IMG/VR virus record: IMGVR_UViG_3300044984_001357
Location: 1 to 45,522 of that record
DNA length: 45,522 bases
Reading direction: 5' to 3' (one strand)
From: a virus
Part shown: one piece after another, positions 1 to 45,522 of the stretch
Position numbering within the stretch: the first letter of the stretch is position 1
How the letters are laid out: the number at the start of each line of letters is the position of its first letter
Program-made: the position numbers and the translations under genes
Notes under the pieces: model-generated
What the model saw: only the letters and a program-made list of their open reading frames with translations
The model's database searches: none
Told to the model about the DNA's origin: nothing

Positions 1-299
1 AGCGTAACTTCTTCACTAATAACTTGCCTGCTACTATGGAAGCTCGTTACTACTGGAATCCTATTTACAACGAAGATGCAAATCAATTCTTCTTTGTAGA
101 TCAGACTCGTACTGCAAGTGGATACACAATGTATGAAATTTGTTACATTGATCCTTCTCCAGCAGGTTTTGAAAAGAAAGATGTTAACGAACATGCGCTA
201 GTTCTTTTGGTTGACGCTGCTGTATCTTCTTTAGATACAGATATCAAAACCTTCATTAACGCATTCTTAACTGGTTCTTTCTTGCCTCAATTGGCGTAA
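1..299 (+). CDS. C-terminal part of a capsid-region structural protein (possibly the major capsid protein), 5' end missing
   Basis: The reading frame is open from base 3 and runs to TAA at 297-299, so about 98 C-terminal residues are visible and the true start lies upstream of the window. The possible TTG or ATG starts inside the window are therefore unlikely to be real. The visible part is rich in aromatic residues (motif EARYYWNP) and ends in a helix-like hydrophobic stretch, FINAFLTGSFLPQ. A hairpin terminator follows directly. In crAss-like phages the major capsid gene lies upstream of small head genes and the ring and tail block, as here, so a capsid identity is plausible by position only. 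I do not recognise a diagnostic capsid motif in this fragment. An auxiliary capsid protein is the main alternative. Confidence 0.72.
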   Translation, partial: RNFFTNNLPATMEARYYWNPIYNEDANQFFFVDQTRTASGYTMYEICYIDPSPAGFEKKDVNEHALVLLVDAAVSSLDTDIKTFINAFLTGSFLPQLA

Positions 300-306
300 T
301 TTAATA

Positions 307-333
307 GGGGAGGATTAATCTCCTCCCCTTTTT
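307..333 (+). terminator. Hairpin terminator after the first gene
   Basis: A perfect 8-bp stem, GGGGAGGA (307-314) and TCCTCCCC (321-328), closes a 6-base loop and is followed by five T residues. This is a classical intrinsic terminator shape. The same stem recurs after the next gene at 836-855. No promoter-like sequence is visible before the next start at 357, so termination here is probably partial. Confidence 0.85.
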
Positions 334-356
334 ATAACCCTTTAATTTAAAAAAAA

Positions 357-827
357 ATGAAAGATATCATTCTAAAAACAGGCACATACACCAACGCTGT
401 AACTAGCAAGCAAATCCAATCTGGCGCCATCCCTGGTGCTTCTTTGGAAAAGTTTGTTACTACCTTGTTGAAGAACCCTACTTGCTGCGTTAAGTATGTA
501 GCTTTAAGTAAAGCTAACTACACTCAAGCAACTTCGTTGGTTACTACAGTAGCAACAACTACACCTGCTGGAGAAATTACTCCATTCAGTGCTGTAACTA
601 CTGGAGCTGGTTTAGCAGAAACTGGATTCACTGTAACAAATTCTGTTGTTACTGTTGACTCAATTATCTTAGCTAACGTTACTGACTATTCTGCTGCTCA
701 CGGAACTGCAGGTCTTCCTCAAGTAATTGTGGATGACATTGCTGCAGGTTCTTTTAAACTAATTATAGTAAACGGAGGAGTAAACGCTCTTAACGGTACT
801 ATAAAAATTGGTTACACAATTTTCTAA
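357..827 (+). CDS. Small head-decoration or head-fibre type protein (156 aa)
   Basis: The product is 156 residues with no signal peptide. The N-terminal third is mixed and contains a CC pair near residue 42. The rest is threonine, valine and alanine rich with alternating hydrophobic residues, as expected of a beta-sandwich; the final 70 residues (from TVTNSVVTVDS to the end IKIGYTIF) look like one compact all-beta domain. Such domains are common in phage capsid decoration proteins and head fibres. The gene sits alone between two hairpins that share a stem, which suggests a transcript level set separately from the downstream genes, as expected for an abundant capsid component. The start follows an A-rich leader (nine A residues), typical of Bacteroidota genes lacking a Shine-Dalgarno site. 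The exact function is inferred from position and fold pattern. Confidence 0.8.
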   Translation: MKDIILKTGTYTNAVTSKQIQSGAIPGASLEKFVTTLLKNPTCCVKYVALSKANYTQATSLVTTVATTTPAGEITPFSAVTTGAGLAETGFTVTNSVVTVDSIILANVTDYSAAHGTAGLPQVIVDDIAAGSFKLIIVNGGVNALNGTIKIGYTIF

Positions 828-835
828 TTTAATTT

Positions 836-863
836 GGGGAGGATAACTCCTCCCCTTATTTTT
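836..863 (+). terminator. Hairpin terminator or attenuator before the 168-aa gene
   Basis: The stem GGGGAGGA (836-843) and TCCTCCCC (848-855) closes a TAAC loop and is followed by TTATTTTT. It is identical in stem sequence to the hairpin at 307-328. The next start codon is only six bases after the T tract, with no room for a promoter, so the downstream genes must depend on read-through. It therefore acts as a leaky terminator or as a 3'-end stabiliser. Confidence 0.83.
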
Positions 864-868
864 AAACT

Positions 869-1375
869 ATGCCAAACGTAAAACTAAACCTCGAAATATA
901 TAAAGCTAAAGATTGTGCTTTTATCTCAATCTTAGATACATCTTTCTATCCAATAGCACCAACTAGTGCTGAATTAACTGTTAGTGTTCCTGGCTATGAT
1001 ACAGCTTTTGTATTTGTTTTTACTTTAGGTGAAGTAAATATTTTAAATGGTTACACATTTGGATTTGTTTCTTCATTGGTAGATGCAGGAGATTTGCCTG
1101 ATGGGGTTTATAATTTTGAGTTAGGTACGTGCCCTGATCTAGGCATTAATAGCAGGTTCCATTTGCGGACTTGCAAAATAGATTGCCGTCTTGCCGCACA
1201 GTGGGTTAAGTACCTAGATTGCTGTGACGATGATAAGATGTTATACTACTTAGACAAAGTAGATTTTTTACTCAGAGGTGCTGAAGCTCAGGCAGACTTA
1301 TGTCATCCTGAAAAAGCTGCTGAACTTTATATGAAAGCCGATGACCTACTCAGAAGAGTTGAACTTGACTGTTAA
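869..1375 (+). CDS. Structural protein with N-terminal beta-rich domain and C-terminal helical domain (168 aa)
   Basis: The first 95 or so residues alternate hydrophobic and polar positions (for example VKLNLEIYKAKDCAFISILD and the stretch around FVFVFTLGEV), suggesting a beta-sandwich. The last 70 residues are helical and contain cysteines (TCKIDCR, DCCDDDK). The gene starts just after a hairpin terminator, so it is expressed by read-through from the capsid genes. The product has no signal peptide or membrane segment. Its place between head genes and cysteine-rich appendage genes suggests a minor virion component or a head-to-appendage adaptor. I recognise the general type from Bacteroidota phages but cannot name a family. 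Confidence 0.75.
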   Translation: MPNVKLNLEIYKAKDCAFISILDTSFYPIAPTSAELTVSVPGYDTAFVFVFTLGEVNILNGYTFGFVSSLVDAGDLPDGVYNFELGTCPDLGINSRFHLRTCKIDCRLAAQWVKYLDCCDDDKMLYYLDKVDFLLRGAEAQADLCHPEKAAELYMKADDLLRRVELDC

Positions 1376-1529
1376 GAAAAAACTTGCTATGGCAGCTTAC
1401 AAAGAGTTGCAACACATCAAGTACTTAACAAAACCATACCATAAGAAATCAAGGAAGTATGCTAGCTTCTTAAGATACCAGCATTGCCTTGATTGCTACA
1501 ATACTTTAACTTTTAAAAACAAACACTAA
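1341..1529 (+). CDS. Small basic protein (62 aa, or 46 aa from an internal start)
   Basis: This short gene overlaps the end of the previous one by 35 bases if it begins at ATG 1341. An in-frame ATG at 1389, 13 bases after the previous stop, would give 46 residues and looks at least as likely. The protein is lysine, tyrosine and histidine rich (KPYHKKSRKYASFLRYQH) and ends with a CLDC motif. The next gene starts one base after the stop, so the two are probably translationally coupled. No function is recognised. Its cysteine pair resembles the cysteine-rich style of the surrounding appendage genes. Confidence 0.62.
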   Translation: MTYSEELNLTVKKKLAMAAYKELQHIKYLTKPYHKKSRKYASFLRYQHCLDCYNTLTFKNKH

Positions 1530-1530
1530 A

Positions 1531-2091
1531 ATGGCTAAATGTTGTCAAACTAATAATTGTGTAGAGATAGAACCTTCTGGTTGTGTCAAGTACACGGGTA
1601 CACCTACTACGGGTGGATTGATCGATAAGCAGGATTACTGCGACCCTTACATCAATGATATCATCAAGTTGTTTGATGACAACATTACTTTGTTAGATAC
1701 TAGAGTTGGTCTCAACAAAACAGCTTTAGATAATGCCAATACTGCGTGTGGTACAGTTCCTTTGATGAATTTAACTACGGTAACTGTTGCAGATGAAAAG
1801 TACTATTCAGCAGAAGTTGTTCTTAAGTTGGTTGGAGTTATTTGTGAACTACGTTCAAGAATAAACTACTTAACTTCTAAAGACATTAATAATAACTTAG
1901 GAAATCTTCATTGGGAAGATATGCCTTTAAGTCCTGAGTTTTTAACTTGGTTAGATTTAAATGCTTGCATTACTTTTGGTAAAGCTGATTGTGTTCCAGG
2001 AGAAGAGTACGCTAAAACTTTAGGTGGATTACTAAAAGTTATTATTAACAAACTTTGTTGTGTAATTTCTCAAACTAATACTACTTGCTAA
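1531..2091 (+). CDS. Cysteine-rich appendage-type protein (186 aa), short relative of the 642-aa fibre
   Basis: The N-terminus has closely spaced cysteines followed by CVKYTG (starting at residue 18), the same pattern as CITYSG in the next gene product, so the two share an N-terminal domain. In Bacteroidota phages this kind of domain heads head or tail fibre proteins. The middle (residues 40-125) is helical and may form a coiled coil (around IKLFDDNITLLD and VVLKLVGVICELRSRI). The C-terminus holds further cysteines, including a CC pair. It may be a truncated or adaptor form that assembles with the longer fibre. The shared domain is visible in the sequence; the assembly role is inference. Confidence 0.75.
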   Translation: MAKCCQTNNCVEIEPSGCVKYTGTPTTGGLIDKQDYCDPYINDIIKLFDDNITLLDTRVGLNKTALDNANTACGTVPLMNLTTVTVADEKYYSAEVVLKLVGVICELRSRINYLTSKDINNNLGNLHWEDMPLSPEFLTWLDLNACITFGKADCVPGEEYAKTLGGLLKVIINKLCCVISQTNTTC

Positions 2092-2102
2092 TAAAATAAG
2101 AA

Positions 2103-4031
2103 ATGGGACATTGTGTAGATTGTTACGGAACCACTACTATAGCACCCTGTGCTACAGTTGGTTGTACATCAACAAACTATGGTAAGTGTATTACTTACTC
2201 TGGTTTAAATTTATATTGTGCTATAGGAGCTATTGGAACATTTACTTCTGCAGGTACTGCAGCTGTTCCAGGAACTAATATTGTATATACTTTAGGAGGA
2301 ACTAACTTAAGTGGTTCAGGAACTGGTGCTACTTTTCAAGTAACTCGCACAGCAGGATCTGATGCTTACACAGTAGTAATTGCTAACAGAGGTTCTGGCT
2401 ATGCTGTAGGAAACCAAGTGAAAATTCTTGGTACTTCCTTAGGTGGAGCTACTACAGCGAATGATGTAGTATTCACTATTACTGCTTTGAATGCTGTTAT
2501 TCCTACTGGAGCTACGTTAGATTCAATTATTTCTACCTTCCACAATGCTTTGTGTTCTTCTGTAGCTGGTGGAGGAATTGATTATTCTGCTTTAAATTAT
2601 TCTTGTCTCCGTCAGGGTGGTGTGTTAACTGGAATAGGTTCGGTAATTACTACTGAGTCTCAGTTTGTAACTTCTGCTTCTGCTGCGTTATGTACTTTGA
2701 ATACTTCTTTGAATGCATATGATAATACAATTAACCTTACTGCATTTACAAACGTAGGTGCTTTACCCGGCGTAACTGCTCCTTACAACTTAAACGAAGT
2801 ATTAGGCGGAGTAGCAACTGGTATTGTTAACTTAGGCGCACAGCTTAACTATGCATCGATTACTGCTAATCCTTGTATAGCTTACGCTTTTACAACCAAA
2901 CCATCTACTAGTGTAGTTTCAGATTACTTTAACTGGATTACAACTAACATGTGTGGTATGTTCCAAAGTTTAACTACAAGTATTGGTACAGTCTCTACGC
3001 TTGCAACTTCTTTGAAGACTTATATCTCTGGAGGTTCTGCAGTTCCTGCTAATATTAATACGTCTGTATTAACAGGAGGTTCTGCAACTAGTACAGCCTC
3101 TGCTGCTTTAATTCTTTTGGTTTCTCAAGTAGATTCTTTGAACAGTTCTGTAAGTACTCTTACTACAAATAATCTAGGTCTTACTTGGGCATCTTGTTTT
3201 CCAGGTTCTTTCCCTAGTAACTCTGTATTTAAAACTCAAACTTGGAACTGGTCTAACTCTTCTGTAAGTCTTCAAACTCAAATGGATAGAATAGTTACTG
3301 TCTTGTCTACCTTAAACCTTAAGTTTGATGCTAGTCAATTTACAGTAACAGTAGCTTCTTGTGGACCAACTATTGCTTTAGCTGCCGGTGTAGCGTTTAG
3401 TCCTGCAAGTTTAAATGCTGCCACTTTAAATGACTTAGGTGATGTTAACTCTGCTTCTCCTACTACTAACCATTTCTTAGTAAGAGATACTAGTGGTCAG
3501 TGGACAAACAAATCAGTAGCTGTTACTATTAATGGTTCTTCTACTGGTGTAACTAGAACAGACGGTTCTGGTGTAGGTGGTGCTGTTGTTTTTGACTTAG
3601 CAATAACTAGTAATACTCCTACAATCTATGCATTGACTGGTACTAGTACTGCTGAGTATAACACAACCAATGCTACAAGATTTCCTCTAGGAAGTCAGTC
3701 TATGCCTTATGGTGTGAAGTACGGAGACATGGTTACTTTGCAAGGTGTTCTTCAGATGAACATGATTGCTGCATTTACGTGGACTCATTTAGGATCTAAA
3801 ATTATTGCTAGTTTACCCACAGCAATTCGTCCTACTAATCCAGTTTATTTTGTAGCAGAAGTATATGTAAAATCAGCCGGAACTTATGCAATGACTAACA
3901 CAAGAGCTACAGGTCAAATTGATACTGGAGGTAACTTAAGTTTAATTCTAATGAATAGTGCGGGTAGCATTACTCTTATTGCTACTGATATAATCGAAGT
4001 AGTAATCGGTGGAGTGTCTTACCCAATATAA
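2103..4031 (+). CDS. Fibre or appendage protein with inserted GSGYAVG-type domain (642 aa)
   Basis: Residues 1-40 are cysteine rich and end in CITYSG, matching the N-terminus of the 186-aa protein. Residues 45-132 (bases about 2235-2498) form an inserted beta-rich domain with the hallmark GATFQVTR and IANRGSGYAVGNQVKILG stretches, a module I know from many marine and freshwater phage fibres. After it the shared pattern resumes (PTGATLDSII). The centre is a long serine and threonine rich region with helical segments. Near residue 445 is a knob-type linker (LNDLGDVNSASPTTNHFLVRD, QWTNKS), and the last 130 residues look like an all-beta tip. The low-complexity composition fits an elongated surface fibre. 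Attachment to head or tail cannot be decided from sequence. Confidence 0.85.
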   Translation: MGHCVDCYGTTTIAPCATVGCTSTNYGKCITYSGLNLYCAIGAIGTFTSAGTAAVPGTNIVYTLGGTNLSGSGTGATFQVTRTAGSDAYTVVIANRGSGYAVGNQVKILGTSLGGATTANDVVFTITALNAVIPTGATLDSIISTFHNALCSSVAGGGIDYSALNYSCLRQGGVLTGIGSVITTESQFVTSASAALCTLNTSLNAYDNTINLTAFTNVGALPGVTAPYNLNEVLGGVATGIVNLGAQLNYASITANPCIAYAFTTKPSTSVVSDYFNWITTNMCGMFQSLTTSIGTVSTLATSLKTYISGGSAVPANINTSVLTGGSATSTASAALILLVSQVDSLNSSVSTLTTNNLGLTWASCFPGSFPSNSVFKTQTWNWSNSSVSLQTQMDRIVTVLSTLNLKFDASQFTVTVASCGPTIALAAGVAFSPASLNAATLNDLGDVNSASPTTNHFLVRDTSGQWTNKSVAVTINGSSTGVTRTDGSGVGGAVVFDLAITSNTPTIYALTGTSTAEYNTTNATRFPLGSQSMPYGVKYGDMVTLQGVLQMNMIAAFTWTHLGSKIIASLPTAIRPTNPVYFVAEVYVKSAGTYAMTNTRATGQIDTGGNLSLILMNSAGSITLIATDIIEVVIGGVSYPI

Positions 4032-4077
4032 GATATTGGCAGGATTTTTTGGTTGGTTACCCCTGTCTATTACTAGA

Positions 4078-4101
4078 GAGAGCTTAGGAAACTAAGCTCT
4101 T
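4078..4101 (+). terminator. 10-bp hairpin with GAAA tetraloop in the largest gap
   Basis: AGAGCTTAG (4079-4087) pairs perfectly with CTAAGCTCT (4092-4100), extended by one G-T pair, around a GAAA loop. The bases after it (TCTGGTTT) are only weakly T-rich, so this may be a terminator of modest strength or a stabilising 3' end for the fibre transcript. The 131-base gap (4032-4162) also contains a possible weak stem, GGCAGG (4038-4043) with CCTGTC (4062-4067), and a promoter at 4119-4148. Confidence 0.6.
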
Positions 4102-4118
4102 CTGGTTTAAAGTAAAAC

Positions 4119-4148
4119 TTGACTAAAAATGAAATTTAATTATATTTG
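4119..4148 (+). promoter_or_regulatory. Bacteroidota-type promoter before the ring/muzzle operon
   Basis: TTG at 4119-4121 and TATATTTG at 4141-4148 are separated by exactly 19 bases, matching the Bacteroidota sigma consensus TTG (-33) and TAnnTTTG (-7). It lies 14 bases before the start at 4163. The same element with the same spacing occurs at 17378, 36755 and 43733. It probably drives 4163-17366. Confidence 0.85.
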
Positions 4149-4152
4149 TAAT

Positions 4153-4158
4153 AAGGAG
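4153..4158 (+). promoter_or_regulatory. Shine-Dalgarno-like site AAGGAG before the 213-aa gene
   Basis: AAGGAG sits four bases before ATG 4163. Purine-rich sites like this are unusual in this window, where most starts have only A-rich leaders or overlap the previous stop. With transcription starting about base 4152 the leader would be about 11 bases long, just enough to contain the site. It fixes the start choice for this gene. Confidence 0.55.
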
Positions 4159-4162
4159 TGTT

Positions 4163-4804
4163 ATGATAACAAATAATGATTTAATCGCTAGAGTTAAAAA
4201 TGCTAACAAATTTGTTAACAGTGATGACTTGATTAGTGATCGTTTCCTCTACAACATGCTTAAGAGTAAGGCTTCTGTTCTAATTAAACGGGAGATAAAC
4301 TTAAAGAAATTATTGTTCTCTGACAATCTCTACCAAGCATACGAGTGTATTTGCTTAATACCAGCGCCTGGAGCAGAGTGTGATTTAGGATGCCCAATTC
4401 GTAGAACTAAGAAGAAACTTCCTCAACTAGAAGAAGGACTTTATTCTTATTTTATTCAGGGGGTCTTTAATACTTCAAACTCAGAAGAATTATTTCCTAC
4501 AACCATCAGAGATTTTATTAACCACACAAGGTTAAGGATTAAGACTAACCGTAAATATTATACCATTCGTAATGGTTATCTCTATGTGTTAGATCCTGAT
4601 GTTGAGTCTGTGAATATGTATGCATACTTTACTGAGTCTATTGAAGACGCAGATGGTACTGAGTGTATGAGTATGTATGATAAGCAATTTAAGATTGCTC
4701 CTTACTTAGTGGATTCTTTAATCCAGATGGTTAACCAAGACTTAATTAATTACCATAAGATACCTGTAGAGCAAGAAAGTAACAATAGAGATGAGCAACC
4801 TTAA
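4163..4804 (+). CDS. Head-to-tail ring (adaptor) protein, crAss type (213 aa)
   Basis: This is the first gene of a promoter-led operon. The product begins with a helical region typical of phage adaptors (residues 1-60, with FLYNMLKSKASVLIKRE). A cysteine-bearing beta region follows (about 72-85), then mixed sheet (YYTIRNGYLYVLDPD) and a C-terminal helix (APYLVDSLIQMVNQDLINY). In crAss-like phages two to four small ring proteins connect the portal to the muzzle, and their genes sit directly before the muzzle gene, as here. The residue pattern and length agree with that role. Which ring (R1-R4 in crAss001 terms) it represents cannot be fixed without a structural comparison. Confidence 0.78.
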   Translation: MITNNDLIARVKNANKFVNSDDLISDRFLYNMLKSKASVLIKREINLKKLLFSDNLYQAYECICLIPAPGAECDLGCPIRRTKKKLPQLEEGLYSYFIQGVFNTSNSEELFPTTIRDFINHTRLRIKTNRKYYTIRNGYLYVLDPDVESVNMYAYFTESIEDADGTECMSMYDKQFKIAPYLVDSLIQMVNQDLINYHKIPVEQESNNRDEQP

Positions 4805-4806
4805 TT

Positions 4807-5256
4807 ATGGAAGTTAGCCCCAAGAAGTATAAATCCTACCGATCTGACGTAAACTATTCTAACAAAAAAGCTTACAACCAGTTTATAAAAGAAACAAAAC
4901 GTTCTGATATTACTTACGAGATGTTTGCTAAGATTCCTCAAATGGTGCATGCGAGGATGGTTAGTAAAATATTTTCAGGTGCTTACTGTGTTCGCATTCC
5001 TAAACTAGGATTATTCCGGTTACTTAAAGTACTTCCTTTAGGTGAACGTCATGAACTTATTGATTGGGGTAGATATCGAAAGACAGGTATTTGGGCACCG
5101 TATCGTAACACCCATACTGATGGGTATATTTATAAAGTTCATCTTTATAGTTATACCAAAAAGTTTTCTGAGTTAGGATTCTTTAAATTCAAACTCGCAA
5201 TAAAGCACCAAAGACATTTAGCCCAATTGATAAAAAATAACGAGATACGCAGATGA
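4807..5256 (+). CDS. Conserved basic protein of the crAss ring/muzzle block (149 aa)
   Basis: The product is strongly basic and aromatic, with lysine, arginine and tyrosine throughout. A central beta-like core carries CVRIPKLGLFRLLK, a DWGRY motif and the sequence NTHTDGYIYKVHLYSY, and the C-terminus is a basic helix (RHLAQLIKNNEIRR). Similar proteins with a DW...HTDG pattern occur beside the ring genes in other crAss-like phages, in my recollection without assigned function. Its stop overlaps the next start (ATGA), so it is translated together with the next ring protein. It could bind nucleic acid or act as an assembly factor; neither is shown by the sequence. Confidence 0.72.
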   Translation: MEVSPKKYKSYRSDVNYSNKKAYNQFIKETKRSDITYEMFAKIPQMVHARMVSKIFSGAYCVRIPKLGLFRLLKVLPLGERHELIDWGRYRKTGIWAPYRNTHTDGYIYKVHLYSYTKKFSELGFFKFKLAIKHQRHLAQLIKNNEIRR

Positions 5257-6089
5257 AGTACGAGAATATAAACTTCATATCTTCTGAGCCCATTGTGGCG
5301 GAAGTTAAACAGGAACTTAAATATTACTTTGAGGCCGGTGCTATTAGTGAGGTTTTAATTCCTACCTTCATTGATCAATCTTTGCGTAAGCTTAAGGTGA
5401 TGGTTCTTCAACCAGAAGATATAATTTGTCACTTTGTTAATTACAAGTCAGAACTTCCTTGCGATTTTGCACTTTTGGATAGGGCTGCGTTGTATGATTC
5501 CCACATTGAATTTAGTTCAGGGATTACTACTATGAGAGGTTACTACTACCAGTCAAGTGATTGTACTTTTAGCGGAGAGTGTTGCAATGGTAAGACTGAG
5601 TATTTTGAACAGATATTTACAAGTGCTCCTGGCTTTAAAATTAGTATGAAGCTTCCGAGACCTATTCGTATTTATCATGGGTCAAAAGCTTTATGTACTG
5701 AAGAGTGTACCGGTTTATATGCACCAGGACCAGACATCATTCAAATACATGATAACAGAACATTGTCTGCTTCCTTTGAAGAAGGATGTATCTATGTAAG
5801 ATATTTTGCTAGACCTACTGATGATGATGGTATCCCCAAGATTCCTGAAATCCTAGAGGTGGAAGAATATATTAAATCTTATCTTAAGTTTAAATTCTTT
5901 GAGATGCTTTGGCATACTCAATTAGATGAGTCAGCTGTACAGATTGAACGTAAGTTTCAGTACTACAAGCAAGATCAACTAAGTAAACTCCAAGCTGCTT
6001 TTGGATACTTGTTAACCAAAACCAAACAACAGAGTGCAGATAGTGTTGTAAAGGCACGTAATAAGTTTAGCAAATTTCATATCATTTAA
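5253..6089 (+). CDS. Ring or adaptor protein adjoining the muzzle (278 aa)
   Basis: The start overlaps the previous stop by four bases, and the stop overlaps the muzzle start (TAATG), so three genes are translationally coupled. The N-terminus is helical (VAEVKQELKYYFEAGAISEVLIP), a pattern typical of tail adaptor helices. The middle is beta rich with a cysteine cluster (about residues 107-114, CTFSGECC). A strand-rich section with YVRYFARPTDDDG precedes a C-terminal helical bundle (about 205-278). Position directly before the muzzle is where crAss phages encode the ring that contacts it. The role is inferred from order and fold pattern. Confidence 0.77.
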   Translation: MKYENINFISSEPIVAEVKQELKYYFEAGAISEVLIPTFIDQSLRKLKVMVLQPEDIICHFVNYKSELPCDFALLDRAALYDSHIEFSSGITTMRGYYYQSSDCTFSGECCNGKTEYFEQIFTSAPGFKISMKLPRPIRIYHGSKALCTEECTGLYAPGPDIIQIHDNRTLSASFEEGCIYVRYFARPTDDDGIPKIPEILEVEEYIKSYLKFKFFEMLWHTQLDESAVQIERKFQYYKQDQLSKLQAAFGYLLTKTKQQSADSVVKARNKFSKFHII

Positions 6090-9000
6090 TGGAAAACAAA
6101 GTAAATCAGAATATCATTGGACTTAATCTAGACTCGATTAACTGGCAAGTTAAAGAGAACCAGATTACGTGGGCGTTAAATGCTAACGTTCAATCCCATG
6201 ATGGCAATTCTGTTACTTATACAAATGAGCCGGGCAACACAGAATGTTTTAGATTTGATGAAGGTTCTTTGGCTGGTTTTGTAGTAGTTGGATTTACAAA
6301 TATAATTGAACAGTCTAAGGTTATTCTTTTTCTAAGTCATCCTGATGGTCGCTCTCGCATAGGTCAAGTAACATCAATTAGTGATTCTTGCTTAGACGTT
6401 ACTATAACAGAGAAAGATTGTGGCTGTAAGGAAGGAACAATAATAACTACTACAGAAGTTGTTGAGTCCTTACCTTTAAATGAAACTGTTTTAGAATGTC
6501 CAGATGGATATGTCTATGACTCAGTGGCTAATATCTGTAAGAAGATACAATACATTCCAATCAAAACAAGTGCACAAACAGTTCCTGTTATTGCTACTTG
6601 TGTGGATGGAACTGGCTGTGGAGTATTCTCAACTCATGGTTGTTTACTTCCAGTAGTCTATGATACTACTTGGCCGACTTTAAACCCAAATACATATAGT
6701 ACAGTAGGAACTTCTTTACCTCAGCAATTTTGGGTACCTGGAGATACACTTCCTATTGATCCTATTTTTAACACAAATACTTATGTTAAGACAATTTCTA
6801 TACAAGCTGACTTAGATCCTTTAGCCGGTGCTTGTAGAGAGTGTCATGTAATAAGTACTGTAACTGCTGGAAACCCAGAAGGATTTTTAGGATTTGCTGA
6901 GACAATTTGTATTAACGAAACAAAACAATACTACTTAGCATTAGGAGCAGATGAAGCTTTAAAGGTTTCTATTGATGGGGTTTTGATTTTAGATATTCAA
7001 GCTGGAGATCCTGCTAAAAGATTGTTAGCTTTTCCTGCAGTAGGAGGAGATAACGGATCTTCTATGTGGTCGAGGCTAAATATTTTTCCAATTACATTAA
7101 CTGCCGGTAGTCACGTAATAAAGTTTGAGTATAAAAATACTGTTGGTATTGGAATGTTTGCGTATGAGCTTTACGATATTTCAAGAACTCAGTTACTAGA
7201 TGCAGGACTAACCCAAGCTCAACTAGAAGCTTCTATTGTAAAAAGCAAAGGATTAAATATTAGTTCGAAAGTTAAGCGTGGAAGTTATTTTACAGAAACT
7301 GCTAATGCTTGTCCTCCCGGATATATTTTGTCTGTAGATGAAGCTTGTAACGCATCTTGTAGTGTTGTAATAACAAGTCCAAAAGTAGAAGTGATGACAA
7401 CTTCAACTTGTTGCAAGTATGAAGATATTCTTATTGATGACTGTTTAGATGAATGCCCAAACAGTTGCTATGAGTATGTAGTTGGTGTTACACCTGATCT
7501 TAGTACAGAGTTAGCATTAGTTGCTAAAGAGTTTACTTACATTGATTGTAATGGTACTGTAATACGCACTACTGTCCTAGGAGACCCCAAAAGATTTAAG
7601 GCAAGAAGGAATAGTATTATTCTGAAGAATGACTATTTAGTTATTTTGCAAGAAGTAGAAGTTGAGGATACTACTCCTGGAACTTTTGCTAGGACTAACT
7701 GTTGCTTAAATTTTGATCCTGCTTTTCCTGTAAATGCAGAGTATCGTATAGATGACTGTGAAACCAAAGTTTATTATATTAGTCGGAATAATCCACCTCG
7801 TTATTTTTCTGATTTGTATCCTTATGGAAAAGACGCCTGTGGGAACAATCGTACGTGCATTAAGGAGAGTTGTGATGACTCTAAAATATTTCCTGATTTC
7901 TGTTTGCCAGAATTACACACTACCTCTGTAGATAGTGGTGGGCAGTTAGCTGCCGGTATGTATTCTTTTGCAGTAGCTTACTGCGATGAGAATGGAGACG
8001 AGTTTGTAGATTACACAGACTACAATAATCCAGTACCTATTTTTGAGCGTACTGTTACTGAACAAACAGAGTATGTAACAGCTAAGTCTATCCGCTTAGA
8101 GATAAGACATAAGACTAGAATATTTGAATACTTTAGTTTAGTAGTTGCGGAGACAGTAAACACGACTACTACTTATCACTTGGTAGGTGTATACAGAGTA
8201 AATCAACTAAGTGATGTAGATCATATTATCTACACAGGAGATTACAAGACTACATTCTCGACAGTAGCTCCCGTAGTTAGAAGTCCTCACTACGAGACTG
8301 CTAATATCATTGAGAAGCAAAATGACATTTTGATGATTGCAGATCTTGAAGAAAGTCCTCGTTACAATTTTCAAAGATTTGCTAGTCGGTTACTTTTAAA
8401 TTGGGAAACTGTAAGCATGCCTGCTGATGGTCAGTTTGACTATAGCAATCCAGAGGTAGCTTACTTCTTTCGTACTTATCAAAGAGATGAGGTCTATCCT
8501 TTCGGAATTAAGTTTCGTCTTAAGAACGGTAAGTACACAGATGTATTCCATATTCCTGGTAGAAAAACATTATCTAGTCTTCCCCAAAACTCAGGGTTAG
8601 GAGATACCACACTACTAAATGCTTCTACTAACAAAGATGTTTTTGTAGCAGAGACTGACTGTACAATCCCAGACAGACTTCCTGTTTGGAAAGTATACAA
8701 TACAGCTACTCCAGGAGAGTCTGCTCCTTATGACGAAGACTTAGCATCAGATATTGAAAAACAATACAACTGTGCGATTACTAATCATAAAAAAGGAAAG
8801 TTTGCTTACTGGGAATCTACTGAAGTTTATCCTTGCTACGATGAGATATGGGAACAGTCTACTGATCCTAATGCTCCTTACTATAATGTAGAAGCTTTAG
8901 CTGGGAAACCTATTCGTCACCACAAGTTTCCTGACTCTGCAATTTCTCATATTCACGGTAATTCAATAGCATCTGGTACTCCTTTTAACGGAGCAATTGG

Positions 9001-12000
9001 AATTGAAAGCCCAAGTACTTTATATCCTATTGGTGTTAGACTTGACGAAGCTTCTTTGCTTAGTTTGTTAAACCAAAGGAATCCTAATGGTACTTACTAC
9101 TATACAGTCTATGATCCAATCAAAAAAGTAGAGAGACCTATCAAGGATGTAATCTGTGGCTTTGAATTGGTTCGTGGTAATCGTGTAGGTAACAAGTCAG
9201 TTATTGCAAAAGGTTTGATGTATGATGTAGGAGAGTTTAACGATACTACTAATAACAAAAAATACTACTACTCTAACTATCCTTTTAATGACTTGCGTTT
9301 AGATCCTTACCTAATGAATGCTTCTCGGTGGTACGATAAGTCCAGAGAAGTATCTATTTCCGATGTAGATAATGTTGATGGCATTGGAAGGGTTGGTGGA
9401 TTTACTACCTACCGAACTAATGGAGGTAACAAAAGATTTACTTTCTACTCTCCTGATACTTCATTTCAGTTTCCTAAAATTGGCACAGAACTAAAACTTG
9501 AGACTGTAGAATTTGGCCGTGTCTTTGGACACTTTGTTCCTGTACTAGATCACCCTCAATATAGACTTTTAGATTCAGGCGCTTACTTTGATGCAGGCCG
9601 TATCGCTGCTATTCTCTCTACTCAAGTAGGAGGTAAGAATGACGCTACTATATCTGTTACTGGAGGGGCTACTGCTACCGCTTTAATGGATATTCGGTAT
9701 GACAAGTTATTGGGTAACGAACAGCTTATCCTAGACTTGGTTGAGAAGTTAGTTCCTTTTGTAAACTTTGCTGCTCAGTATAATTCAATCGCCAACTACA
9801 ACCAGTATGTTCCTATTAATCCTTTGGCTAATGTTAACCACATAGGAAACAGTAGGAGGTATATTGATCTTGGTTACTACGCTAACGAGAGAATCGTTCA
9901 AGTATTTGACGACGCTCCATTACATAACCGTCTGAGGGAAACTTCAGTTTATCTTAAGCTTAGAGATTTTATACCTAACCTTGAGTCTCAGTTAGTAGAT
10001 AACTCTAGATACGTTAAATCTGCCACTACTCTAGTAGATCAATTAGGTGGTACTGTAAACGACGAAGGACATACATTGCCAGATGCAACAGTAGCTCACG
10101 AGCGTAGAACAACCCGTGCTTACTATAGCTCAGTTAAAAGACAATTCCCAAATCAGTATGGTCAAGTAGAAAACATAAAGTATGTATCTACTGGTTATTC
10201 TGTAGATTTATTTAATACAGAAGGGGGAGGCGTAAGTCTTCAGTATAAATACTATCCTGCCTTTGGTGGAGATACTTTTATAACTCCTTTTTCTTTTAAA
10301 CGTAAGCATTCGTTCTTTACCCGTAACCTAGTTAACTTACCGGCTAAGATTGATGAGATTCCTTTTGATTACTGGTTGTTCCCTAACATGGCTTACCCAA
10401 CTTATTACACAGGAACAACAAGTGATGTGAATAGTATTAACGCTGGGGATGTTGGAATTGCATTAGCATTAGTTCTTACAGGAGTAGCTGCAGGTGTAGC
10501 AGGAGCCAGTGCAACCGGTACTGTTGCAGTAGCAGCAGCTTATTTAGCAAACCTTGCTATGATGGACGGCCTTAATCAACTGTGGTCTAAGTTTGTAAAG
10601 AAAGTAACAGTAGATGGTTCATCAGATCATCGTTACTATAAAGACGGAACTTTCTACACAGCATCTTATGGTATCCCTATTTTCTTTGTAGAGTCGGACA
10701 TTAACATACACTACCGTCATGGCCGGGATGTAACTAGAGAAAACTTCTATCCTAATGTAGGTGGTGGTATCCCTGATGATTGGTTACAAGAAACTACAGT
10801 TCCTATTAAGTATGATAACTTTTACAGTTACAATGCTACTTACTCAGTTCAAAATCTATCACCTAACTTACCTTACCGGTTAAAGTATCCAACCTTAGAG
10901 TGTTTGGTAAATCACCAAAACCGTGTAATCTATTCTGACCAAGCAAGCAAGTCAAATCTACTTACAGATAAGTGGTTAAACTTTAGACCAGGAAACTACT
11001 TTGACTTCCCTAAGATGGGTGGTCGACTAATTGACTTGAACGCAGGAGAAACAGAGAGAGTGTACGCTAGGTTTGAAAATACAACTAAAGTTTACAACGC
11101 ACGTATCGTGCTTACCTCTACTTCTCCTTATCAGTTGGAGATTGGTAATGCCGATATGTTCAAGCAAAAGCCGGTTGACTTAGCTGCTACTGACTTAGGT
11201 TACATAGGAAGCCAACACAAAGCTTACGTTAAGTGCGAGTTCGGAACATTCTGGGTAGACGCTAAGCGTGGTCACGTATACCAAATCACAGGAGATGGCT
11301 TTAATGAGATTAAGAATGAAATGAACTTTAACTGGTTCAAAGAAAACCTTCCTTTCCAAATCCTTAAAGAGTTGCCTCAAGCAGATATTGATGTACCTTC
11401 TTTAGGAATAGGTATTGTTATGGGATGGGATGAACGTTTTGAACGAGTGTTTATTACCAAGTTAGATTACAGAGTCCGGGCTAACTATAGGACAGGAAGT
11501 GCTTCTGTGGTAAAATATATCACAGACATTACTAGTACTAGTTATAGAAAGTATGTATTAGAGACTGGTAATACGGAAATAGAAATTACTTTAGGAGATC
11601 CAACTTTCTTTGAGAATAAATCTTGGACGGTTGCCTACTCTCCTAAACTTAAAAACTTTATCTCCTTCTACTCTTTCTTACCTAACTTCTTTATCTCTCA
11701 ATTAGGTCACTTCCAAACAATCAAGACTACAGCTGTCGGTTCTTCTTTGTGGAATCATAACCTTAATCCATTTATCTATCAGACTTACTACGGTAAGCTT
11801 TATCCTTACATTATTGAGTATGTGACGAATAGTTTGCCTATACAGTCTACAGTAACTTCTGTAAGTATCCTTTCAGATATTCTAGAATACTACTCAAGGT
11901 ACGAATACTATTCTTTAGGTACAAACAACAATACCAACTTAGCTAACTTTAACAAAGCTATCATCTATAATCGTGAGCAGTCTTCCGGGTTGATTAATTT

Positions 12001-12358
12001 GATTCCTGAACTCTTCGGTAACACTAAGCAAAAGATTAGTTATCCTAAGATGACTCCTAATGGTATTGAAACATTACTATCTCGTAGAGAAGGTAAGTCT
12101 ACCTTTAATGGTTTCTGGAACATAGCAGCGCAGGGCAATGGTCAGTCATTATGGACTACTCAGTGGGCAGATCTAATTAATAGTTATCCTATTGATAAGA
12201 TGCCAAACATGAAAGCCATTAGAAATGTGGGTGTATCTTTCCAAAAGAATAAAATTAAATCTGACTTTACTCGAGTAAGATTAATTCAAGATAAGTATAA
12301 TAGATATAAATTTGTAAACAACTTACAGATTAATCAGATAAACCAAACCGCCCTATAA
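6089..12358 (+). CDS. Tail muzzle / stabilization protein, crAss type (2,089 aa)
   Basis: The N-terminus (NIIGLNLDSINWQVKENQ, then ALNANVQSHDGNSVTYTNEPGN) is the characteristic opening of crAss stabilization proteins, which form the muzzle closing the short tail. Downstream are a cysteine-rich stretch (about residues 108-180 and 400-460), large beta regions expected of a propeller-like barrel, and a C-terminal GWDERFERVFITKLDYR motif (about 1778-1795) also typical of the family. Residues about 1449-1495 form a long alanine, glycine and valine rich segment that could insert into a membrane or line the channel. At 2,089 residues it is long for the family, which suggests inserted domains, probably in the cysteine-rich N-terminal third. 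It follows the ring genes by a TAATG overlap. Confidence 0.92.
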   Translation: MENKVNQNIIGLNLDSINWQVKENQITWALNANVQSHDGNSVTYTNEPGNTECFRFDEGSLAGFVVVGFTNIIEQSKVILFLSHPDGRSRIGQVTSISDSCLDVTITEKDCGCKEGTIITTTEVVESLPLNETVLECPDGYVYDSVANICKKIQYIPIKTSAQTVPVIATCVDGTGCGVFSTHGCLLPVVYDTTWPTLNPNTYSTVGTSLPQQFWVPGDTLPIDPIFNTNTYVKTISIQADLDPLAGACRECHVISTVTAGNPEGFLGFAETICINETKQYYLALGADEALKVSIDGVLILDIQAGDPAKRLLAFPAVGGDNGSSMWSRLNIFPITLTAGSHVIKFEYKNTVGIGMFAYELYDISRTQLLDAGLTQAQLEASIVKSKGLNISSKVKRGSYFTETANACPPGYILSVDEACNASCSVVITSPKVEVMTTSTCCKYEDILIDDCLDECPNSCYEYVVGVTPDLSTELALVAKEFTYIDCNGTVIRTTVLGDPKRFKARRNSIILKNDYLVILQEVEVEDTTPGTFARTNCCLNFDPAFPVNAEYRIDDCETKVYYISRNNPPRYFSDLYPYGKDACGNNRTCIKESCDDSKIFPDFCLPELHTTSVDSGGQLAAGMYSFAVAYCDENGDEFVDYTDYNNPVPIFERTVTEQTEYVTAKSIRLEIRHKTRIFEYFSLVVAETVNTTTTYHLVGVYRVNQLSDVDHIIYTGDYKTTFSTVAPVVRSPHYETANIIEKQNDILMIADLEESPRYNFQRFASRLLLNWETVSMPADGQFDYSNPEVAYFFRTYQRDEVYPFGIKFRLKNGKYTDVFHIPGRKTLSSLPQNSGLGDTTLLNASTNKDVFVAETDCTIPDRLPVWKVYNTATPGESAPYDEDLASDIEKQYNCAITNHKKGKFAYWESTEVYPCYDEIWEQSTDPNAPYYNVEALAGKPIRHHKFPDSAISHIHGNSIASGTPFNGAIGIESPSTLYPIGVRLDEASLLSLLNQRNPNGTYYYTVYDPIKKVERPIKDVICGFELVRGNRVGNKSVIAKGLMYDVGEFNDTTNNKKYYYSNYPFNDLRLDPYLMNASRWYDKSREVSISDVDNVDGIGRVGGFTTYRTNGGNKRFTFYSPDTSFQFPKIGTELKLETVEFGRVFGHFVPVLDHPQYRLLDSGAYFDAGRIAAILSTQVGGKNDATISVTGGATATALMDIRYDKLLGNEQLILDLVEKLVPFVNFAAQYNSIANYNQYVPINPLANVNHIGNSRRYIDLGYYANERIVQVFDDAPLHNRLRETSVYLKLRDFIPNLESQLVDNSRYVKSATTLVDQLGGTVNDEGHTLPDATVAHERRTTRAYYSSVKRQFPNQYGQVENIKYVSTGYSVDLFNTEGGGVSLQYKYYPAFGGDTFITPFSFKRKHSFFTRNLVNLPAKIDEIPFDYWLFPNMAYPTYYTGTTSDVNSINAGDVGIALALVLTGVAAGVAGASATGTVAVAAAYLANLAMMDGLNQLWSKFVKKVTVDGSSDHRYYKDGTFYTASYGIPIFFVESDINIHYRHGRDVTRENFYPNVGGGIPDDWLQETTVPIKYDNFYSYNATYSVQNLSPNLPYRLKYPTLECLVNHQNRVIYSDQASKSNLLTDKWLNFRPGNYFDFPKMGGRLIDLNAGETERVYARFENTTKVYNARIVLTSTSPYQLEIGNADMFKQKPVDLAATDLGYIGSQHKAYVKCEFGTFWVDAKRGHVYQITGDGFNEIKNEMNFNWFKENLPFQILKELPQADIDVPSLGIGIVMGWDERFERVFITKLDYRVRANYRTGSASVVKYITDITSTSYRKYVLETGNTEIEITLGDPTFFENKSWTVAYSPKLKNFISFYSFLPNFFISQLGHFQTIKTTAVGSSLWNHNLNPFIYQTYYGKLYPYIIEYVTNSLPIQSTVTSVSILSDILEYYSRYEYYSLGTNNNTNLANFNKAIIYNREQSSGLINLIPELFGNTKQKISYPKMTPNGIETLLSRREGKSTFNGFWNIAAQGNGQSLWTTQWADLINSYPIDKMPNMKAIRNVGVSFQKNKIKSDFTRVRLIQDKYNRYKFVNNLQINQINQTAL

Positions 12359-12366
12359 AAATTATC

Positions 12367-12750
12367 ATGATAAAAGAGAAAGAAATTTTTACAACAGTAA
12401 AGCCAGAACTAGTAATTGGTCAACTGTTTCAGTCTAGAGATATGATGCACATAACTCATTTGCAGACTTTAAACTTTGCTGAGCACAAAGCACTTGGTGA
12501 CTACTACGGAGGCATCTTAGATTTAACTGATTCTTTAACAGAAACCTACTTTGGTACTATTGGAAAAAGATTAAACTTTAAAATTCCTCAGTCAGAGTAC
12601 ATGAATTCTTCTCAACACTTATCTCAGTTGAAAGAGTATGTACTCAAGCACAGAGGTGTATTTGGTACAGAGAATACTCACATCCAAAACATCATTGACG
12701 AAATTATTGCTCTTATCGCACAAACATTATACCTTTTAACACTTACATAA
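12367..12750 (+). CDS. DUF5856-like small protein with Dps/ferritin-like metal-site spacing (127 aa)
   Basis: The all-helical product carries HLQTLNFAEHKALGDYY, a pattern I associate with DUF5856 phage proteins. His31, His40, Asp55 and Glu59 stand out: from His40 to Asp55 is 15 residues and to Glu59 is 19, the same spacings as between His63, Asp78 and Glu82 in the ferroxidase site of E. coli Dps. This suggests a four-helix bundle with a possible metal site, although the first histidine is three residues closer than in Dps and no aspartate sits exactly at the Dps D67 position (Asp45 is one residue later). The gene lies between the muzzle and peptidoglycan-active virion genes, 8 bases and 1 base from its neighbours, so it may be a virion component. 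Iron binding is inference. Confidence 0.75.
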   Translation: MIKEKEIFTTVKPELVIGQLFQSRDMMHITHLQTLNFAEHKALGDYYGGILDLTDSLTETYFGTIGKRLNFKIPQSEYMNSSQHLSQLKEYVLKHRGVFGTENTHIQNIIDEIIALIAQTLYLLTLT

Positions 12751-12751
12751 A

Positions 12752-14434
12752 ATGAATCGTTTACGGAACTCTTACTCTACTTGCATGAGCTGTGGAGGTA
12801 GAAAAATGAAATCAGGCGGATGGATTGAAAAAGCAATCAAGAATCCTGGATCTTTTACTAAACAAGCACAATCTGCCGGTATGTCTGTACCAGGTTTTAA
12901 AAACAAAGTCCTTGCTAATAAAGAAGACTTCTCTTCTACTACAATAAAAAGAGCCAACCTAGCTAATACGCTTTCTAAAATGCGTAAAGGTCAAGATGGT
13001 ATGGCAGTAAATTTAGAAGGAACTAATCCTTCTGAGATTCCTATGATGGACTCTAATACTATGCGTAGAAAAGAGATGCTTATGGAACGGGAAGCACAGT
13101 TGCAAGATAAAAGAAATGGAGGAATCCCTCAGAATCAAATGGCGCCAATGTCAATGATGCGTGGTGGAAGACTTTATGCTCAGTTAGGTATGTTGAATGG
13201 TGTACCTATCCAAGGTCCTAAGCCAGCACCAGTTGCAGCCGCTCCTGCTAAACCAGCAGTTAAAGTTAAGTCTAATGAAGAGGGCATGGATGAAGTTCCA
13301 AGAATACAAGCTATTGATCCTAAGCTAACACAAGCTAAAGCTATGTTGAAGCAGGATAACAAAGCTCTTGAGATGGCAAAGGTTAAAGATTATCAAATCA
13401 TGCTTAACCAAAAGTACAATGCAGGTTTATCTACTGATGGTGCTTGGGGACCCAAGACACAAGCTGCATATGAGAAATATATGGTAAAGGCTGCACCTGC
13501 TAGTAATATGGGACCTTCAAGAGCAGACATGCCTGGTAACTTTAAGATGAACTTTAATACAAATGTTCCTAAAGGTACTATGGGTACTATGGGTCCTACT
13601 AGGGCTGATATGACTGGTAAGCTTAAAATGAATTTTAACACCTCTGCACCTTTGGCTGCTACTGCTAATGCTTATAAGGGTACAAGCCAACCTTTGTGGC
13701 AAACTGCTAAAGGAGCACAAAGCTTTCTTCCAGGTAAAGCAGGTGACATGGTAGTTAATGAATCTTATTCTTTCATAAACAAACAACCTGCTAAAGCTAA
13801 CCAAGCTAAAGTTAGTTCTGAAAAAAAAAAAGCAGTCGTAGCAACTAAACAAACTTCTAGTGTACCATTGTGGCAAAGTGGTACAAACAATCAAGAAGTT
13901 GATAAGCGTCAGTTACCACAGACCGGAGTAGTTGTTGATAGGGGAACAAACCAAACTTATGTTTTTGGAAAAGATAAAAACTTTGAGATGCCTGTATTAA
14001 CTGGGCAGAATCGTGATAAGAATGCAAACTCCAACATGGGTACAGTAGAAGAGTTAGAAAAAAATAAAAAAGGCAGAGTAACTCCTGTCGGTTATTATAC
14101 AATGAATTCAAACTCAGCTGCTGTTGATAAAAAAGAATACGGTAATAATATTAGGAATCTAGATCCTATTACTGCTTTTGGTGTTCCTAAACCTAAAGCA
14201 AAAGATATTGCTCTACACCAAACTTATGATCCTGCTTATAGAAATCAATTCTATAATAGATCAGCAGACGAACGTGGTCAGTCTTATGGTTGTATTAATG
14301 GACGTTGTGGTGATGTAGAACAATTGCTTCAACAAGTACCGGGTCAAGATACTGTAATGGTTATTGATTCTCGCTTTTCAAAAGATAAAGCTTTACTAAG
14401 TAAAGCAAAACAAAGAGTAAAAAAACCTAAATAA
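12752..14434 (+). CDS. Virion peptidoglycan protein: peptidoglycan-binding repeat plus L,D-transpeptidase-like domain (560 aa)
   Basis: The N-terminus has a CMSCGG motif and a conserved phage segment (GSFTKQAQSAGMSVPGFKNK). Residues 214-247 match a peptidoglycan-binding-1 repeat (YNAGL, DGAWGPKTQAAYEKY). A 27-residue imperfect tandem repeat (MGPSRADM and MGPTRADM) follows, then a lysine-rich linker containing an 11-A run in the DNA. The C-terminal domain, from about residue 390, looks like YkuD: a VVVDRGTNQTYVF strand, His489, and Ser511-Tyr-Gly-Cys514-Ile-Asn516, close to the canonical [ST]HGCxN with tyrosine in place of histidine. L,D-transpeptidases act on peptide stems of peptidoglycan, so the protein probably helps local wall remodelling during entry. 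Activity is unproven given the altered motif. Confidence 0.83.
   Translation: MNRLRNSYSTCMSCGGRKMKSGGWIEKAIKNPGSFTKQAQSAGMSVPGFKNKVLANKEDFSSTTIKRANLANTLSKMRKGQDGMAVNLEGTNPSEIPMMDSNTMRRKEMLMEREAQLQDKRNGGIPQNQMAPMSMMRGGRLYAQLGMLNGVPIQGPKPAPVAAAPAKPAVKVKSNEEGMDEVPRIQAIDPKLTQAKAMLKQDNKALEMAKVKDYQIMLNQKYNAGLSTDGAWGPKTQAAYEKYMVKAAPASNMGPSRADMPGNFKMNFNTNVPKGTMGTMGPTRADMTGKLKMNFNTSAPLAATANAYKGTSQPLWQTAKGAQSFLPGKAGDMVVNESYSFINKQPAKANQAKVSSEKKKAVVATKQTSSVPLWQSGTNNQEVDKRQLPQTGVVVDRGTNQTYVFGKDKNFEMPVLTGQNRDKNANSNMGTVEELEKNKKGRVTPVGYYTMNSNSAAVDKKEYGNNIRNLDPITAFGVPKPKAKDIALHQTYDPAYRNQFYNRSADERGQSYGCINGRCGDVEQLLQQVPGQDTVMVIDSRFSKDKALLSKAKQRVKKPK
13508..13642 (+). repeat. Imperfect tandem repeat, 81-base period, two copies
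   Basis: Two units starting at 13508 and 13589 encode MGPSRADMPGNFKMNFNT and MGPTRADMTGKLKMNFNT. They lie in the linker between the peptidoglycan-binding repeat and the catalytic-type domain of the 560-aa protein. The copies differ at several bases, so the duplication is not recent. Confidence 0.8.
13821..13831 (+). other. A11 run inside the 560-aa gene, possible slippage site
   Basis: Eleven consecutive A residues encode part of Glu-Lys-Lys-Lys in the linker. Gaining one A leads to TAA after AGC AGT CGT AGC AAC, and losing one leads to TAG after AAG CAG TCG. Slippage by either base would therefore end the protein right after the peptidoglycan-binding part and remove the L,D-transpeptidase-like domain. 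Confidence 0.5.
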
Positions 14435-14438
14435 GATC

Positions 14439-16757
14439 ATGAGTGTAAATAGTTTTCTTGAGAAGTTAAAACAGAGAGTGTCTCCTACACCTGTGGATGA
14501 GACAGGTATGTGGTATCAGGATAAAGATGTTGTTGTTCCTTCTAACAAGATAACTATGAAAGGTCCTGAAGGTGAAGATGATTACTTTGATGAGCCTATC
14601 GTAGGTACTGGCATGCAGTCAGGACAGCGAGTAGTGATGCAACCTGGACAAGATTATGAGTTTCCTGATGACGATGCGGTGTACGAGAGTAAACAAATGC
14701 AGTTAGGTGGGAGGATTAATAACATTAGTCCAGAAGGTAACGTTGACTTTTCTCTAGGAAATAAAAACAAACTAGCATTTAATGTTAGAGGTTCCGGCAA
14801 TATTCCAAACTTTAAACTAAATTCTATTAACCCTAGTTTATCCTACAACAACAAAGGATTCAATGCAGATGTTTCGCCTACCAGTTTTGGCGCAGGATAT
14901 AATAATAGTAAGGTTAACCTTAATGCTAATGCTACTGTGCGTAACAACGCAGTAGAGAGTGCAGGCATTCAAGGTTCTTACAATGTAACTCCAAACTTAT
15001 CCTTAACAGGTAACTACAATATCAATAAAGGTGAACAAGGAACAGACAAGAATTACTTTGCAGGATTTAGATACGCTAAGTCTTTTCAAAAGGGAGGTCA
15101 GAAAAAAGAAAGTTCTAGAAGCCTAGTTGATTTAATTCCACAGATTACTCCCGGAGTAAATGATGTAATGGATGTTACTGACATTATTCGAGGAGCAGCT
15201 AGCGGAAATAAAAATCAAGTATATCAAGGTGTTATTGGTATGGCGTCTCCTGGGTTGGCTGGAAAAGCTGTACCTACATTTCTAGATTATGTTACTGAAA
15301 AAGGTCTTGGTAAAGAAGTAGCTGACTCTAATCAATCTAAAAGGGAAGGCATTGTTAATATGAGTAGTTCTGATTTGCAAAAACTCTACGCTAAGTATGG
15401 TCCAGGCGGCTATGATAAGTGGAAGGCAGCAGGTTTTCCAAAGTTGCAGATGGGAGGAATGTCTATCCCTGGAATTAATGGTACTGTGATTGCTTCTGAC
15501 AATAGTCCTAGACTAAAGAAAGCTTATATGCAACAAGCCGGTTATTTTAAGTACGTTCCACCTAGTCAAAGACCATTAACATTACAAAGTACTAATCCAA
15601 GTACTTCAGATAATACCAGAGTTAGAAATGTTAAGTACAATGAACCAGTAGCCCCTGTAGTAACTTCAAAAAAACCAGTTACTCCATCAAAACTTAATCC
15701 TAGTCTTATTAATAGGTTAGCGGCTATCTCTGAAGCAGAAGAAAGAAACTACTCAGATAATACTGCTGTGTATTCTATTCCTCCTATGGACTTAGCAAAG
15801 AAGGCAGCCTATGATCTCGACGAAGATTACAGACAATCTAAAGTTAAACCTATCACTTCTTACTTACCTACCCCTTGGGATCTTGTGCCTACTCCAGGCC
15901 AAGTTTACTTAAAGTCTTTTGCAGGTCAAGATAACTCTACTGAAAATTTTACAGAGCAACAAAGAAAAGAAATGGCTTATGCAATAGCTAAAGCAGAAGC
16001 AAGAGAATCAGGAACTAACGAGCCGGGATATACAGGAAGTTTTGGGTATGGAGATTATAGAGGAGGTTACATAGATAAAGAAGGTAAGGCACACAATGAC
16101 CCTTACACTAATTTTCAACAATTAAGAAAACTAGATGATAAGACAGGGAAAAGACTAAAAAGTGTATATGATCACGGAAGTGCAGTTGGAACTTTAATGT
16201 CTTTAGGAAAAGCTAATTTTAAAAAACATAGTAATGACGAATATCTAGTTCATGATGTTTATGATTTTGATGTTCATAATGACAAAAACCCAACTATTGC
16301 TGATAGATTAGAAACTATTGGCTACAACATGGGTGTTCGTTCTGAAACAAATGTAGCAATTCCTACTAAGTACGTAGACGAAGCACGTAAAGAAATAGCT
16401 TTAGAAAATGCTAAACCAAAAGTAAAGCAACCTGAAGAACAAACAAAACCTGCAGTTAAGTCTACCAGAGAGAAAGCACCTGTAAACGTATCAAAACCTA
16501 CCGTACAGAAATCTAAACTCCAACAGAGTTATGAGCAAGTTAAACCTTCTCTCAAGAAGACTCTAACCACTACGACTCAATCAAAACAAACAGCTCCCGC
16601 TAAACAAACATCTTCACGTAATGAATTAAATAGTGAAGAGTCAAATGTACAGAACTATCAGAGAATGCTAAATAGTAAATACAATGCAGGACTAGAGGCA
16701 GACGGAGCATGGGGTCCTAAAACTCAAGCAGCTTACGAAAAATACATTAAAAAATAA
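14439..16757 (+). CDS. Peptidoglycan-binding virion protein with beta-barrel-like segment (772 aa)
   Basis: Residues 735-772 repeat the peptidoglycan-binding motif of the preceding protein (YNAGLEADGAWGPKTQAAYE). Residues 98-216 are a run of amphipathic beta strands, including GSYNVTPNLSLTGNYNIN and the end FAGFRYAKSF, which resembles the strand pattern and terminal phenylalanine of outer-membrane beta-barrels. The stretch is bracketed by MQLGG (87-91) and QKGG (217-220). A segment rich in small and hydrophobic residues (about 225-290) follows, then a conserved-looking globular region with GYGDYRGGY and LVHDVYDFDVHND, and a proline, lysine and threonine rich linker. It begins four bases after the previous gene. 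A tail-tip or ejected protein acting in the periplasm and outer membrane is a reasonable inference. Confidence 0.8.
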   Translation: MSVNSFLEKLKQRVSPTPVDETGMWYQDKDVVVPSNKITMKGPEGEDDYFDEPIVGTGMQSGQRVVMQPGQDYEFPDDDAVYESKQMQLGGRINNISPEGNVDFSLGNKNKLAFNVRGSGNIPNFKLNSINPSLSYNNKGFNADVSPTSFGAGYNNSKVNLNANATVRNNAVESAGIQGSYNVTPNLSLTGNYNINKGEQGTDKNYFAGFRYAKSFQKGGQKKESSRSLVDLIPQITPGVNDVMDVTDIIRGAASGNKNQVYQGVIGMASPGLAGKAVPTFLDYVTEKGLGKEVADSNQSKREGIVNMSSSDLQKLYAKYGPGGYDKWKAAGFPKLQMGGMSIPGINGTVIASDNSPRLKKAYMQQAGYFKYVPPSQRPLTLQSTNPSTSDNTRVRNVKYNEPVAPVVTSKKPVTPSKLNPSLINRLAAISEAEERNYSDNTAVYSIPPMDLAKKAAYDLDEDYRQSKVKPITSYLPTPWDLVPTPGQVYLKSFAGQDNSTENFTEQQRKEMAYAIAKAEARESGTNEPGYTGSFGYGDYRGGYIDKEGKAHNDPYTNFQQLRKLDDKTGKRLKSVYDHGSAVGTLMSLGKANFKKHSNDEYLVHDVYDFDVHNDKNPTIADRLETIGYNMGVRSETNVAIPTKYVDEARKEIALENAKPKVKQPEEQTKPAVKSTREKAPVNVSKPTVQKSKLQQSYEQVKPSLKKTLTTTTQSKQTAPAKQTSSRNELNSEESNVQNYQRMLNSKYNAGLEADGAWGPKTQAAYEKYIKK

Positions 16758-16760
16758 ACT

Positions 16761-17189
16761 ATGGCACAAATGATTAAACGTAAAGACGGTTCTTATTCAC
16801 AACGTGGTTTATGGGATAACATCCGTGCTAACAGAGGCTCAGGCAAGAAGCCTACTCTAGAAATGCTTAAGCAAGAAAAGAAAATTAAACGCAATATGGC
16901 TAACGGAGGAACTATTGCTAAAACTACTAAAGGTGCAGGTGCTAACTATCGTTCTACTGAGTCAGGAGCTGGTATGACTGCTAAAGGAGTTGCTGCTTAT
17001 CGCAGAGCCAACCCAGGTTCTAAACTACAGACAGCAGTAACAGGAGACCCTAAGCCCGGAAGTAAAGATGCAGGTCGTAGGAAATCTTACTGTGCTCGTT
17101 CGCTCGGACAGTTAAAGAGATCTTCTGCAGAAACTAAGAATGATCCCAACTCAAGAATACGTCAAGCACGTAGGCGTTGGAAATGCTAA
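16761..17189 (+). CDS. Small very basic virion-type protein (142 aa), possibly DUF6321-like
   Basis: The product is arginine and lysine rich throughout. It opens with RKDGSYSQRGLWDNIRANRG and KKPTLEMLKQEKKIKRN, carries MANGG near residue 47, and ends with GMTAKGVAAYRRANPGSKLQ, RRKSYCARS and RRRWKC. I recall this C-terminal pattern (a Tx(2)GxxxYRRxNPGSxL start and a CAR...RW.C end) from a family named DUF6321 in large phages; the name is unverified. The two cysteines in the C-terminal region could bind metal. The high charge suggests contact with DNA inside the capsid. It follows the preceding gene by three bases and shares the GG motif of its neighbours. Confidence 0.78.
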   Translation: MAQMIKRKDGSYSQRGLWDNIRANRGSGKKPTLEMLKQEKKIKRNMANGGTIAKTTKGAGANYRSTESGAGMTAKGVAAYRRANPGSKLQTAVTGDPKPGSKDAGRRKSYCARSLGQLKRSSAETKNDPNSRIRQARRRWKC

Positions 17190-17213
17190 CTACTAAACTA
17201 AACTAACTATAAA

Positions 17214-17366
17214 ATGGCACCCGCAGCAAAATCAAAATCAACTTCAACTTCCTCAAAGTTTACAGTTAAACCTAAGGTAAAAAGAAAAGGAGTTGTAGCA
17301 AAGACTAAGGCTTCTAAGTCTAAGTCTAGTAAAAATTATCTTAAGAAAAGTAGAGGTCAGGGGTAA
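17214..17366 (+). CDS. Small lysine-rich protein (50 aa), last gene of the second operon
   Basis: ATG 17214 opens a 50-residue frame ending at TAA 17364-17366. The sequence is lysine, serine and threonine rich (begins MAPAAKSKSTSTSS, centre KPKVKRKGVVAKTK, end KNYLKKSRGQG) with no acidic residues, resembling a disordered DNA-condensing tail. It follows the 142-aa basic gene by 24 bases with an A-rich leader (TATAAAATG). The stop codon lies within the stem of the terminator, which supports its being the true last gene. No family is recognised. A role with packaged DNA or as virion filler is inference from composition. Confidence 0.7.
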   Translation: MAPAAKSKSTSTSSKFTVKPKVKRKGVVAKTKASKSKSSKNYLKKSRGQG

Positions 17367-17387
17367 TTATTTACCCCTTGCTTTTTT
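17359..17387 (+). terminator. Strong intrinsic terminator ending the ring/muzzle operon
   Basis: AGGGGTAA (17359-17366) pairs perfectly with TTACCCCT (17371-17378) around TTAT, followed by TTGCTTTTTT. The 5' arm contains the stop codon of the 50-aa gene, and the 3' end overlaps the next promoter's TTG box. Confidence 0.88.
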
Positions 17388-17407
17388 ATGTTAATCTTGT
17401 ATATTTG
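17378..17407 (+). promoter_or_regulatory. Bacteroidota-type promoter before the cargo/vRNAP operon
   Basis: TTG (17378-17380), 19 bases, then TATATTTG (17400-17407). The expected transcript start is near 17411, leaving an AT-rich leader of about 60 bases before ATG 17471. The -33 box overlaps the terminator of the previous unit. The 104-base gap 17367-17470 holds only these signals. Confidence 0.85.
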
Positions 17408-17470
17408 TATTACAAGTATAACTTATTGAGTTATTAATATTTAATATTATAATCTTTAAAATTAAAATCA

Positions 17471-20400
17471 ATGCTTAGACATTCATTATATAAGAAGTTT
17501 GGTAAAAAATCTTACAAAGATGGAGGTGAGGAACAAAATCCTCTGGGAATTCCTGCAGTAAAACCACCGGCTCCTGTTGGTAATTATACAACCTTAGCAC
17601 AACCTGAAGGTACTATTACTGACGGTAAAGCTTCGTATACACCTGGTACATTTAATACTAACACAGCTGCTAACAAATTTACCTCGGAAGCTTCTCCTTT
17701 TTTAAGTAATATCAATCCAGAAAATATCTATGATGTAAATCAAGATACTCCTGCAATGGAGCAAGGACCACTTACGCAACAAGAAACAAATAAGCGGGGT
17801 GTAATGGCGCCTGCCCAAACTCCTCAGGTATCTACCTTTGATATGTTTAAATCAAATGTAAAGTCAAACATTAAAGAGAACTGGCAGGACTATGCTACTC
17901 TTGGAATAGCTGGAGCTTCAGGTGTTGCTAACTATATGGATGACCAGAGAAAAGAAACTGCATTAAATCAATCTATACAATCTAGACAATCAAAACCTCT
18001 TTACGATTATAATTATATGTATGGTCCTAAGAGTAGTGGAGGTACCGAATATCAACCTGTTGTTATGGCACAGAAAGGAGCAAAAATTACAAACCGTTAC
18101 AATACTCCTGAGGGAGTGAACAATAACGTAGAAATTGAAAACGGAGAGTTTTTGATTTTACCTGATGGAACTACTGAGGTAGCACAAGGTCCTGCACATT
18201 CTCAGAAGTATAAAGCTGATGGGCAATCTATGAGTGGCATCAATACTATCTTACCAAACAACACTAGGGTGTTCTCTAATCACATGAGACCTTCTGATGC
18301 AGCTAAGCTTAACCCTGAGCAACAATTTGCTAAGATAGGTGCTTATATGCAGGAAGGTGGAGACTTTAGTAATTTGGATATGACTACCATGTTCCGTTCT
18401 AAGAAAGGGAAAGACAGTAATAAAACGTTCGCTGAGATTGCCAAACGTTACGATAACACAGAGTACGACGATGTTCTTAAAAATCCTTTTGCTAAAGAAG
18501 TAGATAAACAGACTGCTCGTATTATGAAGGAACGTAATGATAAGGTACTTGATCAATTGTTCAGAGACCAACAGTTTCTTAACGGTAACTCTAACGGAGA
18601 ACAGAAACAAATGGCTAACGGTGGTATTAACAACCCTGGCTTTAAAGCTCTTCCTGGTTATGTTCAAGCAAAGATTACTGCTAACATGGCAGAAGGTGGC
18701 GATGTTGGTAGTGCACCTGTCAATACATTTATGTCTCCAGGTGTAGGTAATGATCCTAAATTTGAACAATACTATAATCAACAACGTCAAAGTTTCACTC
18801 AGGCAGGTGTTAAAGAAGCACCCTCTCGTAATGATATCTACTCTTATTACCAATCTGCTAATCCTCAGTCAGCAGTAGATCAAACAGGACGTATGTTGTT
18901 TAGTAACCCTAAAGGAACTATTTCTTCAGGCACTACCTTTAGTCAAGCTGTAGATCCTAACACAGGTATGGCATTAAACCAAGGTACTAACTTAGAAAAA
19001 TCTGCTTTCGATCAACAAGCAAAAAGATTTGCTTATGGTGGTAAACTATACATGCAAGATGGAGCTAAGAAATATAAACTTCCTGAAGGAACTGTTCTTA
19101 AGAAAGAGGGGGACAAGACAATTAAAGTCGGTGATTATATCGAACTTCCAGATGGTACAGTAAAGAAGATGACTAAGATGGAAACCAAACGTGTGCGTGA
19201 GGCTTCTAAATCTTCTGTAGCTTCTAACTACGATGAGGGTAAGACCTTCATTAAGTCTTGGGCAGGCCAAGCTCCTGAGAATCAAAATAAATTAGACTTA
19301 GCTAATGCTGCGTTTGAACGTGGTATTAAAGAAGGTACTATTAAACAGATTAACGAGGGTCCTAAGAAAGGTCAGTACGAGATTACTGGTAGCTTTAAGC
19401 CTTCGAATATGAAAGAGCGTTTGGCTATGTCAGACGTAATTAATAAATCAGGTAAAGGATTTGGTACAGACCAATATCAAATTGGATTACAAACAGGAAC
19501 TGAGGGATATTCCCAAAGAGATCCTAAGACTGGTACCATTAGAGGTACTGGTTCGTTTGTAGGCGGCTTTAGTCCTGCTGAATATGAACAGCGTTTTACT
19601 TACGCAAGAGCTAAGGCAGAAGGTAAGACAGAAGATGAAGCTATTGAGTTGGCAGAGTCTCAAGACCCTAAGATTCGTACTGAGAATCGTAAGACTTTCT
19701 TAAAGGATATCGGAATGAATAGTGAAGGAGTTCCTGACGAAGCTTTACTATCTGATGACTTCTACAAGAATAGATACTCAGATGTAACAAAGAGTATTGA
19801 GAAGAATTTTGGTGAGGGTGACTATCGTCCTTCTATGGGAAATGACTTGATGTCTGGTTGGGAGCATTATGATGCTATCAACTATCAAGGTAACCCAATG
19901 TATGAAGATGTTCCTCTTGAGCCTGAAAATCCCCCCGGGAATCCTGATCCTAAATTTCCAGATAGAGGTAAATATAAAAGAACTCCTTATGATGCTATGC
20001 AAGCACTTCCCGGAGCTATGGGACTTGCACAAGCTCAAGATATTTTTCCTTATGCAATCCCTGAGGTTGAGAGTCCTTACATAAAGCCACAGACTTTAAA
20101 CATTCAAAGCGAACTACAGGATATTGATAACATGCAAAGTTCTGCTTTACGTGCTGGTGCAGATCCAAACATGACCTACGCAATGTCATTGGACGCTAAG
20201 AACAAAGCATTCCAAACTAAACAGAACTATGATGCTGAAGGTCGTTGGAAAGCAGATGCTACTAACTTTGACGCTGAGTTAAAGACTAATGGTATGAATG
20301 CTCAATTGTTTAACCAGACTTATAACGACATGTATGCTACTGCTAAGTCTAATCAGTCAGAAGCTAAATTAGCTGCTGTTTCTGGATTGGTAGGAAGCCG

Positions 20401-20902
20401 TGCTCAATACAATGCGGATGAGAACATGAAAGAGTTTTATCATAACAACTTCATGCCTTCTTACAATTGGGATCCTAAGACAAAGACTTGGTCTGTTGTT
20501 GACCCTGGTGAGATTGTAGATTACGCAAACAAAAAACAAAGTACCGGCACTACAGGCGCTACAACTACTGCAGGTACTACTGGCGCTAAGGCTAAAACTA
20601 CCGAAGTTGGTTCCGGCCCTATTCCAGCAACTACAGCAAAAGGTACACCTAAGTTTGTAGGTATTGCAGAACCTTCTAGTGCAGGTACTTTCCCGATATC
20701 TAGAACTCCTGGTCTTGTAGAACCTTCAGCTCCTGGTACATTCCCAAGATCTGCAATGCCTACATTAGATGAAATGTCAGGTATGGTTAGTGACCCTACT
20801 CAAAACTTAGGTGGTAAAAACCAAAAGAAGAGTGGAGGTTTACAACATGCTTACTTAAAAGCAGGAGGAAAAATCTATCATTTCACATATCCTAAAAGCT
20901 AA
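17471..20902 (+). CDS. Cargo-type virion protein 1 (1,143 aa)
   Basis: This long, mostly polar protein heads the operon that ends with the vRNAP, the position of cargo proteins in crAss-like phages, which are packed in the capsid or tail and leave with the DNA. A recognisable segment (about residues 200-275; NVEIENGEFLILPDGTTEVAQG, then a GINTILPNNTRVFS stretch) is common in such proteins. Short glycine-pair motifs recur (KDGGEE, MQEGGDF, MANGGIN, MAEGGDV, YGGKLYMQDG, KAGGKIYHF). Residues about 555-640 and 680-800 look globular. The C-terminus has a threonine, alanine and glycine rich linker and two copies of an EPSxxGTFP unit (bases about 20670-20745). The start follows a 60-base leader from a clear promoter. 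Assignment rests on order, composition and motif recall. Confidence 0.82.
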   Translation: MLRHSLYKKFGKKSYKDGGEEQNPLGIPAVKPPAPVGNYTTLAQPEGTITDGKASYTPGTFNTNTAANKFTSEASPFLSNINPENIYDVNQDTPAMEQGPLTQQETNKRGVMAPAQTPQVSTFDMFKSNVKSNIKENWQDYATLGIAGASGVANYMDDQRKETALNQSIQSRQSKPLYDYNYMYGPKSSGGTEYQPVVMAQKGAKITNRYNTPEGVNNNVEIENGEFLILPDGTTEVAQGPAHSQKYKADGQSMSGINTILPNNTRVFSNHMRPSDAAKLNPEQQFAKIGAYMQEGGDFSNLDMTTMFRSKKGKDSNKTFAEIAKRYDNTEYDDVLKNPFAKEVDKQTARIMKERNDKVLDQLFRDQQFLNGNSNGEQKQMANGGINNPGFKALPGYVQAKITANMAEGGDVGSAPVNTFMSPGVGNDPKFEQYYNQQRQSFTQAGVKEAPSRNDIYSYYQSANPQSAVDQTGRMLFSNPKGTISSGTTFSQAVDPNTGMALNQGTNLEKSAFDQQAKRFAYGGKLYMQDGAKKYKLPEGTVLKKEGDKTIKVGDYIELPDGTVKKMTKMETKRVREASKSSVASNYDEGKTFIKSWAGQAPENQNKLDLANAAFERGIKEGTIKQINEGPKKGQYEITGSFKPSNMKERLAMSDVINKSGKGFGTDQYQIGLQTGTEGYSQRDPKTGTIRGTGSFVGGFSPAEYEQRFTYARAKAEGKTEDEAIELAESQDPKIRTENRKTFLKDIGMNSEGVPDEALLSDDFYKNRYSDVTKSIEKNFGEGDYRPSMGNDLMSGWEHYDAINYQGNPMYEDVPLEPENPPGNPDPKFPDRGKYKRTPYDAMQALPGAMGLAQAQDIFPYAIPEVESPYIKPQTLNIQSELQDIDNMQSSALRAGADPNMTYAMSLDAKNKAFQTKQNYDAEGRWKADATNFDAELKTNGMNAQLFNQTYNDMYATAKSNQSEAKLAAVSGLVGSRAQYNADENMKEFYHNNFMPSYNWDPKTKTWSVVDPGEIVDYANKKQSTGTTGATTTAGTTGAKAKTTEVGSGPIPATTAKGTPKFVGIAEPSSAGTFPISRTPGLVEPSAPGTFPRSAMPTLDEMSGMVSDPTQNLGGKNQKKSGGLQHAYLKAGGKIYHFTYPKS

Positions 20903-20909
20903 CTAACTT

Positions 20910-22811
20910 ATGATTTCGCATAATTCCAAAGCCTTTAAGTACCCTGACTATATCTCTCCCTTACCATCTGATGAGTACATCAAGTATGCGGAGAAGAAAC
21001 AGACTATGTACGATGAGGGACTTTCCCAAGTTAAACAGACTGTAGACAACTACGCAAGTCTAAGACAAAATATCTTAACTGAAACCGAGCGTGACTACTA
21101 CGACAAGGCAATGACTAACCTTGTACAAGGTATCAACAAAAATGCTGGTGTAGATTTTTCGTACAAAGGAAACGTAAGTGCTGTTCTTGGTATGGGTAAA
21201 ACTCTTGAAAGAGACAATAACATCATTACAGCTATCGGTAACGGTAAAGAAGTTCAGCGTAGGCAAGAAGCACTATCTAAGTTAGATGGTTCTAAAAGAT
21301 CTGCTGCTAACGACCATCTTTACATGAAAGATGTTCAAGACTATCTTAAGTCTAATAAACTTGGAGAGAAACTTTCTTACGGTAAATCTTACGAAGAGTA
21401 CTACGACATCAGTAAGGACTGGAAAGACTTCTGGGGAACCATCAAAGGTTCTAACCAATCAGAAGTAATAAACACTCAGTCTAAGTATGGACCTGCTTAT
21501 ATGGAGAAGGTTACTACTGAAGGATTTAGTAAGTCAGAGATTGCTCAGAAGTTTGAAGCCTACTTAGGTAACAATCCAAAAGCCCTTCGTCAGTTAAACA
21601 TTGACGTAGCATATAACTTAGATAGTTTAGGTAAGGAGAATGCTTTTACAGGTTACGTACAGAACATGCGTCAAACAGCAGATGCAGCTTCTTCTACTGT
21701 AAACAAACTAAACACTGCAATTGCAGAACTAGAGCAGTCTTACGCAAAGACAAAGTCTCCTATCATTAAAGAACAAGTAGACCAGTACAAATCTATGCGT
21801 GACTATCAGAACCAAGTAAGAGTTATGGCTTCTCAGAAATCTGAAACACCTTTTGAGGAGTTTGACATCAATGACTACTCAGGTATTTATAAATCTGAGT
21901 TCATCAGTAACATGTCTAATATGTATGCCGGTCAGAAAGTATCTAGAGACTTGATTAAGAATGAGTATTGGGTACAGCAAAAAGAAGATAACCGTATTCT
22001 TATGCGTCATAATCTTGCGATGCAAAGAGATAAAACTAAGTTACAGTTAGAGGTACAGGATAGATACATCACTACTAAGAAAGATCTTGAGTTAGATGTA
22101 CCGCAGATGACCGCAGTAATTAAGAACGTACCTCATGCTATTAATCAACTTGATGCAGTGATAGGCAAAGCAGTAAACCAAATGGGTATTCCTAAAAACT
22201 CAGGGGCTGCTATGAATATGGAAAGAGCACAGAAAGCATTGAGAGCTGCAGAAGGATTGAATGGTGTTGCTCAGTTGAATAAAATCAAGGAAGCAATGAC
22301 CTATCTAGGTCCATCTAAAATCAATGCAAGATTAAAACAAGATATTGCTTCTATATTTGGATTGTCTAATGTTAATACTGCAGCCGAGTATGATGATTTT
22401 ATAAACCAAGTAACTCAACAGTTAACTACAACCTCTACTATGCTCGCTAATGAAGTAGCTAAAGGAAAGCAACCAGGAGTACTTGGAGAGATGGCTCGTT
22501 CAAGACAAATTAGTTACAACGATGCTTTCGATTATTCTATTAGCAGTATTGAGAATATGAACTTTATTCTTAACGGAAATTCTTTGACAGGAAGACTTGC
22601 TATTGCTTCCCCAGAATCTAGTGGATATAGTAGAGAAGAAACTGTAAAAGTGCCTAGATTAGATGCTCAAGGAAAAGTAATGCCGGGTGAAGATGGTAAA
22701 CCAATAATGGATGAAAAAACAATTACTGTTACCAACAAAGCAACTAATAGAGTGAACAAAGGTGAGAAGTATAAAATAAGTGCAAGTACAGAGAGTGACG
22801 ACAATAATTAA
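20910..22811 (+). CDS. Cargo-type virion protein 2, helical (633 aa)
   Basis: The N-terminus, with a short FKYPDYISPLPSDEYIKYAEKKQ leader and then heptad-like helices, is typical of the second cargo protein in crAss phages. Most of the protein is predicted helical by eye, with coiled-coil stretches around residues 20-60, 245-300 and 355-400. There is no signal peptide or membrane segment. The C-terminal 50 residues are a lysine-rich linker. It starts seven bases after cargo protein 1 and ends seven bases before the vRNAP start, so the three are made together. Packaging with the polymerase is inferred from the crAss model. Confidence 0.82.
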   Translation: MISHNSKAFKYPDYISPLPSDEYIKYAEKKQTMYDEGLSQVKQTVDNYASLRQNILTETERDYYDKAMTNLVQGINKNAGVDFSYKGNVSAVLGMGKTLERDNNIITAIGNGKEVQRRQEALSKLDGSKRSAANDHLYMKDVQDYLKSNKLGEKLSYGKSYEEYYDISKDWKDFWGTIKGSNQSEVINTQSKYGPAYMEKVTTEGFSKSEIAQKFEAYLGNNPKALRQLNIDVAYNLDSLGKENAFTGYVQNMRQTADAASSTVNKLNTAIAELEQSYAKTKSPIIKEQVDQYKSMRDYQNQVRVMASQKSETPFEEFDINDYSGIYKSEFISNMSNMYAGQKVSRDLIKNEYWVQQKEDNRILMRHNLAMQRDKTKLQLEVQDRYITTKKDLELDVPQMTAVIKNVPHAINQLDAVIGKAVNQMGIPKNSGAAMNMERAQKALRAAEGLNGVAQLNKIKEAMTYLGPSKINARLKQDIASIFGLSNVNTAAEYDDFINQVTQQLTTTSTMLANEVAKGKQPGVLGEMARSRQISYNDAFDYSISSIENMNFILNGNSLTGRLAIASPESSGYSREETVKVPRLDAQGKVMPGEDGKPIMDEKTITVTNKATNRVNKGEKYKISASTESDDNN

Positions 22812-22818
22812 TAAAACA

Positions 22819-25800
22819 ATGCCAAACGATCCATATAAAATTATTCCAGGGAAACCTCTTAATACACCTGAATTTAAAAAGGCCCAAGAAATTATTGATA
22901 GTGCGGACGCAGGTGTCCGTGCAACTAATTTTGTAAACGCTGTAGATCAGATAAAAAAGTTTGAGGCAGATAAGGTTAGGCTAGACCAAACAATAGGTAA
23001 TGGTATTACAGATATCTTAGCTACTAAAGCTGCGATAGATGCTGACCCACTCCCTAGTTTAGGAGATGCTTTACTTGTTGGTCTTCAACTAAGTGGTTCT
23101 CAGGGTCAGATGTATGGAACACCAGAACCTTATTTAAAGAGTAAAAAAGAATTACCAAATTATACTAAAGACCCTGATATTGTTAGGGCTTCTAGTATTT
23201 ATAAAGACAGAATTAAGAACGGTACTCCAGATGAAATTTACAAAGCTATTGATGACTTACGTAAATCTTATGATTACTCAAACGGAAGTATCAAAGAAGG
23301 AGATAGAGCTTCTTTTGCCAAGTCTTACCAAGACCTAGCAAACTACGGCAAGAGTGTTGCTATGTACAAGTATGTTCAAGACAACGTAAACAAGTGGATG
23401 TCTGAAGGTAGCGCACTTCCAAAGAACGTAACACCTAAAGGACTCAAGAGTCAGAAAACTACTGACAAAGAAATCCTAGACATGGTTGCTGGTTTTGATG
23501 GACTGACTATTGGGTCAAAACTTTATAACAATGTTGATTTACAAACATTCCGTAGTACTTCTGACCAAGAGTTACGTAGTACTGCAGGTAGTCGTGCACT
23601 TGTAGCCGGATTAGAGACTCAATACAATCGTGCTGTATCTGAAGTACTGCGTGATAAAAGTGGTGAGTTGTCTCAAAAGCTAAACGGATTAAATAATGAA
23701 ATCAAGCAGGCAACTACCGATCAACAAAGACAAGCATTAATTACTCAAAAACTTCAACTACAACAAGCAGCTACTAACATAGATGACTTAAGTAAAAAGA
23801 TGAATGTTTTTGCTAATGAGGATAATTACCTCAAAGCAAACTATAAAGACCTTTACGAAGAGAAACAGAATCTCAAACGTAGGGAGTATTACAAAAATGA
23901 AATAGATCCTAATGAGACTTCTTTTAGTGATGTAGGGGAATTCTTTAGTCGTAGTGGTGAGATGGTAGGTTCTAATCTTGTTAGAACATTTTCTGGAATA
24001 GAATCATTAACCGGTTTTAATAAAGCTGCTTTCTTTACAGGATTGTCTGCTGATAGATTAGCTCCCTTGAGTTATCGTATGGGTAAGGATCTAAATAAAA
24101 ACCATTTGATTGATGAGAGTGAGTTAACTAGAGATATTAATGGCAATACTATTACGCACGACTCTCCTGTCTACACAGATGCTAAAGGAGAAAGACAGTG
24201 GAATGGTGAGGCAATTTTTGAACAAGTATTACCTATTCTCACAGACATAGCAATAACTACTTTAGTTAGTAGAGGTGCTGGTGGTCTTGCTCGTATGGCG
24301 CCTATGGGTGCTTTACGTTGGTCTAATATTGGAAAGACAGTAGGGTTAACTGCAGAAGCTATGCAAACTGCACGTCCTTACTTATCTACTTTTGGTTCTG
24401 TAACTGCTAGTACTTTCCCTAGATTCTACGCAGAAGAAAGAGGTAACTTTAAAGAAGGAGGAGCAGCCGGTACTGCATTCTTACGTGCAGCTGCGGAAGG
24501 TTTGACTGAATCTATCTTACCTGATACTGATTTGTTTCTTGGTTCTAAAGGAGGTTTAGGACTATTTGACAGTGCTTTTAAAAAGGGTGCTAGTTACTTA
24601 GGCACAAAGGCAGACGATCTTACTGGTGGATACATTGGTAAGTTAAATACTAAGTTAAATGCTCAGACAGATCTTATGTTAAGCATGCTTCCTAAAGGCA
24701 TGGTAGACCGTAAGGTTATGGCAGCATTACTTGCTCCTGGATTAAGGAGAACTCTATCTGCAGGTACTCAAGAGTCTATTGAAGAAGTAGCTTCTTTAGT
24801 AGCAAACCACTTCATTGATAAGTACGCTGCTACTCAAAACTTTGAGTACGAGCAAAACAATGAACTTACTATGGGTTCTATTTGGGAAACCTTTGTCACT
24901 TCTTTAGGTCCATCTGCTATTATTGGTGGAGGCACAGCTTTTGGTCGTCGTGCTATGAAGGAAGCTAAAGACTCTGAAGGTAATAGTATCCGTAATAGTG
25001 ATGGCTCAGCTAAGTATGTAACTGACTGGAGTACTAGTGCTTTAGCTTACGAAAGAGCTAATACTGCTCGTTGGAATGTTGCAAACAGTCCTGAACTTTA
25101 TAAGAAAATAATTGCTCAAAAGAAAGAGTCAGGAGAGTATACTCCCGAAGAGGCAATTAAACAGACAGCTGTAGTTGCACGTATGTCTCAGAAATTAACT
25201 GAGATGATGCCATCTATAAAAAACATCAAGAACTTAAACACTATGTTGGATGATTCCAACGCTAGAGTAGAGTACTTTAATAATAAGATGTTTGCTGAAG
25301 AACTATTGAATGTAAACATAGACGACTTGTCTGATGAGGATAGAAAGTCTTATGAAGATTCAGTAAACAACACAGCCAATAAGTTAGAGAAGACTGATCG
25401 TATTATTGATCAGTATGCTAGTATGACTGAAAATGATAAGCGTGCTGTCATTAAAAAGTTGTACGATGATAAAGTAACAGAAGCAAAATCAGAGAACACT
25501 ACAATCCCTGAATTGTTACTGGCTAGTTACCTAGTAGATCCAAGTGATCTTGAGGGACGTAAAAAGGATGACCGCTTTAGATTCATTGCTAGCTTAAACG
25601 AAGAATATCAAGGAGAGTTACTTAATACTTTAGCCAAGCGTGTTGCTGGGTTTAAAGATACTTTGTTAAATAGCCCTGAGAATCTTACGGTTAGAGAACT
25701 TCTAGCTATGTCAGATGTCTTTGTACCTGTACTAGATAAACTTGAGCAGGCTAACATGGCGGTACCATTTTCACCGCTTACACAAACACAAGAAAATGCC

Positions 25801-28800
25801 AATCTAACAAATCTTCCTGGACCTCAACCTCTATTTGCTGCTTCAGAACTCAATCAGTTAATCCGTAATGAGCTAGCTAACAGATCTGTACTTACAGAAC
25901 TTCAAGCCATAGAGCAAGGTGCTACTAACTTAAACATCCCTGATGTTAAGAAGGAGCAGGAACTTGACATGGCTTTAGCAGAACTTAGTGAGGATGAATT
26001 GTCAAAAGGTTTTGTTGAAGAAACAGCCCACCCAGAATGGTCGCCTGTTGTACGTGCAGTAGTTGCAGGTATGCTAGAAGGTCATATGGCCGAGAAGACA
26101 GACACCGGTAAAGAAACTGACCTTCAGAAAAAGAGGAAAGGAATAATTACTAACTTCTACGGAGTAAGTTTAGCAGAAACTGATCCCGCAAAGAAGATTG
26201 CTCAGATAAACAAAGGTATCAGAGACTTAGCTAAAACTAATCCTGGACGTAAAGACTTTGGTGGTCGTAGACCTGCTGCTCCAGTACTTCAAAGAGACGA
26301 AAACTTCCGAGGATTATCTGCGGTAAACCAAATAGTATTTGATGAGTTCACAGGATACCGTAATAGCTTTGAAGCAATTATTAGGAATACTGACCTAGAC
26401 GAGTCTACTATAAAAGAAGAGATGGCAGCATTCTCAGTAGTAATTGTACGGGCATTATCTGCCTTAACTACTTTTGAGGATTTGTATAGTGCATTGTCTG
26501 GGCTTTATCCATCATCAAACTTAGCCTTTAGTAAGTTCTTTCAAGAAGCAGCTGAAGGTAATTTTGATATTTCTACCCTAGATGGTTTAGGTTTATCTCC
26601 AACTATGGTTAGTAAGATCTTTTACTTAGCAAAACTTGCTAGTCCTGCTATGACTCCATTTGAGAAGCTTGAGAATTACTTACAAAACTTCTATGCTATT
26701 GAAACGTTTGAGCAGTTAGATGCTTTTGACCAAGCAAGTCATCCAGAAGATCCAGACAGACGTTTCATTAATGCCAAGATGGTTAGAGCCAAACGTAGAG
26801 AGATTCAGAATCGTTTAAGCATTGATCTTAAGACTAACAAGAACTTTACTCCAGTTAAGATAGGTAACAAAACATATTTCTATCAGCTTGTAACTCTTCC
26901 TAATAACAAACAAGAATTACGTATTATCAACCCTAGCAATAATAAAGTTGTTAAGCGTGGTAAAGTAGTAGACTTTATCTTTAGTCAGTTAATTTCTTCT
27001 GGTCAGATATTCGACCTGCATAATTTTGATTATGCAATGAGTGAGTCTGAAAGCATTAGATATGCTACAGTAGATTCACAGTCTGATTTCTTAGTAGACG
27101 ATTTCTTAGGTAAGATAGGTGGAGTTTTCCTTAGTAAAGCTTCTTTGGATATGTTAGCATCTGGTGACAATCCTACAGCGTTTAACTTATCTCCTTATGT
27201 ATCTACAAAGAGAAAAGAAGGTGGTGTATCTATTAAAACATTAGAAGACTTAGCCAGTGAATCTGAGATGCTTAGAGAAGCAGGGTTAACTATAGATGAC
27301 ATTATTGATTTCTTACAACGCCACAGAGCCCAGAAGTATGTTCCTAGAGTAGGTAAAGCATCTGCCGATAACATTATCCGTGCAGAGGTACTTGGAACCT
27401 TTGAGGTTGTTATTAGCAATGATGTTGTACGTCAGTTAGTTTCTGCCTATAGTGCTCGTTTTACAATAGACCCCCTATCAAATACTATTATAGACTTAAA
27501 CAACTTGCCTTTTGAATTACGTAATGACTTAGTAGAAGCCATGCGTGAGCGTAACAAAGGCACTATGTTTGAACAATTCATTCCTAGTTCAGATGCAGAT
27601 ATAAATTTTTATGACCCAATTATGCTTGGTATGATTGGTGATGTACTTGATACTCCAGCATTTAGAAATGCTTTAGACCCACAATACTTACAATATTTAG
27701 ATGAATTTTATGAAGACGCAACAAACACAATCTACCCCCTTAGTACCTACGAAGACATTAGCGGATTATTTTCGGAGGAAACTAATGATGTCAACACAGA
27801 CCAAGAAGTAGATGATCCTTATGGTGAGGTTATTGACGCTGCTCAAAAGACCTTTCAGATAGAAGTAAATAATGACTTTCAGATTAGCTTATCAATAGTT
27901 GATACTAATATATTTGACAAGTCTCTCTTAGGTGACCCTGCGGTAAGTTTTGCTTACCGAGTACTTCACCAATACCGTGAAACTGGAATGGCCGGACAAG
28001 ACTACAATGTATTAGTAGCTTCTATGATGGACATTTACAGACTAGTGTTAACTGCGGAAGACTACGAGTACTTAGTTAGTGTTAGGAACAGTCCTAAAGG
28101 TACTCCTGTAGATGGAGCAAGAATCAGAAAGATTCTTAGTACAGAGGGACTTCCTATGCACAACGAAGGATTCTTTAACTCTATTATTAAAAACCCTTCA
28201 ACAATTGGTACCGGTGTAGGTTCTGTATTTGTAAATAGCGATAAACAGATTCTTAAATTCAATCAAGCAGGTGTAGTATCTAGCGAGGGTTCTCCCTTGA
28301 TTAGTACTCTGAAAAAGAATACTCCCGCAGCACTTGCCTTAAGAGAAAAGATTACTAGCTCTCCTGGCCAAGTATTGTTTACTAAAATAGTAGGACTTAG
28401 GTCAGGTAAAGAAACAATTTCAGACGTAAGTAAAACTGTAGGCACTATTGTCTTAAACACAGAGGAGAGTGATCGTGTTATCACTAGTGCTTTTGGTAAG
28501 TATACCTTGTTTAAGGGGGGTGTATATATTCAAAACGATAACTCTGTTTATCCATTCCAAGCGGTTATTTTGCCAACTGCTCCTGACGGATTTGTTTCTG
28601 CCTTAGTAGATGCCTTTAATAACGGTACACTACCGGCTGGATTACCTACTGAATTATCGGAGAACCCTAAAGCATTTGTAGATTATGTTAATGCTTTGAT
28701 TTACTTATCTCCGAAGAATAACGGAGGTTTGATTTTAGGTAGTACTGTTAAAGGTAAAGTAGTTTACAAAGCCAAAAACAAATCAGGTAAATACCAACAG

Positions 28801-31800
28801 ATTACAGGTAAGGCTGACGTACAAGCAAAGCGAGTAGCAGAAGCTTTTGTAAACATCCGCTACAACGTAAGTAAAGATAATCTAGACTTAAATGGTCCTT
28901 TCTCTTTAATTAAAATGATGGGAAATCAGTTGGCTGTAATACCTTCTGATACCTACCAAGATATGCTTAAGAGCGATGAGTTTGGTGCTAAGGTTACTAC
29001 AACTGTAAACCAAACCTTTGCCTTAGATAACGAGTACACCGTTCATACAGAAGATACACTTCTTCCAGAACAAGTAAATGCTGATGTAACTATGCATCCA
29101 ACTGCAGATACTGTTCTTGCTGCGGATGAACTTGATAGTATAGACGATGATGACATTGACTACGATTCTATCTTCGGTGATATTAATCCTGATGATGTAC
29201 TAGAGCGTTCTTTGCTTTTGCAAAACAGTATCTCTGAGCAAGAAAACAATGCTGCTCAGTTATGGGTAGAGAATAGTCCTATCTTCAAGGGTACTAAGTT
29301 TATCTTTGATCGGACCATAGCACACCCTACTGCTTATGCAGTTTGGTCTAAGGCCGGTGTGTTCTTATTTGAGGGTGCGAACTATGCAGAAGGTTATCAC
29401 GAAGCATGGCATGAATTCTCTCAGTACTATCTTACTAGAGAACAGAAAGATTCTTTGTATGCACAGGCTAGAAAAATCTACGGGGATTTAAGCTTAGTAG
29501 AATTAGAAGAGAAACTTGCAGAAGACTTTAGACAGTTTGCTTTATCTAATGGTAAGGTATTCCCTGAAGGAATCAAAGCCAACAAAGAAGCTAAGGGTGT
29601 GTTCCAAAAAATCTGGGACTTCATTACCAACTTTGTTTCTGATAAGAAGACAGTTGATTATTACTTTGGTCAACTATACAAAGGTCAGATTAGTAGTTAC
29701 ACTCGTAACGAAGACCAGGCTTACTTCAAAGAACTTAACAGTAGCAAACTTGTAGTCAACCTAGCTGATGGAACTAAGAAAGCATTTAGCTTTAAGGAAG
29801 GTGATGAGATTCTAAATCAGTTTGACTCTCTATTTGTGAGCATGGCTAACCGTTTGGTGTCTCAACTTAAGGGTTCAGTTGTTAACGTACTTGACAACAA
29901 AGCGTACATAATCCGTACTTATAAAGCTATGGATGGTGCTATACAGTTGGCACAAGCTAAGTACGACCAGTTAGTTTTAGAAAACCCTACTCCACTAAGA
30001 CTTGCTCGTAAAGAGTATCTTGATATGTTAGTAGGCAATCGCCAAACATTATTCTTGTTCCACAAAGCAGCTTCTAGTTTGTTCTCAGATAAAGTTAAGC
30101 AAGCAATCAACGATGAAGTAGTAGATGCTACTTTGATGGATGACATGCCTGCCTTTGCTCAGTTTGAAAATGCTGTAAATGAGCAGTCTCAAAAACTTAA
30201 AGCAGCTCCTTTAATCATTACTGCTATCAAGAGTTTACCTCAGTATAAGAACAATCTTCCTGTAAAAGATAAAGTCTTTGGAGTAAATAAGATTGGTGAC
30301 TTTGATATTAACTGGAATATCTTACAAAGAACATTATCTGGTACTAACAGTTACCAAGATATGTACAAGAGGATCCAGGATTTGGGAACTCGATATGGTC
30401 AGTTCCGTCAACTTTTGGCTTACTTGCCTAGTCCTTCTGAAACTGACGTAAAGCAAAGTACCTTAAACTTTAAGAACGCTTTCTTCAATACGTTCTCTAT
30501 GCCTTACATTGAGGGTTATACAAATGAGATTATAACTAAAACTGAAGATGGTGAAACTAAAGTAACGCATGCTATTTACAAAGCACAGTCTTTAGATTCT
30601 AAAAACCTACGTCGTGCTTGGGATAATGAATTCTATGTTACTGATGGTTTCTATAAGAACCTTGACGGTGAAACCGGTAGTTACTACTTAAACGTTGACA
30701 AGTACTTTGAGGACTACCCAATTGTACCTGATGAGCCTACCTTTACTACTGAAGAAGCTAAACTTAATTACCAGGAGTCTTTGTATGCTATGCTTACTCC
30801 TCTAGGCTTTAACTTTACTGAGTTGGGTAAAGAGGCTTTGTTTACTATGCCGGTAAAGGATTTCCGTAGACAAGTAGAGCGTATCCACAAGAAGATTATA
30901 TCTCTTAGTGAAACAGAAAGATACATCTTTACTCCTCTAACTCGTATATCTGATCAGCATGTTAACTCTGAAGATGAAGTTGTTTTCTCTGAGCAGACTG
31001 CTTTACTAGAACTTATTCAGTTTGAAGTACAAGCTAATGTAGAGTATGTAAATGACATGCAATACAATGCACTGGGTAAAAAAGTATGGTCTGTGAATCC
31101 ACATACTTACATGACTAGGGTTCTTTCTATAATGAATGACTCTGCCTTGTATCCTACTTTAGATGATGTGTATAAAGAGTTGCCTCAGTTAGATCCTTCT
31201 AAGAATCCAGCTGCTTCTTTCTCTGCCGTACTTAAGTACATGTTTAACGCAGCCGGTGGTAGGAGGTTAAACCCTGACAACTCTACTAGAACATTTGAGA
31301 TTGCCAACTTGTTGGGAGTCAAAGAAGGTTTTGACGGAGAAAAAACTATTGATGTTGTAACTCCTGTCAAACACTACTCAGATGTTATGGGCTTACTATC
31401 TGCCGGTATTGAAGAAGTTAACCGTTTCTCAGGCAAAAACACTACTCGTGGAGTAGTATATGACGATAGATTCCGTTATGAGTTAGGAATGAAATCTGCT
31501 TTTTCTTTTGGCAATCGCATAGTAATTCCAGAAGCAGTAATTACAAATAGTATCTTACCAATACTTTTTGGTGAGATCTACACTACTGTTAATCCTTCTA
31601 GTAAGTTTAGAGTGCCTTTGTTTGAGAAAGAAGGTACACCTATCTTATCTTACTTCCAAGATATTCTTAGTTCAGATGTTCGTACTCAGTTGTTTGATAA
31701 GTTTAAGGATGAGTCAGACTTAAGTAACTACACATTGCTTTATGATAAACTATCTCCTGAACTAAAGAATGCAGTAATAACTGAGTTTAGTAAGTACATC

Positions 31801-34800
31801 TTTGATAATATTAAAGCAAGTAATGCTTTCTTCCAGGGTGTTTACAGTGTTCCATTTGAAGATTTGGCAAAGTACCATGTACTAAGCTTTATCTCTCGAG
31901 TAGAACAACATAAATTATTCTACGGACACCCTTACTACTATAAAAATGCTAAGGAGATTGAAAAGCGTATCAGTGCTTGGAATGCTTATGGTAGTTATGC
32001 AGTACTAGACCAACAAAACTTAGAGTCTATTAAGGACGCATACACACAACGTGATGCTTTCTTGCACCATAACTCAAAAAGTGATGCTCCAGTAGATGTT
32101 GCTACTGATATGAGCCGAGACTTGTCTAAGATTTCTTACATAGTACTTAAGGATACTGCTGTATCTTCTGAGACAGCTAACAATAGTGATGCTTACAAGA
32201 AAGTAGCGGGTAAAAAGAACGGTAAGAATGTTACTTTAAAAGAGTACTACAACGATAAAGGCTCCAAACGACATGATGCAGCCGCATTCTGTACTATGGA
32301 CTTCTACAAACGCTTCTACAAATTGTCTACAGGTGTTACTGAAGCAATGCGTAAAGAGTTTGATAGACAAGATAGAATCTACGCTTTGCTTCTTCAGAAA
32401 CAATCAGGTGTAGACAACCAAGAGCAGTTAGACAAAGTACTTAACGAAGGTCCTTACTACACATTTAACATTAAGAAACTTCAGTACGCAGGTCACGCAG
32501 CTATCCAATCTGGTGAGAGTGTGCCTGTATTCCACAAGTATTCTGTAAAGCCTATTCTTCCTTCTGAGTTAGTTACTAGTCCAGAGTTAGCACAGATTCT
32601 TGCAAAACTGCATGCTTCAGGTGCTGACTACGCTGTAGTTTCTTCAGGTACAAAGATTGCAGAGACTATTGACCCAGTTAGTTTATTTAACGAGGACGGT
32701 AGCATAGATACTAATTTTGTTCCTACTGGCTCTATCGATATGAGATACCTTAAAGAACAGGTATTGGTAGAGAACAAGGAAACTTTCATGAGTATCTTTA
32801 GTAGTCAGTTTAGAAAACTTGCTTACAAAGATTCTCAGAAGAGTGAGCTTTACGAAGCCTACAGAAAGTACGTTGATGAGTTAGTATCTTTAGATAAGAT
32901 TAACTTTGTTTCTAAACTAGAAGATCAAGAGAAGTTAGTAGAGTATTTATTGCAGGAACTTTCTAAGAAGAATGTAGCTGAGGCAACTAAAGACTTAATT
33001 AGACTTAAAGAGAACGGAGAACTTCAACATACTTTAGATGCTATGATTGATCGTACTGTTATGGAGAGTGCTATTGTAGCTTCTGTAACAAACGATATCT
33101 TAAAGCAGAAAGTACCAGGTGCTCAACGAGTTCAGTATCCTGCATCATTGATTAGGCCGGGAAGAAAACTAGCTTACTACGATCTAGTAACTAATGCTGA
33201 CAATAAAAAAGTCATCAAACAAGCTGAGGCTATAATCTCTTTTTCTAAAGGATATTATCCTTTGCTAAACTTAGTTTACAACGGTGAAGTAATAGGTGAG
33301 TTTGATGTAAAAGGTAAGCCTGTCAATATGTCAAGTGCCTTGCGAAAACTTAACGAGGCATTAAATAATCCTATCTTCTTAGAGACTAACTCAACTATCT
33401 TAGATAAAGCTTTAAGTATTGCTGCTATCCGTGTGCCGGGTCAGGATTACAACTCAATGGAAAGTTTCCGCATCGTTGAGTTCTTACCCCAAGAGTCTGG
33501 AGAGATTATCTTGGTACCAGACGAAATGGTTATTAAGTCAGGTTCGGATTATGATATTGATAAATTATTCTGTTACGATCCTTTCATTGAATTGGATGGT
33601 AGTGTGTTGGGTAATAACCTAACACCTGAACAAGCTTACCAAGCAACACAGTCTGCTAAAGAAGAGTTAGAGGCTATCAGAGCCACTAAGAAATCTTTAT
33701 CTAAAGGTATCAATGCTATTCGTAAGCGTATTCAGGAAGTAGTAACTATTGCAGGATTTGATGCAGATAACACACAACTTAAAGACTTGTACAAAATGTA
33801 CACAGACTTTAATGCTGAACAAGAGGTAGAAGACAGACCTATTGCTCCAGAAGATGTAGCTAGACTTGCTAACTTTTTTAAAGAGCCCTACGAGGTTAAA
33901 AAGAAAGAAACTAATACAGAGATTAAAAAGATTCTAAATGCTCTTAGAACAGCTAAGAATGAAGGTCTGAGCAATTCTTTGTTTGCTTTGAATGAACAGT
34001 TGTATGCTTTGCTTGACCGTGAGAGATTCTTGACTCATGAAGTTAAAGCTATTCGTGGTCGTTTCTCTAATAACTTACTCTCTAATTTAATAGAGCGTTT
34101 GAGTGATCCGTCTTTGTTTACTTTGTTACTACGTCCAAACAGTTCAGATACTATTACAGAGATGGCAGAGATGTTTGGTGAGTCAAATAAATATACTACT
34201 GCTTCTTACACAAACGTTGTTAATGCTATCTATCAGTTGTATGTACACCAATTAAATGCTTATAAGAAATCTTTGGGTGTAGATGCAAAATCTAACGTCT
34301 TGCATGCAATTCTTCAGAAGGCTGCTTTATTTGTAATTGATAAACAAGCAGTACTAGACTACCCATTAGATGCTAATGGTAAATCAACAGGTGTGCTAGA
34401 CTTTACTTCTAGCTTTGATGTAGAGTACAACAAAACTAAAGGTAAGAAAGGAACTCGTATCGGAGATATTAGTGGTCAGTTAATTACTGCTCACGTAGAT
34501 ATTGAAAGAGACGATAGCATTGCTCAAATCTTCCTTAACAATAAACTTACTCCAACTGCCAATTACATGAATATGTTAGGTAGTAGGTTCCAGGATATTG
34601 TGAAGATGATTAACCTACCTTACAAAGGTTTTGATGGTACTAAGAATAGATCTTCTATTATTAGGTATGCAAAAGGTAGTGCTAAGTATTCTTCTAAGCG
34701 TGCCTTTGTGCAAGCTATTTTAATGGAAAAATTAAATGAAGCTTTTGCTAGGGCTGAGCAAACAGGACAGGAATTACCAAAGTATGCTGAGTTCTTAAAT

Positions 34801-36750
34801 GGTTCTATGAATGAGTTCGGTAATGAGATTATGTTGAACTCGCTTAAGAAGAAACTTAACAATTACCGTAGTGAAAACCCAGACGCATTACTTACAGATG
34901 AGACTGAGATGGGTGATTTGCTACGTTTTGTTGGTTGGATTGTTACCGAGGCACAGCAAGATAAACTATTCATACTTTCTTCTAATACAGACTACGATAC
35001 CTTTACTCCTCAGAACTTTGAGTCTTTCCGTAAGGGTGGGCAAGAATTGGCTGATTTGGTTAAGTCTAACTTCTTTAACAGGCAAGGTATTCAGAATGTA
35101 ATATTTGAATCTGTAATCTCTCCTTTCCAACTTCAACAAGACATCTTTGATAAATTAGAGACTATATTCCCTATCTCAGCGAATAAAACATTAACTACTC
35201 TTATCATCAGACTTCACAGAAGTATGAAGGCTCTTAACTACAGATTAGAGTATGATACCTTCTCAAGAGTATTTAAGAATGACTTGCTCTACTCTTTGTT
35301 TAGAAATAACATTCCCCAAGTAGCTGAGTATGAAAAGCTTCTTGACAAACGTAATCCTGCTCACATCAGTACTCTGTACAACAACCTTAAAGTAAGATTG
35401 GGACAAAGAGGCATTCAGTCTGATAACTTAATCTTTGATGGCGTAATATTTACTACCAATGAAAACAGTCAGTTTATCCGAGCCGGTTATGTGCAGTCAG
35501 AGATTGACTACTCAGTAGACATGCTTCGTGAAGACTTTAGCAATGGATTGAATTGGTCTCATCCTAGTCTAGACCCAACTAACGAGGATGACCAAAGGCT
35601 TGCTCAAGACATGCAGTCATTCTTCACTGCTTATGCTTATGCAGGTCTTATAGGTACCAACTTGAATAAACGTTACGATTCATACTTGCCTTTGATTCCT
35701 GAGCAGATTTACACCTTGCCTATGTCTTCTATCATTTCCCAGTTTACTAGTGGCTTGGCTGACAATATCCAAACCATTACAGATGCTTTGGTTGCGGACT
35801 ATAATGCTAAGGAGAACAAAGAATTATCAGAAACTCTTAAAGAGAGTATAGTAACTACTAGCGAAGAACGTAGCGGGGTTATTAATAATGTATTGTCTGA
35901 GCAGATGGATACTTTACTAGATTCTCTTGGGGATTCTCACATAGCTAAGTTTGTTCGTAGATTCAAGCAAGTACACCCAGAGTTTAGTCGTACTAAAGAT
36001 CCTAACATAGACTTGTTCTATTTCAAGGACTACGACTTTACTAGAGATAGTATCACACCTAGCAGTAAAGTGCTTCAGTCTAGTTTGACTACTCGTAACG
36101 ATAATCCAAACCGTGAGTACACTCCTAAGGAAGTTTTAGAACTTCAGCCTAACGAAGTATTTGTATTTGGTGCTAACACAGCCGGTCACCACGGCTCAGG
36201 CAGTGCAGGATACGCTCAGTATAAAAACGCTAAATCTAACTACAATGTATTAGAGCCTGGAACTGTAGGTTACTGGTCTGAGTATGGAGTTACTGACCGT
36301 ATTATGCAAGGTACAAACGGTATGTCTTATGGAGTTGTAACTAAGTTAGGAACAATCAAAGACGGTAGAGTCAAGATAGGTTCTAAGAATAGTATTCGTT
36401 TAAGTGCTGTGGAAGAGTCAGTTGTGAAGATGTTGGAGACTGCTTCTGCTAATCCTGATTTGAAATTCTTGGTGACTGCTATTGGAATTAAACAGGCTGG
36501 TTGGAATACTCCTCAGATACGTTCAATCTTTGCTAAGCATAATGCTATCATACCTGACAACGTAATCCTTCCTAAGATTTTTGAAGTTAGAGATAGTATT
36601 AAGCCTACTACAGCAGTAGATGAAACTAGTAACACAGTAGTGCTTGTACCTGAGAACTTTGAAGCAATCAAGAAAGAAGCGATTAAGGAAACTTTTAAGG
36701 AACTAGAAGACATCAGTAATAACCACGAAAACTTCTGCGGTGGAGCTTAA
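22819..36750 (+). CDS. Giant virion RNA polymerase fusion protein (4,643 aa)
   Basis: I choose ATG 22819, with A-rich leader and seven bases after the previous stop, over an in-frame ATG at 22780 inside the preceding gene. Domains in order: a helical cargo-like N-terminus; an EF-hand-like loop (residues 424-435); segments rich in small hydrophobic residues near 465-495 and 694-713; a zinc-peptidase motif HEAWH (2194-2198) with a downstream LAEDF; the polymerase region with RVPGQDYNSM (from 3538) and SGSDYDIDKLF, whose DYDID (3577-3581) is the DxDxD catalytic motif binding magnesium in crAss vRNAPs and YonO-type polymerases; and a macro-like domain (about 4435-4610; FVFGANTAGHHGSGSAG). The Cellulophaga phi14:2 vRNAP is about 2,180 residues, so this is a fusion with other ejected proteins. 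It should be packaged, enter with the DNA and transcribe early genes. Confidence 0.93.
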   Translation: MPNDPYKIIPGKPLNTPEFKKAQEIIDSADAGVRATNFVNAVDQIKKFEADKVRLDQTIGNGITDILATKAAIDADPLPSLGDALLVGLQLSGSQGQMYGTPEPYLKSKKELPNYTKDPDIVRASSIYKDRIKNGTPDEIYKAIDDLRKSYDYSNGSIKEGDRASFAKSYQDLANYGKSVAMYKYVQDNVNKWMSEGSALPKNVTPKGLKSQKTTDKEILDMVAGFDGLTIGSKLYNNVDLQTFRSTSDQELRSTAGSRALVAGLETQYNRAVSEVLRDKSGELSQKLNGLNNEIKQATTDQQRQALITQKLQLQQAATNIDDLSKKMNVFANEDNYLKANYKDLYEEKQNLKRREYYKNEIDPNETSFSDVGEFFSRSGEMVGSNLVRTFSGIESLTGFNKAAFFTGLSADRLAPLSYRMGKDLNKNHLIDESELTRDINGNTITHDSPVYTDAKGERQWNGEAIFEQVLPILTDIAITTLVSRGAGGLARMAPMGALRWSNIGKTVGLTAEAMQTARPYLSTFGSVTASTFPRFYAEERGNFKEGGAAGTAFLRAAAEGLTESILPDTDLFLGSKGGLGLFDSAFKKGASYLGTKADDLTGGYIGKLNTKLNAQTDLMLSMLPKGMVDRKVMAALLAPGLRRTLSAGTQESIEEVASLVANHFIDKYAATQNFEYEQNNELTMGSIWETFVTSLGPSAIIGGGTAFGRRAMKEAKDSEGNSIRNSDGSAKYVTDWSTSALAYERANTARWNVANSPELYKKIIAQKKESGEYTPEEAIKQTAVVARMSQKLTEMMPSIKNIKNLNTMLDDSNARVEYFNNKMFAEELLNVNIDDLSDEDRKSYEDSVNNTANKLEKTDRIIDQYASMTENDKRAVIKKLYDDKVTEAKSENTTIPELLLASYLVDPSDLEGRKKDDRFRFIASLNEEYQGELLNTLAKRVAGFKDTLLNSPENLTVRELLAMSDVFVPVLDKLEQANMAVPFSPLTQTQENANLTNLPGPQPLFAASELNQLIRNELANRSVLTELQAIEQGATNLNIPDVKKEQELDMALAELSEDELSKGFVEETAHPEWSPVVRAVVAGMLEGHMAEKTDTGKETDLQKKRKGIITNFYGVSLAETDPAKKIAQINKGIRDLAKTNPGRKDFGGRRPAAPVLQRDENFRGLSAVNQIVFDEFTGYRNSFEAIIRNTDLDESTIKEEMAAFSVVIVRALSALTTFEDLYSALSGLYPSSNLAFSKFFQEAAEGNFDISTLDGLGLSPTMVSKIFYLAKLASPAMTPFEKLENYLQNFYAIETFEQLDAFDQASHPEDPDRRFINAKMVRAKRREIQNRLSIDLKTNKNFTPVKIGNKTYFYQLVTLPNNKQELRIINPSNNKVVKRGKVVDFIFSQLISSGQIFDLHNFDYAMSESESIRYATVDSQSDFLVDDFLGKIGGVFLSKASLDMLASGDNPTAFNLSPYVSTKRKEGGVSIKTLEDLASESEMLREAGLTIDDIIDFLQRHRAQKYVPRVGKASADNIIRAEVLGTFEVVISNDVVRQLVSAYSARFTIDPLSNTIIDLNNLPFELRNDLVEAMRERNKGTMFEQFIPSSDADINFYDPIMLGMIGDVLDTPAFRNALDPQYLQYLDEFYEDATNTIYPLSTYEDISGLFSEETNDVNTDQEVDDPYGEVIDAAQKTFQIEVNNDFQISLSIVDTNIFDKSLLGDPAVSFAYRVLHQYRETGMAGQDYNVLVASMMDIYRLVLTAEDYEYLVSVRNSPKGTPVDGARIRKILSTEGLPMHNEGFFNSIIKNPSTIGTGVGSVFVNSDKQILKFNQAGVVSSEGSPLISTLKKNTPAALALREKITSSPGQVLFTKIVGLRSGKETISDVSKTVGTIVLNTEESDRVITSAFGKYTLFKGGVYIQNDNSVYPFQAVILPTAPDGFVSALVDAFNNGTLPAGLPTELSENPKAFVDYVNALIYLSPKNNGGLILGSTVKGKVVYKAKNKSGKYQQITGKADVQAKRVAEAFVNIRYNVSKDNLDLNGPFSLIKMMGNQLAVIPSDTYQDMLKSDEFGAKVTTTVNQTFALDNEYTVHTEDTLLPEQVNADVTMHPTADTVLAADELDSIDDDDIDYDSIFGDINPDDVLERSLLLQNSISEQENNAAQLWVENSPIFKGTKFIFDRTIAHPTAYAVWSKAGVFLFEGANYAEGYHEAWHEFSQYYLTREQKDSLYAQARKIYGDLSLVELEEKLAEDFRQFALSNGKVFPEGIKANKEAKGVFQKIWDFITNFVSDKKTVDYYFGQLYKGQISSYTRNEDQAYFKELNSSKLVVNLADGTKKAFSFKEGDEILNQFDSLFVSMANRLVSQLKGSVVNVLDNKAYIIRTYKAMDGAIQLAQAKYDQLVLENPTPLRLARKEYLDMLVGNRQTLFLFHKAASSLFSDKVKQAINDEVVDATLMDDMPAFAQFENAVNEQSQKLKAAPLIITAIKSLPQYKNNLPVKDKVFGVNKIGDFDINWNILQRTLSGTNSYQDMYKRIQDLGTRYGQFRQLLAYLPSPSETDVKQSTLNFKNAFFNTFSMPYIEGYTNEIITKTEDGETKVTHAIYKAQSLDSKNLRRAWDNEFYVTDGFYKNLDGETGSYYLNVDKYFEDYPIVPDEPTFTTEEAKLNYQESLYAMLTPLGFNFTELGKEALFTMPVKDFRRQVERIHKKIISLSETERYIFTPLTRISDQHVNSEDEVVFSEQTALLELIQFEVQANVEYVNDMQYNALGKKVWSVNPHTYMTRVLSIMNDSALYPTLDDVYKELPQLDPSKNPAASFSAVLKYMFNAAGGRRLNPDNSTRTFEIANLLGVKEGFDGEKTIDVVTPVKHYSDVMGLLSAGIEEVNRFSGKNTTRGVVYDDRFRYELGMKSAFSFGNRIVIPEAVITNSILPILFGEIYTTVNPSSKFRVPLFEKEGTPILSYFQDILSSDVRTQLFDKFKDESDLSNYTLLYDKLSPELKNAVITEFSKYIFDNIKASNAFFQGVYSVPFEDLAKYHVLSFISRVEQHKLFYGHPYYYKNAKEIEKRISAWNAYGSYAVLDQQNLESIKDAYTQRDAFLHHNSKSDAPVDVATDMSRDLSKISYIVLKDTAVSSETANNSDAYKKVAGKKNGKNVTLKEYYNDKGSKRHDAAAFCTMDFYKRFYKLSTGVTEAMRKEFDRQDRIYALLLQKQSGVDNQEQLDKVLNEGPYYTFNIKKLQYAGHAAIQSGESVPVFHKYSVKPILPSELVTSPELAQILAKLHASGADYAVVSSGTKIAETIDPVSLFNEDGSIDTNFVPTGSIDMRYLKEQVLVENKETFMSIFSSQFRKLAYKDSQKSELYEAYRKYVDELVSLDKINFVSKLEDQEKLVEYLLQELSKKNVAEATKDLIRLKENGELQHTLDAMIDRTVMESAIVASVTNDILKQKVPGAQRVQYPASLIRPGRKLAYYDLVTNADNKKVIKQAEAIISFSKGYYPLLNLVYNGEVIGEFDVKGKPVNMSSALRKLNEALNNPIFLETNSTILDKALSIAAIRVPGQDYNSMESFRIVEFLPQESGEIILVPDEMVIKSGSDYDIDKLFCYDPFIELDGSVLGNNLTPEQAYQATQSAKEELEAIRATKKSLSKGINAIRKRIQEVVTIAGFDADNTQLKDLYKMYTDFNAEQEVEDRPIAPEDVARLANFFKEPYEVKKKETNTEIKKILNALRTAKNEGLSNSLFALNEQLYALLDRERFLTHEVKAIRGRFSNNLLSNLIERLSDPSLFTLLLRPNSSDTITEMAEMFGESNKYTTASYTNVVNAIYQLYVHQLNAYKKSLGVDAKSNVLHAILQKAALFVIDKQAVLDYPLDANGKSTGVLDFTSSFDVEYNKTKGKKGTRIGDISGQLITAHVDIERDDSIAQIFLNNKLTPTANYMNMLGSRFQDIVKMINLPYKGFDGTKNRSSIIRYAKGSAKYSSKRAFVQAILMEKLNEAFARAEQTGQELPKYAEFLNGSMNEFGNEIMLNSLKKKLNNYRSENPDALLTDETEMGDLLRFVGWIVTEAQQDKLFILSSNTDYDTFTPQNFESFRKGGQELADLVKSNFFNRQGIQNVIFESVISPFQLQQDIFDKLETIFPISANKTLTTLIIRLHRSMKALNYRLEYDTFSRVFKNDLLYSLFRNNIPQVAEYEKLLDKRNPAHISTLYNNLKVRLGQRGIQSDNLIFDGVIFTTNENSQFIRAGYVQSEIDYSVDMLREDFSNGLNWSHPSLDPTNEDDQRLAQDMQSFFTAYAYAGLIGTNLNKRYDSYLPLIPEQIYTLPMSSIISQFTSGLADNIQTITDALVADYNAKENKELSETLKESIVTTSEERSGVINNVLSEQMDTLLDSLGDSHIAKFVRRFKQVHPEFSRTKDPNIDLFYFKDYDFTRDSITPSSKVLQSSLTTRNDNPNREYTPKEVLELQPNEVFVFGANTAGHHGSGSAGYAQYKNAKSNYNVLEPGTVGYWSEYGVTDRIMQGTNGMSYGVVTKLGTIKDGRVKIGSKNSIRLSAVEESVVKMLETASANPDLKFLVTAIGIKQAGWNTPQIRSIFAKHNAIIPDNVILPKIFEVRDSIKPTTAVDETSNTVVLVPENFEAIKKEAIKETFKELEDISNNHENFCGGA

Positions 36751-36754
36751 TTGA

Positions 36755-36784
36755 TTGTGTAATTTTATTATTAAACTATATTTG
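36755..36784 (+). promoter_or_regulatory. Bacteroidota-type promoter before the second giant gene
   Basis: TTG (36755-36757), 19 bases, TATATTTG (36777-36784). It begins five bases after the vRNAP stop and ends five bases before ATG 36790, so a transcript from it would have almost no leader. Confidence 0.82.
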
Positions 36785-36789
36785 TAAAG

Positions 36790-39700
36790 ATGATTTGTCC
36801 TAATTTAAATGACCCGGAGGTAAAAGCTAAGTTTGACCAACTACTTAGTGTAGTACCTGAATATGCTTATTACCTCTGGGATAAGTATGAGGGAGAAGTT
36901 CCTGCTAAGTACTATAACTTGGTAGGGGCTACTGGCTTAGTTGCAGGTGAAGTTGCAAAAGGGGTACAAGAATTATTTGCCTCTAATCCTGAATTAAACG
37001 GAGTGGGAACACCTCAACAATACAGTGCATACTTAGATACTATATTTCCTGGTAGTACTGTAAAGGATATTGTTTATCATGGCGTAGTAGGGGGTAAAGC
37101 AAGTTATGACAATATTTTAAAAAATGGATTTGACTTTAAATCACAAAGAAATTGGGATAACGAGAATTCAAAATTTAAAGAAGACGATAATACTGGCATG
37201 TTTTTTTCCAATTATGCTACAGCTATTTTGTACGGAGAAGACGTTGAGTATAAGTTAAATGATAAGGGTGAATATAAAAAGGTAAATTACAAAAATATTG
37301 TACCTGCTATTTTAAACATAAAATACTTAGACAGTTCACAAGAAACAGCTTCTGACACTGCGGCTGCTTTTTATAAGCAGAACAAAAGTAAAGAAGCAAT
37401 TGGTATGCTTGGACCAGAAGGAGGGTCTGAGGGTGTTAGTTTAAATTATGTAGTATTTGAACCAGAACAAATTCATATATTAGGAAACAAACAAGACATA
37501 GCAGGATTTAAAAAGTTTGTAGCTACTTCTACTATGCCTACTCGTATGTCTACTACTATGTATAGTAAGGTTGCTTTAGATGACATTAAGAACCATTACT
37601 TAAGACTAGAGGTAAACTTAAAGTTAGCACAAGATTTACTTAACGACCCTGAGTACAATAAATTGGGCACTTACGGAGGTAAGATTGCTTATGTGGGTAA
37701 TAAGATGTGGCAGGCTGAGATTCAAAAGATCCAAGACCGACCATCAATTACTTTAATGGGTAATAGAATTTACCATACAAGTACTAAGTACGTAGAGCCT
37801 CACCAGATTCTTAAGTATGCAGAAACAACTGCTCTTAGGATTAACAGTAAGTATCTTATCAATGGTGGCAAGAAGATTGCTTGGGCAAGATTTGATGAGT
37901 CAGGTGTTTACGTAGAGTTTGATCCTCGTTACAATTACGCTACAGAGATTATTGATTTTGTAGAATCTATAGAAGAGGAAGAGATGCGTGCAGAAGTCGA
38001 GCTACTTGTATTGCAAGAAGCACTAGATGCTGAACAGCATGCTCTAATGGAAAAGCTAATCCAGTCAAACGAATTACTGATTGACGGGGAGGTTTTACCA
38101 TTAAGTAACATTATGTTCCAAAAGAGCATGGAGTTAGCTAATGTTCTTAAGAGAGGTAACGTAAGTAAATTTGGTCAAATCTTTGATAAGTTAGTAGCTA
38201 AGTTTCCAGGTGTAACTTGGACATGGGATACAACCATTGATGGGGCTGCCCGTGTAGATTTAGCAACCGGACAAATATTAGTTAATCCTTATTTAGTAAG
38301 AGAAGATACTCCTTGGCATGAGTTCTCTCACTTTATTGTTAGGGGTTTAAAGATATCTAATCCAGAAGCCTTTAGTAAGTTAGTAGAAGAGGTAGAAAAA
38401 TTGCATGAAGAGAATCCTACAGGATCATCTTACAGTTATGTAGAGGCTAATTACCCTGAGTTAAAAGGCACAGAAGAGTTCTACGAAGAGGTGATTGCTA
38501 CTGAGATTGGTTCTCAAGCAACTGACTACACTCCAAAGACAGGTCTTTACAATACCATTGTAGAGTTCTTTACAAATATCTTAACTGATTTAGGATTTGT
38601 TAGTCCTAAGTTTGATACGCTGAATGACATTGTAGTAGCATTATATAATCCTAACTTCGAGTTTCAGTTTTATCCAACTAACTCTGAAGTGTCTGCTTAC
38701 ATGTTTAGTAGGGTTATGCCTGAGCAAGTAGATGCATTTACCCAACACTTGATGACGGATCCATCCAATCCAGATGATTTTAGTCCGGCAATCAGACAGA
38801 TTCAATTAATATCTGATGCAATCACTGACCAAGAGTTTGCACGTTTGATGGATACCAATAAGTACTTTACTAGTGAGGAGATTAGAAAATCAACTTCTCT
38901 TAGACAAGCCGGTGCTGTATTCGAGTCCTCTAAGGGTCGGATAAAAGCTATGGCTACTAAAGAAGACGTAGCAGAAGCCGTGTTGGATTTAGCAAACTAC
39001 ATGCAGTATATGTCAATCTACTTTCAGGGATTGATAGATCACTTGCAGACAATTAGCCAAGACCCTAACATACCTCCTGGAAAAAAGCTAGGCGATATAC
39101 ACAGGGCTTACAAACAAGCATTAGTTGTACAAAGACACATAGAAGAAATTACCGGAGATAGATTTAATAACCAAGGAGCATTAGCTAGAAGTGTATTTAA
39201 ACCTAACACAGTTTCATCTATTGTACAATTAGCACAAACTTCTTCTAAGCAAGAAGTAAACAGTAATCCTTTCTTAAAGAACTTGTTCTGGTTGAAGCAG
39301 TCGCTTAACTCTATTGTTGAGAAGCACAACCAATACATTCAAGAACCTATCCTAGATGAGCTTTCTGAGTACTACGAAGAAGCTACTAAAGGATTGGCTG
39401 AGACTATTAATAAAGACATTGAGCAATTGGACTCTCAGTTGTCTAAGAAATCTTTTGATATAGTAGGTCAAGCAAACAAGAATAATGCAGATCGTACTTA
39501 TCGAAACCGTATTGTACGGACTATCAGTAAAGTAGGTAACGCAGCAGATTCTAAGTTTGTAGTAACTTATACGGATGGAGCTGTTCAAGAGTTTACAAAC
39601 TTCAGACAGTTTAAGCAGTCTTTTGACTTACCTATATCTGTAGGTAACCTCTTAAATAGAATTCAAGATAGTAAAGACGACTACACCAACAAGCTTCCTA

Positions 39701-42700
39701 CACGGGAAAACTTGTCTAAGTTACTTATGGATACTAATAGTGAGTTGTTTGCTGCGTTTGACACAGCCACTACCACTAAGAATCCAGGCATACAACTTGT
39801 AGCGAGTTACTTAAAAGGTATGGATATCTCGCATAGAGGTTCCTTGGCTAGTTTACGTGGTGAGATGGAAAGCTTAATGCAAGACATCATAGCTGAAGAA
39901 GGTGCACAGTTTGGAGGTTCTATTGTAGACGTTAAAAACTTCTACAAACCATATTACCGAGAGGCTTTCTTGTATGAAGTAGTTGATGGAGTACTAAATA
40001 AAGATAAACGTATCTTAGTTTTAAATACTGCTACCAAAACGGTAGAGATGCGTAACTATATGACTGAACAGAACTTTATTATCCAACATGGTATGGATGA
40101 TGTATCTGATTTAGATCCTACTGATATGAGTGCTGCGGCCGTTGCTAGACGTAGTGCAGCAGAACAAAGTGTAAATGAGGCAATTGAAAATCTTGAAAAG
40201 TTCAAAGAGCAGTATACTGAGCGTCCATTTACTGAAAAGTATTATGAGATTCAAAGTACACTACCTTTAGAAATCCGTAATAAGCGAAACAGTATCTATC
40301 AAGAGATGGCTGCTGTTAGAGAAGCATTTGTGGGTGGGGAGATTACGGAAGAAGCGTTTGAGTTACTTCGTCTAAATCAATCTGAGTTAGATGAGATGGA
40401 ATCTCTTTACGACTCCTTAGGTAATCTTAAACAAGGAGATGCTTATGATACTGCGAAAGCAATCATTGATTGGAAGAACGCAAAGTCTAATACAGAAATT
40501 CCTCAGATGGATGCCAATGGTAATCCTCTACTGGATGCTACGGGTCAACCTATTGTAAAGATAGTACCAACTACTGTTTACCCCAAACTATCTGATGAGA
40601 CCTTAAACGTATTCACCAGGACACTTGCCTCTCGTAAACAAAAGTTACAAGCAGCTCTTATTGCTTCTGAGAATCAATACAGGTCTGCACAGAATGAAGG
40701 CGGAAAACAGTTGGCTCTTAAACTTAAACAAGATGCTCTTGATGAGTACAATCGTTGGGCTTCTATCTATACCCGTACTACTTACTCTCAATCGTTTTAT
40801 GATGAGCGTGCCTTAATTACTGATGAAATTCAACAGTTACTAGGTGATAGGGGTGATAACTTGAATGACCTGTATGAGAACTTGTTTAACTTACTTAAAG
40901 GCAAGAAAGACCGTAATGGTGAGTACATGCCTAATGAAGTTAGTGATGGTCAACGTCAAACAGCTAAAGAATTAGAGGAACGTATTGAAGATATTAAGTA
41001 TCTTACCCGTAAGAACTCTCCACTAGATAAAGATACTAAGGAAGCACTAGTATTATTAGTTGAACAGTTACAGAATTTACAGAGTAATGTAAACTCAAAA
41101 GCTTATGAAAAGACCGTAGAGGATATAAAAGCAAGTTTGCGTACTCAGATAGCTACAGCTAATCCTACGTTAGATAGTGCTTCTATTGAAAGACTTGTAA
41201 GCCAAGCATTCAAACAATCTGCATGGCACTCAGATAACCACATCAAAAAAGTAAGATATGACTCTGAAAGAGGAGAAACTGTCCTTGTAGAAGAACCTAT
41301 CTTTATGTGGAGAGTAACTAGACCTAACGATGAATCTTACATTGAAGAAGAAGCTCCGTCATTCTTATGGTTTAGTCCTAAAGTAAGTACAGAGTTTCAG
41401 AATCCTAATCATGTATTAGGCGAGACTACTTTCAAGGAGACTACATCAGGTGCTTATTATAATTCTAGTTACGATGCTTTAAGAGGCAATCAGAAGGTTT
41501 TGCTTGGTCGTATGCGTGATGCATTGACAAACGCACAATCTGAACTTTATAAGAAAGATAAACTAGGTGACATTATTCCTGGTATCTACAAGACCAAAGG
41601 TGAGTTGTTTATTGATTTAATTAGTCGTGGCAGACCTAACCCGTTAAAGCGTTGGTGGAACCAACAAAAGGAATGGTTGCTAGGTGAAACACGCCAAGCA
41701 TTGGGTGATGAGGATGAAACATTTGGTATTGCAGAACAAACTGATGCTTTTGGAGAACCTATTACTAGGGAGTCTCGTAAGTTATTTGTAAGATATAGTC
41801 GTCCTATGGCTGCAGAAGAACAGTCTTATGATATTATGACTGCGATTGCTTCTTACTCAGCATCTGCTGCTAGGTTTAGAACTCACCGTAAGTATCAATC
41901 TACTATCCTGGCAATGGAAGAATTGCTTAGTGGTAGGAAAGCGCCTAGTTCTTTGCTAAACAAACAAGGTTCTTCTACTAATAAAGTAGTTGGAGACTTG
42001 ATTGATCGCCAGTTATATGGTAAAGGAGTAAATAACCCTAAGAACACCTTTGCTAAAATAGCTAATGGTATTTTACATGGTGCAGGTAGACTTGCAGGTG
42101 CTAAGAGTTTGCGCTTTAACCCTATCTCTTTGTTTCCTAACTACTTTAACGGCTATAAGAATAACTTGGCAGACCGTAGATTCTACGACCTAAGCTACAG
42201 CGATTACTTGGCTGCGTATAAAGAGACTATGGGATTATCTCTAGACTTTATTACTGGTCATGCTCAGACAGGTAACAAGCCTTTGCGTATGCAGATTATT
42301 GACTTCTTCGGAGGAACTCAGTCTAACTACGAGCAAGAGTTTAAGGAATTATCTAATAAAGGATTTTTCAAGTATTCTAAGTTTCATAAGTTTGTCTCTA
42401 ACCTAAGAGAGTACACTGAATACGATATTGCTGCACAGACAACTTTTGCTATGCTGAACAAGTATCGTGTACCACTAACTACCGGTGGAGAGATTAAACT
42501 TAAAGATGCATTTCATTTAGTAAACGGAGTAGTCTCTATCAAACCAGATGTAGATGTTTCTCCTCAGTTGCTTCGTAAGATTAAAGATGAAATTTCTACT
42601 GCTAACTACAGAGCACAGGGTGTATACGATAGCATCGGTCAGCCTACAGTAGCTAAGTATGCATTAGTAAGACAACTTTTATTCTTAAAGAAATGGCTTC

Positions 42701-43728
42701 CTATGCATGCTAAGACAGAGTGGGGGGTAGGAAACATTCACTATGGTGCCGGTGTTAGAACTGTAGGTGCTAATTTAGCTATGATGCGTTTTCTTCAGCA
42801 GACTTTCTTTGAGTATGGAAGATTCTGGGAAGCAAGCAAAAACTTAACTCAAGCAGAGAAAGCAGCCTTAGCTAAGTTTAGATTTAACTTCTTTGCTTAC
42901 GTAACTTTAGGTAATATTATTAGTCAGATGGCTTTATCTCTTGAGTGTGAAGATGACGGAGAAGCTGACTGGAAAGACTACACCTGTTTCTTGACTAAGA
43001 AAATAGCCAACGAAGCTGAAGGTGTATTTACTCTTTGGGGTATGAATGAGATGCTGTTTACTTACGTACAAGAGCAAGCAAACGGAACAAGTTTCTTTGA
43101 GAAGTTAGGTTGGTCTCTGTTTGGTCCATTCAGTGTATTCAGAAAGTTTGTAGATTGGGATAGCGGATTGTATAGTACAGATCCTTATTACAAGTATCGA
43201 CCAAACTCTGATAAGATTGATTGGGATAAAACACACCCAACTCAAGCAGGTAAACCTGGTTTAGGTGTACTTGCTATGGAAATGTTAGGAGCTAAAGGTG
43301 TTATGTTAGGATTAGATGCTAAGTCTATTGAGTTCCAAAACAGAGCATTCAATAGTTATACTCCTAAAACTTACACAAAAGAATTACGTACTCGCTACCT
43401 TGAAAACCACGATGGTCTTGAAACTATGAAGACTCGTACAGAAGAAGCCCAAGCTAAAAAACAATATAAGAAACAGCTTAAGCAACTTCAGAAGAGAGTA
43501 TCTGCATTTGAAACTGCGGGTGAACAGGTTCCCCAAGAAGTTTACGAACAGATGGAAGCATTAAATAGTAACTACTCTATAAGAGTAAGTGAAATCCAAG
43601 CAGGACGTGAGCCTAATAAAGTATTTACAGGAGTAAAACCTTTCTATAAGGCAAGACCAGGATTAGATTTAGAGGAACAAGAAATACCACAAAAGGTAGA
43701 GCCTGTGAATTTGGATGATTCTGACTAA
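36790..43728 (+). CDS. Giant ejected-type protein with ADP-ribosyltransferase-like and metallopeptidase motifs (2,312 aa)
   Basis: The protein opens with CPNLNDPEVKAKFDQL and AYYLWDKYEGEVP, a start I recall from many large Bacteroidota phage proteins, which supports ATG 36790. Residues about 74-245 resemble the ADP-ribosyltransferase domain of polyvalent phage proteins: DIVYHG with His97, GMFFSNYATAILYGED (136-151), and the closing VVFEPEQIHILGNKQDIAGF (221-240). HEFSH at 510-514 is a zinc-peptidase HExxH motif with YEEVIATEIG downstream as possible third ligand. The long middle is helical and coiled-coil rich. The C-terminal third (around LRFNPISLFPNYFNGYKN and a hydrophobic helix near 2030-2065) resembles membrane-active ejection proteins, and the end is a charged helix. 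By position it matches the large virion proteins that follow the vRNAP in crAss phages. Catalytic activities are inferred from motifs only. Confidence 0.85.
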   Translation: MICPNLNDPEVKAKFDQLLSVVPEYAYYLWDKYEGEVPAKYYNLVGATGLVAGEVAKGVQELFASNPELNGVGTPQQYSAYLDTIFPGSTVKDIVYHGVVGGKASYDNILKNGFDFKSQRNWDNENSKFKEDDNTGMFFSNYATAILYGEDVEYKLNDKGEYKKVNYKNIVPAILNIKYLDSSQETASDTAAAFYKQNKSKEAIGMLGPEGGSEGVSLNYVVFEPEQIHILGNKQDIAGFKKFVATSTMPTRMSTTMYSKVALDDIKNHYLRLEVNLKLAQDLLNDPEYNKLGTYGGKIAYVGNKMWQAEIQKIQDRPSITLMGNRIYHTSTKYVEPHQILKYAETTALRINSKYLINGGKKIAWARFDESGVYVEFDPRYNYATEIIDFVESIEEEEMRAEVELLVLQEALDAEQHALMEKLIQSNELLIDGEVLPLSNIMFQKSMELANVLKRGNVSKFGQIFDKLVAKFPGVTWTWDTTIDGAARVDLATGQILVNPYLVREDTPWHEFSHFIVRGLKISNPEAFSKLVEEVEKLHEENPTGSSYSYVEANYPELKGTEEFYEEVIATEIGSQATDYTPKTGLYNTIVEFFTNILTDLGFVSPKFDTLNDIVVALYNPNFEFQFYPTNSEVSAYMFSRVMPEQVDAFTQHLMTDPSNPDDFSPAIRQIQLISDAITDQEFARLMDTNKYFTSEEIRKSTSLRQAGAVFESSKGRIKAMATKEDVAEAVLDLANYMQYMSIYFQGLIDHLQTISQDPNIPPGKKLGDIHRAYKQALVVQRHIEEITGDRFNNQGALARSVFKPNTVSSIVQLAQTSSKQEVNSNPFLKNLFWLKQSLNSIVEKHNQYIQEPILDELSEYYEEATKGLAETINKDIEQLDSQLSKKSFDIVGQANKNNADRTYRNRIVRTISKVGNAADSKFVVTYTDGAVQEFTNFRQFKQSFDLPISVGNLLNRIQDSKDDYTNKLPTRENLSKLLMDTNSELFAAFDTATTTKNPGIQLVASYLKGMDISHRGSLASLRGEMESLMQDIIAEEGAQFGGSIVDVKNFYKPYYREAFLYEVVDGVLNKDKRILVLNTATKTVEMRNYMTEQNFIIQHGMDDVSDLDPTDMSAAAVARRSAAEQSVNEAIENLEKFKEQYTERPFTEKYYEIQSTLPLEIRNKRNSIYQEMAAVREAFVGGEITEEAFELLRLNQSELDEMESLYDSLGNLKQGDAYDTAKAIIDWKNAKSNTEIPQMDANGNPLLDATGQPIVKIVPTTVYPKLSDETLNVFTRTLASRKQKLQAALIASENQYRSAQNEGGKQLALKLKQDALDEYNRWASIYTRTTYSQSFYDERALITDEIQQLLGDRGDNLNDLYENLFNLLKGKKDRNGEYMPNEVSDGQRQTAKELEERIEDIKYLTRKNSPLDKDTKEALVLLVEQLQNLQSNVNSKAYEKTVEDIKASLRTQIATANPTLDSASIERLVSQAFKQSAWHSDNHIKKVRYDSERGETVLVEEPIFMWRVTRPNDESYIEEEAPSFLWFSPKVSTEFQNPNHVLGETTFKETTSGAYYNSSYDALRGNQKVLLGRMRDALTNAQSELYKKDKLGDIIPGIYKTKGELFIDLISRGRPNPLKRWWNQQKEWLLGETRQALGDEDETFGIAEQTDAFGEPITRESRKLFVRYSRPMAAEEQSYDIMTAIASYSASAARFRTHRKYQSTILAMEELLSGRKAPSSLLNKQGSSTNKVVGDLIDRQLYGKGVNNPKNTFAKIANGILHGAGRLAGAKSLRFNPISLFPNYFNGYKNNLADRRFYDLSYSDYLAAYKETMGLSLDFITGHAQTGNKPLRMQIIDFFGGTQSNYEQEFKELSNKGFFKYSKFHKFVSNLREYTEYDIAAQTTFAMLNKYRVPLTTGGEIKLKDAFHLVNGVVSIKPDVDVSPQLLRKIKDEISTANYRAQGVYDSIGQPTVAKYALVRQLLFLKKWLPMHAKTEWGVGNIHYGAGVRTVGANLAMMRFLQQTFFEYGRFWEASKNLTQAEKAALAKFRFNFFAYVTLGNIISQMALSLECEDDGEADWKDYTCFLTKKIANEAEGVFTLWGMNEMLFTYVQEQANGTSFFEKLGWSLFGPFSVFRKFVDWDSGLYSTDPYYKYRPNSDKIDWDKTHPTQAGKPGLGVLAMEMLGAKGVMLGLDAKSIEFQNRAFNSYTPKTYTKELRTRYLENHDGLETMKTRTEEAQAKKQYKKQLKQLQKRVSAFETAGEQVPQEVYEQMEALNSNYSIRVSEIQAGREPNKVFTGVKPFYKARPGLDLEEQEIPQKVEPVNLDDSD

Positions 43729-43732
43729 TTTC

Positions 43733-43762
43733 TTGACTTATTTAGAAATAAAACTATATTTG
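43733..43762 (+). promoter_or_regulatory. Bacteroidota-type promoter before the fibre and lysis genes
   Basis: TTG (43733-43735), 19 bases, TATATTTG (43755-43762). The expected leader of about 34 bases contains a small GGC-GAAA-GCC hairpin and an A-rich start region before ATG 43800. The 71-base gap 43729-43799 holds nothing else that I can see. Confidence 0.85.
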
Positions 43763-43799
43763 CAATATCGGGCGAAAGCCGGTTTAACAACGAAATAAA

Positions 43800-44102
43800 A
43801 TGGATGCTTCACAACAATCAAACGAACAAGCACGTCGTCTTAGGATGATTGCTGCTAACTCAGGTCTTTCTGTAGGTGCAGGAGGCTTTAAACGCCACGG
43901 CACAGGTACTGTATCAAACGTACGTTACAACGCACTAGTAGTACAAGAAGACACTATATTCACAGAATTTCTTGTCAATGGTGTTTCTGAGTTGTCTAAC
44001 AATGGTATGAGTACTATCACCTTCAAGCAAGGAGCATTTCTTCCTGGAGGAGTGATTACAGGATTTGCTATCTCTTCAGGTAGTGTAATTGCTTATAAGT
44101 AA
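43800..44102 (+). CDS. Small glycine-rich protein at the head of the fibre operon (100 aa)
   Basis: The first 30 residues are polar and charged (QQSNEQARRLRMIAANSG). The rest is glycine, threonine and hydrophobic alternation (FLVNGVSELSNNGMS, FLPGGVITGFAISSGSVIAYK), like a small all-beta domain of a fibre adaptor or trimerising cap. The stop overlaps the next start (TAATG), so it is coupled to the LamG-like fibre and may anchor it. No family is recognised. Confidence 0.75.
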   Translation: MDASQQSNEQARRLRMIAANSGLSVGAGGFKRHGTGTVSNVRYNALVVQEDTIFTEFLVNGVSELSNNGMSTITFKQGAFLPGGVITGFAISSGSVIAYK

Positions 44103-44890
44103 TGATTGGTGTTGGTATAGGGGTAGATAGAAGACCTCCTAGTAGTGGGGGTGCATCGTTTGATAGCGACTATCAAGCAGTGTTAAATTACGCTACTACG
44201 CAAGGTTATACTCTGCCAAGTGCGGGACAACAAACTTTGCAAAATCAATTGGTTTTAGATTTGAAGGCGGGTGGTATTTGGAGCAAACTTGATACTTTTG
44301 CGGTTTTTGCTACCAATGGAAATATAGATTTTGCATTAATAGATTGGAAAAGATTAAGTCAATATACTGCAATAAATAGCCCTACATTTACTACTAATGA
44401 CGGATTTTTAAGCAATGGAACAAGTAGTTATGTAGATACCAATTTCAACCCCGCTTCAAGTGGTGTAAATTATACTTTGAACGATGCTTCTATTTTTATT
44501 TGGAATAATACATTTTTATCCAATGCGTTTATTACAGGTGGTGAATTAGGGCTTTCTAATTGTTTGAGAATGTCTTTAGCAAGTGGAAATCAAAGAATTA
44601 ATATGGGCATAAGTGGTATCTTTGTACCTTTGGTAGATTTTGATTCATCTACTTTTAAGTGGAGAACACTAAGCAGAACAAGTGCAACAAATGTAGTCGC
44701 TTCAAAAAACACAACTCAAACTACCCATACTGCGACAAGTACAAGTATTGAAAATCAAAATCAATTGGTTTTGCGTTCAGCGGCTAACTATGCCGCAGTA
44801 AATGTTGCAGTTTTTGGCATGGGTGCATCTTTAGTTTCTGAAAATACTGCATTTTACAACGCAATAAACACTTATATAACCTCAATATGA
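44102..44890 (+). CDS. LamG/concanavalin-like fibre or receptor-binding protein (262 aa)
   Basis: The N-terminal part (residues about 25-90) holds a module I know from phages and prophages of Flavobacteriia: YQAVLNYATTQGYTLPSAGQ, then LDLKAGGIWSKLDTFAVFAT and FALIDWKRLSQYT. The remainder (about 95-262) has the alternating strands of a LamG or concanavalin-A-like lectin domain (FLSNGTSSYVDTNFNP, then strands up to AVNVAVFGMGASL). Such domains bind glycans, so this is a good candidate for the receptor-binding part. Alanine GCG codons are more frequent (about 6 of 25) than in the neighbouring 100-aa gene (none seen), hinting at a transferred cassette. It overlaps its neighbours at both ends (TAATG and ATGA). 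Confidence 0.8.
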   Translation: MIGVGIGVDRRPPSSGGASFDSDYQAVLNYATTQGYTLPSAGQQTLQNQLVLDLKAGGIWSKLDTFAVFATNGNIDFALIDWKRLSQYTAINSPTFTTNDGFLSNGTSSYVDTNFNPASSGVNYTLNDASIFIWNNTFLSNAFITGGELGLSNCLRMSLASGNQRINMGISGIFVPLVDFDSSTFKWRTLSRTSATNVVASKNTTQTTHTATSTSIENQNQLVLRSAANYAAVNVAVFGMGASLVSENTAFYNAINTYITSI

Positions 44891-45102
44891 TAGTTTTACA
44901 TCCAACAGACGAACAATACACCGCATTAAATGGGTATCAATATGAATCAAGTGAATTGTTATTTGTCAAAGATGGTAGCGATAGATGGATAGTAGGATTA
45001 GAAGTTTTAAGCGATTCTAATTTTGCGGAAATTCACGATCAACTTGAACAACTGGAACGAATAGAATATACACCAATTCCATCACCTTTCCCACCTAAAT
45101 AA
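44887..45102 (+). CDS. Small fibre-associated protein (71 aa)
   Basis: The start overlaps the fibre stop (ATGA) and the stop overlaps the holin start (TAATG). The acidic product begins MIVLHPTDEQYTALNGY, has a short beta-like section (LLFVKDGSDRWIVGLEVL) and a helix (FAEIHDQLEQLER), and ends in a proline-rich tail (IPSPFPPK). Small proteins of this kind follow LamG-type fibres in flavobacterial phages, in my recollection. They could be fibre chaperones or caps. The function is not known. Confidence 0.72.
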   Translation: MIVLHPTDEQYTALNGYQYESSELLFVKDGSDRWIVGLEVLSDSNFAEIHDQLEQLERIEYTPIPSPFPPK

Positions 45103-45521
45103 TGAAGACCTCTTTTCTCTTATACACAGGTACAACTCTCTTAGCTTTTTTAGGAGCTTACTTCCTTAATCTAGGAGCAGATAATGCTGAACAGTACTTA
45201 GCTGTAGTTGCTGTTGTGTTTATAGATGGATTCTTTGGGGTATGGGCAGGAACTAAGATGGAAGGCTTTAAGACACATAAAGCTCTGAGCGTGCTTAAAA
45301 CTTTAATGGTGTGGGTATTTATGCTTACAGGTATATTGATGATTGAGAAGGGCTTTGAGGGCACTTTCTGGTTAAGTGAGACTATCTGTGCTCCTTTTAT
45401 TCTCTTTCAGCTTATAAGTGCACTCAAGAACGCAGCTAGGGCAGGGTTCATAAAGAATGAGTTACTGCAGTTAATCTTAGATAAAATCGACCAACATAAA
45501 GTAAATGAAAAACAAGATTGA
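45102..45521 (+). CDS. Holin (139 aa, four membrane segments)
   Basis: Four hydrophobic segments are visible at about residues 5-24, 32-51, 61-81 and 88-108, with a conserved-looking FIDGFFGVWAGTK between the second and third. The C-terminal tail is charged (KNELLQLILDKIDQHKVNEKQD). This is the layout of a phage holin, which forms holes in the inner membrane to release the lysin and time lysis. Its position as the last complete gene, overlapping a further start at 45505, fits a holin-lysin pair. It starts at an ATG overlapping the previous TAA. Confidence 0.85.
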   Translation: MKTSFLLYTGTTLLAFLGAYFLNLGADNAEQYLAVVAVVFIDGFFGVWAGTKMEGFKTHKALSVLKTLMVWVFMLTGILMIEKGFEGTFWLSETICAPFILFQLISALKNAARAGFIKNELLQLILDKIDQHKVNEKQD

Positions 45522-45522
45522 A
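45505..45522 (+). CDS. Start of a following gene, cut by the window end (possible lysin)
   Basis: ATG 45505 lies inside the holin gene in another frame and reads MKNKIE to the last base of the window. Overlapping starts are the rule in this operon (44102, 44887, 45102), and a lysin after a holin is usual. Six codons cannot identify it. Confidence 0.4.

Follow-up and report, generated by a model that had tools for sequence, protein, structure and literature searches.

Among the closest known systems to the locus studied here are the polyvalent proteins encoded by phages and by conjugative elements, which are multidomain, predicted to be delivered together with the genome, and equipped with ADP-ribosyltransferase (ART), GNAT and zincin-type domains, including the ART-PolyVal family PF18760 with its H-Y-D active site (Iyer et al., 2017, PMC5512222). 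Fusions of an ART to the virion RNA polymerase (vRNAP) have already been described in N4-like phages (PMC5512222), so the pairing of the two has precedent. In phiCrAss001, the RNA polymerase-associated cargo proteins gp47, gp49 and gp50 were detected in virions by mass spectrometry, gp49 and gp50 coming from neighbouring genes for an RNA polymerase and an RNA-polymerase subunit (PMC10172136). Among macrodomains, DarG uses the lysine of a Thr-Lys motif (Lys80) without an Asp (PMC5179494, PMC9411070).

We analyzed a window of 45,522 nucleotides from a viral genome, in which two consecutive giant proteins, P0001 and P0002, meet at a junction flanked by two accessory ADP-ribose-related domains. 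In the account that we favor, with a probability of about 0.65, both proteins would be virion cargo, probably delivered into the cell together with the DNA; the ART domain of P0002, located in a slot right behind a conserved N-terminal segment, would most likely modify a macromolecule of the host (or of a competitor) as infection begins; and ART cassettes would be exchanged between phages by recombination inside two DNA-conserved borders. Such exchange would allow a phage to lose, gain or change an injected effector while its ejection machinery is kept. The macro domain of P0001 would most likely strip ADP-ribose from phage DNA or proteins, or degrade ADP-ribose signals, as counter-defence.

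The two giant proteins and the macro domain of P0001

22780..36750, + strand: P0001, a vRNAP fusion giant of 4656 aa (GTG start as listed), recognized by its SGSDYDIDK motif and a PhiCrAssBcn19 match
33538..33564, + strand: vRNAP catalytic motif SGSDYDIDK, of the D[FY]DID type (P0001 residues 3587-3595)
36082..36624, + strand: macro-fold domain of the A1S_2505/PHROG_2072 family (P0001 residues 4435-4615), from AlphaFold and profile matches
36160..36210, + strand: ligand-loop motif FVFGANTAGHHGSGSAG, whose N, H, G-x-G and A are invariant or almost invariant across 63 sequences
36340..36345, + strand: Thr-Lys, aligned with TARG1 Thr83-Lys84 in the 63-sequence alignment
36790..43728, + strand: P0002, the second giant (2312 aa), which by PhiCrAssBcn19 match and gene order corresponds to the RNA-polymerase subunit beside the RNAP of crAss phages

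P0001 combines the D[FY]DxD motif with the crAss RNAP homology expected of Crassvirales vRNAPs, aligning with the putative RNA polymerase of PhiCrAssBcn19 (2e-12), and P0002 aligns with the RNA-polymerase subunit of the same phage (2e-6) in the same gene order. The genome's matches in the phage collection were likewise crAss-like phages, e.g., PhiCrAssBcn and Kehishuvirus, and its original assignment as crAss-like was thus borne out. Homology and gene order shared with the PhiCrAss RNAP and subunit, counterparts of which are present in phiCrAss001 virions (PMC10172136), support the prediction that P0001 and P0002 are virion cargo, in line with the ejected-type proteins first proposed. P0001 and P0002 are nevertheless much longer than gp49 and gp50, to whose counterparts in PhiCrAssBcn19 they align, and neither PhiCrAssBcn19 counterpart begins with the N-terminal segment of P0002.

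Both sequences singled out by the original prediction were found in place, with similarity far beyond chance: FVFGANTAGHHG at P0001 residues 4461-4472 (36160-36195), and VYHG..GMFFS..FEPEQIHIL within P0002 residues 94-231 (37069-37482). The proposed macro-like family of the former held, since the domain matched PHROG_2072 in a profile search (E 2.6e-20) and NCBIfam NF049995 A1S_2505 (1.5e-19; 70.3 bits, cut-off 45), and its AlphaFold model (pLDDT 93.6, pTM 0.88) showed a macro fold (VIA Z 10.9), with matches to 5m3i (DarG), 4j5r (TARG1) and 2dx6 and superpositions of 3.1 Å over 135 residues on 2dx6 and 2.9 Å over 130 residues on DarG 5m3i. The glycines of the G-x-G are near-invariant (60/63 and 63/63 sequences), and the lysine of the Thr-Lys motif, Lys4522, is a Lys in 55 of the 63. 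From the catalytic Lys84/Asp125 dyad of TARG1 the Lys is kept and the Asp is replaced, the Asp125 position being Ala in the window and in 54/63 sequences; what remains is the single Thr-Lys lysine of the DarG type, DarG being a DNA hydrolase that takes ADP-ribose off thymidine. The domain thus resembles DarG and TARG1 (ALC1-like) macrodomains in fold, ligand loops and the lysine placed after Thr at the catalytic position, and resembles DarG also in the missing Asp. Unlike either, it is a member of the A1S_2505/PHROG_2072 family of phages, in which the His of the GxHG loop is invariant, is fused to a virion RNAP, contains a 19-residue insertion and has an altered GCGLAG loop (IGIKQAGW for the family GCGLAGY). 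Judged by sequence and model, it is most likely a lysine-type, DarG/TARG1-like candidate ADP-ribose binder or hydrolase.

Elsewhere, macro domains of the A1S_2505 family are mostly standalone phage genes, and a literature search returned no account of A1S_2505 as a phage family. This widespread, functionally unnamed family thereby gains a concrete prediction, that of a DarG-like lysine macrodomain that may act in counter-defence. AdfB, the anti-DarT factor of ICP1, was considered as a macro precedent and rejected, as it resembles the DarG C-terminus and not the DarG macrodomain (PMC11481870).

The slot in P0002 and its ART domain

36790..36921, + strand: conserved N-terminal segment (P0002 residues 1-44, MICPNLNDPEV...PAKYYNL)
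36922..37548, + strand: variable cargo slot (P0002 residues 45-253), compared across 11 orthologues; its content in the window is an ART cassette

The N-terminal segment begins many P0002-type ORFs and also some vRNAP ORFs. Behind it, the 11 orthologues showed five slot contents (empty, ART, GNAT-like plus ART, zincin-like, and zincin-like plus ART), and cassette-free, otherwise-filled and ART-filled slots were all found in intact ORFs. A defined slot of this kind, next to an RNAP of the crAss type, sets the locus apart from the described polyvalent proteins, as do its ART cassettes with DNA-conserved borders common to unrelated phages. The slot points to the site at which crAss-like phages, and related ones from the environment, would diversify their first-strike effectors.

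A single-sequence scan of IMG/VR recovered 113 relatives of the ART domain, and 62 distinct ones were aligned with the window. PF18760 ART-PolyVal was matched by 49 of these 62 (best 3.8e-14), several exceeding its gathering score of 31.2 (41.2, 47.1 and 41.3 bits) in matches that span the greater part of the profile. The ART of the window by itself gave no convincing match in Pfam (PF18760 included), PHROGs or NCBIfam and zero matches among 50,697 phage and 72,556 plasmid records; PADLOC returned nothing. Its predicted model (mean pLDDT 78.5) has a PARP-type (H-Y-[DE]) fold with Z up to 8.4, and the top 50 Foldseek matches were all PARPs or tankyrases. The ART-like domain originally noticed is therefore real at the level of fold, and the family matches and model make it most likely a PARP-fold, ART-PolyVal-type predicted transferase. 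A literature search found no account of ARTs in crAss-like phages. The comparison drawn earlier with T4 Alt survives as a functional idea, in which an ART is injected and acts as infection begins, but not as to ART type: Alt is an R-S-E enzyme (PMC5512222), and an Alt-type identity was rejected because the first motif of the window ART is a His (His97; His in 58/62 family sequences) and not an Arg; its fold matches are PARP-like.

Cassette borders and probable exchange between phages

37006..37080, + strand: left conserved border GTPQQYSAYLDTIFPGSTVKDIVYH, ending in the ART motif-1 His97; core 78% mean aa identity over 62 cassettes
37081..37452, + strand: variable interior of the cassette, predicted to adopt a PARP fold and including GMFFS and Asn219; 21% mean aa identity over 62 cassettes
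37453..37521, + strand: right conserved border VFEPEQIHILGNKQDIAGFKKFV, at which DNA similarity to unrelated phages stops; 83% mean aa identity

The cassette is enclosed by borders of ~22 residues (left) and ~20 residues (right) that are conserved in protein and in DNA. Where degenerate residues were identical, the same codon was used at a frequency of 0.69 in the borders, 0.44 in the interior and 0.42 in the catalytic region of the vRNAP, the bootstrap difference of the borders above the comparison regions being 0.23-0.31. Cassette interiors were 75-99% identical between phages whose vRNAPs are only 24-29% identical. In 10 phage pairs from different samples, the shared DNA block began 26-125 nt upstream of the interior, and in nine of them it ended 59-70 nt past it; blocks were 79-95% identical in DNA in 9/10 pairs. 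One further pair (L025/L062) was excluded from this count because its whole stretches are near-identical, i.e., of one lineage. BLAST blocks must stop where a conserved border stops, so that breakpoints are resolved to within the borders. No meaningful direct or inverted repeats flank the window cassette. These data indicate that the ART is probably an exchangeable cassette, swapped among otherwise unrelated phages at one spot, with recombination as the presumed cause.

An independent scan with the left border yielded 108 stretches. In 62 of them the canonical right border comes next, and many of the others show variant right borders. At 35 of 43 ART loci the domain lies 2.2-8.5 kb downstream of the vRNAP motif, and Patescibacteria encode standalone proteins with the same two borders and without the slot. 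There is perhaps an even chance that crAss-like phages draw injected ART effectors from a common plug-in pool that reaches Patescibacteria, by border recombination beside the virion RNAP. Polymorphic toxins such as Rhs and CdiA have swappable C-terminal domains. By analogy, and not as a family claim, the pool could, with odds equally balanced, be a phage-delivered counterpart of those systems: both join a conserved carrier to an exchangeable effector behind a conserved border, but here a cargo protein of the phage virion serves as carrier, the slot lies at its N-terminal end, and the cassette has a border at either side. In the literature searched, neither a defined slot nor ART cassettes that unrelated phages share and that have DNA-conserved borders were described. 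Borders and N-terminal segment together provide a sequence handle for gathering many candidate injected enzymes.

Alternative readings of the borders and of the two domains

Conservation of the borders may also reflect protein function, as the slotless Patescibacterial proteins that retain them suggest; border helices moreover reach past the Pfam ART match. If folding, virion docking or cleavage were the only reasons, the cassettes would have spread by ordinary horizontal domain transfer without border-guided recombination, which we consider unlikely, since synonymous-codon sharing in the borders exceeds that in the interior and the vRNAP control, and shared DNA halts at the borders in ten pairs. 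Far less credible is that the mosaics are artefacts of metagenome assembly, fused at the conserved borders. Every relative is a metagenomic contig, and border similarity could confuse assembly; yet the two contigs of each pair belong to different samples, nine of the ten blocks reach only 79-95% DNA identity, and the empty, differently filled and ART-filled slots sit in intact ORFs.

The catalytic triad of the window ART is degenerate: His97 is retained, but Phe138 (in GMFFS) occupies the Tyr position, and Asn219 stands at what we take to be the position of PARP1 Glu988, where Glu occurs in only 24/62 sequences. Searches of PDB sequences with the ART profile and with two individual members returned no ART chain, and residues were therefore matched to PARP1 by motif spacing and the PARP1 sequence. 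With the Tyr and the PARP1-type Glu missing, the window ART may not transfer ADP-ribose, and it is possible, though the less likely case, that it has no catalytic activity and functions instead as a decoy or binder (e.g., for NAD, ADP-ribose or a host protein). Against this stand the retained His, the almost invariant strand-end Glu224 and Gln227 (59/62 and 61/62), and the occurrence of third-position substitutions in PARP-family mono-ARTs that are active. The locus opens to experiment the question of whether infection by crAss-like phages is shaped by early ADP-ribosylation and by its removal. The domain cores lie about 450 bases apart, close to the 400 or so first estimated, and are adjacent in the window and in several other crAss-like loci (L003, L009, L017, L018, L051 and L158), as would suit a single functional unit in which the ART modifies host RNAP and the macro domain limits or reverses the modification. 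That fixed writer/eraser takeover module, the core of the original prediction, is improbable: in sampled vRNAP loci macro and ART occurred together no more often than by chance (Fisher p 0.18; 0.48 after a duplicate was collapsed), and the macro domain was visible in the stretch at only 7/65 distinct ART loci. In addition, it is 86-88% identical in close relatives that lack the ART (L085) or have other cargo in its place (L083), and the P0001 macro domain therefore varies independently of the P0002 ART.

The two giant proteins and the domains at their junction

The 45,522-base window derives from a crAss-like phage (IMG/VR record), and its two giant ORFs, together with the segment that opens the second of them, are as follows.

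22780-36750, P0001, virion RNA polymerase (vRNAP) fusion protein of 4656 aa with the D[FY]DID-type motif SGSDYDIDK
36790-43728, P0002, protein of 2312 aa, counterpart of the crAss RNA-polymerase subunit
36790-36921, N-terminal segment of P0002, CPNKNSxEWK..(A)Y.LW-like, also found at ORF starts in the related loci L013, L051, L175, L183 and others

The RNA polymerase of PhiCrAssBcn19 aligned with P0001 (2e-12) and its RNA-polymerase subunit, whose gene lies directly downstream of the polymerase in that phage, aligned with P0002 (2e-6). Since these counterparts adjoin in PhiCrAssBcn19, and since gp47, gp49 and gp50, cargo proteins associated with the RNAP, are present in phiCrAss001 virions (PMC10172136), we reasonably infer from cargo homology and gene order that P0001 and P0002 would both enter the host. 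Zincin-like HEF-type motifs were also present in P0001 (AWHEFSQ, 29404-29424) and in P0002 (WHEFSHF, 38314-38334); these may possibly mark proteases that cleave themselves, an activity proposed earlier for polyvalent proteins.

The original prediction placed a macro-like domain and an ADP-ribosyltransferase (ART)-like domain on either side of the P0001/P0002 junction, and both were confirmed at the level of the predicted fold. Profile matches assigned P0001 residues 4435-4615 to the A1S_2505/PHROG_2072 family, and the AlphaFold model of the domain (pLDDT 93.6, from an input alignment of 63 sequences) had as its nearest solved folds the macrodomains of Mycobacterium tuberculosis (Mtb) DarG, TARG1 and TTHA0132 (Z 10.9). 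TARG1 was also weakly recovered by sequence with the A1S_2505-family profile (E 0.025); in the profile alignment its Thr83-Lys84 corresponded to the Thr-Lys motif of the macro family, and the position of its Asp125 was occupied by Ala in the macro domain. DarG likewise has the lysine without the TARG1-type aspartate, and this lysine is required for removal of ADP-ribose from DNA (PMC5179494, PMC9411070). Because DarG works with the lysine and without the aspartate, it is plausible from these residues that the P0001 macro domain would be a lysine-type hydrolase or binder. The loop GIKQAGW of the macro domain in the window is unusual, so any enzymatic activity of this domain is putative. Elsewhere in phages, the A1S_2505 macro-like family is mostly encoded as a standalone gene of ~130-150 aa (L097-L165, phage loci).

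For the ART domain, P0002 residues 55-250 searched alone against family profiles gave no match; 49 of 62 aligned relatives matched ART-PolyVal, and three tested relatives exceeded its gathering score. The predicted fold of the window domain (pLDDT 78.5) returned only PARP-type ARTs as top Foldseek matches. His97 is retained, Phe138 stands at the PARP Tyr position and Asn219 at the PARP Glu position; ADP-ribosyl transfer by this modeled domain is thus putative and uncertain.

The cargo slot of P0002

The idea that the macro domain and the ART form a co-delivered takeover module, pairing a writer with a reader or eraser, was weakened, since the ART was missing or replaced in macro-bearing relatives. 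Among 80 loci collected by vRNAP alone (the 80 best matches, some of them stretches incomplete at their ends), macro and ART occurred together in one lineage only (p 0.48 after a duplicate was collapsed). In four related contigs the macro domain was 86-88% identical and P0002 residues 1-44 were almost unchanged, and the ART position held nothing in one, an unrelated insert of ~700 aa in two, and that insert followed by an ART in one. The pair is not an obligatory module, and a swappable slot for injected effectors is the better supported, and more interesting, description.

Comparison of the slot after the N-terminal segment in 11 P0002 orthologues showed five kinds of content.

Empty
ART
GNAT-like domain plus ART
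Zincin-like (HEVAH) module with DUF4116
Zincin-like (HEVAH)/DUF4116 module plus ART

An alternative filling of ~700-890 aa, seen in the related loci L083 (10880-13009), L168 and L170, carries a TWCTSGSMTE motif, a DUF4116 match and the HEVAH zincin-like motif. In another locus (L048, 9995-18729) the slot region is broken into separate ORFs: one joins the segment to a GNAT-like domain and the left border of the ART cassette, another encodes an ART, and the main ORF opens with a right border; this arrangement looks like an insertion within an older ART cassette.

Because the N-terminal segment opens many ORFs downstream of vRNAPs in crAss-like phages, and also some vRNAP ORFs, we suggest that it may be a signal for virion packaging or ejection.

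Probable exchange of the ART cassette

Among the 62 ARTs, gathered by a search with short peptides mainly from the right border, mean identity was 78% in the left border, 83% in the right border and 21% in the interior. An independent DNA scan with the left border only found 108 stretches. The canonical right border was present in 62, and among the remainder many had a variant right border or ran past the stretch end.

ART interiors were 75-99% identical between phages whose vRNAPs share only 24-29% identity. In ten pairs from different samples the shared DNA started 26-125 nt upstream of the interior, and in nine of them it stopped 59-70 nt past it. Where a degenerate residue was identical, the codon was also the same in 0.69 of border comparisons; the interior gave 0.44 and the vRNAP catalytic region 0.42, the border excess having a bootstrap difference of 0.23-0.31. 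These data fit a spread of the ART cassette by recombination through the borders, with breakpoints that present data do not place inside them; the borders likely also play a role at the protein level.

The border pair was also found in standalone genes of ~190-270 aa in GTDB genomes, mainly of Patescibacteria (L354-L360 and L363-L366, genome loci), several of them on contigs from this group that reach 694 kb, some of chromosome size.
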